From: Halichondria panicea
Lineage: Eukaryota; Porifera; Demospongiae; Suberitida; Halichondriidae
Direction of reading: 5' to 3'
Length of the DNA: 64,000 nt
NCBI RefSeq assembly: GCF_963675165.1
Contig: NC_087391.1
Location: forward strand, 4,514,646-4,578,645
The position numbers and the translations under genes are program-made. Under the pieces are notes generated by a model. It was not told where the DNA came from and did no database searches. It saw only the letters and a list, made by a program, of their open reading frames with translations. This document shows positions 1-64,000 of this stretch, piece after piece. Each line of letters begins with the position of its first letter. Position 1 is the stretch's first letter.

Positions 1-69
1 AGTCTCCAGAATCAGAGAAGAGTCTGGGATGGCCATTGGGTCCTCTTTGTTCTTGTCTCCTCCTCCCAT
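1..69 (-). CDS. Possible first coding exon of a divergent gene (partial)
   Basis: Read on the minus strand from position 69 there is an ATG followed by an open frame to the window edge: 23 codons, beginning MGGGDKNKEDPMAIPDSS. The peptide is hydrophilic and acidic and looks like a cytosolic N-terminus, but I do not recognise the family. If real, the gene is transcribed away from the Ral GAP gene that starts at 399, with a shared promoter between them. An alternative is a plus-strand exon ending at the donor CAG|GTGAGC (position 93), whose frame 2 is also open. The sequence does not decide between them. Confidence 0.35.
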   Translation of the reverse strand, partial: MGGGDKNKEDPMAIPDSSLILET

Positions 70-398
70 ACTGTCTGTGATTTCGATTCAGGTGAGCAAA
101 TATTGAGTATTGAGTTAAAAAATATGAAAGGTCTACTACTTATAGTTTTATAGCAGTCCAGGTACTAGCTAGGTACGTACATTCTGCAATTTCATTGCAT
201 GTTTTTGTAGATAATTAATTATGATGTAGCAAAATACTTAAAGGGAAAATCCCCTTGTTACTAAACCCAGCTTGTGATGCGCTCAGAAACAGAGCAGGTC
301 AAAGGTCAATCACAAAGTCCAAAAGCAGGAAAGTTCATAATGACTCTAAGATGATGGTGATTTGTGTATAGAGCTGAAAACACACTCTCGCTAACAGT
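70..398. promoter_or_regulatory. Intergenic region / likely promoter of the Ral GAP gene
   Basis: This is about 330 bp between the candidate minus-strand exon and the first ATG of the Ral GAP alpha gene. I see no clear TATA box or long ORF. It is AT-rich apart from a short stretch around 270-360. It probably holds the 5' UTR and a bidirectional promoter; this is inferred only from gene spacing. Confidence 0.3.
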
Positions 399-3300
399 AT
401 GAGTAGACGCAGAGACAGACAAGCCGAGCACAAACAACTGAAAAAGTTCCTGGAGCCCAGCAAGGACTCGTTGAAGAGACTCAGATCACTCAACCAAGGC
501 CTAGGTCAGTTTGGCCTACTGTACTGTACACCTGTCACTCTAGCTCTATGTATTTGTCATAAAGGGCTGTACAGTCAGGAAGTTGTCTCCCTTCTTTCAT
601 GGTCCTAGCGAGTAGGGTTTAATAGGGCGAATAGAGTCTACATCAAAAGTTCATTCCAATATATAGCTATCTAGTAAATAGTTTTTTTGTTGTTAAAATG
701 CAGATAAGAGCACTGATGAAGAGATCAAGTCGTTCTACACTGAACACTCGTCAGCCGTCTTCTACTGTGTGTACACCTCATTCACCATAGTCGAGGCTAA
801 CATACACGACAGAGGTGAGTGTGTCGCCTTGGTGTTTGTTATCGTGCACTATGTATTGTACGCACCTTACTAAGTTACTATCTATCAAGATAAGATGTTT
901 CTCAAACCACTTGTACTGGCGTAACAATAGGCAACTCTAGCAAACAAATTGAACAGGTATTTAATCCTCACAACACATTCGAATCCCTAGAGGTAAACTC
1001 AGGTAAGTTTACAAGTTACTGTGCTTGTATCTTATCTAAATCTATTAAGGCAGGGCCTTACTACCGTATAGCGTTTAATTTTCATGGGCAAGCTGACCTC
1101 TGTGAAAATTTTACTTACGAAAACGAAATTCAAGTTCAACTGTTCAAATTCAACAAATTTTTAATTCCACGAAGAATACCCGCTATATTATGGTAGGGAA
1201 TCATGCATTGAAGTACAACTCAAGTCAATTACTCATGCAGCAAAGTGGTTATGGGGTGTGGGGGTGTGGGAATGGGTCTCTGGAGGTTTTTGGTTGCCAT
1301 GGGTACATGTAGGGTTGACACTGATAATTAATACTTTAATTCACCACTCATAATGTGTTCATCCCATTCAGTGGTGAAGGGCAAGGGCTACAGTGAGATC
1401 TTCATTAAGGACCTGATAGAGCTTGTTTTGCCAGCCCTACAGGTAAGCCAAACTTAGACTAGCCTGAGGAGACAAGCTGTTTAGTTAGTCTAGCCTTAAG
1501 TAAGCTGTTTAGTTAGTCTAGCCTTAAGTATTGCTGTGTTGTAAAAGGAAGCATAGTTTTTTGGGTGTATAGCTTGTAATGCCCTCACAGTTTTAGTGTA
1601 TCCTTGCGTACATAGCAGTTGTCTTACTCACAAGGAATACAGTACGTTGTGTTTGCTCGAGTATTATTGTGAGTAACTATTGAATTCCCCAGTGGCCCAG
1701 TCGGTTAGAGCGTCGTACTTATAAGCAGTATTGGCTGAGCAATGCGAAGGTCGAGAGTTCGATCCTCTCCTGGGGAATATTGTTTTTGGTTTTGGTAGTT
1801 TGAACGATTCATGATAATATTATTGCTCGAGCCTCTCCTGGGATTGGGGATAGTTTTTGTTTTATTAATATCAAGAAGAAATCTTCAAAAACCTCTCTTC
1901 TTGTTTTTGTGTGCTGCAATAAAGACTTTTTCAGACCTGTGTGTATGTTTTCCATCTGTTCTTCCTGTAGAGAGTGTTGGAGTTTCTGCCAGAGCTGATT
2001 CACAGGAAGTGGCAGTTCAACAGCATATGTAAGTAGCATTGGGTCTCTAATGTCTCTGTTTCGCTTATTAACACAAAAGGAGTTAATGAAACTTGTAAAA
2101 TCGATCCTTCAATCGTTCATGTTGATCACAGTATTAATAGTACACTTTTCTATTCCCATTCCAGGTACAATAGTTCGTAAGCTGTTCCACCCTCAGAATG
2201 GACTCAAGATCAGGAAATATGCACTCAAGCTACTAGTGCTCTGGATCCAAGCCCTGCAGGAGAATGCTGGTGATGCTTGCATGGAACTGTTTGCATCAGC
2301 CATCCCTCACTTCCCTCCTAATAAGACTCCGCTAGGCCTCCCCACGGACTCATTGGACACGCCCACTTTCTCAGCCGGTGGTCTGTGTGAGCGCTATGGT
2401 GTGTACTCAAGTAGCTCAGTATCTGCTGACAATGGTGGACTGATCCCCAAGAGTAACTCCATAGGAGCAGCAATGAAAGGTTGGTTTACATTCTATGGGC
2501 AGGGATGTGCCCACACTGGTCGAGGATGGTTTGTGCTAACCACCTCTTCGGCCTAGCTACATAATAAGCTGCATGTATAAAGGAGGTAAATGTGTTGTGT
2601 GTTAAATTGTGATCGATTTAAATTGTGATTGAGGATTTCAAAAATTCTTGGGTAAACATCACTGTAATATATGGGGGACATGTCTGTGTTAATTGGTAGT
2701 ATAACATGTACACTAAATTTAAACTTGTGGTGTGCGAGTGATTGCCCCTCCCCCCACTTGTTCATAGGTGTCGTCAAGGTGCCATTTGTATGCAAGTTAA
2801 ATGTTGTGTATAATTGTTGTGTATGTACAATGTCCATTTGAATGCTGTTTTACTAATTCCCCTTTTCCATAGATGTGGTGCATGTGGGCATGATCTACCC
2901 GCTGTCCTCCCCTTCCTCTCTGGACAAGGATAACCTCACTCTGGAGCTCATGGAGAACCTCCTCAAGTGCCTCACTAGTCAGGTGACTAACACTACATGC
3001 CTGAATGAAATTCGTGACATTCTAGAATTATTGATAAAATGCATGGACAGTACTAGAATTTGACAACTAGTGTGAGCATTTGATCCTTTGGACCTAGTAG
3101 CATCTTGTACAGTAACAATACATGCAATTCAGTGCTGCACATTGCTTTTTCTAACCAAATTTTCCCCATAGCTGTTCTCTCTCCATTGGGACGATCCCTC
3201 CAACTTTGTGAGGGGGTTCAGCTTCCTATTCTTCCTGTTCAAGCTCTTTTACCTTGCCCCCCTCTACAAGGAGTTCAGGGCCAAGGCTGGTCTGTACACA

Positions 3301-6300
3301 CAACCACCACCACCCACTATCCGTGAGTAGCGCTCTCGTTCTGTGTAGTTAGTGATTCCTGCCTATGTATTGTTAAAATAATGAACATCACTATTTTATA
3401 CGCGTACATGTACATGTATACTCTAGCTATTACTAGAATGTTTTGCGAGTGAAAAAGCCAAAGCAGCAAAAAATGTGGCACTTTGTGATCTAACTTTTTG
3501 CGTTCTGGCAAAGATCATGATGCCCTAAAAGTACCTGTAGAGGTTTTTGCAGTTTTGTTGTTGCAAAGCAATCAACACTTGCAAAATTCGATGCTCCCGA
3601 AATATTTTAGTAATACAGTTACTGTACTGTACATGTATACACAATCTTGTGCTTTATATACTGCTATGCAGATTCTTCTGAGGGTAATGGTGATAACGAG
3701 GAGGGCTTACAGACATTGCCGGAAAACCCCTCCCAGGAATCACACGTCCTCAGCACACCCCCATTGTCTCGTCGCAAACACGGGCGCACTAGCCCCTACC
3801 GAATGTCCTCTGTGATCAAGCTCGAATACAACACCTCTCATCCAATCTACGCTAAGATCCAGAACCTTATACTACACTCTATCCTCAAGTGGGTCCTTCC
3901 TAGTAATGGAGGACAGAGAAGCAGCACCACACTTGAGAGTAGCCCCTCCTCCTCTCCCTTGTTCCCACGGAGGATCAGCTTCCCCCTGACAGGAGTTGAG
4001 CTCATGAGAGAAATGTGGTTCACTAATCGAGACAACGTGAATTTGTTGCTGGAAATTTGTCGAGTTGGATTCCAGACTCCACTCTCTGAGGCCACCACTT
4101 TGAAAAAACTCATTGAGCTCTACTTTCACTGGGAGCAGGTAAGTGTCTGTGTGTGGTGGTTTGCTGTGTCTACTAATGTAGTTAAAGTATCTCGTGTTTG
4201 TGCTGTATGCATTCTTTAATCAGTTATTATTGTGACATACTGTGTTCTTCATGTGTATAATTATTTAATTGTTGATGTGTTTTGAAAGTATGCTATCAGC
4301 CTTTGTTGTATTTTCCTCTCTAGACTGCACAAAAGCCACCATTCATGAATCCTGCTCCGGTCCAAAGCTATGGTGAGACCACACCCAGCACACCACCTCT
4401 CCTAGGCACCTCTGACCACTCCCACTCTGCTCCGAGCCGACTCTCAATTCTCTCCTGGGAGCAGCTGAGTTGTTACGAGGGCTTCGTTGCAACAACTGTA
4501 CAAGCCGGGCCCCAGTCATCTCTAAGGATGATTGTGTGTCACACGTGTCAGGTGTTCCTCAAGAAGGCAGAAAAGAGGGAGGAGCTTGACAGTCAGGTCA
4601 GGATACACATGTACCTACTTACGTGTACACCTGTAGAGGAACATGTGCACTTTATCCAAATCTGCTTTATGAGATATTTATATGCAACTGCTGTAGTGTA
4701 TGCAGCACATTATTCCTTCCTCTCTAAATATGTACATGTAGTTCATGCATGCTTTATAGAGCAGTGAGGACCTGTACACTGATACTCACTTCTCCGGTCC
4801 TCCTTTATCAGTGCTGTTACAGTAGTAATTATACTCTCTCTACAGATTGAGATGTGCCGTAAGATCCTTCGCCTCTACCAGGAGATAGCAATGACTGGAG
4901 ACATGGACCACGACACATGGTGAGCTATTAGTGTAGAAGTGTCTGCAACTACATGTATGTGGTGGTCCCTCTCATTCGGCAAACCCCAGAAACAAACCCT
5001 GACTGAGCAGGGTGTCATACAGGATTTTAAAGTACATGTAGAGGGGGGAAATGAGAAAAGTTAGCAGAAAATTTTGCTAAAAAAAGGTCAACTGTTATTT
5101 CAATACCCAGCTATGGACACTCAGTCATACAACTAGTACTTGAAGGGGGGGGGGGGGGGGAATTGGAGCTAGGGGGGATATCCCCCCTGTATAACACCCT
5201 GCTGAGTGAGACCAATTTTGGACCACTAGTTTCCCATCTACACTGTAGGACCTTCTTTAAATTATTCACTCTACACCCACACACACTTGGTACCAGTTCT
5301 CATCCACTCTGTTTAATATCCCTCCCACACCTCTTAGGGAGTATAGTCTGGCGGTGCTGCTCCACCTGACAGTGAGACTGCTCGCTGGCCCACCCCCCAC
5401 AAACAGGAACTCTACTCTCGGTGGCACACTGGCAGAGCTACTACTCAGGGTATGTGTATATAGCTAATGCTGAGTCTTGACATAGAGAGCTCTTAATGTA
5501 GAGATCTATGTACTCCTACATGAGACTTAAAATCTGTGTTTCTATCAGTAGATGTCCTTCCTTTTTCAACCTGAGTATCTACAGCTTTCTCATACGTATA
5601 CGTATGCACATGGCTGTGACAGTCACCGGTTGTATGCAGTAAATAGTTTGTCCTTTAAATTTATTCTTCTGTGCAGACCCTTTTGATCTACTACCTCCGA
5701 GCGTCCATGGCGACCAAGGTGTCCCCTCATTTGTGGGACGATCTCCTGACTGTCGTATCCTCTCTGACACGGTGGAAGGAGGTCATCACTGAGTGGCAGG
5801 TAAGGGCAAAATCATCTGTAATGTTACTCACTAATAATCACATCGCTTCTACAGTGTACCTGTACATGTCCATGTACATACATGTGTATTTAGACACACA
5901 CCCCTAATCACAATTAGATCATCCTTCACACTAGAGCACACAGATTTGTACATGTAATAATTATGTGGTTCTGGGACGTTGTTCAGGTATTAACCAAAAC
6001 CAACCACTACTCACTGGCCTAGTTTACCACATAACAATTGTGTGTAGATTGAGTGTTGTAAATAGCCCCCACTTTGAAACTTCTTGGTACATCATTGGTA
6101 TCATATATTATCATATATTCGCCTTACCCCACCTCCCCGACACATGCACACAGTTTGTGATGAGCTCAATGACGAGCGTACTGGCACAGACAGTGTACGG
6201 ACTCAACCTACTGGACCTTCCTCTGAGCAAGCTGGACAAAGGAGACCATAATAGCAGAGCAGCCAGTCGACGATCGGCGACTAGTAAAGAGATTCCTTCC

Positions 6301-9300
6301 TCACGTCGTCTCGACTCTTTCTCCACTATCAACATACTGACCGTATCATCCATCAGACTCACTCAAAGGAGGGACACAGCTGACGGTCAATTGAGGCTTC
6401 GAAACTTGAAAAAAAAGACTCCGCACATCAAACACAGTGGGAAATCAAACACAGAGGAGGCTGGGAATAACCCTAATCTGGAACTGTCTCATTTGAGGAA
6501 GAAGCATTCACTGCCATCGACTCTGTCTGAGGTGCAAATGGCGACTGGGGCCCCTCAATTGTGTGTAGTTCCCGAAAACAGAGAGGACGGTTCAAGTCCC
6601 GAATCACTAGAGCCAATGCCAATGAGAAGTGTCACCACATCCACGTTAGTCTCGCTTGGTAATTACGTGAGTGAAGAGAAACAAGACTTGCTAGTCCCTC
6701 AGGGCGTGCCGTCACCAGGGGCACTCTCTCTACCAGCTGAGTTCATTCTAGAGTCCAGTGAAGTTGTAGACGATTCCTCTGAACACTGCCGACAATTAGA
6801 ACAATTGAAAGAAGAAAGGAAAGGTTCGATGTTTGTAAATCTTGATACAAGCTCACCTAGCCCTGATTCTGTAGTCTCGAAAAACAAAAACTTCTTTTCC
6901 TCTGAGCAGCGAAATAGCAAAAACTCCAAGTCTCGAAAGCCACCAGCACCGGATCTAGTACTAACAAATGAAAACGTGAGTGACAGCGAGCAAGAGAGTC
7001 GCAAGTCTCTACGCTCTCACCGGTCTAGCTCTGAGAATCCCAATGTAGATTCCCCCCTTGTCATTTCCACCGTCATGGAGGCCACCGACTCTGATATCTT
7101 TGAGAATAGAAGACTGGCTACGATACGAAAATCATCCAGTGAGGGCAATATTCATCGTATAATACTGTGCCCTGATATGGACCCTAAACCAACGGAAATT
7201 GAAGGCTCTAACAGTAGTCATGTGATACGAAGAGTGCTGAGTTCGTCTATCAACGAAAATGAGAATGTCGGAGCAGGAGTTGGCGAATCGTTCTCTCATG
7301 CATCATCTTCTCCTTCTATGTCGCCTCCAGCCACGTCTAAAGAGTTCCACCCTCCACTGCCCCAGTCGCCACCCAAGCCACAGGGTGAGTGGACTGCTGA
7401 GTCAGTAGCTCTCATCTGGCAGAGAATGTTGAAGGTATTGGGAGACATCAACAAGATTCAAGACCCGGGCATCCACTCTGAGGCTATGGGTTGCTTGGAG
7501 AACACCTGGAGATCTTTGGTTGATGTGAGTGTTGTATACCTACCCTGTACATGTACTACATAATTATAAGCTCTTAGCAGTGAAGAAATGAGTAGTGTTG
7601 TGTGTTTGTCCTTAGCTCTTAGCAGTGAAGAAATGAGTAGTGTTGTGTGTTTGTCTTAGCTCTTAGCAGTGAAGAAATGAGTAGTGTTGTGTGTTTGTCT
7701 TAGCTCTTAGCAGTGAAGAAATGAGTAGTGTTGTGTGTTTGTCTTAGCTCTTAGCAGTGAAGAAATGAGTAGTGTTGTGTGTTTGTCCTTAGCTCTTAGC
7801 AGTGAAGAAATGAGTAGTGTTGTGTGTTTGTCTTAGCTCTTAGCAGTGAAGAAATGAGTAGTGTTGTGTGTTTGTCCTTAGCTCTTAGCAGGGAAGAAAT
7901 GAGTAGTGTTGTGTGTTTGTCTTAGCTCTTAGCAGTGAAGAAATGAGTAGTGTTGTGTGTTTGTCTACGTAGACATTGTGCAGTATACAAGTACAAGTGC
8001 TCCCCCCCCCCCCCCCCCAAAAGTGTCAGTGTACTATTACATGTATATTGATCCCCCATTGTACAGTAGCTATGGACGGCTTTATATAATTATGACTGTA
8101 ACAAGTACATGTATGTAATAAGTCCCTACCGTGTTATATTCGTTTTATTACACGGTCACGTAGTCTCGAGGCATAATTTGGTAAGGGATCATCGTGATAT
8201 AAAACACATAATTATAGCATGAAAATCTTCGTGTTGTTGTATGCAATAATGATACAGACAACTCACCCTCGGGCTTGTGCCTGTATATATTGCATACAAC
8301 ACTCGATCTAATGTTATATATAATTATTACATACACAACTGTAAGCATATAAAGTTGGCATGCCCATTCCGAGTGTCACGTGACACCTACATGTAGCTAC
8401 TGAGTTTCTTCATATGGGATGAACAACAATAAACCAATTGTGCAATTCAGTGTAATGCATGTATCCTTCTTTCTCTCTGCAGATGTCTGCGAACCTGGGC
8501 ATCCCAATTGGGTCCAGCCCCACCCCTCCACTACCGGAGTACGTGCCCCCACTCTCTGTGTTCTTCCCCTGGGTCATCAAGGCCTGCTCCTTACCTCAGC
8601 GCTACCTCGGTGGTCGTATCAAGGCCCATAAGATGCTCTGTAGGATGGTGATTCGTCACTGGCACACCCTCCCCTCACAAGCACAGCTGGCCCACTTCTA
8701 TAGACTCATGCACAGTGCATTTCAGCCGAACTCTGTAAGTGGCATAGAAACTGTATATTTGATAGTGGGTAAAGATCATCACCAACTCTACCACTATTTG
8801 GTTTTTGGTAGTGGGTAAAGATCATCACCAACTCTACCACTTTTTGACTAGTGTAAAGTGGCATTATGTTTGATAGTGGGTAAAGATCATCACTTTTTGA
8901 CATTTTCATCCAGCCTTATAAGTACATGTCTATGCATTAGTGTTGTGCACACAAATAAGGAGTTGTTTAGTTTTGCAAGAATTGTAGTTGCTTAGTTTTG
9001 CATGTCATTCTCATGTCATACTCAATAAATGCCTGTCTGTGCACATCTGTCGAAGCTTACACAATCTCAGTAAAACAAAGGCCTGTGGTTATATGTATTT
9101 ACCATTGTTCCACACTCATCCAATGTTTCCTCACTCACAGGACATTTTGCGTGTTGCTGTCAAGTATGGCTTCAAACTATTTTCTCACTGTCTCCCTGGC
9201 TCAAGCATTCTCCTCAGAGACTCCATCATTGCCATCGATTCCGTTCTCTCCTCCTCCTCAAAGGGTAGCCTCCCTCGAAATGAAGCCCTCCACTTTTTGG

Positions 9301-12300
9301 GCACCCTGCTGTGTCTACCTGATCACTACCCGAATGTACCCGTGCTTGGTGAGGGTGTGGAGATGTGTGGGCATGATGTGGAGGTGTGTGAGCGTGAGGG
9401 TGTGAAGGGCGTGGAGCTGAAGGAACAGATTCTAAGTCTCCTCTACCGCTCAGCTAAGACAGAGCCACTAAGGAACACACGATGTCTGGCAGTGTTTCAA
9501 GTTGGTTTGCTAGTGTTCACTGAGCTACGAGCTGGTAGAGAATCACTGAGGCTGACAGAAGGAGTTGACATCTTACTGGCTTCTCTACACGTGAGTCCAG
9601 TATCACTATACGTAGTGTAGATCATACAAAAAGGCTAAGTAATTTCTACTATGCAAGTGTGTGCTATGCCCACTAGTTAGGCCAAGCACGCACGAATGCA
9701 TACTCAGATATTGTTGCACTGTACTTCTGACCCCTATCAGGGTCCTGTTAGCTGAAAGGAAACTTATCAACAGAGGGAAATGTTATTATCCTTTTCTCGC
9801 ATTTGTATATACTCGATACTATTGCACCTTTGACCCCTAATACATGTGGAAGGAAGCTATCAGTGACTGCTACATGTATGTGTCATGAAAGCAAAGGGAA
9901 ATATCGTTATCCCTTCCTGACAGTTCGCCTTTTTAATAACTTCCACCCTCGTATCCTGTATGTGGAACACTACCAATATACTTGATTGTGTGTCTCATAC
10001 TGACCTCATCCCCCCCCAGTTTTCCGATCGGGCTGTTTCTATGGCAGCAGTGGACATGCTCAGTATGCTGGTTGAGGTGGCTCCGTGTATCCTCTCCCTG
10101 TACCACTCACTGCCGGCCAGGATCCTGCAGGCACTCTGTTACGCCATCGCAGGTGAGTGCATATAATATATGGGACCATTATAAACTCTGAATTTTTGCT
10201 TACAATAACAATGTTTACACTTCTGCTCATAAAGAGACCGTACTGTAAAAAATATAACGGCTCAAGATTTAAGCTGAGAGCTGTGGCAGCAGCCAAGAAT
10301 AGCATAATAACTGCTGCTGTGCAAGAGTTTGGAGTAGACAAAACAATAAACGCCCGTTTCGTTTAAACGCCCCCTCTACAGATGTTGCTAGGAAATAAAC
10401 GCCCGGGAGTTTAATCAAGTATATTTATGGAGCAGTTCTGGTAATTGAAAAAAGCTACGTAACATTGTCAGTTTACACGTGCATGCAGCTTTACTGCCTT
10501 GTACGGTATACACTCGATCTGCTCCCTTTAGATGTCCATTCCATAGCCCAGGAGCGGAGTTACTTGTACTAGCTCATATTACATTATCAGGATCGTTTTA
10601 TAGTACTTACAAATGCGTTCCATGAGCCTAGGCAACAGTGTAAGTATAGATACTAGATCTGTAATCGAGCCCAGTGCTTGTAATATGAGTGTGAGTGTAC
10701 CAGTGTGCTCTTAGCTTCATTCCTAATACATAGCCCTCGATTGTACAATGTACAGTGTTTCTGTGTGTATTACCCTCCCCCCCTAACTCTTGCAGTGTTC
10801 CTGTGTGTATAACCCCCCCTCCAACTCTTGCAGTGTTTCTGTGTGTATTACCCCCCCCCCTAACTCTTGCAGTGTTTCTGTGCGTACTAACCCCCCTAAC
10901 TCTTGCAGTGTTCCTGTGCGTATTAACCCCCCTAACTCTTGCAGTGTTCCTGTGTGTATTAACCCCCCTAACGCTTGCAGTGTTCCTGTGCGTATTAACC
11001 CCCCTAACTCTTGCAGTGTTTCTGAGTGAGGAGGTAGAGGGATCCTCGTGGTTGGACAAACTGGTGGTCACTCTCATTCTTTGTCTGAGGGACTGGCTAG
11101 TAGCGCTGCCCATCCCACTCATGGTCAGTGAGGGAGCTCTAGACAACAGCACACTCAAGTCGGTTTTTGAGGTGAGGCAATTAGTAGCAGCTAGTGCAGT
11201 ATTACCTAGACGCTAGTACAGGTGCTACCAATATTACATTACACAGAATTCCTCGGTATCCCATTTCTTTTATATGTAGTTCTATTTTACAAGTATTATA
11301 CATAACTTTTATGCTGTAAACTGATTGACTGACTGGAATTGGAGTTTTCAAGTGCAGTACTGATCTAGTGTTTAACAAACTAGTGAGTTTATTAGTAGTT
11401 AGTCATAGCATGAGTTGAGTCAACCAAATATGGTCTGACACCTCCAGTCAGTATAGGAACTTACATTATCCCTAAAAGTGATACAGTGCCTATTCTGCGT
11501 AGGATATAATATTTGCCTGTCCCACCCAGTATTCATTACACTTGACTCACTGTATATTTATTTGAATCCGTGAGAAACTTTGTTAGTTCAAGTTTCGTGC
11601 ATTAGCAAAGGTTGCCCAGTGTTGTAGGTGCCGGGTACAGACATGCTCTTGTTGTATGTACACTAATGAGCGTTGTCATTTGAGCAATGGTCTGTCTCTT
11701 GTGGCCACTGTTGTGTTTGAACAACAACACTTGTGCTACAGATTGCAGCTCTGGCTCACCTGCCAAAGAATGAATGCTGGAATCTGTAACACACATTACC
11801 AATAATATTACCTAGGCTAGCTTGTACATGTACTGTCGTCTGGTTGTTGATAGTTGATCACACTTGCATTCCCCTCACCACGAGTGACACTGTAACTCGC
11901 TATTTGTTGTTAGCTAGTTGTCTGCTTGTCCTCTTGGCATTGTTCCATTCTCTATATAACGTCTGGAATCCTAGCACTGTTATACACTCTCGGACACCCA
12001 ATAATAGAGTTGTTATAGCAACGTAGCTGCCTCTCCACTCTCTGTAGATATAGTCAAGCACCACCAATGTCATATAGATGATGTAGGTGAGACAAATCAA
12101 TGTCATATAGATGAGACAATGTGAAACAATGTCGTGTAGGTGATTGGTATGCATGTACGGGTATATTTTGAGGGTATAAATGTTTGCGGTTTCATTGATT
12201 AGCATGTACTGCAAACATTTATACCCTCAAATTTAATATCGCTTGCATGCATGCTGCAAATAGGCTGCTATTCCGTGAAAATTAAATCCGCAAAAACCTT

Positions 12301-15300
12301 TCTTAATGGTCTTTTCGTGAAAGTTTATGCCCTCCGCTGTACAGTATTATGCAGATCCCACACCCACACACACACCACATATCCCCAGGTGCTCCAGGTG
12401 GCGGCGGGCAGCATTGAATTATCCAAGCAGGTGTTCACAGTACGTAACCCCGTGACTCTGACACTGGCCCCAATGGACCACTCACAGGGACGCTCTCCTC
12501 GGGGGGAGCATAGTGGGCGTGTCTCCAAGGATAGGACCACACCCACACCACACAAGAGCACCGACAGTACGTGCTCTAATACACAAGTCATGCTTATATA
12601 ATAATTAGCACTAATAGTTGTCACGTCTTCAAATGATGACATTTTGACCTGTTTCATAATTGGTTCTGACTGTAAGGCTTCTACCTGTTATAATTATGTG
12701 ACTCTACATAGTACACATGACCTTGATGTAATATTGAAGTCAATAGCATAGCGTAAGTGTGACCTTGTAATGGAAGTTCAGGGTGCATGCGAATGGATTT
12801 TGTGGGATGTTTTCATACAAGTGTAATTAGAACAACCAGCATGCAAGTAACTTAATTGCACCTCAATTTGTACGTGTTACAGCATCGCTGGTTGCTTGAG
12901 AACCGTTGTTTGTTTGGGATGACACAGAGAATTATTGTTTCTAGCTGGTTTATCAGATTGAATACCCAGCCGCCCACGATGGGGCACAAAGCATTCTTGT
13001 GTGCTGAAGCCATTCTCCACCCACGGTTATAATAATCCTCTCAGCTAGTCCAGTGATGCTGTGTCTGCTCTGACAGGTCTTCTTTCCACAATAGAGAACA
13101 CGATATCCCCCTAATAGGATTTAACACCCTTGTCTTGGTTGTGTGAACCATTGTGGGCCGGGTATCATGTGCTATTAGGGGGGTGGACAACAGGAAGTAG
13201 AGTCAGGAGCATGAGCTCCTAGTAGTGTGTCTGGTCTGGGAAAGCACTGGTTCAAAGTGCCTCCGTTGCTAGGCTAGCTGTAATTGAATTTTAGTGCAGC
13301 AGCCTTGGATGTTTGCACATGTAACAGTGCATAATTGAAGGTAATAGGCAATAGTCTAGCTGTGCCAGTTTCTGGGTATTCAGATTGAGTTGTTGTACTT
13401 TTTGTGAATGTATTTCTTTCATCGTTTTTCAGAGTGTGTACATTGTGTAAAATATATACACAGGCGCTTATGTGGTAATGATGAAATTGTGTTGCTAGGT
13501 GTTAGTAATATTTCTCGGAGGTTGCTAAGATGTAAGAATGTGGTACGTATTAAACAACAGGGGTAATGTATTGTGTGAAGCTTTTCTATAGTTGAGTAAT
13601 TTACTTAAACTTTTGTGGTCTGTCTTTCCCACAAAGCGACTTAATTTTATTCCATGTGGGGTGGACTGTAATGCCATTATAATTATGTTCTAGCTGATTG
13701 AATTTGTTGATGCTAGTATACATGGCCACTAGATGCATGTACTTACGTTGTCATGTGCTGTTGCCATGCAGGTGTGCAGCTGTCCTCGTATAGACTGACT
13801 AACCTTGTGGACAAGGTCCAAATAGCAGCAAGATCGGTACGTATTTTTAATTTTATGTTGATGATCTTTACCAATGTACACTATCACTCGAACACACAAC
13901 TAACAGTGCATTACCCCACTAATAATTATAATTATGTCTGTGCCACCCCCTCACCCACCCACCCACCTACTCAGGTTATCACTCATTTGTTGAATCTGTT
14001 GGGGCATTTCCCGTTCTCCTGTGGGTCTGCCCAGATGAGCTCGGTGGTGCGTGAGTATCACGACAGCCCCACCTTCCAACATATGCACGAGCTATCCACC
14101 GAGATATTCGACTCTCCTAGAGTTCAGGTATTCTTAATGATACATGTACTGTACTAGCTATGGTCTATAATGGAGGACCCACTAGACTATACAGTGTATA
14201 CAGTGTACATGATGTCAGTGAGTGCTGTTACTACGGATGTGTATGTACTACTTGTTTTTTATTATGCACACTCCAGTGCTGTTCATTCGCCAGTGTGAAT
14301 TGAGCCCACCACACACACCACCACCCTCACACACACTCACTACACACCCCCACCCTCACATACACTCACTACACACCCCAACCCTCACATACACTCACCA
14401 TACACACCACCCCCTCACACACACTCACACACACACCATCCCCCTCACACACACTCACCACACATCCCCACCCCTTCACACGCCCCCACCCCCACATACA
14501 CTCCCACACACACCACCCCTTCACACACTCCCACCCCCACACACACAGTTCTTCTCTTTCAACAACACGGCCATCGTCACTCTGGTCGAGATTCCAACTC
14601 AAGTGAGTCGCACATTATTAATTAACTATTATTTAGGGTCACGATAATTATGTTCAGATCAGTTAGGGCTGCATCCAGGATTTTGGATCAGGGGGGGCGA
14701 AATGAGCAAATTAAAATGTAGGAGGGGCGAAGTCATCAGAACTATAGCAGTACAAATGAATCTGCCAGATCCTGGGGGGGGGGGGGCGATTACCCCCCTC
14801 AATGCAGCCCTGGATCTGCAATAGAAAATCCCATTATCAAGGAAGTGTACCATATATTATATATTAAATGCAAATTGCTTCATTGCCGTCTTGGCCAACG
14901 GGTAGTGGTTAGTTCTAATTTTACTATTTCTGCTCCTTTCACTTTTCTTCGCCTGCCAAACCACCCCCTTTGAAGGCCGGCTCTGTGACAATTATTCACT
15001 CAATAGAGACAAAGTAACTGCTATAATTGATCTTTGCTGTGGTATCTGGCTCCTCTGCAGACCAAACATTCTAAAAATGCTGGGTTTGGAGGCTTATTTG
15101 ATTATCCTGATCTTTGTTTGCCGTGTGAAACCTCTAGAGTGTGGTTTCTAGCCTGGTTAATAGATATTAAGTGTTTGTGTTGGCAAGTGAAGTGGAAAAA
15201 CAACATGCAACGGGTCATTATGGCATTGTTGATACTGGCAGGGTCAACACGGTGTGCTTGTGTGTACAAACTGTTTGCAAGAATCAGTGGGTGGTTGGCA

Positions 15301-18300
15301 AGCCAGCATTAGTGCTCACATATACAAGGCTGTTTGTTGGCGTGGATATGTAGTTTTTAGTTGGTTACTTCCACTCCATGTAAATAATACAGTTAAAAGT
15401 ACGTGCGTATAATTATATTATCGGTACGGTGTTTGCTATCAATAAAGTAGTTTTACCATAGTTCTCTTGACTGATCATCTTGTAGCTGGCATAATATTGG
15501 CTCAAAAACATTCCTTCATGTACTGTAAAGGTGACCCTATAAGCACACACTGCATGTACATGTACATGTGTATCGTTAGCATATGCACTTAAATTCTTCC
15601 AACCATAAGCTTAGGACACATATTTATGGCTAAGCATCCTTGGGATTTAATGAAAATGAGAGGTCCTATTACACTTGTCCGCATTCAAAAGGTGATTTGC
15701 CACTTATCTCACAGTGACACGTCCTCCGTCCATACCACCCCAGCCTTTGATCTATTTTGGTATTTCCTTCACAGCTGCACTCCTAAGAGAGACTTGAGGC
15801 CTTTCAGGAATTCTGTATTTGATATCTTTTTAATTGAATATCCGTATGTGGTGTCGGTAGCCATGCTACTTTTCTCGGTTGCTGTGTAATAAAAAAAACC
15901 GATACTCTTGTTCTGTGCGGTAGTTTGTGTCATTAATTTGTACAGCATTATATACATGCTCTGTACTGTACTTGCAGTCACGTAATTGAGAGTGAATATT
16001 TTTGTCTGACCTAGCAGGGTTCTATCTTTGGGGGGGAGGGGGGAGGGGAGACAAATTAAGTAAGGAGGGTTCGCAGGTCCTCCCCCGGGAAAAAAATTAT
16101 TTTAGCTCCTCAGAAATGCCATTTTGTAGATTGTAGACTCTCCGTAGTTTTTAATTAAGAATTTACCAGTTAGTGGAGGGGGGAGAGCTAGAGTGGTTGG
16201 GAGAGAAGCTTCCTCCCCTCCACTGGATATAACCCTGCCCAGAACTGTTTAACTCTTCTTGTACTGATTTTAGTGTGTAAGTATCTACATATATGTGTAG
16301 AACGATAATATACTCATTAACCCCTCTCTCCCCCTTCACACACACTCAGCTGAGTGGCGTGCCTTCAGAGGTTAAGACGGCCAACTACCAGACGAGAGTG
16401 ATAGTGAGGGATGTGAGTGGCAAGTACAGCTGGGACAGTGCCGTGCTCTACGGGCCAGAGAAGACCCCCTCACAAGATGGTGAGTCTCCATGCAGTTATG
16501 CTTTTTGCAAAATTACGATGTACCTGATTAAACGCCCGCGCAGTAATCTTAGCGTATTATATATACCATAAGTTGAAGGGCAAGCTTGTGGTATGCACAT
16601 TGTATGCTTCGATTAACCTTTTGAACCATTGTGTACTGTATAATATTTATGTACAGTATAAGTGGAGATCGATGTAGTATAATTATGTATGTCCAAGCTA
16701 GATCATTAATTATTTCCTTTCCTGTATGCGAAATTTGATAGCCTTTATTCAATTAAAGTATGTAATGGATCACACGGCCCACTCCTGTAACCATAGGTGA
16801 GTGGCCGTGTGTACTTGTACTTGTACATGCATGTGTAACGAGGCGTGCAATCCATACAACCAAATGCAGCTCTTCAAAAGCAGAACTAGGTCCCCTATTT
16901 GGCCCATAAGCCCTCTGAGTGAGTGCATGTTGCGTTAACTAGGTTAACTATCAGCGTGACTCGGCTAAGCTTCTGTTGTTGTTTGTTGGTGTTGGGTATT
17001 GTGGATTACTCTCGCTACTTAATCAAGTTTGCAAACACAACGTATTATTATTATTATTCACCTTACTAGTACCAAGAGTTCATTAGGAATAGTAGCAACT
17101 CCACTTAAAACTGTAGTAGGCGTTCTTTCAACCTACGGCACAACCACATGCTGTTGTATAAACTGTGAAATCAAATTTGCAATGAATAAGATAGTGATTA
17201 GACTATTACAGTTATCAAGAGATAAGAGTTAGAAAGCGTGTCTCTACTGTTAGTGACAGAGCACTAGTCTAAGAGCATTGATCATGATTCCTAGGGTTAC
17301 GTGTATGTACATGTAGTGTTTAGTTGTGACTATGTAACGTGTGTGTTTAGGTGACTATGTAATGTGTATGTTTAGTTGTGACTATGCAACGTGTGTGTTT
17401 AGGGGAAAGTGGTGTATAAAAGGTGTTCCCTGTGTACTCGTACTTACATGCATTGAGTATTTTGTACGTGCATGTAGGTGTGTGTGTGTGTGTGTGTAGG
17501 TGTGTGTGTGTGTGTGTAGGTATGTGTGTGTGTGTGTGTAGGTGTGTGTGTGTGTGTGTACGTTTGTCTTACTTTGATCCAAATTGTATACTTAGATAAA
17601 GGGTGCCTATAGCAACCAACGTTTTTTTGATGAGCTACTAACTACCGGGCAACATGAAGGGGGGTGGTGTCAAGTGGGGTGGGGGCAATCAGTTGGATGG
17701 TAGCGACTACATACAGTGTACTTCGTTTGTTGGAACACTCTTATTATTATGCACAGTTGTGTTTTTAGCATGCGTCTTCTTGCATCATAATCGATTATTA
17801 CATAAAAATGGAACAAGTGTGTGTGTGTATATGGCTGTAAAGACTCATTAACTAATCAGCCACCCATAATCTGACATGATCACAGGATGTTGTGCAGGGC
17901 CGGTATATTCCTGGATTCCTAGGTCACCTGTTATTGCTGAGTTGGGTTACTGCCAATGAGGAGGTTTCCCACACTAGCTTGTTTATAACTAGCCGGTTAG
18001 ATCTCTTTGATGTGGTACGATTAGCATTCTTTATACGCTTTGGATCATGTTTTGATTCTTTCTGTGATTCCTAATAAGTAATGGTTGTCCATTACTTCAT
18101 GTGTGTTACTAGGAAATCATATTATTAATTGCTTCATCTATGAAACCAGTTCTCGGTGGCTTCTAAAAGTAGTTTCTACTTTTGATGATTTTAATTTCTC
18201 TGGTTTTAATATGTGCCAATGCAACTATTTAGTTAGTCACCATAATTATCATGTCCTGTTGTGTAAAGTGAGAAAGAGGTAGTTCATATTTTAAGTCTTT

Positions 18301-20205
18301 AGGAGCACTTCCCATGTGACATAAAATGATGCATTTCCTATCTTAGTTGTAAACTCAACTCCAGTAAGTCAAAAGGTCAGTCACCCTGACTACACGTATG
18401 TGTGTGTGATGGAATAGCTTGAGTCATGATTTCCTCTATTTCTGTGAACTCCATAGGAGGCTCAATTCTTGGAAGTTAAGCCACAAGTATCATTAGTCAC
18501 GCTTCCAATGTCCTAAATGATCACATTTCGGTACTCTTTAGATCGTGAGTTAGGTTAGCCTCGATCCCAGGCCAAGTCAAAAGGTCAGTCACCATGACTA
18601 CATACATATGTACGTACGTGTGTGGGATGGAATAGCTTGAGTCATGATTTCCTCTATTTCTGTGAACTATGTAGCTCAATACTTGGAAGTTAAGCCACAA
18701 GTATCATTAGTCACGCTTCCAATGTCCTAAATGATCACATTTCGGTACTCTTTAGATTGTGAGTTAGGTTAGCCTCGATCCCAGGCCAAGTCAAAAGGTC
18801 AGTCACCATGACTACATACATATGTACGTACGTGTGTGTGATGGAATAGCTTGAGTCATGATTTCCTCTATTTCTGTGAACTCCATAGGAGGCTCAATTC
18901 TTGGAAGTTAAGCCACAAGTATCATTAGTCACGCTTCCAATGTCCTAAATGATCACATTTCGGCACTCTTTAGATCGTGAGTTAGGTTAGCCTCGATTTA
19001 GGCCTTGCGAAGGAGGCTAGAGTTAGGTATGGTTGTGGGGCTCCCCCTTTTGTTGTCCCACAATATTTGTTGTGCCACTACAACTTGTAAATGGACACAC
19101 TTTGTTGACACAACAGTAGTAAGATGTGTAGATATTCATTGGTGTAGTTAATGATATTCATAATCCAATTAATGTGTTTTGACCGCTGGCTGATTGTATA
19201 CAAACAGATGCATACACAGCAAAACCAAAATGAGTAGGTGGATACGCTACACATGTTTCTACTTGGCCCAGGACCCAGCATAATCACTGCTAGTGGGTGG
19301 GTGTGCAGCATACGTGCAGTGGACTTTAAGGCTCTTCTTAATAAGGTTCTAGTTTTGACCATTTTAGTACTTGCTTGAGGTTGCCAGCATGTTCAATGGT
19401 AGAGCTGAAGCCACTACAAGGGCTCTCTGAAGTGCACCACACATGTGCCCTCTAAAGGTAGTCTGTGACTGTTTAGTCTCGGCCCAAGTGGGAGGACTCA
19501 ATGATATCACAAACTCCCACGACTGTGAACTGTGAATCTCAGAAAGTTTGTCACATTTATCCTCGATTATTAATAATACTGAAATTAGTTGCTCATACCT
19601 GCCTAATAGGACCAATGGCTAGGATTACCGTGTCTGTCTCATTACAGAACAATGCGTATGGATAATGGATTAGTTGCATGCTCACTGTTGGGGATTCTGT
19701 TGTTCACTAGGTTCAAGACGTTGGACTCCATACTTTATAGTGTTTAGACTAGTCTGAGGTGTTTGTTCAGCTCATAACCTGAGCCACTACTGTGTGTGTG
19801 CCTAATTTGCATGGCTTCCAACTTGTGACCCAAACTGGTCAGGTCTTAAACTGATAAGATTCCAAAAATGTCCTTTGTTGGTTCTCCCTGATGAGATTAA
19901 CGGCCTTGCAGACTGGCAGTGGCAGTGGTTAGTCCAACTCTGTTTATCTTACACAGCAGGCAGCTGTAATTTATGTTTGTGGTCAGTATGTATGACAACA
20001 ATGCTCTTGTAGTGGGCAAACACTATGATAATGGCCTCGTGTGCAGTCTAAATGCTTTGAATTTTGAATTTCATAAGGACCACCTAGCTGTCCGGACATA
20101 CTGTAGTGCTTACCAAACACATACAAGCACAGTACACACAAACACAAACACATTCTCGTTAATTATCTCTCTTTTGTTACACACACACAAAAAACCACCA
20201 CCACA

Positions 20206-20246
<41 letters not shown>

Positions 20247-23200
20247 ACGCACATATACACGCACACACAGACCACCACCCATCACTGACGAGCTCTGAGA
20301 CTGCAGAGTCTCTAATGGACTATCTGTCCCTGATCTCCCAGTCTACCCCCGTCCCTGACTCGCCCTCTCTCCCCAGTGACCCCCTCCAACCACCCTCCTG
20401 GAGAACACATAACAACTCAAGCAGAGACGTCCTGGAAGATGTGAGTTGAGTCACCGTGTTCTAGAGTGGAGGGCGGAGCTAAAAGTACCTAGTTATTTTC
20501 TTTCCACTATAAACTAGTGATCGATAATCCCATCTGGGGTGAACATTTAATCTTTGCTGTGGCTGTATTGCTGTAGCTACCGAATCTGATACCTTTGGCA
20601 GGGAGGAGGCATTTACTATCTTGCTTGTTATGTAACACTGAGATACATGTTTTGTATGAGTAAGAAGAGGACTGCTCAGTTTACACTGTAGTTATATGGG
20701 ATGACATGATAGGCAGCATTCAGGAACCAGCATTCAGTATTTATACTTCATGTGCAACAATATCCTAGTGTGCGTTTCATGCTGCTGTTCTGTGACTTAA
20801 CAAATTCTGTTTGATCTCTCTCGTTAGCTACTGGTGCATATTGAGACCACCAGTCCTGAGTGTGTGTTGTTCCCTGGTACCTCGGGACTGTGTGAGGCTG
20901 TGCCTGTGGGGAGTGGTGTGGGCGTAAGGAACGAGGGTGTGAGAGGGACAGAAGAGGAGATGCTCCTCTTATTGAATCACCAACACTTTAACGAGCAGAG
21001 ATATGTCAACGAAACAAAACACATGCAAAGGTGTGAGACAAGTACTACTGTAACCCAAACTTTGTACATACAGTTGTGTAGTTTGAATGAAAAGATGACG
21101 AGTTTTAAACCAATAGCTGCTAAAGCTTGTTTTATGTGCTGATCAATAACTATATAGCAACCAGTGCTTGGCACTAGCCCCCTTTTTTGGTAATTGCACT
21201 TAATTATTAATATCCGACTTACCACATGAAAGTGGCCAAGTGTTATTGTAGTAGGATATCCGCCTCTAGTGAGCCAAGTACTAGTTAGTGAGCCAACTAA
21301 TTTGTTGTGATGGTACATGTATATGTATCCCCTCTCCCCTCCCATCTCTCCCCCTCCCTACCCACTCTGCCAAGGGACTTTCCTGAGCTTGGCCTTATAA
21401 GGTCTTAGAGTGGTGGTGAGAGTAGTACCCTTTACAAGAGTATCCTTAGTACATGTTTGAGGTCTCAATTACTGGGTATGTGACACAAGCTGGTGTGTGT
21501 ACAACTAGATTTACTACTATTTTTAAATTTGATGAAATGCTTGATGATTGTGCATGTCTGGTTAAGTAGCTTTTCCTGAGTCAATTGTTCACATTAAACG
21601 AGTGGTTAATCACGACTAAACTGACACTAGAAATTCGCGTGGGACTGCTTGATGTGTATTATACTCTTGGATTACAATTAGCTCAAATGATTGTTGTCAT
21701 TCATCACTGACAACAGAGCAGGCATTTAGTTATGGTGTCAGTAACACTTGAAACTTGAGCCTTGGGTGTGTTCATTGAGCCAGTAATGCTCTTAATTGAT
21801 AACTCCCGTGGACATTTTAACATGTCTCCACCTTGTATGTAGCTTGACTGGCTGCAGGGCGTATAGGCTTGAAATAATTACCGTGTTTTAAAGTTTTGCT
21901 GATACGGTAAATAGAAGCCTGGAATGTGTTTGTACAGCGTTCTACGTAATCTTGTCTACACAGTTCTGATTGGACGTCGTTTGATATGTGATATAGTTGA
22001 TATCATTTCTGAGCTCTCTGTAAGGTAGTGGCTGATGTGTGATGCAATATCTAGCACACTAACTAGAGTATGGTTGTACTCCATGTACGTACATGTACGT
22101 GCCTCGATATTTGCTCTGTGTATGACTTCTCTTTGCACGCACATACCACAGTATGCAGGGAGAGTGTGCAGCCATTCCCAAGTTCTTCCCCAGTTCTCTG
22201 CCCTTCCATCACTGCCGACTCTTCTTATCACATCTGGGCATGCTCAGTTGGGAGAAAAGGTAAACCCCCCCCCCGGCTACATGTACATGTGCAGTAACTA
22301 ATGACGATTTGACATTGTGTACTCTTATCATCATAATCTCTTAGTGGTTGTCTATTTCCGATTCTTATGAGTTATCATCGTATTCAGACACTAGTGTTGT
22401 GTATTGGGTATTCTTAGCTATTTTCAAAGGATGTTGGATAATCAGTGAGTGCTTCAATTTCTTATGAATTTATACTGTAGCTGAACAGTAGTGTATGTTT
22501 CATATTGGTTATCACAAGTCCCCAATGACAGAAACTAGTTGGGATTTTCTACTCGCAATTAACATAGCAGAAACTAAAAACCAATTAAGCTTCTAAAATT
22601 ACAAGTTGCCCTGTGTGCATGCAATTTCACCTTTCTTGAGTTGCACATGTGCATGTGCATGCAATTTCAACACACATGATCTATTGGTTAATAATGGGAT
22701 GTTAGGGTGTACCTGCATGTGGGCAGGATATGATTGATGGCAGGAAATGAGACCAGGGTGCTCTTGTGAATGGGGAGGGCAATGGGGTGGGTGGATTGAT
22801 CAGGTACTCGTTGCCAATCTGGCTATGTAGCTCGCCTAAAAGCCAATTAAATAAGGGGGCATGCACTGGCTGCTAAATTCCATATAGGCTCATTTATAGT
22901 TGAGATATTTGCTGATAGCCGAAAAGCAATTAATTTATAGTCTGCAATCAAATTGGCTCCCTTTTTATTAGACACCCACTATGTACAGTACTGTACATGT
23001 GTATCCCTTCATCACATTGCCTCCGCATACAACAGTGGTAAGCACACTGTGTTCTTTTGAAGGATTCTCCCTGTATAATTAGTCATATTATATGGAGCTC
23101 AATCCTTTGAACAGTAGGCCTTCTTTTGGCGCAAAGGATGCTACACACTAGGATTTCCTGACATGGGGCGAGTATCCTTCGTGTGACAATAGCTTCAAAG

Positions 23201-24338
23201 TCTATCAGTAATAATGTCAGTCTACCCGGTAGTATCTATGGCTTGTGATTTTAGGAAGAAGCTGGTGTACATACAATGTAGTGGGTGTGTGTTTGATTAT
23301 GTATTGCTCTGTAGGAACCACTTGGACCTGCTGGAGAAGAGCAAGCAGTTGATCCTGGAGCTGAAGCATCTCGATAATGTGCAGGCACAGACGTAAGTGC
23401 AGTACGCAATTCTCTCTGCAACCTATTCCGCATGCACACACGGGTACACTCACATCCCTCACCTCTCACACTCACATCCCTCACCCTCACTCACACACAC
23501 CACAGTAGCCGACAGACGTACAAGGTGGCGGTTCTCTACGTGGCACCAGGTCAGGAGGACAAGAGCTCCATCTTCTCAAACAGCCGGGGGAGCAGAGAGT
23601 ACGAGGAGTTCCTGGCAGGTCTTGGCTGGGAGGTGGGTCCCCTTGATTGGTACTTAATGTTGGATGACCTATACATACATGTATATGTAGAGATACACAA
23701 CGTTGCATTTCGCTGGCCATGATTACCCAAATTGCTACTTTGTCTGTTAGCAATTTAGGAATAATACTAGAGTGCAAACCCTCGGCAATTGTACGTCTCA
23801 TAAGACTGCTGCAGTTTGTAAAAATCAGTAGGATACATGTATTTACATGAAAATGGAAACCAAGCAGCAACTACCAATGAACGCTATGGCAGTGGGGCCA
23901 TGATCAGAACTATCACATGCACTAGGACTAGGATCACAGCAGAGTCAGCTATACAAATAAGGCACCTGAGGAGCCCTGGTTAGTTAGTAGGATTACAGCA
24001 GAGCAGGCCTGAAGTGTTAAAAGTACACCAGGCTGACATGCAGTGGGACCAGAGTAGGCTCACAGTAGCCAGCAAAGAAGCCTGTAGTCTCTTCCCATGA
24101 AAAAACAAATGTAGCCACATGGCTCTAATAGTGCGCATGTGTAATATAATTATAGTGCCTCGAATTAAATCCACTTATATCTAGCTAACTCTAATGGTTA
24201 AGTTCAAGCTTCTTTGCTTTTATTCGACAATGAAGCTTTAACATCGAAATCTGCCACTAGTAACGTGCTTTGTGAAGGCTATCCATGATGTAAACGCACC
24301 GCTATGGCATCCAGGTGAGCAGGCTCAGAAATCTTAAG

Positions 24339-24379
<41 letters not shown>

Positions 24380-27300
24380 CAATCAACCGACTACTATACC
24401 CATGACCACCCACACGCCTCCCGGTAATAAAGATTTTTTAAAGAATACCTTGGACAAATTGGGAGGATAAACAGTACCAAAGAATCCTTATAATGTGTTG
24501 GGGTGACCTTCTTATCAACTTGCTGTGGTAGGACTATACAAACTGTACACTTATAATTATGTGGCCATCACATACTTGCTTGAGTGACTTGCAATTGGTT
24601 ATGACACTTGTCACTCATTATTACTGGCCCAGAGGAGGTGGGACATATGACATGCGTATATGAAGCACTACAAGTTCAGTGCATTGGCCGAACGTTATCA
24701 CGTGACCGCCACAATGACATCAATACACTGAAGTTGTAGTGATTCGTGACGCATGTCCTCTGACTGTAGCGTATTGAATCTAAGTGGCATGTTCAAACAC
24801 AACTTCCTACAAATTGTTTACGAACTGATTGCAGTACAGGAAAGCTTGTAGGAACTACATGTACATGCAGATGTATGTGCCAGTGGATGCGTAGTGTTTA
24901 TTGCATTACAGCTTGGTGTGCGGTATGCTTACAACATTGCTTCACAGTTCTCTATAGTATCTGGTAAACATCCAGTTCTTAGTCTGAGAGGCTTCATACC
25001 TTGTAGGTAGTGTGTAGGACGTTGGGTAATCCCAATACTGATCTCTAGGTCTTCCCAAATTAATATAGTTGTTGATTTCAATTTTGCTTAGAATTGAGTG
25101 TATTGGGATCTTTAATCTATTTCCTATTCAATGGAGGATTCTTAGAACCCTTCACTGGCTGTATCTTCTGACTGTAACATGTGTCTTCTGGTGGGTATGT
25201 GTCTAGCTGCAGGGACTTAAAGACATTCCTGTTTACCTCTAGCAGACACAGTGATTCAATAACCTCACTATAATATTATAGCAATCACTCTGATCTTGCA
25301 CTGTAGTAGCACCAACCTCCTTTGATTGCCCACTAGTCTCTTAGCAACAACTGGCCATTGTTTACAGGACTCTTTCTTCTATTAACAGACAATTTGCAGG
25401 TCCTTGAAGATTTTTGTTGTGGTATATACACATGCTCTAGTATAGCCCTTCTAAAGTCTGTTGTTAAGTGTTATGTGGTCAGCTGGGACCAACTGCTTCT
25501 AAGCTCCTGCAAGGCTTCAAATTGTCTTGCTGACACTGTCTTTAATCTATAATCACATTGATTGTGTCCTCAAAAGCTTAGTCTATGACAAAGAGAAGGA
25601 GCTTTCTTCCCTCTGTTTGAAGTTACAGCAATGGATAATGAATATTCATAAGGTTAACACCTAGGGCATGTTAAGAATTGTATGGCTGCAATTATACGTT
25701 TGCAAGTTGTTTGAGAGGTCATTCCTTCGTTCTCACCCTTGATACTATTTAGATTTTTCAGGCAGTAGTTCACTTTATGATTCACCTTCTATCATTTCCT
25801 ACTGGGAGCTTATTACATTCCTTCCACAAATGCCTCCAGGCATATTCACCTACTGTTGCTGGTTGCCTTGGTTGCATTGTTGTCCAACATTATGGTATCT
25901 GGCCTGTGCCCATTGTAAACAATAATACTGTTCATTGCTTCCTGCTCATGCTTAGTCTACTAGTCAGTCATGACTCAACTCCTCTCTTGTCTGCCTTTCT
26001 TTTTCCATTCACACACTGGACTTGCAGGAGCATCTATATGCAGTGTCTCTTGCATGGTTCTTACCATTCAGTGGTGGACATGTTTGGAGATGGGGTGCAT
26101 TGTGTGTGTACATTGCTAGGCTGGACGTGGTGGCATCTACGTTCATTAATTTAGGGGCTATATATATATTTGAAATCAAGGATTTTGGGCCCCCATTAAA
26201 GATCAGTAGATTACTAATTAGAGCTAATTTTAAATTTTACCTTCCAGACAAGTTATTGTCCTTGCTAGCGAAACTGATTCATACTCCCCTCCTCACCCCC
26301 CACACACACACGCTAGGTGGAGATGGAGACTCACTCTGGCTACATGGGAGGTCTAAAGAGGGAGTTCTGTGCTAACTGCACCCTGCCCTATTATGCCACC
26401 TCCTCTGAAGAGGTGCTCTTCCACGTGGCTACCAGACTACCCCTCAAGATTGATCAGAAGGTACAATTATGCATGATGAAAATGTCAGTGGTTTAAAAGT
26501 GCTGAACACTGTAAAAAGTCCAAAATTTAGCTGAACTGATTTACCTATTTTAAGTCCCAGGGTATATGCTATGCTGTGTTCTGTTTCATATTGATAGCAT
26601 GCCTAGTTAGCAAAGCCATTGTTGGGTGCATGGTCACTCAAAGTCCCTCCAGTTTTTGTGGCATTCATTTTTACTATGGAAGTCTCATCAGCTCTCTCTA
26701 CATAGACTTTAAGTTGATAATTCCTGTGTATTCATGCGCAGTAATAGTGTTGTATCCATCTTGTTAGCTAAAATCAGAACTTCATTATGATCTACCTATA
26801 ATGTAATTTTTAAACTGTTGTTTCAGGATGTTTGCTCGTAAATTTAGTCTGCCTGGAGAGAAAGTGAACATGTTTTAGATAGTTAGCATGTCACCTTGTT
26901 GACGTTATTTTCTCATGTTGGCAAACTTCTTCCACTAATCGCCTGCCTCTAGACACTATATCTACCACTTTTGGAAATGTACCCCGTGCCAGTGTTAAGT
27001 GGAGGTCACAACTAGATGGATTGTGTTATGGCTTGACCTAACCAACTACGAAGTAATTATCATGTGTTCGTATTTCCGTCTACATTTAAGGATATTGGTG
27101 CACTTGTACAATTTGAATATTTCATTAATTTCCTGTTTGTTTCAAGGAAATACATTATTATAGCGATGTTTTGTTATCTTGTTGATGTTTATGCAGTTGC
27201 AGTTACGGCTGTAATTGTTAAGCGGCTTGTGATGACTCTTTTTCTGCATTGTGCATTGTCTAGGAGAGGCAGCATACATTCATTAGAAGCATAACCAAGT

Positions 27301-30300
27301 CTAGATAGAAACACCTGACAATGCAATGATTAAGTGGTTGTCCTAAAGCCCTGGGATGTGCGTGCGGTCCTTGGCTAAGAAGTTTAAAGAAATATAATAG
27401 CACACCAGTTAATATTAATGTCAGGGTGTGTTGGTTAGCAAGAAAATTTCGAGTACATGCATAGTAACATCTTGCTAGCTGGTTAATTAATCGGAGGGTG
27501 TCACTGTGAGTGCTAGGGAGTGTCAGGCCGCCATGGAGCTAGTAGTCACACACTAGCTGTGCACGCCGTTGGCATATAGAGCCTACTCTACTCAGACATG
27601 CACTTGGCAGGGCTCTAACTAGTGACATGTATTCTAGTCATTGACTGCATTATGGGACAATGCCAAACTGCACAACGCTGTCTTTGTGGCTCTGGTTGTA
27701 GCATTGTTCCTGTCCCTGCTATCAAGCTTGCCAGACTGCAGCTGGCATTGCTTACACTGATTGCCTTTTGTTTCCTAGCACAGCTGCTAATTGCATTTGG
27801 AAACTCTTGATTTGATTATTAGCCTACTGAGGGATGAGTGTGTGTGTGTGGTTCCTCTTAGATGTAAAGGGATAATTGCTGTGTGTTCACTCTTAATTTG
27901 CAGTGTTTTTAAGTGGCTCTCAAGTGATTTTAAACTATCTCCTTTTAAGCTGAGGTTGTGAGATTATTGCGAGCATGATTTTGAACCTCTTTTGTTTACT
28001 GCGATGGCTGATAGTACTGTGATCGATAAAACCTTTTCTCTGTAAAATTCCATCTCATCTATAAAACATGTTATGATCTCCACTGAGCTTGTATTGTACA
28101 CTATGGAGCCTTAGTGTTTCAATCTGGAGCGCGTTTATGTATTATAATTATAGCAGTTTGGCCTGACTGCATGCACTGTACATGCGTACGTAGTTCTAAC
28201 TTGCAATTCCATTGCCCATTTAAGGCTCCTATGCCCTGAGGCTTGTTCCTCCGTATCGTAACAGCTAGTTCCTCTCTCGACTCCCAACACCTTCCTAAGC
28301 CTTCTCCATACCCTGTACACAACTAAAGGTATGCAACTCTAAGGCATCTGCCAGCATCCTCAGTTGTGGCTCTTCCCTCCCCTTGTTGTGGGAGACCCCA
28401 AGGCCTGTGGTGAGGCGCTAGACAAAGCCTTTGATCTATATACTGCTACCAGTGGGTTATTAGTGTGGGAAATGTTAGAGTCTGTTGGACTGATTAGGAG
28501 TACTCTATCATCTGGCTAGGCATTAGCTTTCTGGCTGGAATACACACAAATTTATAGAATCTTGGTAATAGGGCATCTTAGGCATGTCATACATTTGCAT
28601 CAAAAACCCATAGGTGGTTGATTTTAATATTATGTCTACAGTGCCGAGTAGGCGGTAAGTATTGCGTAGGTCTTTGCTTTCATTTCATAATCTATACCAC
28701 CTCGTATATTGTCACAGGATGTTGTACAAATGTAAATATATGCTAGCTACTGAGTAATGGTCAACAGTAATGGCTGAGTGCAATCACATCTCACATCACA
28801 TCACTCATGTTGATCTTTATTATTGCTTTCCTTTGCATGTAACGTAATTATGTGATTCAGGGAACCACCCATATACTTGTCAAACCTCTAGGCCAGGTGT
28901 AGTTTACTACATAAACTACAATCATGTAGCTAGATTTTGTGGTTTTGTGCCAGATTGTCACCTTGAAAATTCCTAGTGAGAACAGATGATGAATATTACT
29001 TTTTTACTGGTTGCTGTGCATATGATATGCTAATCTCTGGTTCTCATACCTAATAAGTTCATGAACTGTGTATGATGTATGATTTAAATTAATCAAGTCA
29101 TCATCTCCTGGGTTCTTGTAACTAGGCAACACCTGCATGTACATGTACACCTCAAATTTCCAACTTCCTGTACATAGTTGAACAACCTCATGGTCACTAT
29201 TGTGTGTGTAGTGGGGGGGGGGGTGCTTTTAGCTAGCCTCCAACTATGTGTCACTATTTGCTTTTTTAATCTGTGTAGTTATGATTAACCCTGGCTAAGC
29301 TTAAGCCTGCCCATGAAAGGTATATTAGTTTGTGTGGATGTGTTATTAAGCGTGGAAATGATTTGATAAGCCCAGAATTCGTTTCCTGTTCACACTTCAG
29401 GATGTCACTTCAGAGGTTGCACGTGTGCATGATCTACTGTGTAATCTCCAGGGATATCTCCAGGGGGGTAATGAATAGACTTTGGACCTCTTAATGTGCA
29501 CTTCAAAGTTGATCACATGGATCTTCTCAGCCTCTGTATGGCTTCACTTCCCCTATGCATACTGTAATAATATCAGCATATGCAATCATGCATTTTTATT
29601 CAGAATGGGACTTATTGTTAGCATGGGACGTATGAAGTAGATACTTGACGCCTTTTCTCAGCTCATATTGCACAGACAGTTGTACCTGTGAGCTCAAGTT
29701 ACTGGGTAGCGTATAGACTGACTGAGAAATTGCTTTATAATATGTGATAAGGTTAGAGAAGCTGAAACAAATCCGTGATCGGCTCTTCCTGAAAGAAAAG
29801 CTGTAACACTACCCCCTAGATGTGGTATTCAATCTACAGGAGAATCCTCTGAAGACACTAGTCACCTGTGCTCTGATATGGTTTATGATGTTCGTATCAG
29901 TAGTGCATGGTTACGGTTACTTGAGTAGACACTTTCGGCTCCTAAGAGCGTGGGAAAGATACATTTTCTGCAGAGCTCATTTACAGCTTTGTTATCTCTA
30001 CTGTGCTGTGTGTGTTGATTGCTGTGGCTCCTAAGAGTATGGGAATACATTTTCTGTGGAGCTCATTTACAAGCTTTATTATCTCTACACTGTGCTGTGT
30101 GTTTGTGTGTGTTGATTGCTGTGGCTCCTACATTTTCTGCAGAGCTCGTTTACAGCTTCTACTGTGCTGTGGTTTGTGTGTGTTGATTGCTGTGTGTTAA
30201 CAATTTGACACCAGCCTAGTTATTACACATTTTCACACTGTTTAGCTATTTCACACCAATCCTTTTAACAGCTGAAGGGGTGCATCTGTATCTCAATAAT

Positions 30301-31613
30301 CAATCACACATAACAAGTGAAAATAGGTTCTAACAGTCATTTCCCTCCTGTATCGTCAAACTCACATAAAACAGTATTACTGATATGCATTCCTTCTCTT
30401 GTAGGTGCGTCACCTAGGTAATGACTTTGTGCACGTTGTGTGGAGTGAGCACTGGAGGGACTATCGAAGGTCCACCTTCAGAACTCAGTTTGGTGATGTC
30501 ATTATCATCATCTACCCACAACCAAACGGACTCTTTAGAGTGCAAATCGATATCAACAGCGAGCGTAAAGCAAATGTGAGTTACTATTATTGATCGTTGG
30601 TTAGTAAGCCCCTAATTTTTTAGCCCTGGGGAATTTTCCCACAAAAAAGTTTTGATCCCAAAAATGGTCAGTTCATTGAGAGAGGTTTTCATTGTTTAGC
30701 CATGTAGGGCAGTAGTTTCATGGTGGTCTACTTTTCCCTCAGGTCTCCCAATTTGGCCCCCTGTTCGATGGAGCGCTTGTGCCCCGGGACAGTCTACCAT
30801 CTCTGGTTCGAGCCACCGCCATCAACGGCTTGAGGGCGTTACGCAGCTCGCTCATAGGTAGCAGGGGAAGGTATGTACACATAATTATAACCAAAGTGTG
30901 ATAGAATGTTGTGGTAGCTACATGTATAATAACTAAGTTGTGTTTTGTGATTTGTGATTCTACCGTTCTTGTCACTTTGCAGGTACGAGGAGCGGCTACA
31001 AAACATCCACAAAATCACAAAAATGAAACTCATGTCGTCATTTGAGGAATTTTCAGAGAGTGTGATGCACCCGCTAGAGATGAGCTCTGCACAGCCTACA
31101 ATGTCATCTCGAAGAGCCAGTCCAACGAAGATTGTGTCATCACAAATGTCCTTCCCTTCCATTGCACACCATCACAAGAGCCACTCCCCCTCCCCACACA
31201 TGTCACACCATCACAAGGATCACAAGGGGTCTTCCCCTTCCCCACACCTTTTCTCGTCACAGAACTCTCATTCTCCTAAAACCTTTTCATCGTCCTTTCT
31301 CAGGATCCCTACTCTGAAGGACAGGGTGGTGGATAGGTTCTCTCCTCCTCATAGGCACCGAGCCAGCACTAACGATGATAGAATGCAAGCTTCTCCAAAA
31401 TGTAAGCAGAGCTATCTGTAAACATATGCTAGGTTTAACATGCACTCACACCTACCTTTGTACCCACACACACCCCCAATAGTCAAAGGAATTCGACGGA
31501 ATAGTTCTGTGCCAGATCTCTCTGAAATAGGAAAGCTGTCAGCTTCAGATTCCAAGTCAATCTCAGATAGCAAGAAACTCTCTGACTCAACAAAACTTAG
31601 GACTGTGAATTGA
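399..31613 (+). CDS. RALGAPA1: Ral GTPase-activating protein subunit alpha (RapGAP-domain protein), 32 exons
   Basis: Catalytic subunit of the RalGAP complex, which with the beta subunit stimulates GTP hydrolysis by RalA/RalB; it is related to tuberin (TSC2). Exons as I read them: 399-504, 704-814, 1372-1442, 1971-2028, 2165-2479, 2873-2982, 3172-3322, 3672-4138, 4324-4596, 4846-4919, 5338-5449, 5677-5799, 6154-7524, 8483-8734, 9141-9590, 10020-10152, 11017-11171, 12389-12566, 13772-13836, 13975-14127, 14549-14602, 16350-16479, 20271-20440, 20828-21030, 22152-22259, 23315-23392, 23506-23632, 26317-26460, 30405-30575, 30743-30870, 30983-31401, 31483-31613. They join in phase to 6591 nt (2196 aa); the human protein is about 2040. 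Landmarks are RKWQFNSI near residue 115, the [12 protein letters not shown] block in exon 22, and a RapGAP domain at about 1824-2015. In that domain [11 protein letters not shown] carries the presumed catalytic Asn (about 1920). The large exon 13 encodes a Ser-rich, probably disordered region. The tail contains RRNSSVPDL, a basophilic-kinase/14-3-3-like site (inference). Least certain are the start codon and the exon-24 donor (GTGTGA). Confidence 0.93.
1062..1195. repeat. MITE-like palindromic element (TATAGCG termini) in RALGAPA intron 3
   Basis: It begins TACCGTATAGCG and ends CGCTATATTATGGTA, so the ends are imperfect inverted repeats. The interior (TTTTCATGGGCAAGCTGACC) matches the element at 42414-42590 (TTTTCGTGGGAAAGCTGACC). 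No coding capacity. Non-autonomous DNA transposon remnant. Confidence 0.7.
1473..1530. repeat. Two-copy 28-bp tandem repeat
   Basis: The unit GCTGTTTAGTTAGTCTAGCC plus CTTAAGTA-type sequence is present twice in direct succession in RALGAPA intron 3, close to the exon-3 donor. No function is apparent. Confidence 0.7.
1686..1777 (+). tRNA. trnI-UAU: tRNA-Ile(UAU) with 18-nt intron, nested in RALGAPA intron 3
   Basis: The acceptor stem TCCCCAG (1686-1692) pairs perfectly with CTGGGGA (1770-1776), followed by discriminator A1777. The D arm contains AGTCGGTTA. The anticodon stem TCGTA pairs with TGCGA, and the mature loop is CTTATAA with anticodon TAT at 1720-1722. An 18-nt intron (about 1724-1741) sits one base 3' of the anticodon, where animal tRNA-Ile(UAU) genes usually carry one. 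The T arm GAGAG-TTCGATC-CTCTC is perfect and supplies the B box. A TTTTT run at about 1783 suits Pol III termination. It is on the same strand as the host gene. Confidence 0.93.
5003..5206. repeat. MITE-like element with CAGGGTGTYATACAGG inverted ends
   Basis: The left end CTGAGCAGGGTGTCATACAG is the inverted counterpart of CTGTATAACACCCTGCTGAG at the right end (one mismatch). The interior is G-rich with an uninterrupted G run at about 5144-5160. It lies in RALGAPA intron 10 and has no coding potential. The elements at 14666-14815 and 16014-16240 look related in design (G-rich core, CAGGG-type ends). Confidence 0.65.
7569..7965. repeat. Minisatellite, about nine 43-45-bp copies, RALGAPA intron 13
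   Basis: The unit GCTCTTAGCAGTGAAGAAAT followed by GAGTAGTGTTGTGTGTTTGT plus CTTA or CCTTA is repeated about nine times with nearly no divergence, so it expanded recently. Variants are one extra C and one T-to-G change. Each unit ends in a pyrimidine-plus-TTAG string that resembles a weak splice acceptor, but the frame downstream does not lead into exon 14. A poly-C run (about 8002-8018) follows. Confidence 0.92.
8757..8903. repeat. Three-copy direct repeat in RALGAPA intron 14
   Basis: The core GTGGGTAAAGATCATCACCA followed by ACTCTACCACT occurs twice in tandem. A third, shorter copy (GTGGGTAAAGATCATCACTT) follows after about 65 bp. It is noncoding and begins some 20 bp after the exon-14 donor. 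Confidence 0.8.
10756..11016 (+). repeat. Tandem array of duplicated splice acceptors before RALGAPA exon 17
   Basis: Seven units of 36-40 bp, each reading TGTTYCTGTGYGTATTAACC then a C run, TAACTCTTGCAG. Each begins with a copy of the first bases of exon 17 and ends with a copy of its acceptor. AG|TG junctions fall at 10756, 10796, 10834, 10873, 10909, 10945 and 10981, besides the genuine one at 11017. The last four units are exactly 36 bp and the one before them is 39 bp, so all five are multiples of three and open in the exon-17 frame. Use of an upstream acceptor would insert repeats of [12 protein letters not shown]. Whether they are used cannot be seen here. Confidence 0.93.
12155..12345. 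repeat. MITE-like element (GGGTATA...TATACCC family), RALGAPA intron 17
   Basis: The left end CGGGTATATTTTGAGGGTAT leads into AAATGTTTGCGGTT. The right part reads AAATCCGCAAAAACCTTTCT then AATGGTC, matching the right half of the 341-bp element at 63112-63452 (AAATCCGCGAAATCCTTTGT, AATGGTC). An internal hairpin pairs GGGTATAAATGTTTGC with GCAAACATTTATACCC. Just upstream, around 12060-12140, are short repeats of AATGTCATATAGATGA. No coding capacity. Confidence 0.7.
14300..14547 (+). repeat. CA/CCACC-rich minisatellite abutting RALGAPA exon 21 acceptor
   Basis: A 250-bp tract of degenerate CACACACCACCCCCTCACAC-type units runs straight into the acceptor ACACACAG|TTCTTC of exon 21. It replaces an ordinary polypyrimidine tract. 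The long open frames over it are low-complexity artefacts. Confidence 0.88.
14666..14815. repeat. Palindromic element, GGGCTGCATCCAGGA ends, RALGAPA intron 21
   Basis: AGGGCTGCATCCAGGAT at the left is the inverted counterpart of CAATGCAGCCCTGGATC at the right. The inside is G-rich with a 14-G run and the words GGGGCGAA and GGGGCGATTACCCCCC. MITE-like, noncoding. Confidence 0.65.
16014..16240. repeat. G-rich MITE-like element in RALGAPA intron 21
   Basis: Left end GCAGGGTTCTATC against right end GGATATAACCCTGC (imperfect inverted ends), with a purine-rich interior (GGGGGGGAGGGGGGAGGGGA). It sits about 110 bp before exon 22. Similar in design to the element at 5003-5206. Confidence 0.55.
17477..17560. 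repeat. TG-rich microsatellite
   Basis: Runs of (TG)n broken at regular intervals by TAGG, giving about four units of TAGGTGTGTGTGTGTGTG. It lies in RALGAPA intron 22. Confidence 0.9.
18366..18997. repeat. Three tandem copies of a ~210-bp unit in RALGAPA intron 22
   Basis: Units begin AAGTCAAAAGGTCAGTCACC at 18366, 18574 and 18788, with periods of 208 and 214 bp. The copies are nearly identical over the words GATGGAATAGCTTGAGTCAT and AAGCCACAAGTATCATTAGT. They differ mainly in a short TACGTACGTGTG microsatellite and an indel around CTCCATAGGAGG. The last copy fades into CCTCGATTTAGGCC. No ORF spans the repeats. Confidence 0.93.
20196..20269 (+). repeat. CA microsatellite forming the exon-23 acceptor tract
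   Basis: About 20 uninterrupted CA dinucleotides followed by CGCACACACAG|ACCACC, the acceptor of RALGAPA exon 23. The exon phase and protein frame fit the AG at 20269-20270. Confidence 0.88.
23633..26316 (+). other. RALGAPA1: RALGAPA intron 27 (2.7 kb)
   Basis: Separates the exon ending LAGLGWE from the exon [13 protein letters not shown] of the RapGAP domain. Contents: an ACAG microsatellite (24340-24377) and AT-rich sequence. Open frames of 64-125 codons here (for example 25777-26154) are Cys/Leu/His-rich, lack conserved motifs and are not reported as genes. The 3' end is CA-rich before the acceptor at 26316. Confidence 0.65.
24340..24377. repeat. ACAG tetranucleotide microsatellite
   Basis: About eight units of CAGA within RALGAPA intron 27, flanked by AGACAAAC on both sides. 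Confidence 0.9.
26461..30404 (+). other. RALGAPA1: RALGAPA intron 28 (3.9 kb, longest)
   Basis: Interrupts the RapGAP domain just before the exon carrying the presumed catalytic Asn. It holds the three-copy repeat at 29939-30194, a G run at about 29213-29223, and otherwise unremarkable AT-rich sequence. I see no second gene and no recognisable transposon protein. Confidence 0.65.
29939..30194. repeat. Three-copy ~70-96-bp tandem repeat in RALGAPA intron 28
   Basis: Units start CTCCTAAGAG (the third starts CTCCTACATT), carry ACATTTTCTGCAGAGCTC and end TGTGTTGATTGCTGTGG. Lengths differ by internal indels. The apparent Cys-rich open frames across it follow from the repeat. Confidence 0.85.
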
Positions 31614-32607
31614 TTTACTATTTATTCACATATACATGTTATATAATTATATCTCAAAGCTTCATTGTTCTTATCCTATAATTATACTGGTAGTAAACTG
31701 TTTTAATTGTATTCATGATTTTTGTGGTAAAATTTTGTTAGTAAATGTTTTTCCTCAATAACCAGTACTATAAACAACTTGTACTGCATGTTGACATAGG
31801 GTAAACAGCTTCAAAAGCCTTGCTTGCCATCCACCCTCTCAAAGTGCCCATCCACTTACAATTTGGTTGACTTGTTGGCAAACACAACAACACTCTATGG
31901 TATCAGATTACCTCATGTAAAACTTGATATTCCTTTCTACACAGCCAAATTCCTTTGACTAGATTACCAATGTAATACGAGGTCTTCCTTGAACTTATAA
32001 GGACCTGCGTGTGACTGCGAGAGATTCGCTCCAAAGGAAACCTTTAGAATATGGAAGCTTTTCAAAGGTTGCCTTCTAATGGAGTGAGGCATGAGCACTT
32101 GCGTTAATTCAACGGTATCTTCTAGTATAATTCCAGACAGTGAGAATGTGCGCTATGGATCTAGAAACCCATTGTGATAACGGCCTATCATCTTTATTGT
32201 CACGGATGAAATTGATATTCTAACTTGTTTGCACACTATACCAGAGCTATGAATATCTGAATTCATTTAAGGCTATAGTGTATTGCATGTAATGTAAGCA
32301 GTAATAATTACAATTGCTTTGGTAATAACTTTTTTAACCATGTATTATGTGGAAATTGTGTGATGAATCAACAAAAATGATTAATATGCATGCATGAAAA
32401 CCAGCGTGGACACAAGGCCTGCCTAAAAAAGTGGTCCACGATTAATGTCTGAAAGATTTCACAAAAAGTTGAATGATTGTTTAAATAATTATACAAAAAA
32501 ATCAGACGATAAAGGGAGGCATATACAAGTGATAAAAATTAATAAATACAATCCTGTATGGTCCTGGCTATAGCAAAAAAATTTAGAAAACACACGTTGC
32601 CAGTAAA
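31614..32607. other. Intergenic region between convergent RALGAPA and FoxG-like genes
   Basis: About 1 kb between two converging stop codons. It should hold both 3' UTRs. No good AATAAA is obvious within 150 bp of either stop. No repeat or ORF of note. Confidence 0.5.
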
Positions 32608-34065
32608 TTAGATTGATGATGAGCAGTTTACACTGTTTGCTGAGTTAACACTGCTGTGACTTGAATACATGTTTACTGTGTCGGTTGAGAGCGAGTTTTG
32701 TGCAGAGGTGGTTGGGAAACTTGTGTTTGTCTGAGATTGGGAGAGGGGGAAGCTGCTACATGACGGAGGGAAAAAGGTTGCCGGGTGACCAGGGAGCACT
32801 GGGGTTGTGGGCATGAAGAAAAACTGTTGCGTCTGTGGAGACAACGGAGTTAGACCTGCAAATTGCATTGTGTTCGAGACGATACTTGGACTGGGCAGAC
32901 TAGGCAGTTTGTATGAGTTGATGCCTAGACTGGATGCAGATTGAATGCTTGCTGCACTGGGGAGGTACGGTAGGGAAGATGGGATACTGACACAACTTCC
33001 ACTGGTGGTGGTGGTGCCGGGTTTCAATAGACTGTCCATTGAGAATCCAAATGATTGAGATTTGTTCATTCCAAACGGAGAGACGATAGGGGGGTAACCA
33101 AATGAGAATGGCATTGATGAAGCATTATGCAATGTCGAGGGGATGCCACCATTATGGAGACTGGCAGGGGGGAGAGTCGAGTGACCTGTGACAGAGGGAT
33201 GGTGGTGGCCATCAATACCTCCCATGGGGACATGATGGGGCATCATAGGGTGGCCATATGGACCCATGTCGAAAGCAGGCATACCGCTGAAGCCAGGGTG
33301 TCTTGGCATTGTGAGGGGAGGTACTCGCATGTTGTGGCCGTAGATATCGTTTCCTTGGTGTCTTCTCGAGATCGGTCGTCTTCTCAGTTTACCTGTGGTA
33401 CCTCCAATGAACATAATATCGTCACTAGATGGGTCCAATGTCCAGTAGTTGCCTTTGCCGGGGTCATCATAAGGACGGGGGACCTTCACAAAACACTTGT
33501 TCAACGAGAGATTGTGTCTGATTGAGTTTTGCCAGCCTTGCTTATTTTCTCTGTAGTAAGGAAAGTTCTTCATTATGTAGTCGTAGATTCCACTGAGAGT
33601 CAGTTTTCTCTCTGGGCTCGATCTGATGGCCATTACAATCAGTGCATTGTAAGAGAAAGGTGGCTTGGATTTCTTAGAGTCTGTGTCATCTTCTTTCTTT
33701 ACATCATTGGATTCACTCTCTGAATCTGCTTTGCTATCAGCTCCATTATAAGAGAGAGTTTCTTCGAGCTTTACTGTCGTCTTGGGAGTGTCCTGTGGAA
33801 GATCCTCTACTGAGGCAGCATCCCAGGAGGCATTGCTTGCAGGAGTGCATGCAGAGCCTATGTCGATATCAGAATTGAATTGCTGCTGGCACGAGGGATT
33901 GTACATGTCTTTCTGCGAAGTCTGTGAAGGGGGAATCGATAGAGACCTTGACAGCTCTGTTGCGGTAGCATCCACCCGAATCACAGGGCTGTTGCTATAG
34001 GTATGCATAGATCCAGGTAGTCGCTGGTGTAGATTCGGTAGTTGTTTCGCCAGGGTAACTGACAT
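32608..34065 (-). CDS. FOXG1: FoxG-like forkhead transcription factor, single exon
   Basis: A DNA-binding regulator of 485 aa on one open frame with no intron. The forkhead domain spans about residues 133-230: [20 protein letters not shown], helix 3 around [15 protein letters not shown], and wing 2 with [20 protein letters not shown]. The last block, and the order after the domain, are typical of FoxG (BF-1) rather than FoxA, FoxD or FoxL2. The N-terminal 130 residues are acidic and Ser-rich. The C-terminal part is rich in His, Met, Pro and Ser. FSMDSLL at 341-347 fits an eh1-type Groucho/TLE-binding motif (consensus FSIxxIL), suggesting repression; this is inference. The start is the first ATG of the frame, with no stop just upstream to prove it. 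The gene converges on RALGAPA. FoxG subfamily assignment rests on motif reading only. Confidence 0.9.
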
Positions 34066-36941
34066 ACTATGAAAGGACGAAGTTTTGTACTATAGCAAAT
34101 GCTAACAGTTCTTGTAACTTTGTTCTTTTTGCACACACACGTTTGCTGAGCTAGAGCTTGTAAATGGCTTGTTCTTATACAAACTGTTGTAAGGAATGTA
34201 ATTCGGTAATTAGGCCAACCGGATGTACTATGAATTTACTTCCTCTAACACCTACATCAAAGTGTATCCACAGGAACTTGTGTGGTTGTCTACACTATTG
34301 AAAAAAGTGTGTTCTTTTGTTTACTCTTCTGTTGTCCATTCAACTGTATTTGTCACTCCTACTAAATTGGAGTTGGATGTAGGTATGCTTTTGTAATTAA
34401 CCTCCCACAATTAATTGTAGGAAGTGGGTCTAATTGTCTGTTAGTGGGATGAATCATGTACTGCCAGTTTCGAGGATTTTTGCACACACTGTGGCCATTA
34501 TGTTTACTACAGATCAGAAACTATTGGATACAGTCGGAGACACCTGCAACAAATTTTGACCCCGTAATAACAATTAGTACCCTTTACCTAAAAACACTTA
34601 GGTGAAAACCGCTAATGCATAGTTTGCTAGTTAGCAGCTGTCCTCTTGCAAGGTGTAGGGCTTTACTGTTGACATTGACACTGGTTACCACCTCCAGATG
34701 AAAATGGTCAGACAAAGACACCATTAGTGAACATCAACATTAGCTCCTCTCTGGTCATAGCACAAAGAGTGCTAATTGGTGGCAAATTTGATTAGACAGC
34801 TCAAACTTCACTTTCTCAAAGCCTTTGCTCAAAGAGAATGTTATATCTATTGTGTCTCCCCTAGTTTGCATTGTGCCGCCGAATTCGAATTTACTTGCAA
34901 TGAGGGAAAGTAATTACAGCGAATTACAACGAATTATCATTTCCATTGTTGACTTATCCCTGCCTATATATATGTGCACGGTTAATACACCACGGAATCA
35001 CCTGTGTCCAGCTGTCAACATGCACCCACCCCCTTATATATATACAGAATGCACACATCAATGCACAAGAAAGTGCTCTCATCAATAGGCACACCGACAA
35101 CTCATTGTCTTTAATTAACAGGATATCAATCTATTGGGCACAATGTGAACACAGGGCACAAGTTTGTACACAAAACACTCTAGTCATGGATAACTCTTAC
35201 AATTCTATTGATCTAATAATTGTCTATTCTTGTTCTTTTCGGTGATGGTTGCCCAAGTTCACTTTCAATCGCACCCACACCTGTAGTGAAGAAACAGGCA
35301 AACGTTAAAACAGCACTGCATACTTTATATGACTGTACAGGTGTCGTTATGAGGGTTAAACAGCATGTGTGTTGCTATGATGTACACAGGGGCATGTGTG
35401 TTGCTACGGTGTACACAGGGGGCACAAACACATGCAAAAATGCTGAAGAAAAGGTGCAATATGTTATACAAGGCATTTATAGAAAGTTGAAGGTCACACA
35501 TTTGAATCCCACTTCTGTTTCCTAGGAACAAGTAAAGGCAACCAAAGGCCACTCTGGCAAGTGCTCAGTACCGAGGCAACCTCTGGTCTAGTCAAGTGGA
35601 CACGACAACACGACAACTATGTGGCAACAGTTACAGCTACGCAGTAACGTAGCACTATTGAATTAATCAATAATTAGAACAAAACAAATAAACAAACAAA
35701 CAATAGAGAGTGCAAGGATTGCGTTGATACTGACGGATTTAATTAAGCCTAATTCTATAGCCACAGATCTTTCAAGCACACTCTCTACATTGTAATAGAG
35801 CTCTCAAAAAGTGTCATCATGGATAACTGGGTAAGTGGCACTGTACAAAAATCATGTAGGCTGCAGTTCGACATGCTTAAATATGTGATGGCATGTGTTT
35901 ACAAATTTATATGTTTGCAGATTATGTGTCAACTATCGAAAACAGTAGACTTAGGTTTGACAACTGGGATTTGTAGGCTAGCCCATCCAAACATAGTTTA
36001 AATATTTAAGCTCTGTCATGTAAAATATGAAATTTATGAAATTTGTGAAACAAAGACAACTTGTACTGTGTACACAATACAGTCCTCTGCACGCATGTGT
36101 AGACACACACAACACATTATAACAATGGCCAGACAACAACTATAAACTTGCTGGAGCAACATCAAAATACCGAATAAAATTTATCGCTAATCAACCACAA
36201 TGGTCAGGTCATGGTACATCGAAGGTATGTCAGTCAGCATGCCAGGAGGAATTCTATAGCTAACTTGCCGGTCACTGAATGCAGCTGTAACCTTCAATGT
36301 CAACAGTTAGGCGTCCGATTACAGACTAACTGTCTAACGATCTGAAGACTTGACTTACTGTGAAAGTATAAGATTACCTGCTACATATGGTCAACAGAAG
36401 CATACATTTAACCTTGTGTATACATGTACGAATTGTATTTAGCCAATATTGACCTCATAAACCGATAAACTTTTTAGAAAGTACAATGCATTAGACACAG
36501 TCCTTAAAACGAATATGTTATGGAAATGCTGTACATGTGTGCTGTATAATTATGTCTAAAACTAAACCAAATCTCCTACAAGATGCTTTAAACTATGGAA
36601 GTAGGTGTCCTAGCAACTCTTGATATTCTGTGATGAGGCGTGACAGTAAAACGGTAACCTTACAACTGTTAGACTCGATATGCATGTGACCAATCTCATA
36701 TAGGAGTCTTGGAAACCAACGGGAAATTCCTAGCCTTTGTGGAGTGTTTCCATACAAAGCTGACCAACATGACATCAAGCAAAAATTACCTTCAATCATT
36801 CTACTTGGAATAAGGGTATACTTTCAACAAGACAGGATAACAAGATGAGAATATTAGAAACGTAAGGCCACCACACAATAACTTACTAAGAATCTCAAAC
36901 CTAAATAATTGCGTCACATACAATAAAGTTACTGATATAAT
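34066..36941. other. Intergenic region upstream of FoxG-like gene and downstream of TRMT5
   Basis: 2.9 kb that should contain the FoxG-like promoter (right after 34065, minus strand) and the TRMT5 3' UTR. Visible items are AT-rich sequence, a two-copy direct repeat of GCATGTGTGTTGCTAYGRTG-TACACAGGGG (about 35361-35421) and AAACAAACAAAC at about 35688. A 68-codon minus-strand open frame (36593-36799) has no recognised motif. No gene is called. Confidence 0.5.
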
Positions 36942-39900
36942 TTATCCCAACGAGTGCGTACCTTGTGCGTATGCTACTTCCTCTGGGAGCTGGAAACTAA
37001 CTCGAGTCATCGTTTTGTTTGGGGCCACTTTCCTCACGAGGTACAGCGAGTAAGTCCCTTTAATTAACTCCTTCACCCTCAGGCTCTTGACGACGGTATT
37101 TAGGGAGTCTTGCTCGGGGGAATTGGGGCACTTGGAGAACCCATAGCAGTGTATCGTCGGCATAACGAGCTCCCTCCTTCTAGAGTGTGGTACACGAGAG
37201 AACAATCCTCTAAAGGTATCCAAAAATGTGTATGCTATCGCAGGAAGGTTCATTATAACATGAGAATACATGGCACTTTGCCCATCGATAATCTGGTCCA
37301 AAAATAGTTCAGTTACTTTTCGAATAAACTCCCTACCATCCAAATTATAAGTAGAGATTTGTTTGTGAACTTTGTTTCTTTTTGCGTTCTCACATAAATA
37401 GTCATACGAGTGTGGATTGAGATCGTTAGCGTAGATGACACACCCCTTCTTTGCTGCGGGAATTGAAAATGGACCCACACCTGCAAAGACATCGAGCACA
37501 CTTTCTCCTCGTTTCAAGAATCCCACCAGCCGATTGTGCTCACTGTGTAACCGGGAGTTCCAATATACCTTAGAGAAATCAAATGTGAAAGAGCACCCGT
37601 TCTCATTAATGGTAGCAACAAGATTGTCTTCACCTGCCAACACTTCCATTTTGAAGAAACGAAACGTATTGTCAATTTGATCTGTCTTATTCACAACCGT
37701 TTTGATCAATTGATGCTTGTCTAGTGTAACTTGCCCTGCGTATGTAAACATTCAATTTCAGATGATTTTCAATGAAAAACAAACATGTCTACATACAATA
37801 AAGAATGAGTAGGCATACGGGGAGGAAGTAAACACAGCCAAAAAATCGTCTTTGACGTACCAAAAAAATCGTAATACTGGCCAAAAAATCCCACTCAAGT
37901 GAAAGTTGCAACAACACTAAACACCACATGTGAGGGGGCATCTACGTACGTCATACTCATCACGTCACTGCATGTTCCCTATATGCATGTGAGGGGGCAC
38001 CTACATGTATCTGTTAGTATGCATGTAATGGGAGTGCCTTATACTTTAATCACTACACTGCACGTTCTCTATAAGCGTGCAGAAATGGTTTGCTGACAAA
38101 TCAAAACTAAAGTTACATGTAGTGTATGCAGGTTACCAAAGGGTGTATAAAGATATGTAGGCTACTATAAAGAGATATTCCCTTGACCTTGACTTTACCT
38201 ATAATGCTCTTGAAGGGCATTGCATTCTCCCTCAGATTGTAATGAGCGATGTGACCAATGGCCTCAAATCCAGTCGGCACTTCCTTCACACTCTCAGGCA
38301 GTAACGCCCTCAAGATGGCCGAGTGGGAGTAGGAGTCAGGATAGGTGAGGTGTACAGTGTGGGTGGTTTCCTCGCCGCCATTGGTGGTGATCCAGTCGTG
38401 GTCAGTCGGAGAGAGGGTGTGTGGTCTCAGGCTCTCAGGAAGTAGGAGGAGAGCTTTGGATTCCTGTACAATACAAGAGGAAGTACATGAGCGTACACAC
38501 GAGGGGCAATATTTCACTATTATACAAAAAAGGCCAGGTATATTAAGGATATGAAAACTAACTACCGGAATTGATAACCCTAGCGATGCTCACAACGCTA
38601 TGATTGATCTTATAAAGAAGGCCGCCCATAATTGAATCTATTCTGAAACTGCTAAAAGCATGAATCACAGCACAAAGAGATCAGAGGTAGTGACTGAAGA
38701 CATCAATAAACCAGTTGCAGAAGGAAAGCATACAAAGCACAGGATTTCCATATCATTAACAGACGACCAAACAAACAAACAAACAAACACATGTGACAGT
38801 CTCATTCCGTGCTAAAGTTCTACATAATTCAGAGAACGAACCTAAATTAAGTGGCAGACGCAATCTCTGGGAAATATCAAAGTTCCCACGCACGTGCACA
38901 CACATAATCCAGTCTAAGGCACCATAATAGGCAAAGCCACTTCAAAAGCACCCCACCAGAAGTACCCTATTCACACCAGTCTCCCCACTTCCTGAGTCCC
39001 ACTGCCCTGGGTAATGTGTGACCATGGGAGCACCACCAGAGGGGAAATGGTGAGAATTAATAACTTAGTCTCCAAGTGTGTGTCTGCTCTTGTGTGAATA
39101 AGAACAAATAATGGTCTGCACAATGCAACTGTTTATAGAAAATATTTCTTAATTAGAGAATGAAGCCTGGTACCACTGTGTGTGACTGTGTGACAGGAAA
39201 GGGACTTCCTCTGTTCGATCAAACATGTTTACACACCCAACCTAATGTATCAGATTACTGGGTAACTCGATGGTGCGACCTCCAGGGGGGAAATAACTAG
39301 TGGGGAGACCAATTAACACATCGACTCAAGGACCTACAATGTACATGTATCTCACACCCATAATTATTTTTACTAGCGTTGAGTGCTTGATTGTAAACTT
39401 CAGTACGTTTCTTAGTACCGTATAGTGGATATATTTGAAGGTATAAACTTTTGCAGAAAGACTGTTGAAAGAATTTTTTGGATTTAATTGATTGGACTAT
39501 CTGTCTTTTGGCACATGCATGCATGCGATATTAGTATAAATGTTCGCGGTTCATCAAGTTTATACCCTCGAAACATACCCGCTATACGTTACTATAATTA
39601 AAACCATAATTCATTATGATACTAATGAGGTATCTGCATTGGCCGTGAGTGTGTCATGTGTGGCAGTGTATTTAATATACACAACAGAATAAAAGCAAGT
39701 ATAATATTACCGTACTTATTCGATTTAAGGCGACACTTGAAAATAATTACGTAAGCCAGAGATCGTTTCTTTTGGAGGTTGAAAAATTATATTGAAGTCC
39801 TGGTGTCGCATATTTAGAGGGTCGCATCTAATTGGAGGTTACTCTATTATCCTCGATTACAGGCCGTTTAAATTACTAGCGGCCTGAAATCGAGGCTATG

Positions 39901-40413
39901 CTTTGACCTCTATTTAGGACGCGACATAAAAAATAATTGTCAATGCAGCATGCAGTCGCTATTTTTAGAGGTCAGAAAATTGCCTAGATCAAGGGTGTCG
40001 CATATTTGGAGGGTCGCCTTAAATGGAATAAGTACGGTATGAGAACATGGTAAATCATACCCCACACTAACGAGCTTGGCAGGATATACCGCCCACTCAC
40101 ATACAAAACAAACCTTTCCTTCTTCATCGGTTATGCTAACGACTCTCTTGAGGAGAGGGTACTTCAGGATCACGTGAGAGAGGTGTGAGAGGAACTTGGA
40201 GACCAGTGAAGGGGTGTTCAGCTTGACAGCTGGTAGCTCAACCTCCCTCGCAAACAAGCCGCGGTCTAGAGAGGTCGACCCACACACAGTACATGGAGGA
40301 GCAAAGAATGCATCCAAGTCTTCCTTGGACATCGCCTCAGTGCATAGGTAGCTGCATACAGGAGAGTATAAGCTTCTGCTGACTACCCTACTACAAAGGG
40401 CCATGCGGTCCAC
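36942..40413 (-). CDS. TRMT5: tRNA (guanine37-N1)-methyltransferase TRMT5, three exons
   Basis: SAM-dependent Trm5-family enzyme that makes m1G37 next to the anticodon, in cytosol/nucleus and mitochondria in animals. Exons (minus): 40413-40114, 38463-38199, 37735-36942; phases 0 and 1, GT-AG junctions, 452 aa against about 509 in human. Exon 2 has the EIGH-like block IGHIAHYNLRENAMPFK. Exon 3 has DFSKVYWNSRLHSEH, the SAM-binding DVFAGVGPFSIPAAKKG, ANDLNPHSYDYL, the active-site block HVIMNLPAIAYTFLD (NLP motif) and VRKVAPNKTMTRVSFQLP. The N-terminus (MALCSRVVSRSLYSPVCS after a first in-frame Met) is basic and Ser-rich, suiting a mitochondrial presequence. The start could be 40413 or 40404. The 3' end is taken at TAA 36942; a small extra exon after a possible donor at 36959 cannot be excluded. 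Intron 1 carries two MITEs. Confidence 0.93.
39416..39592. repeat. MITE-like element (TATAGCGGGTATA family) in TRMT5 intron 1
   Basis: The left end TACCGTATAGTGGATATATT matches, inverted, the right end AAACATACCCGCTATACG. The inside has GAAGGTATAAACTTTTGC and GTTTATACCCTCGAAAC, as in the 63112-63452 element. Translation gives the recurring nonsense peptide around YPLYG seen wherever this element occurs. Confidence 0.75.
39708..40039. repeat. MITE with TACCGTACTTATTCG-type inverted ends, TRMT5 intron 1
   Basis: Left: TACCGTACTTATTCGATTTA then AGGCGACAC. Right: TGTCGCATATTTGGAGGGTCGCCTTAAAT and GGAATAAGTACGGTA, inverted with few mismatches. Internal words GGGTCGCATCTAATTGGAGG and CCTCGATTACAGGCC also form inverted pairs. 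It sits 75 bp from the exon-1 donor. The two broken TRMT5 copies at 55.6 and 62.9 kb lack it at the same place, so they are empty sites. Confidence 0.85.
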
Positions 40414-40500
40414 CCAGTTTAATTAATAGGGGAATTCCCTGATTGTACTCTGTACATGTATTTACATGGGGGGAAACCCCCTTCCTCTTGACCCTCTACA
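40414..40500. promoter_or_regulatory. 87-bp divergent TRMT5/GDPGP1 promoter
   Basis: Only 87 bp separate the two opposed start codons, so both 5' UTRs and core promoters must fit here or overlap the coding exons. It contains TTTAATTAATAG and TGTACATGTATTTACATGGG. No TATA box of certain function. Confidence 0.55.
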
Positions 40501-42741
40501 ATGAACTCACCTTTGGCCACAGGTCCTCTGTCTCCTAGTGCTGGTGACCCTCAGCCCGTGGTGTTCACCTACAGCAAGAGAGATGTGGAGAAAGCTGTGA
40601 ACAGTGCTACTGGTTGGACCAAGGAATGCTACTCAGAGGTGCATAGGCTTATTCAGTGACTAAATCTATGGCTGGCTAGGCTGGCTGCATGCATGGGCCT
40701 AATATATATACGTATGTCATATGACCATCTCTTCATAGTGATGTAGTTTGTAACTGTTATTTTGTTCGCCGTGTGTGAATGGGGTGATTTGCTGCAACAG
40801 TTTGACACTCTCCTCTGCTCTCAATGGGACCGTGCTGTAGCCGATGGTGTGTTCAGGTACAGCCTGGATGAGGTCGTCACCAGACTGGTACCCGGGAGGT
40901 ACGGGTTCATCGCTCAGAGGAATCCAAAACGATTCAGTCATCGTCGGAAACCAGATGAGGTGAAGAGTATCTGTCAGCCCTTCAACCGTGAGCTGTTCAA
41001 CTTTAACAAAGTGAAAAGAAGTGAGGTGAGTGAATGGAGCTAGTGTGGTTGAATGTGGCCTTACAATACTGTACAGTACAAGCCTAGCCAATTCAATATA
41101 CAAGCCAGCTGCTTATTGAGTGTCACAACATGTTTGTATGACAACTTTTCTTAAGCTAATTTACTATAATTATGCAAAATTATACTTAACAATGGGGGGC
41201 AATACAGGTTTCAAGCCCAGCTACAAGCCACTGTAATGTATTGACTGTGTAAAAGTTAGTAGCTTGTAAGTTTGTTCATAAGCTACGTGCAGTTTACTGT
41301 ATGCACCTCTGCACTGACCCTCTCAACACATGTATTAAGGCCCGGTAATGTGAAAACCTCCAAGCTAGTACTTACCTCCTTGGGCAGATCCTTCTTGAGT
41401 TGAAGAGGGAGGGAGGAGTCGGTCACTGGCTGCTGGTGAATGTGAGCCCTATTGACTACGGTCATGTGCTGCTGGTACCTCAACCCCAGGACTGCTTGCC
41501 TCAGGTGCATCATCACATGTGGTGTGTAGATACTGGTACTGTCATTTGAGTGGGTGTTATAACTGAAGTCTCACACACAAATTATGATTTATTTGCTGCA
41601 GATAATGACTCAGGATTCTATCCAGTTATGCCTCGACGTTATGGCTATGAGTGGCCACAGGTAGGACCTACCTTAGGATACGGGTAGTATTGTGAACATA
41701 AAAATTTGATGTGTTTTTCTCATTGTGCAGTGGGCTCATCATGGTTGCTAACAGTCTCCTGGCCTATGCCTCAGTCAACCACCTACACTACCACTTCATG
41801 TACACTGCACAGCCTCTACTAGCAGCCACAGTGGTGAGTGCTGCATGACTAACTTTAGGAATTGGTAAAGATCATTAATAACTATAATATATAATTATTG
41901 CACTTGATTATTCCTCTAGACTGGGAGACCCCTTACCAGATCATGTTTTGAGTTGGTAGACCACCCCATTCCTGGATTTGGGTTTCAGTTGGACACACCA
42001 ACCTATACCTGTGCAGAGTGAGGACTAACATTTGCCAAATATATTTTATCTGTTCGTGTCTTTGTTCCAGGAACATCTTTAAAGTTGTATCAATTCTAAT
42101 CGACGCTAATATTCCTCACAATTTGGTGATGCTGAGGGGAGTTCCCTTTAATCAAGGCTCATCAACAGCTGACTGCGTTGTGAGGGCATTGCTGATTCCT
42201 AGGAAACCAGCCTATGGTTAGTCGATACTAATTGCTTTTTTTTCTTCCTATACGTCCATTTATTTAGAGGTTAATGCTGCAGGTTTAAAGAGTATCTATG
42301 ACTCTGGACAAGTGCCACCATTCTTTGCTGCTGCCTGTGAGCTGGGCCTGGGGTTCATCCCAGTTGTAGGTGAGGAAAATTATTAATTCTCTTGTGGTGA
42401 TGCATGGCATTTATATAGCGGGTAATTTTCGTGGGGTAAAATATTCGTTATTTTCGTGGGAAAGCTGACCTCCACGAAATTAACATGAACGCATGCAATG
42501 CAGTGCAGTCAAACGAAATTTCTACTCACACAAATCATCGTGTTCTAAACGGATTTTTACCCCACGAAAATTACCCGCTATACTACGGTAATTATTGCTA
42601 GTTTAACTAATTTCTCCTGCAGACCAGTCCAAGTATGAGAGCTTAAGTGAAGAGGACGTGCTTCAAGTGTTGAACATGAGCTCACTAACTGTAGAGGACT
42701 TTGACTCCGTTAAAACAAGTGTATGTACTGTCAGTAACTAG
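40501..42741 (+). CDS. GDPGP1: GDP-D-glucose phosphorylase 1, nine exons
   Basis: Enzyme of the GalT/HIT superfamily that phosphorolyses GDP-D-glucose, thought to clear mis-made nucleotide sugar. Exons 40501-40638, 40801-41025, 41388-41504, 41602-41660, 41731-41833, 41920-42017, 42071-42216, 42283-42369, 42623-42741 join in phase to 363 aa (human 385). Family marks: PGRYGFIAQRNPKR, PFNRELFNFNKVKR in exon 2, WLLVNVSPIDYGHVLLVPQP in exon 3, and the His-triad-like NHLHYHF in exon 5 (His 197, 199, 201; the middle one is the likely nucleophile by family analogy). The last exon ends acidic (LSEEDVLQVL). The start is the first ATG, 87 bp from TRMT5. Intron 8 carries a MITE (42414-42590). Exon 1 is less conserved than the rest. 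Confidence 0.92.
42414..42590. repeat. MITE with TATAGCGGGTAATTTTCGTG inverted ends, GDPGP1 intron 8
   Basis: The left end TATAGCGGGTAATTTTCGTG then GGGTAAAA is the near-perfect inverse of TTTTTACCCCACGAAAATTA then CCCGCTATA at the right, followed by CTACGGTA. The inner part (GGGAAAGCTGACCTCCACGA) is shared with 1062-1195. Confidence 0.88.
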
Positions 42742-42915
42742 GTTGTGCATTAATTATGTCTTCACATTATTACATTGTTATTAATTTATGATCATTCTAG
42801 GGGTATAGGGAAATCACACACATACACACAGCTAGCTAGCTATGCGCACTAGAATCTAGCCTCCTTCAAGAGAAAAAGAAGTGCGGGCTGGTATCGAGGC
42901 TAGCACACACATAAA

Positions 42916-42978
42916 ACAAAGGCGTGGCTCGTTTGTGCATTTGTGGGTGTGCCTGATCAGTCTTTATATGTGTGTACA
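42916..42978 (+). promoter_or_regulatory. Conserved upstream block of array copy 1
   Basis: ACAAAGGCGTGGCTCGTTTG, then GTGGGTGTGCCTG, lies 20-63 bp before the start codon. Nearly the same string precedes copy 3 (55862-55894), and GGGYGTG precedes copies 2 and 4. Conservation outside the coding region suggests a shared promoter element, or just recent duplication; these cannot be separated here. Confidence 0.45.
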
Positions 42979-45900
42979 ATGGCTGAAGGGATTAGCAAAG
43001 AAGTGAAGATCAAGGCAGCCTCAGAGGCCCTAACCAGCCAACTGGATAATCTCTTTGGAGTAATAGACCCCTTGTCTATATCTATGAAATTGATTTCCAA
43101 AAAGATCACTGATCGATCGATTCTTGAGAAGGTCAGATTGCAAAGTTCCACTAAGAGTGAGAAGGCGTGTGATGTTCTAACTGCTGTCTCTGATGCTGTG
43201 ATGGTTAACCCAAACTACTTTGACACTTTTTGCGATATCCTCGATAGTGAGCTAGTAACTAAAGATGTTGCAAGGATTCTGAAAGGTAGGTGTAAACAGT
43301 TTGATCAAGTTTCTGGCCTTATGTGATTCATTGACTAGCTCATAATACTGTGTTTCTTTAATATCCAGAGAATTATCAAGCGAACCTTCAGCAAATCCAC
43401 AGAGCTCAGCAAATTCCAAGTAAGTGCCCAATCTGGTGTTTGTCACACCAGCATTAAATTGTCTCTCTCTTTAGCATGCACATGTAATGTGCTACAAAAG
43501 TCATCCTTGAATGACCTTAAAAAATTGCTAGACGCTTTGAAAATATACAGCGGTGCCGATAAGAAGAAGATGGAACAAAAGGGTCTTACAGAATACGTGA
43601 CCTGCTTCATTCAAGCTGACTGCTCTTCCACTGACCATTTGGAGGAGCATCTCCTGGCTCTACACGAACAAGATAGCTTGATTACTGATGTCTCCGTATA
43701 CCATTGGGTGAAACAACTGGCCACACAAAAATTTACTGAAAGTGTGGCCATACCAACAAGTCCTCTTAAAGTTGCTCCTGTTACAAAATCATGTCTGTTT
43801 TCAAAGCCTGTTGTGTATCATGCCAGTATTTGCTCACTAGCAGTCAACAAAACTGATGCCGGGGAGTACCAAAAGTTCTTCAAAGACAAGCGGTTTGTTC
43901 CTGGGCACTCGCTTAAAGAAGTCTCCATCTCTCGGTCAAAACAGGATCGGTATCTCATAGCAACTCAAGACGACTCCACCTACTACATTGCCTTTCAGAG
44001 TGAGCCAAACATCACAGAATGGCCCAAGAGATTCACATCTTTTGAAAATGGTTGGTTATTTACCACAATGCTCAAAAAGATACATGTACTTATTACCTGT
44101 AGGAGTCAAAATGCAGTCAGAGAATTTTCCAATTGACTTCATCACAGAACTTCTCAACAATGACACAAAGAGAGTTGTTCTTACAGGTACCTTTGTTTTG
44201 TGCACGACTATAATGTTGTAATTCTAAAGTTAAGGTTTATTTTCATTTTCAGGTTTTTCTTTTGGTGGAATGCTGGCTTGTTCAATAGCCGTTCAAGTGT
44301 GGCAGCGAGGGTACATACCAGCTCAGCTGCTACAAGAGAACCTCGTATGTATCACATTTGCTCAGCCCCACCTCCCAGTGCCCCAACTAGCAGACTTAGC
44401 GAGAGACCGTCCTGAGATTGCTAACACAATCCATGCCATCTACTTTGAGGAGGACATAGTTCCTCGCCTTCTGAGGGTTTTTGACCTACCATGTAGCACT
44501 CTGATTGAAGAGCGAGTAACAAGAGAACCTGGCCTTCAGATGAAAGTTAGAGAACTACCCAAAGCTGTAAGTATGCTGTTCTGCTGTGTAATCAATGATT
44601 TAATTTCTATACATAATATATGTAGCAGGCTTTTCAAGACCTTTTAACACAGAAGCTTCTCTCAGACATAGGGCAGCTATTATTTGAAAGCTTGGAAGTA
44701 AGCAATGAATCGGATTGCAGCAAAAAGTATGATATGCCTTTTGTACTATTAGGTGTCCTCCTCATTTTCTGAACTTGTGGAATTCCTAAAGAGGATATTG
44801 GAAGGGTTGTCTCAAAACGCTGGACTAAGCCAATCGTTGACCTACTACCAGCTCTCGTACTCCACCGATCAGTCCTCCTGTCTTCAGTTCAGTGAGATGA
44901 CAAAAGATCAATCAGCCATTCAATCCTCACATCTCAAGATTGGTGAATTAGTTCATCTCACGCCTGAAGTCTTTAAAAAGGTTTGCTCTTTACTTATAGA
45001 GTTATACCGGTTAAGTACACACTTCTGTATACATGCAGCATTCCATGAATACGTACTGTGAGAAGCTCTTTCGAGGCTACTTGGACAAAACTCCTGGTTA
45101 CAGAATCCAACCCCAAGGAAAGGCCCCATCTTCTCTCAACATGAGACCGACTGTAAGTGGTGTCACTATTCACGAACACGGCTCAGAAGTTGCTTTGGTG
45201 GTGGAAGGTACCAACTTTTGGTTCTGCCATCGTCTGTCCATCAGAGGAGAGAGTGTTGTAACTCCAGCCTCTAAAATCTCTGGTACGTCAATGAAGCTCA
45301 ATTTTGACAAAGAAACCAAGACGACACTGAGTGCACTTTCTGACAACGAAGAAGTCAGTCTCAAAGTGTTCAATCACTTCATGAAGTCTCCAGTTGCTGT
45401 AAATGTGAAGGTCGTGAAGAAAGTAAGTTGGTTGTTGAAGTACTAGTGTGTATGGTGATGTTTTCATTAGGAATACCCGGTCAGCACAAGACAGCGACAG
45501 CTAGCTCGGCTCACTCCCTCTCAGCTGATCGAGGTGACCTACCTTAGTGCTCTGCTTGAGAAGCATCCCTACATCTCTGGCCCCCAACCTCAGTCACACA
45601 AGGTGACCGTTATCAAGGCATTTCTTGACAAGGTAGTGAATGTTGTGCCTTTGGAAAGTATTGGATACGCAATTGCATATGGAAACGATCATGTTGCGCT
45701 GCAATGTGTCAATGTGGTGGATGCTTTATTTGATGATTTACCTTCTTCCTATTTAATGGATGATGGTTTTGATAAAGCAACAGGCAGAGTTGGTAGCGGT
45801 ATGTCAGTTGAAATTGATAATGAACTGGTTAAGCAAGTTATTCGTCCGATTATTGACAGTATTGATATCAAGAATGATAACTATTCAGTTACTCATGACT

Positions 45901-48035
45901 TTAATAAAGAAGATAGGACACTCACAATTACAGTTTATTCTTCAGAGGAAACATTAACTCACCACACATACTCACTCGATGAGCTCGAAAAGAAATATAA
46001 GATAGCACCCAACATCGGTTTATCACAGCTAACTTATTTGAAAAATTTAGGTTCTCTACACAGTAAACTATTTCACAAGCAAAGATCAGGCATAGTCAGC
46101 AGTGTCATATGTGGATTAAATATAAGCTCACTATACGGTGCATCAAAAACGAAACTCAAGTCACCTATTGAAACGCTGCGACTAGGAAAGGAAAAACTTG
46201 CTTCCCCATCCTCAGACAAATTGGCATCTTCTGTGTCTTCTTCTGTTACTTCTGACATGAACTTAGAATGCCTGGATAACTCTCTCATGCTGAAAACTGT
46301 GAACGATATTCGTCAAGAAGAGCTAGCGATATGTACGTCACTGCTTGCGGGATTCATGGAACAACATCAAATTGACATTCCATTAATGAAATCAGAGAAA
46401 GATCACTCAAAAGCATTACAACTTTCTGCCAGAGCAAGTGTGGGTGTGTGGGCGTTATCAAGTCTTGATTTTGAGCATATTCAGCCGATTCTCAAGCAAT
46501 GCCGTGGTGAACAACTGCTTGTCAAGATTGAGAAGTATATCAAGGGTATTGTTGAAGCCAAAGCAATGTCACCTACTCCAGACGACACCAAATATGCTGC
46601 CAAACTTCAGTTCATTGTTCAAGGAGCAGAGAAAACAGTAACCTGCAACAGCCAATACATCAGCTACTCCCTCGAGCGACAACTTGCTGACACTTGTTGT
46701 GAAAGGAGAATCACTGAAGATATTCCCTTGGAAAAACTACTTTCACTGTGGGACCAACTTTTTGAGAAAAACATTCTCTCCCTTGTGGCCAAATCTCATC
46801 GCCCGCTGATTGCTCGCTGGCTGAAGTGGGCTTTGATGGTCCACAACCTTCGTGAGGAGCTGGCCAAGTACACAGCCGTGGGGGTGGTGGGACTCGTGAA
46901 CTCAGGGAAGTCACGACTCATCACCACACTCTTTGGAATACAGGTATTACATCAATCAGGTAGTAGCTAGATCTACATGCATACTAGTCACTCAGTCGGA
47001 CATTGACTTCTGTATTTTGTACTTCTAGTTTACCTAGATGAGTGCTTAGATTCCGAATGCTCAAAGCACATAGAGATTTCAGGTCATTTCAGTGACACTG
47101 ATGATTGTTTGCCTGTTTAGATTCCCTCTGGCACTACTGAGGAGAATAGGACGACCGTTCCATTTATGTACAACCTTGAAGACAGAGTGGATGGTCTGGA
47201 CGTGGTGGACTTCCCTGGGGTGGACGACAGAGACGAGAGCATCTCTGGACTGGCTGACCTCCTCCTCACTCTGGCACAGATCATCATCTTTGTGGTGGAC
47301 TACAGGTACATATGTATTACAGCTTTTGTAAATAATTTTATGTGCACACTATATTTAGTTTAAAAATCAGTAAGCAGTGAAATTAATAGTCCCATGCATG
47401 AATCATTATTATAATTGTCCACTGCAAATTGTCGTTGATCTTGTTTGTTAATTATGCAGGAAAGTCCACACTGAGTCCAGTAAGAAGTGGTTGGATAGAC
47501 TGCAGGTTGAGAAAGTTCCTGTGCTGGTGTGTCTTACCTTTGCAGACAAGCTCTATGCTGAGCACATGAGAGACGGCAAACACCTTACTGATGAAAGCAA
47601 GTACCCTGACAAGATATCTACTAAGCACAAGCTTCAAGCTGAGCTGGCTGTAAGTTATGACGATACTGCACACTTGTAATTCTTGAAATTATAATGCAAT
47701 GGTTGAACTGAATTTGCTCCTAGCCACTGGATATTACCATCTAATTCTTTACGACCATCTTTACGTGCAATAAACTCTGTTATTAGCGTGGCCTATAATT
47801 ATTGCAGAGAATCAAAGAGAAACTGGAACTCTCATCCTCTCATCAAATCGAGTTCTGCTCATTCAGTCAGGACAAGGATTCTATTCTGAATTGCGAGGAG
47901 GGTCGCCAAAGACTGAGGGACGTGGGAATCAGCACCCCCTCTGAGGTGGGGGATTGGCTGGTGGACACCTTTAGGAAGAGATTTGGACAAGACGATCTGG
48001 CAGACAGGCTCAGAGATTTTGTACATTCTAGTTAG
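42979..48035 (+). CDS. Array copy 1: death-fold-like / class-3 lipase-like / dynamin-type GTPase protein
   Basis: Twelve exons: 42979-43285, 43369-43419, 43475-44050, 44103-44186, 44253-44566, 44629-44697, 44753-44980, 45039-45422, 45471-46943, 47121-47305, 47460-47649, 47808-48035; all in phase, 1362 aa. Residues 1-102: all-helical domain with a CARD/death-fold-like leucine pattern (moderate confidence). About 215-545: lipase class 3 fold; TGFSFGG replaces the usual TGHSLGG (Ser342), DIVPRL gives Asp407 and HSMNTY gives His544, so a Ser-Asp-His triad is possible. About 580-670: beta-rich segment resembling IPT/TIG (RPTVSGVTI...VVEGTNFWF). 671-1140: long alpha-rich linker with a variable patch. 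1143-1362: GTPase with P-loop GLVNSGKS (1145-1152), Thr1167/1168 as G2, DFPG (1192-1195) and G4 at TFAD (1250-1253), where the usual N/TKxD lysine is missing. No signal peptide or obvious membrane segment. I know no named family with this order. Start chosen because MAEGISKE is shared by all copies. Confidence 0.88.
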
Positions 48036-48105
48036 TTTCTAGTTAGTTGCATCGAATTCATTAGTGTGAGTCTTTTTATGTTTTGGTTAGCTACAATTGT
48101 ATTCT

Positions 48106-48167
48106 TAGTCTCATGAATCAGCCGCACCTTTGGTGGACACCAAAGGTGCGGCTGATTCATGAGACTA
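48106..48167. repeat. Near-perfect palindrome between copies 1 and 2 (MITE with TAGTCTC ends)
   Basis: Two 29-bp arms (48107-48135 and 48138-48166) are exact inverse complements around a 2-bp centre. With one more T/A pair the element runs TAGTCTCATGAATCAGCC to GAGACTA. Flanks TTGTATTCT and TTGCATTCA match 7 of 9, like a decayed 8-9-bp target duplication. The ends resemble those of 62453-62564 (TAGTCTCGTGAGCAG). It could form a strong hairpin in RNA. Confidence 0.92.
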
Positions 48168-48265
48168 TTGCATTCAGCTTAGTTGTTTGATAAACAAAAT
48201 TAATGACCTTTACCTACAATTTTGTGATTCTGTGGGTGTGTCCATGTTGTATTGACTTTGTAAAC

Positions 48266-51200
48266 ATGGCTGAAGGGATAAGCAAGGAACTGAAGATCAA
48301 GGCAGCCTCAGAGGCACTAACCAGCCAACTGTTTGACCTCACAGGGGTAATTGACCCCTTAATGATGGCTCTCAATTTGATTTCCAAAAAGATTATTGAT
48401 CGATCGATTCTCGAGAGAGTTAGACTGTTGAGTTCCACGAAGAGTGAGAAAGCGTGCGATGTCCTAACTGCTGTCTCTGATGCTGTAATGATTAATCCAG
48501 ACTGCTTTGCCACTTTTTGCGATATCCTCGACAATGAGCCAGTAACTAAAGATATTGCAAGGATTCTGAAAGGTAAACACAACCGCTAAGTTCCTTCTGT
48601 GATCATGATATTAGAAACCTATAATGCAGCTAACCATGCGTCATCTTTTTTTAGAAAACTATGAACAGGAACTTCATACAGCTCAACAAAGTTTATGTGA
48701 GTTCTCATTGTGTCATTTGTTAGCTACCATTTATTAATCTTGACTCTCTCTCTCTCTCTTTAGCATGCACATGTACTGTCCTAAAAAAGTCATTCTTGAA
48801 CAAGCTGAAGAATTTGCTGTACGGTTTGAAAGGGTACAGCTATGCTGAGAAGAAAAAGACGGAACAACATGCTCTTACAGAATACGTGACCTGCTTCATT
48901 CAAGCTGGCTGCTCTTCCACTGACCATTTGGACAAGCATCTCTTGGCTCTACACGAACAAGATAACCTGATTACCGATGTTTCCTTATATCATTGGGCAA
49001 AGCAACTGGCCACAAAAAAATTTACTGAAATTGCCACTCTACCAATGAATCCGATTAAGATTTCTTCTGTTACAAAAGTACCTCTTTTCTCAAAGCCTGT
49101 TGTGTATCATGCTAGTATTTGCTCACTAGCAGTCAACAAGACTGATGCTGGGGAATACCAAAAGTTCTTCAAAGACAAGCGATTTGTTCCTGGTCACTCG
49201 TTTAAAGAAGTGTCTATCTCTCGATCAAAACAGGAGCGGTATCTCATAGCAACACAAGACGACTCTACCTACTACATTGCTTTTCAGAGTGAGCCAAACA
49301 TCACAGAATGGCCCAAGAGGTTCATGTCCTTTGAAAATGGTAAGTTTATATTTATATCGCAATGGTATAGATTACGTATCACTGTCCTCTTATAGGGATT
49401 AACATTCAAGCGGAAAGCTTTCCAATTGACTTCATCACAGAGCTTCTCAACAATGACACAAACCGAGTTGTTCTCACAGGTATTATTTTGTTTGTGTATA
49501 TAATATATGTGGGTTACTATTCATTTCAGGTTTTTCCTTTGGTGGGATGCTTGCTTGTTCGATAGCTGTTAAAGTGTGGCAGCGAGGGTACATACCAGCT
49601 CAGCTACTTCAAGAGAACCTCGTGTGTATCACATTTGCCCAGCCCCACCTCCCAGTGCCCCAACTAGCAGACCTGGCGAGAGACCGTCCTGAGATTGTTA
49701 ACACAATCCATGCCATCTACTTTGAAGAGGACATAGTTTCTCGCCTTCTGAGGGTTCTTGACCTACCATGTAGCACTCTGATTGAAGATCAAGAACCTGG
49801 CCTTCAAATGAAAGTTAGAGAACTGCCTAAATCTGTAAGTGCATGTATACTGTTTATTGAATGCACATGAGGATTTACATAATTAACAGGCTTTTCAAGA
49901 CCCTTTGACACAAAAGCTTCTCTCAGACATAGGACAGCTCTCGTTTGAAAGCTTGGAAGTAAGCAATGAATCTCACTGCAGCAAAAAGTATGATATGCCT
50001 ATTTTACTATTAGGTGCCCTCATTTTCTGAGTTCGTGGAATTCCTAAGGAAGATATTGGAAGGGTTGTCTCGAAACACTGGACTAAGCCAATCATTTACC
50101 TACTACCAGCTCTCCTACTCCACCGACCAGTCCTCTTGTCTTCAGTTCAGTGAGATGACAAAAGATCAATCAGCCATTCAATCTTCACATCTCAAAACTG
50201 ATGAATTGCTACGTCTCACACCAAAGGTCTTTAAAAAGGTGTGTTCTTAATTTACAGAGTTTGAGCCTATAATTATTTACCCTGTGCGTGTGCAGCGGGG
50301 GTAGAGTGAGATCAGTGTGTGTGTCGGTTTGTGTGTGGGCACAGACATGAGTTGTTTAGAGCAAACTAGACACTTTCATGGACTGCTTTAAATCTTCAAA
50401 GCTAACAAAAAACACTGTTTTTAATCGTTGTTTTATAGATTTTCGCGATTCACCCCATTATATTAATTACGGTACAAAATTATCGTATCCGTTTTGCCGC
50501 TGTGCAATGAAGCTGAACGCATGCATCTTGTTAAATCTGTACAGCATTCCATGGTAACTTATTGTGAGAAACTTTTCCGTGGCTACTTGGACAAAACTCC
50601 GGAGTACAGAATTCCCTCCGAAGGAAAGGCTCCAGTTTCTCTCAACATGAGACCGACTGTAAGTGGTGTCACTATTCACGAACACGGCTCAGAAGTTGCT
50701 TTGGTAGTGGAAGGTACCAACTTTTGGTTCTGCTATCGTTTGTCCATCAGAGGAGAGAGTATTGCAACTCCAGCTTCTAAAATCTCTGGTACGTCAATCA
50801 AGCTCAATTTTGACAAAGAAAGCAAGCCGACATTGAGTGCTCTTTCTGACAATGAAGAAGTCATTCTTAAAATGTTCAATCACTTCATGAAGTCTCCAGT
50901 TACTGTGAATGAAAAGGTCGTAAAAAAAGTATGTTGGTTGTTAAATTACTAGTGTGATGAGATTTAAAACCGTTTTCTGTTTTCAGGAATACCCAGTCAG
51001 CACAAGACAGCGACAGCTAGCACGGCTCACTCCCTCTCAGCTGATCGAGGTGACCTACCTTAGTGCTCTGCTTGAGAAGCATCCCTACACTGGCCCCCAA
51101 CCTCAGTCACACAAGGTGACCATTATCAAGGCATTTCTTGACAAGGTAGTGAATGTTGTGCCTTTGGAAAGCATGGGATATGCAATTGCACACGGAAATG

Positions 51201-53475
51201 ATCATGTCGCACTGCAATGTGTCAATGTGTTGGATGCTTTAGTTGATGATTTGCCTTCCTCCTATTTAATGGATGATGGTTTTGATAAAGCAACAAAGAG
51301 AGTTCGTAGCGGTGTTCCTGTTGAAATTGTTAGTAAACTGATTGAGCAAGTTATAGACAGAAGCCTTTTACAAAGTCGGTTGTTGTATGGCATACAATTT
51401 TCCTTGAACAAGGAAGAAAAGACACTGACGTATACAATTCATTTACCTGACAAGAAAATCTTAACTCGGACATACTCCTTCGATGAGCTCAAAGATAAGT
51501 ATAAGGTATCACCCAACATCGATTTACTACAGCTATCTGGTGTGAAAAACATAAATTGGCTACAACATAAATTATTTGACAAAGTTCATAAGTCAAGCAC
51601 AGTCAAAAGTGTCATATGTGGATTGAATATTAGCTCACTGTACGGTGTATCGAATGAACAACTCAAGTCACCCATTGAAACCCTCCATATTGGGAAGGAA
51701 AAGCTTGCTTCCACATCAGGATTTACCTCAGACAAATTAACATCCTCTGTCTCGTTAGTAAATTCTGCCATGAAGTTAGATTGTCTTGATAACTCTCTCA
51801 TGTTGAAAACTGTGAACGATATTCGTCACCAAGAGCTAGCGATATGTACTTCACTTCTTGCTGGATTCATGGAGCAACACGAAATTAACATTCCATTAAT
51901 GAAATCAGAGAAAGATCACTCGAAGGTTTTGGAACTTTCAGCTAGAGCAAGCGTGGGTGTGTGGGCATTATCAAGTCTTGACTTTGAGCATATTCAGCCG
52001 ATTCTCAAGCAATGCCGTGGTGAACAACTGCTCGTCAAGATCGAAGACTATATCAAGGGTATTATTGTTGAAGCCAAAGCAATGTCACCTTCTCCAGATG
52101 ATACCCAATATGCTGCCAAGCTTCAGTTCATCGTGCAAGGAGCAGAGAAAACAGTAACCTGCAACAGTCAATACATCAGCTACTCCCTCGAGCGACAACT
52201 TGCCGACATTTGTAGTGAAAGGAAAATCACTGAAGAAATACCCTTGGAAAAATTAGTTTTACAGTGGGAACAACTTTTTGAGAAGAACATTCTCTCCCTC
52301 GTGGCCAAATCTCATCGCCCGCTGATTGCTCGCTGGCTGAAGTGGGCTCTGATTGTCCACAACCTTCGTGAGGAGCTGGCCAAGTACACAGCCGTGGGGG
52401 TGGTGGGACTCGTAAACTCAGGGAAGTCACGACTCATCACCACACTCTTTGGGATACAGGTAGGTTACCGTGCACCTATTTTTATGTTCCTCATCAGTTG
52501 AGTCAGACATGCATGTGTGCAAAGTTTATGTCCTTTAAAAGTTGTACTGATGATCGTTTCTCTATTTAGATTCCCTCTGGCACTACTGAGGATAATAGGA
52601 CGACTGTTCCATTCATGTATAACCTTGAGGATAAAGTGGATGGTCTGGACGTAGTGGACTTCCCTGGGGTGGACGACAGAGACGAGAGCATCTCTGGACT
52701 GGCTGACCTCCTCCTCACTCTGGCACAGATCATTATCTTTGTGGTGGACTACAGGTACAGTCTTTCAGATGTATTATCCTTTGTATATAATTATGTGCTA
52801 GTTTTGAATCCAAAGCAGTAGATCAAAGCCAGGAAAGGTTATTGTTAATTACTGCGAATTATTCTTGTTATATCTGCAGGAAAGTCCACACTGAGTCCAG
52901 TAAGAAGTGGTTGGATAGACTGCAGGTTGAGAAAGTGCCTGTGCTGGTGTGTCTCACCTTTGCAGACAAGCTCTATGCTGAGCAAATGAAAGATGGTGAA
53001 CACCTTACTGATGAAAGCAAGTACCCTGACAAGATATCCACTAAGCACAAGCTTCAAGCTGAGCTGGCTGTGAGTTATGCACGATACTGCACACTTGTGG
53101 TTCTCTTAAATCATTAAAATCTACCATAGTCCGTTCCTATTGTTGTGATCAGCTAGTTCCCAAGACGCTTTATGTGCATTAGAAATTGAAATTGAATGCC
53201 ATATTTTTTAGCATAATTATTTTAACTGGGGGCTGTAATTATTGCAGAGAATCAAAGAGAAGCTGGAACTCCCATCCTCTCACCAAATTGAGTTCTGCTC
53301 ATTCAGTCAGGACAAAGATTCTATTCTGAATTGCAAGGAAGGTCGCCAGAGACTGAGGGATGTGGGAATCAGCACCCCCTCTGAGGTGGGCGATTGGCTA
53401 GTGGACACTTTCAAGAAGAGGTTTGGACAAGACGATCTGGCAGACAGGCTCAAAGATTTTGTACATTCTAGTTAG
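48266..53475 (+). CDS. Array copy 2: death-fold-like / lipase-like / GTPase protein
   Basis: Same 12-exon plan: 48266-48572, 48655-48696, 48764-49339, 49396-49479, 49530-49834, 49890-49958, 50014-50238, 50545-50928, 50987-52459, 52570-52754, 52880-53069, 53248-53475; 1355 aa, no stop or frame break. The GFSFGG nucleophile motif, DIVSRLL (Pro to Ser against copy 1) and HSMVTY keep the possible triad. The P-loop GLVNSGKS, DFPGVDD and TFAD are identical to copy 1. Small in-frame differences are 3 residues shorter in exon 2, 3 in exon 5 and 1 in exon 7. Intron 7 is longer (about 300 bp). The middle of exon 9 (51290-51620) is the most diverged segment of the array, while the lipase and GTPase exons are nearly identical to the other copies. 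Confidence 0.88.
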
Positions 53476-53837
53476 TACAGAGAGCAACTTTAACATTAAC
53501 TGTGTGTGTGTGTGTTGTTATAATTAACATTATTGTACATTCAATGTATTGTGTGGTAATAAGTTTATGGTCTGTTTGAATATGCTCTATAAATTTAATA
53601 CTGAGTCTGAGTATCCTATGATGTACTTTACCTACCTAGATAATTATATATTTTGACAGTAGGTTGTGTAGGCCTATATACTGGTAGAAGAAAATTACAC
53701 GAAGAATACATACAAAATACATGTATGTTTCATTCCACACAAATTATTGATATATTTTATATGGTGGGAAATGCACATTATAAAAACTGTGACTATATCT
53801 AACAATCGAGGTGAACATGATATATAGTTTATGTTCG
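53476..53837. other. Spacer between array copy 2 and calcineurin B fragment 1
   Basis: Holds the 3' UTRs of two convergent units: a TG run, AATAAGTTTATGG and AT-rich DNA. It is nearly identical to 61117-61466, so it belongs to the duplicated unit. Confidence 0.6.
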
Positions 53838-54679
53838 TCAGTCGCTGCCTTGCTTGAAATCCAGTACCATTTTAGACGGGCCATCCATCGTGCCCACAAC
53901 CTGCAGAGGACACAAAGGCAACAGTGAGCAATGCTAGAGTAATACACTAGGCACCAACCAAATATCTCTCCGCATATAAACGGCATCACAAAATAATAAA
54001 TGCAGCGAGAAACATTTCTATAAACCACATTTCCCCTTTGAATTTGATAAGGGAACCATACAAACATCTAGGAAGACTCAAAGACCCACATGTACATGTA
54101 CATGTATTCACTGAGTAACTCACATCACAGAATTCCTCGTATGAAATCTTGCCATCGCCATCTTTGTCGGAGTAGAGGATGGTCTTATCGACTATTTCTT
54201 GGAGTTGCTTCTCTGTTAAGTTGTTTCCTACCATCGTTTTTAGCACTTAGAACAGTTCACCGTTGCTGATGAACCCGTCCTGGTCAATGTCGTAGATACG
54301 GAAAGCAACTATAAAAAGAGAAGCAGAAACCACTGACACAATAGTTACTAAAATGAGGCTCAAAATACTAACTCAATATACAACTGAACCCTAGCTGGTA
54401 TAGGAACTGAACCCTAGCTGGTATAGGAACTGAACCTAACGTAGGTTTTCCACGTGGTCTAAAGGTACATGTATACGGAACAATCCACAGACCTTGCTGG
54501 GTCCCCTAACAGTGGTAATAAAGAGTGAATTGTCTTATAAATTATTTAGCTAAGGTGCAATGGATTCTATAACATGCGTGTTTACACCACCTAACATAGA
54601 GAAAAAGTGATGGGCTTACACTTGAGCTTCTTGTCCCTGTCTCCCTCCACACTGAACTGTGAGACACCCTCTATGAACT
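53838..54679 (-). pseudogene. PPP3R1: Calcineurin B 3'-half copy 1, with premature TAA
   Basis: Three exons (minus): 54679-54620 ([20 protein letters not shown]), 54308-54124 and 53900-53838. They encode the region from the end of EF-hand 2 through EF-hands 3 ([12 protein letters not shown]) and 4 ([12 protein letters not shown]) to a calcineurin B tail ending FKQGSD. Codon CAA (Gln) after GELF, present in the second copy, is TAA here (minus strand, about 54250-54248). Exons for EF-hands 1 and most of 2 are missing. A short conserved stretch (STDQIDQL, about 55262-55285 minus) could be a remnant of an N-terminal exon, now separated by an insertion. Splice sites are otherwise intact. A duplicated gene fragment, probably not functional as calcineurin B. 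Confidence 0.82.
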
Positions 54680-55076
54680 CTGCACAAGGAGGGAAACACA
54701 CAAATACTGAAACTGTATCCTGCTATACATGTGTACATACATGCACTGCTGGCTTTTACATGAAGTATTCGTAAGACTCCATAAGGTTTTTCCCCTATTA
54801 TTAGGGTATTGTGATCACTCATGAATATTCATGAGTTTAATTCTGTCAGCTTTTTCTCTTTTGCAGGTTCAAAGAAGTCTGCTGTACTTATATTGTATGA
54901 TTATTAACTCTATTGCTATTGTTTTGTGTAAGAATGCCATGATTATGAAGATGCATGAATGAGAAAAGTGGGCATCAAAACCGCAAGTATATAGACTATT
55001 TTTTGCGTCAATTTATAAGAGCAGTAAGTACTTTCAGCAAGCTTTATTGGTATCTATATGTAGCTAAGTACCTTCC

Positions 55077-55240
55077 AGAGGGCCAGACGAAGAGATATTC
55101 GTTGTAAAACTTCATACGGGCGAGTAAAAGCTAAGAGTAGACAGTAAGTATCTAAAAACACGTTTGATATTTCGATAAACAGGAGGCTACCTTCAACCAG
55201 ATTGACTTTTTTCAAAATTTCTCTTCGTCTGGCCCTGCCC
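55077..55240. repeat. TIR element inserted in calcineurin B fragment 1 region
   Basis: AGGGCCAGACGAAGAGAT at the left is inverted as ATTTCTCTTCGTCTGGCCCT at the right. It is part of about 450 bp (54800-55250) absent from the matching place in the other unit, where AAGGTTTCCTCTATTGTCAA leads directly to CTCAACTGGTCGATTTGG (about 62356-62398). Confidence 0.75.
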
Positions 55241-55539
55241 CTACCTTTCTTTAATCTCAACTGGTCGATTTGGTCGGTACTAACCACCTCTACACAAAAT
55301 ACCTGAGTAACTCTAATAGGCCTAGTTTACCACATTATTAGGATTGAAAATAGCGACAGTTCCTATAATTTATTGCCTATGTGCAATTACTTTACTCACC
55401 TCTGTACTCATTACTATAGCATGTACATCATCATTCCGCTCAGACACCTGGCTCAACTGCACTGTGTGTGTGTGTGCGTGTTGACATTATTTGTCAAATG
55501 ATTTGACAAGTTTTTTAGTTTCAGTTTTGTGCACACACT

Positions 55540-55749
55540 AATCCTTGTGGTGTATGTATCAGTCAGTGGTTGTATTAAACACACAATAGAATAGAGCAAG
55601 TGGCAAGTACAATATTAAATCAGACCCCCACGTACCTCCTCCCACCATCACTGCACGGACACAGAACGAACGTCTTCATTATTTTGTTATGCTAACGACT
55701 TTCCTGAAGAGCTTAAGGATAACATAAGAGAGGTGTGAGAGGAACTTGA
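55540..55749 (-). pseudogene. TRMT5 intron-1/exon-1 fragment, copy 1
   Basis: 55668-55749 matches TRMT5 exon 1 (about 40114-40202) through TTATGCTAACGACT, ACATAAGAGAGGTGTGAGAG and GAACTTG, with a 12-bp deletion. Upstream, 55575-55635 (ACACAATAGAATAGAGCAAG, AATATTAAATCAGACCCCCA) matches TRMT5 intron 1 on both sides of its MITE. Homology stops abruptly after GAACTTGAAG. It cannot encode TRMT5. Confidence 0.8.
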
Positions 55750-55860
55750 AGCATCACCATAGGCGCTAGACGTAGACAATAGCTATGTGATCATGATCAC
55801 ACACCCATTTACACATACACACCTCTAGCTGAGTTATTACACTTTCTGGATTGCAGAGAA

Positions 55861-55919
55861 ACAAAGGTGTGGCTCGTTTTTGGGGGCGTGCCTGGTTTCT
55901 GCCTGTGGCAAACAACACA
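55861..55919 (+). promoter_or_regulatory. Conserved upstream block of array copy 3
   Basis: ACAAAGGTGTGGCTCGTTTT, GGGGGCGTGCCTGG just before the start codon parallels the block before copy 1 and the GGGGGCGTGG before copy 4. A GC-box-like core is possible. Since the unit is duplicated, conservation alone is weak evidence. Confidence 0.4.
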
Positions 55920-58900
55920 ATGGCTGAAGGAATAAGTAAAGAAGTGAAGATCAAGGCAGCCTCCAAGGCTCTAACTAGACAACTGGTTAATCTCATTGGG
56001 GTAATGGACCCCTTCATGATGGCTGCCAACTTGTTCTCTGAAGAGATTATTGATCAATCAATTCTCGAGAAGGTCAGATTGCCAGGCACTAAAAGTGAGA
56101 AGGCTTTTGATGTCTTCACTGCTGTCTCTGGTGCTGTAAGAATTAACCCAGACTCCTTTACTACTTTTTGCAATATTCTCGACAATGAGCCAGTAACTAA
56201 AGATATTGCGAAGAATCTGAAAGGTAGGAAAGAGTTTGATCGATCGCTTATTATCATTTAGGCTTCTTGCTACTCATAATATATTATAGCTGATAATACT
56301 GTGTCTCTCTTTAATATTCAGATAGCTATCAAGCGAACATTCTGGAAATCCACAGAGCTCAACAAATTCCTAGTAAGTTCCGAATAAGGTATCACTTTAA
56401 TGTCATCTCTCTCTTTAGCTTGCACATGTACTCTGTTACAAAAGTCATTCTTGGAAAAACTGAAAAAACTGCTCGATGGTTTGAAATTTTACAGCGGTGC
56501 CGATACGAAGAAGATGGAACAAAAGGGCCTCACAGAATACGTGACCTGCTTCATTCAAGCTGGCTGCTCTTCCACTGACCATTTGGACGAGCATCTCTTG
56601 GCTCTACACGAACAAGATAACCTGATTACTGATATTACCGTATATCATTGGGCAAAGCAACTGGCCTCAGAAAAATTCACTGAAATCGTTGCCATACCAA
56701 CAAGTCCAATTAAAGTTGCTCCTGTTACAAAATCACGTCTTTTTTCAAAGCCTGTTGTGTATCATGCCAGTATTTGCTCACTAGCAGTCAACAAGACTGA
56801 TGCTGGAGAGTACTAAAAGTTTTTCAAAGACAAGCGGTTTGTTCCTGGCCACTCGTTTAAAGAAATCTCCATCTCTTGGTCAAAACAGGATCGGTATCTC
56901 ATAGCAACACAAGATGACTCTACCTACTACATTGCCTTTCAGAGTGAACCTAACCTCACAGAATGGCCCAAGAGATTTGCATCCTTTGAACATGGTAAAT
57001 ATATTTACAACATTGCCAATAGTTACTTAATGTTTTACCTATAGGAATCAGCATTCAAGCTGATAACTTTCCTATTGACTTCATCACAGAGCTTCTCAAC
57101 AATGACACAAAAAGAGTTGTTCTTACAGGTACTACTAAACTACAATGTTGTGATTTTAAAGGTTCCTTTCAGGTTTTTCCTTTGGTGGGATGCTGGCTTG
57201 TTCAATAGCCGTTCAAGTGTGGCAGCGAGGGTACATACCAGCTCAGCTGCTTCAAGAAAACCTCGTGTGTATCACATTTGCCCAGCCACACCTCCCAGTG
57301 CCCCAACTAGCAGACCTGGCAAGAGACCGTCCTGAGATTACAAACACAATCCATGCCATCCACTTTGAAAAGGACATAGTTCCTCGCCTTCTGAAGGTTC
57401 TTGATCTACCATGTAGCACTTTGATTGAAGAGCGAGTAATAAAAGAACCTGGCCTTCAGATGAAAGTTAAAGAACTTCCCAAACCTGTAAGTCTGCTTTG
57501 TGTGTGTGTGTGTGTGTGTGTCAGCAACAATTTTTACTGCACAGGCTTTTCAAGACTTGTTGACGCAGAAGCTTCTTTCAGATGTAGGGCAACTCTCCTT
57601 TGAAAATGTCGAAGTGAGTTGTGAATATCATTGCAGCAAATATAATGAATATACTGTGCCGATAGGTACAATCTTCTTTCTCTGAACTTATGGAATTTCT
57701 AAGAAAGCTATTGGAACGGTTGTCTCAAAACGCTGGACTAAGCCAATCATTGACCTACTACCAGCTCTCCTACTCCACCGACCAGTCCTCCTGTCTTCAG
57801 TTCAGTGAGATGACAAAAGATCAATCAGCCATTCAATCCTCACATCTCAAAACTGAAGAATTGCTTCGTCTTACACCAGACGTCTTTAGAAAGGTTTGTT
57901 CATTGTGTACACTGTCCGTTTAAAATAATCCTGTACAGCATTCAATGGAGACCTATTGTGAGAAGCTTTTCCGTGGTTACTTGGATAAATCTCCTGAGTA
58001 CAGAGTTCTACCCACAGGAAAGGCTCCAGCTTCTCTCAACATGAGACCGACTGTAAGTGGTGTCACTATTCACGAACACGGCTCAGAAGTTGCTTTGGTG
58101 GTGGAAGGTACTAATTTTTGGTTCTGCCATCATCTGTCTATCAGCGGAGTGAGTATTGCAACTCCAGCTTCTCAAATTTCTGGCTCATCAATCAAACTCA
58201 ATTTTGACAAGGAAATCAAACCGACCTTGAGTGCTCTTTCTGACAATGAAGAAGTCAGTCTCAAAGTGTTCAATCACTTTATGAAGTCTCCAGTTACTGT
58301 AAATGTGAAGATCATTAAAAAAGTAAGTTGGTTATTGAAGCACTGTCAGTATAGAGTTTAATAATTTTCTTTAGGAATACCCGGTCAGCACAAGACAGCG
58401 ACAGCTAGCACGGCTCACTCCCTCTCAGCTGATCGAGGTGACCTACCTCAGTGCTCTGCTTGAGAAGCATCCCTACATCTCTGGCCCTCAACCTCAGTCA
58501 CACAAGGTGACCGTTATCAAGGATTTTCTCGACAAGGTAGTGAATGTTGTGCCTTTGGAAAGTGTGGGATATGCAATGGCACATGGAAATGACCATGTTG
58601 CGCTGCAATGTTTGAATGTGGTGGATGCCTTATTTGATGATTTGCCTTCTTCCTATTTAATGAATGATGGTTTTATTAAAGCAGCAAGAAGAGTTGGTAG
58701 CGGTATGTCAGTTGAAATTTATAATGAACTGATTGATCCGATTGTTGAAGGATATGATTCACAGAATGATAAATATTATGTTGAATATGCCTATAATAAA
58801 GAAGATAGGACACTTACAATTACAGCTGATTTTTCAGAGGAAATATTAACTCACACATACTCACTCGATGAGCTCGAAAAGAAATATAAGATAGTACCCA

Positions 58901-61116
58901 ACATAGGTTTATCACAGCTAACTTATTTGAAAAATTTAGGTTCTCTACAAAGTAAACTATTTGTAAAAATGCGAAGGTCAGGCATAGTCAGCAGTGTCAT
59001 ATGTGGATTAAATATTAGTTCACTGTACGGTGCATCAAAAAAGAAACTGAAGTCACCCATTGAAACGCTGCGACTAGGAAAGGAAAAACTTGCTTCCCCA
59101 TCCTCAGACAAATTGGCATCTTCTGTCTCTTCTTCTGTTACAGTAACTTCTGCCATGAACTTAGAATGTTTTGATAACTCTCTTATGCTGAAAACTGTGA
59201 ATGATATTCGTCAAGAAGAGCTAGCGATATGTACTTCACTGCTTGCTGGATTTATGGAACAACATGAAATTGACATTCCATTGATGAAATCAGAGAAAGA
59301 TCACTCGAAAGCATTGGAACTTTCAGCTAGAGCAAGTGTGGGTGTGTGGGCGTTATCAAGTCTTGATTTTGAGCATATTCAGCCGATTCTCAAGCAATGT
59401 CGTGGTGAACAGCTGCTCGTCAAGATCGAGGACTATATCAAAGGTATTGTTGAAGCCAAAGCAATGTCCCCTTCTCCAAACGACACCCAATATGCTGCCA
59501 AGCTTCAGTTCATTGTTCAAGGAGCAGAGAAAACAGTAACCTGCAACAGCCAGTACATCAGCTACTCCCTCGAACGACAACTTGCTGATATTTGTAGGGA
59601 AAGAAAAATCACTGAAGAAATTCCCTTGGAAAAATTACTTTCACTGTGGGAACAATTTTTCAAGAAGAACATTCTCTCCCTCGTGGCCAAATCTCATCGC
59701 CCGCTGATTGCTCGCTGGCTGAAGTGGGCTCTGATGGTTCACAACCTTCGTGAGGAGCTGGCCAAGTACACAGCCGTGGGGGTGGTAGGACTCGTAAACT
59801 CAGGGAAGTCACGACTCATCACCACACTCTTTGGAATACAGGTATGTTAACACTTTTAATTATGTGCTATGACTGTGGTTTTACTTCCATAGCTTTACTT
59901 GTCGTCGTTAGTCAGCCATAATTGTTTACATGTGTATTTTTCTGTTTCTATTTCGCTGATGATTGTTTCGATATACCTGTTTAGATTCCCTCTGGCACTA
60001 CTGAGGAGAATCGGACGACTGTTCCATTCATGTACAACCTTGAGGACAAGGTGGATGGTCTGGATGTGGTGGACTTCCCTGGGGTGGACGACAGAGACGA
60101 GAGCATCTCTGGACTGGCTGATCTCCTCCTCACTCTGGCACAGATCATCATCTTTGTGGTGGACTACAGGTACGTACCTACCGTAGTCTATAAAGGCGCC
60201 ACAAAAATTTTTGGGCGCACAAATAGAGCAGAAAAAAGTTTGGATGGCACTTCATTTAGAGTGACGGCCGAATTGAATTGGCAGATACAGCTTTAATTTT
60301 AGAGCCTAGACTGTTTAGTTAGCGCTAAAATTAGAGTGGCGCCTTTATTAGACTTTTTACAGTATAGTCATTTATAAACTTGTGCACACGCTTTAATTTG
60401 TGGTTTAAATCCATAGATCAAAGTAATTATTTGTCCCCAATGACCTTAGTGATTGTAGAGTGTATTTTACAGCAGTTGATTTTGGTCTGTCGTATTTATC
60501 TATATAATCATATCTACAGGAAAGTCCACACTGAGTCCAGTAAGAAGTGGTTGGATAGACTGCAGGTTGAGAAAGTGCCTGTGTTGGTGTGTCTCACCTT
60601 TGCAGATAAGCTCTATGCTGAACACATGAAAGATGGCGAATATCTTACTGATGAAAGCAAGTACCCTGACAAGATATCCACTAAGCACAAGCTTCAAGCA
60701 GAGCTGGCTGTGAGTTATGCAGCATACTGCACACTTGTGGTTCTCTTAAACTACCATAATCCGTTCCTATTGTTGTGATCAGCTTGTTCCCACTGGAAGA
60801 CGCCTTATGTGCATTAGAAATTGAAATTGAATGCCATATTTTTAGCATATTTGTTTTCGTTTGTAACTGTGACCTGTAATTACTGCAGAGAATCAAAGAG
60901 AAACTGGAACTCCCATCCTCTCACCAAATTGAGTTCTGCTCGTTCAGTCAGGACAAAGATTCTATTCTGAATTGCAAGGAGGGTCGCCAGAGACTGAGGG
61001 ACGTAGGAATCAGCACCCCCTCTGAGGTGGGCGATTGGCTGGTGGACACTTTCAAGAAGAGGTTTGGACAAGACGATCTGGCAGACAGGCTCAGAGATTT
61101 TGTACATTCTAGTTAG
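55920..61116 (+). pseudogene. Array copy 3: lipase-like/GTPase gene with one premature stop
   Basis: All 12 exons and their splice sites are intact: 55920-56223, 56322-56372, 56419-56994, 57045-57128, 57173-57486, 57545-57613, 57666-57893, 57939-58322, 58375-59841, 59985-60169, 60520-60709, 60889-61116. Joined they give 1360 codons in phase, but codon 251 (56814-56816) is TAA where copies 1 and 2 have CAA (Gln) in GEYQKFF. Nearby SRSKQ is SWSKQ. The stop falls before the nucleophile Ser, so a truncated product would hold only the N-terminal domain and part of the hydrolase. Everything downstream is as well kept as in the intact copies, so the stop is recent, polymorphic, a sequencing error or read through. 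Intron 10 carries a MITE not present in copies 1 and 2. Confidence 0.85.
60179..60364. repeat. MITE in intron 10 of array copy 3
   Basis: TACCGTAGTCTATAAAGGCG CCAC at the left is mirrored by GTGGCGCCTTTATTAGAC, TTTTTACAGTA at the right. The inside has GTGACGGCCGAATTGAATTG. Intron 10 of copies 1 and 2 lacks it, so it inserted after duplication. Confidence 0.85.
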
Positions 61117-61466
61117 TACAGAGAGCAACTTTAACATTAACTGTGTGTGTGCATGTTTTGTTATTGTACATTCAATGTATTGTGTGGTAATAAGTTTATA
61201 GGTAAACAAAATTAATGTACTCTATAAATTACTGAGTTAGTGAGTATCCTATGATGTACTTTACCTATACCTAGATAATTATATATTTAGACAGTATAGG
61301 TTGTGTAGGTCTATACTGGTAGAAGAAAATTGCATAAAGTTACATGAAGAAATACATACAAAATACATGTATGTTTCATATATTTTATATGGTGGGAAAT
61401 GCACATTATAAAAACTGTGACTAATATCTAACAATCGAGGTGAACGTGAAATATAGTTTATGTTCG
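61117..61466. other. Spacer between array copy 3 and calcineurin B fragment 2
   Basis: Convergent 3' UTR region, nearly identical to 53476-53837 with small indels (shorter TG run). Nothing else is seen. Confidence 0.6.
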
Positions 61467-62272
61467 TCAGTCGCTGCCTTGCTTGAAATCCAGTACCATT
61501 TTAGACGGGACATCCATCGTGCCCACAATCTGCAGAGGATACAAAGGCAACAGTGAGCAATGCTAGAAAATTATATTTAATATACTATATATATATAGGC
61601 ACCAACCAAAAATATAATATCTCTCCGCATATAAACGGCATCACAAAATAATAGTACATGCACGAGAAACATTTCTATAAACCATACAAACATCTACATT
61701 GATTAACAGGAAGACTCAAAGACCTACATGTATAGAATGTATTCACTGAGTAACTCACATCACAGAATTCCTCGTATGAAATTTTACCATCGCCGTCTTT
61801 GTCGGAGTAGAGGATGGTCTTATCAACTATTTCTTGGAGTTGCTTCTCTGTTAAGTTGTTTCCTACCATCGTCTTTAGCACTTGGAACAGTTCACCATTG
61901 CTGATGAACCCGTCCTGGTCAATGTCGTAGATACGGAAAGCAACTGTAAGAGAGAAGCAGAAACCTCTGACACAATAGTTACTAAAATGAGGCTCAAAAT
62001 ACTAACTCAATATACAACTGAACCCTAGCTGGTATAGGAACCGAACCTAACGTAGGTTTTCCACGTGGCCTAAAGGTACATGTATATAGAATAAGTCCCC
62101 TAACAGTGGTAATAAAGTGTGAATTGTCTTATAATTATTTAACTAAGGTGCAATAGATTCTCTAACATGCGTGTTTACACCACCTAACACAGAGTAAGAG
62201 TGATGGACTTACACTTGAGCTTCTTGTCCCTGTCTCCCTCCACACTGAACTGTGAGACACCCTCTATGAACT
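61467..62272 (-). CDS. PPP3R1: Calcineurin B 3'-half copy 2 (partial, no stop in visible exons)
   Basis: Regulatory Ca2+-binding subunit of the phosphatase calcineurin. Exons (minus) 62272-62213, 61943-61759 and 61529-61467 join in phase and read [21 protein letters not shown]-hand 3 [14 protein letters not shown] followed by Q (intact here), [22 protein letters not shown]-hand 4 [15 protein letters not shown], then [20 protein letters not shown]. Exons for EF-hands 1-2 are not found upstream. STDQIDQL (about 62380-62405 minus) and a possible exon reading LSQVSERNNDVHA (about 62640-62705) are the only conserved leads. So it is either a 5'-truncated duplicate or a gene with an altered N-terminus. 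The first is more likely because the same truncation occurs in copy 1. Confidence 0.75.
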
Positions 62273-62452
62273 CTGCACAAGGAGGGAAATACTGAAACTG
62301 ATGTGTACATACATGCACTGCTGGCTTTTACATGAAGTATTCACAAGACTCTATAAGGTTTCCTCTATTGTCAAGGAACTCAACTGGTCGATTTGGTCGG
62401 TACTAACCACCTCTAGACAAAATACATGAGCAACTCTTAGGCCTAGTTTACC

Positions 62453-62564
62453 ACTAGTCTCGTGAGCAGACTTGACACACACTTGAAAAAAAACATTACA
62501 ATACTTGTACAGTGTTTCACCCAGGCTCCAAGTTCCCTCTAGGACAAGTCTGCTCGCGAGACTA
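62453..62564. mobile_element. Short TIR transposon with target-site duplication and empty site in window
   Basis: Ends TAGTCTCGTGAGCAGACTTG and its inverse CAAGTCTGCTCGCGAGACTA (one mismatch). Flanked on both sides by GTTTACCAC (9 bp). The matching place in unit A (about 55325-55335) reads CCTAGTTTACCACATTATTA without the element, i.e. an empty site. At about 112 bp it is non-autonomous. TSD length suits a Mutator-like (9 bp) or hAT-like (8 bp) transposase, which is not in the window. Confidence 0.88.
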
Positions 62565-62789
62565 GTTTACCACATACATGTATTCCAGGATTGAAAATAG
62601 CGACAGTTCCTATAATTTAATGCCTATATGCAAATACTGTACTCACCTCTGTACTCATTGCTATAGCATGTACATCATTATTCCGCTCAGACACCTGGCT
62701 CAACTGTGTGTGTGTGTGTGTGTGCGGCGTGGTGACATTTGACAGTTTCAGTTTTGTGTACACACTAATCCTTGTGGTGTCTGTATCAG

Positions 62790-62992
62790 TCAGTGGTTGT
62801 ATTAACACACAATAGAATAGAGCAAGTGGCAAGTACAATATTAAATCAGACCCCCACCTCCCACCGGCACCATCACCGGCACCGGACACAGAACAAACCT
62901 TTCCCTCTAACGTCATCATTTGTTATGCTAACGACTTTCTTGAAGAGAGGGTACTTAAGGATCACATAAGAGAGGTGTGAGAGGAACTTGGA
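62790..62992 (-). pseudogene. TRMT5 intron-1/exon-1 fragment, copy 2
   Basis: 62891-62992 matches TRMT5 exon 1 from its donor (ACAAACCTTTCC on the plus strand, i.e. the minus-strand GTTTGT) through TTATGCTAACGACT and GAGAGGGTACTTAAGGATCA to GAGGAACTTGGAG. Then homology ends. Intron-1 sequence lies upstream. It is longer and better kept than the first fragment. No TRMT5 function is possible. Confidence 0.82.
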
Positions 62993-63111
62993 GCTCCACC
63001 ATAGGCGCTAGGCATGCACAGTCAGTACTGGTGAAGAAACTTGACAAAAGGGGTCCAGATAGTCTCTCGGGCCATACTGGTAGATCTACTGCACATGCGC
63101 AAAGCGCAGTG

Positions 63112-63452
63112 TACCGTATAGCGGGTATATTTCGAGGGTATAAATGTTCGCGGTTTTCGCGGATTGAGCCTAAACCGCGAAAATTTATACCCACAAAAAT
63201 TTATATCTTTATTGAATAGTAGGCGTGTTCAGTATTATTGACCACACCTATCGACAATAAGAGGTACATGTACCTCACCGTTATAGGCTAGGCCTGGATT
63301 CGAGGCTAACGGTGTGGTGGTACAGCTGCATGTTGATGTGCGCATGCGCCAAAAGGCTGGGAACTCAGACCACAAAAATAAAATCCGCGAAATCCTTTGT
63401 AATGGTCCATCCGCGAAAATTTATACCCTCGAAATATACCCGCTATACGGTA
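63112..63452. repeat. 341-bp MITE directly upstream of array copy 4
   Basis: Starts TACCGTATAGCGGGTATATT TCGAGGG and ends CCCTCGAAATATACCCGCTA TACGGTA: nearly perfect inverted ends. An internal hairpin pairs GGTATAAATGTTCGCGGTTT with AAACCGCGAAAATTTATACC. It ends 34 bp before the start codon of copy 4 and so occupies its proximal promoter. Related elements are at 12155-12345 and 39416-39592. Confidence 0.9.
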
Positions 63453-63486
63453 TGTTGGGGGCGTGGTGTTTTGCTGGAGTGAAGCA

Positions 63487-64000
63487 ATGGCTGAAGGAAT
63501 AAGCAAAGAAGTAAAGATCAAGGCAGCCTCGAAGGCTCTAACCAACCAACTGGTTAATCTCATTGGAGTAATTGATCCATTAATGATGGCAGCTAATTTG
63601 ATTTCTAAAGAGATCATTGATCGATCAATTCTTGAGAGAGTGATGTTGCCAATTTCCACTAAGAACGAGAAGGCGTGTGATGTCCTAACTGCTGTCTCTG
63701 ATGCTGTGATGATTAACCCAGACTATTTTGCCACTTTTTGCGATATCCTCGACAATGAGCCAGTAACTAAAGATATTGCAAAGATTCTGAAAGGTGGGCG
63801 CAAGCATTGTTTACATTAATTGTACGATTTCATAAAATGGCTTGTTTTGAGCTTGCGTTTGTTTATTCTTATATATCAGAAAAATATCAGGAAGAGCTTC
63901 GTGCAACTCAGAAAATTTCGTGTGAGTTGCCATTTTGTGTCTTTGACACTAATATAATGTTGACTTGACCCTCTCTTTAGCTTGCACATGTACTGTGCTA
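63487..64000 (+). CDS. Array copy 4 (partial, runs off window)
   Basis: Exon 1 63487-63793 encodes the N-terminal death-fold-like domain (MAEGISKEVKIKAASK..., 102 codons plus 1 nt). Exon 2 is 63880-63921. Exon 3 begins at 63981 with the TCTC-type start shared by all copies. No stop so far. The upstream region differs from the other copies by the MITE at 63112-63452. Confidence 0.87.

Follow-up and report, generated by a model that had tools for sequence, protein, structure and literature searches.

A sponge gene family predicted to join a CARD, an EDS1/PAD4-like lipase-type domain, and a GTPase in one protein

Plant class-3 lipase-like proteins such as EDS1 and PAD4 are immune hubs, and the triad of Arabidopsis EDS1 consists of S123, D187, and H317. 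The lipase-like domains of EDS1 act in plants as a non-catalytic scaffold (PMC6377607). In fish, zebrafish Gbp4 is a CARD-bearing GTPase of the GBP type (PMC4932187), and in bacteria, death-like domains occur fused to α/β-hydrolases, in systems that also use GTPase switches (PMC8195603).

The genes analyzed here lie in or next to a 64,000-nt stretch of Halichondria panicea DNA (the window; Table 1). With EDS1, PAD4, and SAG101 their predicted products share a class-3-lipase-like α/β-hydrolase domain; however, the plant proteins have an EP domain, for which Pfam scans of the sponge protein gave no match, whereas here a predicted CARD precedes the lipase-type domain and a β domain and GTPase follow it. 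As in animal CARD–NACHT–LRR NLRs, a nucleotide-binding switch and a CARD, of a subfamily shared with NLRs of this genome, would sit in one chain, but a C-terminal P-loop GTPase takes the place of the central NACHT, a lipase-type domain is added, and a Pfam scan of the copy 1 protein found neither NACHT nor LRRs. The fish CARD-GBP proteins likewise join a CARD to a GTPase; there, however, the CARD is C-terminal and no lipase accompanies it (PMC4932187), whereas here the CARD is N-terminal and the GTPase does not match the GBP type. Bacterial bDLD3 conflict systems combine a death-like adaptor with an α/β-hydrolase predicted to act on membrane lipids, and related systems use NTPase or GTPase switches (PMC8195603), but the bacterial parts are separate and operon-encoded, and the likeness is one without a sequence match. 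A PADLOC run returned no defence-system match, and the literature searched held neither a comparable CARD–lipase–GTPase architecture nor an animal class-3-lipase equivalent tied to NLR-type adaptor domains.

Gene structure and the tandem array

In copy 1, every intron is GT–AG and a spliced frame check gives a single reading frame through all 12 exons, a plan that exon-by-exon paralogs support. The gene is predicted to encode one protein with the order CARD, helical region, class-3 lipase, β domain, helical region, and GTPase. Where the initial annotation had counted at least four head-to-tail 12-exon genes, we found five, which confirms that the earlier observation was real and larger than first described. 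Three complete copies lie in the window, the fourth is truncated by the window end, and the fifth lies beyond it. The copies are 80–97% identical in nucleotide sequence per exon, all 11 intron positions and phases are common to the five, and four of the five are intact; the in-frame TAA of copy 3 may mark a pseudogene, an allele, or an assembly error.

The family comprises about 13 genes in this genome, the five of the array and eight more divergent paralogs on four contigs. Lipase and GTPase domains occur together in 12 of the 13, and the paralog C15C retains the 3′ part alone. Since intron positions and phases are shared by paralogs only about 40–57% identical, the domain fusion is probably old, fixed, and one transcription unit. 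The description of the cluster as young was not borne out: the copies differ by a mean dS of 0.26, and these divergent paralogs also have the fusion. Apart from the five copies of the array, C15B alone has a detected CARD; a candidate CARD exon lies 5.7 kb upstream of C15A, and a search of the surroundings of the C4, C8, and C9 paralogs found none.

Table 1. Predicted features of the locus. Coordinates are positions in the 64,000-nt window; values past 64000 refer to the genome extension beyond it.
Feature	Position	Strand	Details
Copy 1 gene	42979..48035	+	12 exons, stop included, 1362 aa
Copy 1 exons 1–6	42979-43285, 43369-43419, 43475-44050, 44103-44186, 44253-44566, 44629-44697	+	
Copy 1 exons 7–12	44753-44980, 45039-45422, 45471-46943, 47121-47305, 47460-47649, 47808-48035	+	
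Predicted CARD	42979..43285	+	Exon 1 of copy 1, residues 1-102; AF2, VIA-align, Foldseek
Helical region, CARD to lipase	43475..43758	+	Residues ~120-214; alignment A6, nine paralogs
Class-3 lipase/EDS1-like α/β-hydrolase domain	43759..45041	+	Residues ~215-544, exons 3-8
Predicted nucleophile Ser342	44258..44260	+	GFSFGG nucleophile elbow; invariant in alignment A1
Predicted catalytic Asp407	44453..44455	+	EED-IVP motif; invariant in A1; aligns with PAD4 D-VPRLL
Predicted catalytic His544	45039..45041	+	KH-x4-Y motif, first codon of exon 8; invariant in seven paralogs (A4)
Exon 8, β-rich domain	45039..45422	+	Conserved alignment A4
Exon 9	45471..46943	+	Linker ~673-960, helical region 961-1135, GTPase start; 12-member alignment A5
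GTPase domain	46890..48035	+	Residues ~1141-1362; Pfam MMR_HSR1
G1 GLVNSGKS	46890-46913	+	
G3 DFPG	47208-47219	+	
G4-like TFAD	47536-47547	+	
Copy 2 gene	48266..53475	+	12 exons, 1355 aa, intact; spliced alignment
Copy 3 gene	55920..61116	+	12 exons; one in-frame TAA, exon 3, after TDAGEY
Copy 4 gene	63487..64000 (first exons), on to 68954 outside window	+	1358 aa, intact
Copy 5 gene	79904-85043, outside window		Genome extension and spliced alignment

The lipase-type, GTPase, and CARD domains

The assignment of a class-3 lipase-type hydrolase holds for the whole protein and its paralogs: Pfam Lipase_3 scores 29.5 bits on copy 1 (curated cut-off 22) and is matched by all eight aligned paralogs (best 1.7e-9). 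In a PDB profile search with this domain, the best 14 chains are all plant EDS1, PAD4, or SAG101, at a modest best E value of 2.6e-4 and over spans of ~80–105 residues. EDS1/PAD4, first brought in as an analogy, thus prove to be the closest relatives by sequence that have a solved structure, a nearness that applies within the PDB, where coverage of other lipases from plants and animals is thin. A control lipase of the same genome (L001) matched fungal lipases only and no EDS1. A scan of prokaryotic genomes with the lipase alignment gave a sole match, of 43 residues on two Chitinophaga filiformis contigs, which we read as a generic nucleophile-elbow match.

The lipase-type domain has a predicted Ser–Asp–His triad, S342–D407–H544, in which His544 is assigned by position and conservation. 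Its spacing of 65 and 137 residues resembles the one in Arabidopsis EDS1. In the C8 paralog, Thr replaces the nucleophile and the rest of the domain is kept. Because the EDS1 lipase-like domains of plants are non-catalytic scaffolds (PMC6377607), the triad is no proof of catalysis.

The C-terminal domain had been described as a large dynamin-type GTPase. The GTPase call stands, with MMR_HSR1 at 1.3e-9 for the whole copy 1 protein and matches in all seven aligned members (best 1.2e-11); the dynamin-type call is not supported, because the best Dynamin_N match, 1.3e-6, is poorer, and the best PDB matches are EngA/Der and eIF5B. The suggested kinship to GBP/IRG/GVIN GTPases likewise found no support: URGCP_GTPase reaches 17.3 bits against a cut-off of 55, in three of seven members, and no GBP or IRG model is among the matches listed for the GTPase. 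Judged by the TRAFAC motif standard (G1 GxxxxGK[ST], G3 DxxG, G4 [NT]KxD), G1 and G3 are present and G4 is TxAD, without the usual Lys but with Thr and Asp invariant; in the C4c paralog, a P-loop Gly is replaced by Arg. From its sequence, the domain is probably a TRAFAC P-loop GTPase of the Era/EngA kind.

The death-fold-like, adaptor-type helical domain noted at the N terminus was upheld and sharpened by fold prediction to a CARD. The AF2 model of the copy 1 domain (pLDDT 86) agrees with the six-helix fold of CARDs, its seven helices including a split first one. VIA-align superposes it on the APAF-1 CARD with Z 12.7–13.1 and rmsd 1.6–1.8 over 88–89 aa and scores over 30 CARD entries at Z ≥ 8, and Foldseek matches segment 1–102 to the CARD fold with probability 1.00; the fold matches include a zebrafish CARD, from a GBP-NLRP1-like protein (4irl). 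Profile matches to the CARDs of ICEBERG, APAF-1, and caspase-9 are all weak, as are those of Pfam PF00619, found in three of 13 members of the CARD subfamily (best E 0.088). CARDs of the same subfamily are carried by the NACHT–LRR ORFs L036, L052, and L053 of this genome, in which there are at least 102 NACHT matches. The subfamily also occurs on a Dynamin_N protein (L031) and a helicase-like protein (L032).

The dN/dS values of the GTPase (0.06), lipase core (0.17), and array CARD (0.26) indicate purifying selection on all three.

Possible function

The sequence evidence hints at an animal protein of immunity or cell death that has yet to be described, and the earlier interpretation along these lines is partly supported. 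Our preferred reading, held with slightly less than even confidence, is an undescribed family of cytosolic CARD–EDS1/PAD4-like lipase–GTPase proteins that would serve as a GTPase-gated lipase or scaffold in NLR-type signalling, recruited through CARD–CARD contacts. GTP binding or hydrolysis at the C terminus would switch the protein between two states, one closed and one assembled, and the N-terminal CARD could then dock onto like CARDs, for instance those on activated NLRs. The lipase-fold module would be the output: it could be an acyl or phospholipid hydrolase whose targets are membranes or lipid mediators, or it could serve as a scaffold in the manner of EDS1. Upon infection, the likely outcome would be signalling through lipids, damage to membranes nearby, or death of the cell. 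What strengthens the immune reading is that NACHT–LRR receptors of the same genome are headed by this CARD subfamily too.

It is possible, though somewhat unlikely, that the lipase-type domain has no catalytic role and serves as a scaffold for lipid binding or dimerisation, so that the protein would be no enzyme but an adaptor connecting NLRs to other partners. The nearest PDB relatives, whose lipase-like domains are described as non-catalytic scaffolds (PMC6377607), and the loss of Ser in C8 are consistent with this notion; conservation of the putative Ser, Asp, and His in nearly all paralogs at ~30–40% identity would, however, be needless for a pure scaffold. An unlikely alternative is a non-immune protein of membrane trafficking or lipid metabolism, a GTPase-controlled intracellular lipase whose CARD was gained by lineage-specific domain shuffling. 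It would accommodate the C4, C8, and C9 paralogs, which retain lipase and GTPase and have no detectable CARD, as well as the outcome of a search for positive selection across gene parts, in which none had dN/dS > 1, but it sits poorly with the purifying selection on the array CARD and with the use of its subfamily by NLRs of the same genome. That separate neighbouring genes were read together by chance, or that the array is largely pseudogenic, is very improbable and largely refuted: the stop in copy 3 and the reduction of C15C point that way, but old paralogs have the same domain order and conserved intron phases, which speak against separate adjacent genes, and the intact copies and an overall array dN/dS of 0.27 argue against decay.

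A more far-reaching and unlikely proposal is that sponges evolved or kept an animal equivalent of the EDS1 hub of plants: a protein of lipase fold that would connect NLRs, via the CARD they have in common, to an output under GTPase control, either the hydrolysis of lipids or the sensing of small molecules. A lipase-type domain joined to the CARD of its own genome's NLRs would offer, at the base of the animals, a concrete candidate for immunity or cell death directed at lipids.

Regions between the named domains

The helical region before the lipase-type domain (~120–214) gave no match in a PDB search, and the IPT/TIG-like call once made for exon 8 found no match in Pfam or PDB sequence searches. 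Within exon 9, the 12-member alignment separates a fast-evolving linker (~673–960; dN/dS 0.50) from a conserved helical region (961–1135; dN/dS 0.12); an AF2 model of the exon with 12 paralogs, at pLDDT 46, was too low for use. The stretch between the β domain and the GTPase measures ~490 residues, against ~470 in the initial annotation.

Array structure and paralogs across the genome

The initial annotation of a multi-exon gene is borne out in copy 1, whose 12 exons splice into a single uninterrupted reading frame encoding 1362 residues, every intron being bounded by GT-AG. The tandem arrangement described there also stands; the count of at least four copies is revised to five, of which three are complete inside the window. 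Copies 1, 2, 4, and 5 are intact, and copy 3 carries a single in-frame TAA in exon 3. Two fragments of EF-hand (calcineurin-B-like) genes, 96% identical to each other, lie between array copies and were evidently duplicated together with the array.

Coordinates of array copies, neighboring genes, and related loci
Feature	Location	Strand	Remark
Copy 1	window 42979–48035	+	complete
Copy 2	window, start 48266		complete
Copy 3	window, start 55920		complete
Copy 4	window, start 63487		runs past window end
Copy 5	start 79904 in window coordinates		beyond window
EF-hand gene fragment	window 61678–62001	-
EF-hand gene fragment	window 54102–54314	-
Forkhead transcription factor gene	window 32611–34089	-	upstream of array
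TRM5/TYW2-type tRNA methyltransferase gene	window 36945–37751	-	upstream of array
L034	G000:C2:7824500-7831000		CARD exons
L032	325–3855	-	begins with array-type CARD
L037	664–2013	-	begins with array-type CARD
C4c	G000:C4:5872500-5889500		divergent paralog

The window is located on G000:C15 in the 131 Mb assembly. Exon-level searches recovered eight divergent members besides the array, three on C15 (near 4.34–4.36 Mb), three on C4, and one each on C8 and C9, giving a family of at least 13 members in a genome search that scored the best candidates only. Identity of the paralogs to copy 1 is 40–57% in the conserved C-terminal part. Lipase and GTPase exons co-occur in all divergent members except C15C, of which the 3′ part alone remains, and introns 3, 4, 7, 8, 9, and 10 retain their position and phase in most paralogs; the domain fusion must therefore be an old one in this genome rather than a reading error. 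The spliced models are approximate in poorly conserved stretches, as they were built with a home-made aligner using copy 1 as guide.

The N-terminal CARD

The predicted model of exon 1 is confident (pLDDT 86) and identifies the N-terminal domain as a CARD. Its best structural matches are CARDs: APAF-1 comes out at Z 13 (1.6–1.8 Å over 88–89 residues), and Z reaches 8 or more for over 30 CARD entries. Foldseek returned a probability of 1.00, yet an E-value of 0.23, and a CARD subfamily profile ranked the ICEBERG, APAF-1, and caspase-9 CARDs near the top, with weak E-values. The CARD is found in the five array copies and in the divergent paralog C15B, and a candidate lies 5.7 kb upstream of C15A; for the C4, C8, and C9 members none was found, either within the gene or nearby.

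With E-values of up to 1 allowed, a single-sequence search gave 37 additional genome matches, many of which are marginal. Carriers among the matches inspected include a NACHT-LRR protein (L036), a Dynamin_N protein (L031), and a helicase-like protein (L032), among others, and in L052 and L053 the CARD is followed directly by a NACHT-LRR ORF in the same orientation. This CARD is shared with NLRs of the same genome, in which NACHT matches number at least 102. The expansion of NACHT and CARD sequences, together with the size of the genome, points to a sponge as the probable source.

At locus L034, two CARD exon types alternate in tandem repeats. L032 and L037 apparently have a second region in common, which may be TRADD-N-like, and L032 runs on into a UvrD-like helicase.

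Lipase-type and GTPase domains

Sequence identifies a lipase-type domain: copy 1 passes the Pfam Lipase_3 cut-off, and all eight aligned paralogs match the model. In a PDB profile search with the lipase sequences, the first 14 chains are PAD4, EDS1, and SAG101 (best E-value 2.6e-4), with matches spanning 80–105 residues. This ranking is not merely PDB bias, because a second class-3 lipase from this genome, L001, used as a control, matches fungal triacylglycerol lipases but none of the EDS1 family. Two positions, Ser342 (within GFSFGG) and Asp407, do not vary across the lipase alignment; in the C8 member, Thr replaces Ser342. Exon 8 begins with the predicted catalytic His, His544, which is assigned from its position and its invariance in seven paralogs. 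Neither Pfam nor the PDB yielded a match to the beta domain of exon 8, and exon 9 encodes a linker and helical region.

The C-terminal domain is assigned as a P-loop GTPase from its motifs GLVNSGKS and DFPG, with a degenerate G4 (TxAD). All seven members examined match MMR_HSR1, which gives the top E-value, and Dynamin_N ranks second; URGCP_GTPase scores well under its cut-off, and the best PDB matches are EngA/Der and eIF5B.

The divergent paralog C4c has the P-loop VNSRKS, with Arg replacing Gly at a usually invariant GTPase position.

Domain combination and selection

The gene structure places the CARD, the lipase-type domain, and the GTPase in one protein. The individual modules are already known, and sponges display extensive shuffling of death-like domains (PMC8195603); no protein joining a CARD, an EDS1-like lipase, and a GTPase turned up in the open-access literature or the libraries searched, which is limited evidence. 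In a possible mechanism, GTP would govern assembly, recruitment would proceed via CARD–CARD contact, and the lipase-fold module would provide the output. This module may be either catalytic or a scaffold: in plants, the lipase-like domain of EDS1 serves as a scaffold (PMC6377607), and in bacteria, death-like domains occur in fusion with alpha/beta-hydrolases whose predicted targets are membrane lipids (PMC8195603).

Among the five array copies, mean dS is 0.26 and dN/dS is 0.27. Every part of the protein is under constraint, with dN/dS of 0.06 in the GTPase, 0.12 in the helical region preceding it, 0.17 in the lipase core, 0.26 in the CARD, and 0.50 in the variable linker, and dN/dS among these copies gives no sign of positive selection in any part. 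Gene conversion may account for the lower dS of the GTPase (0.14).
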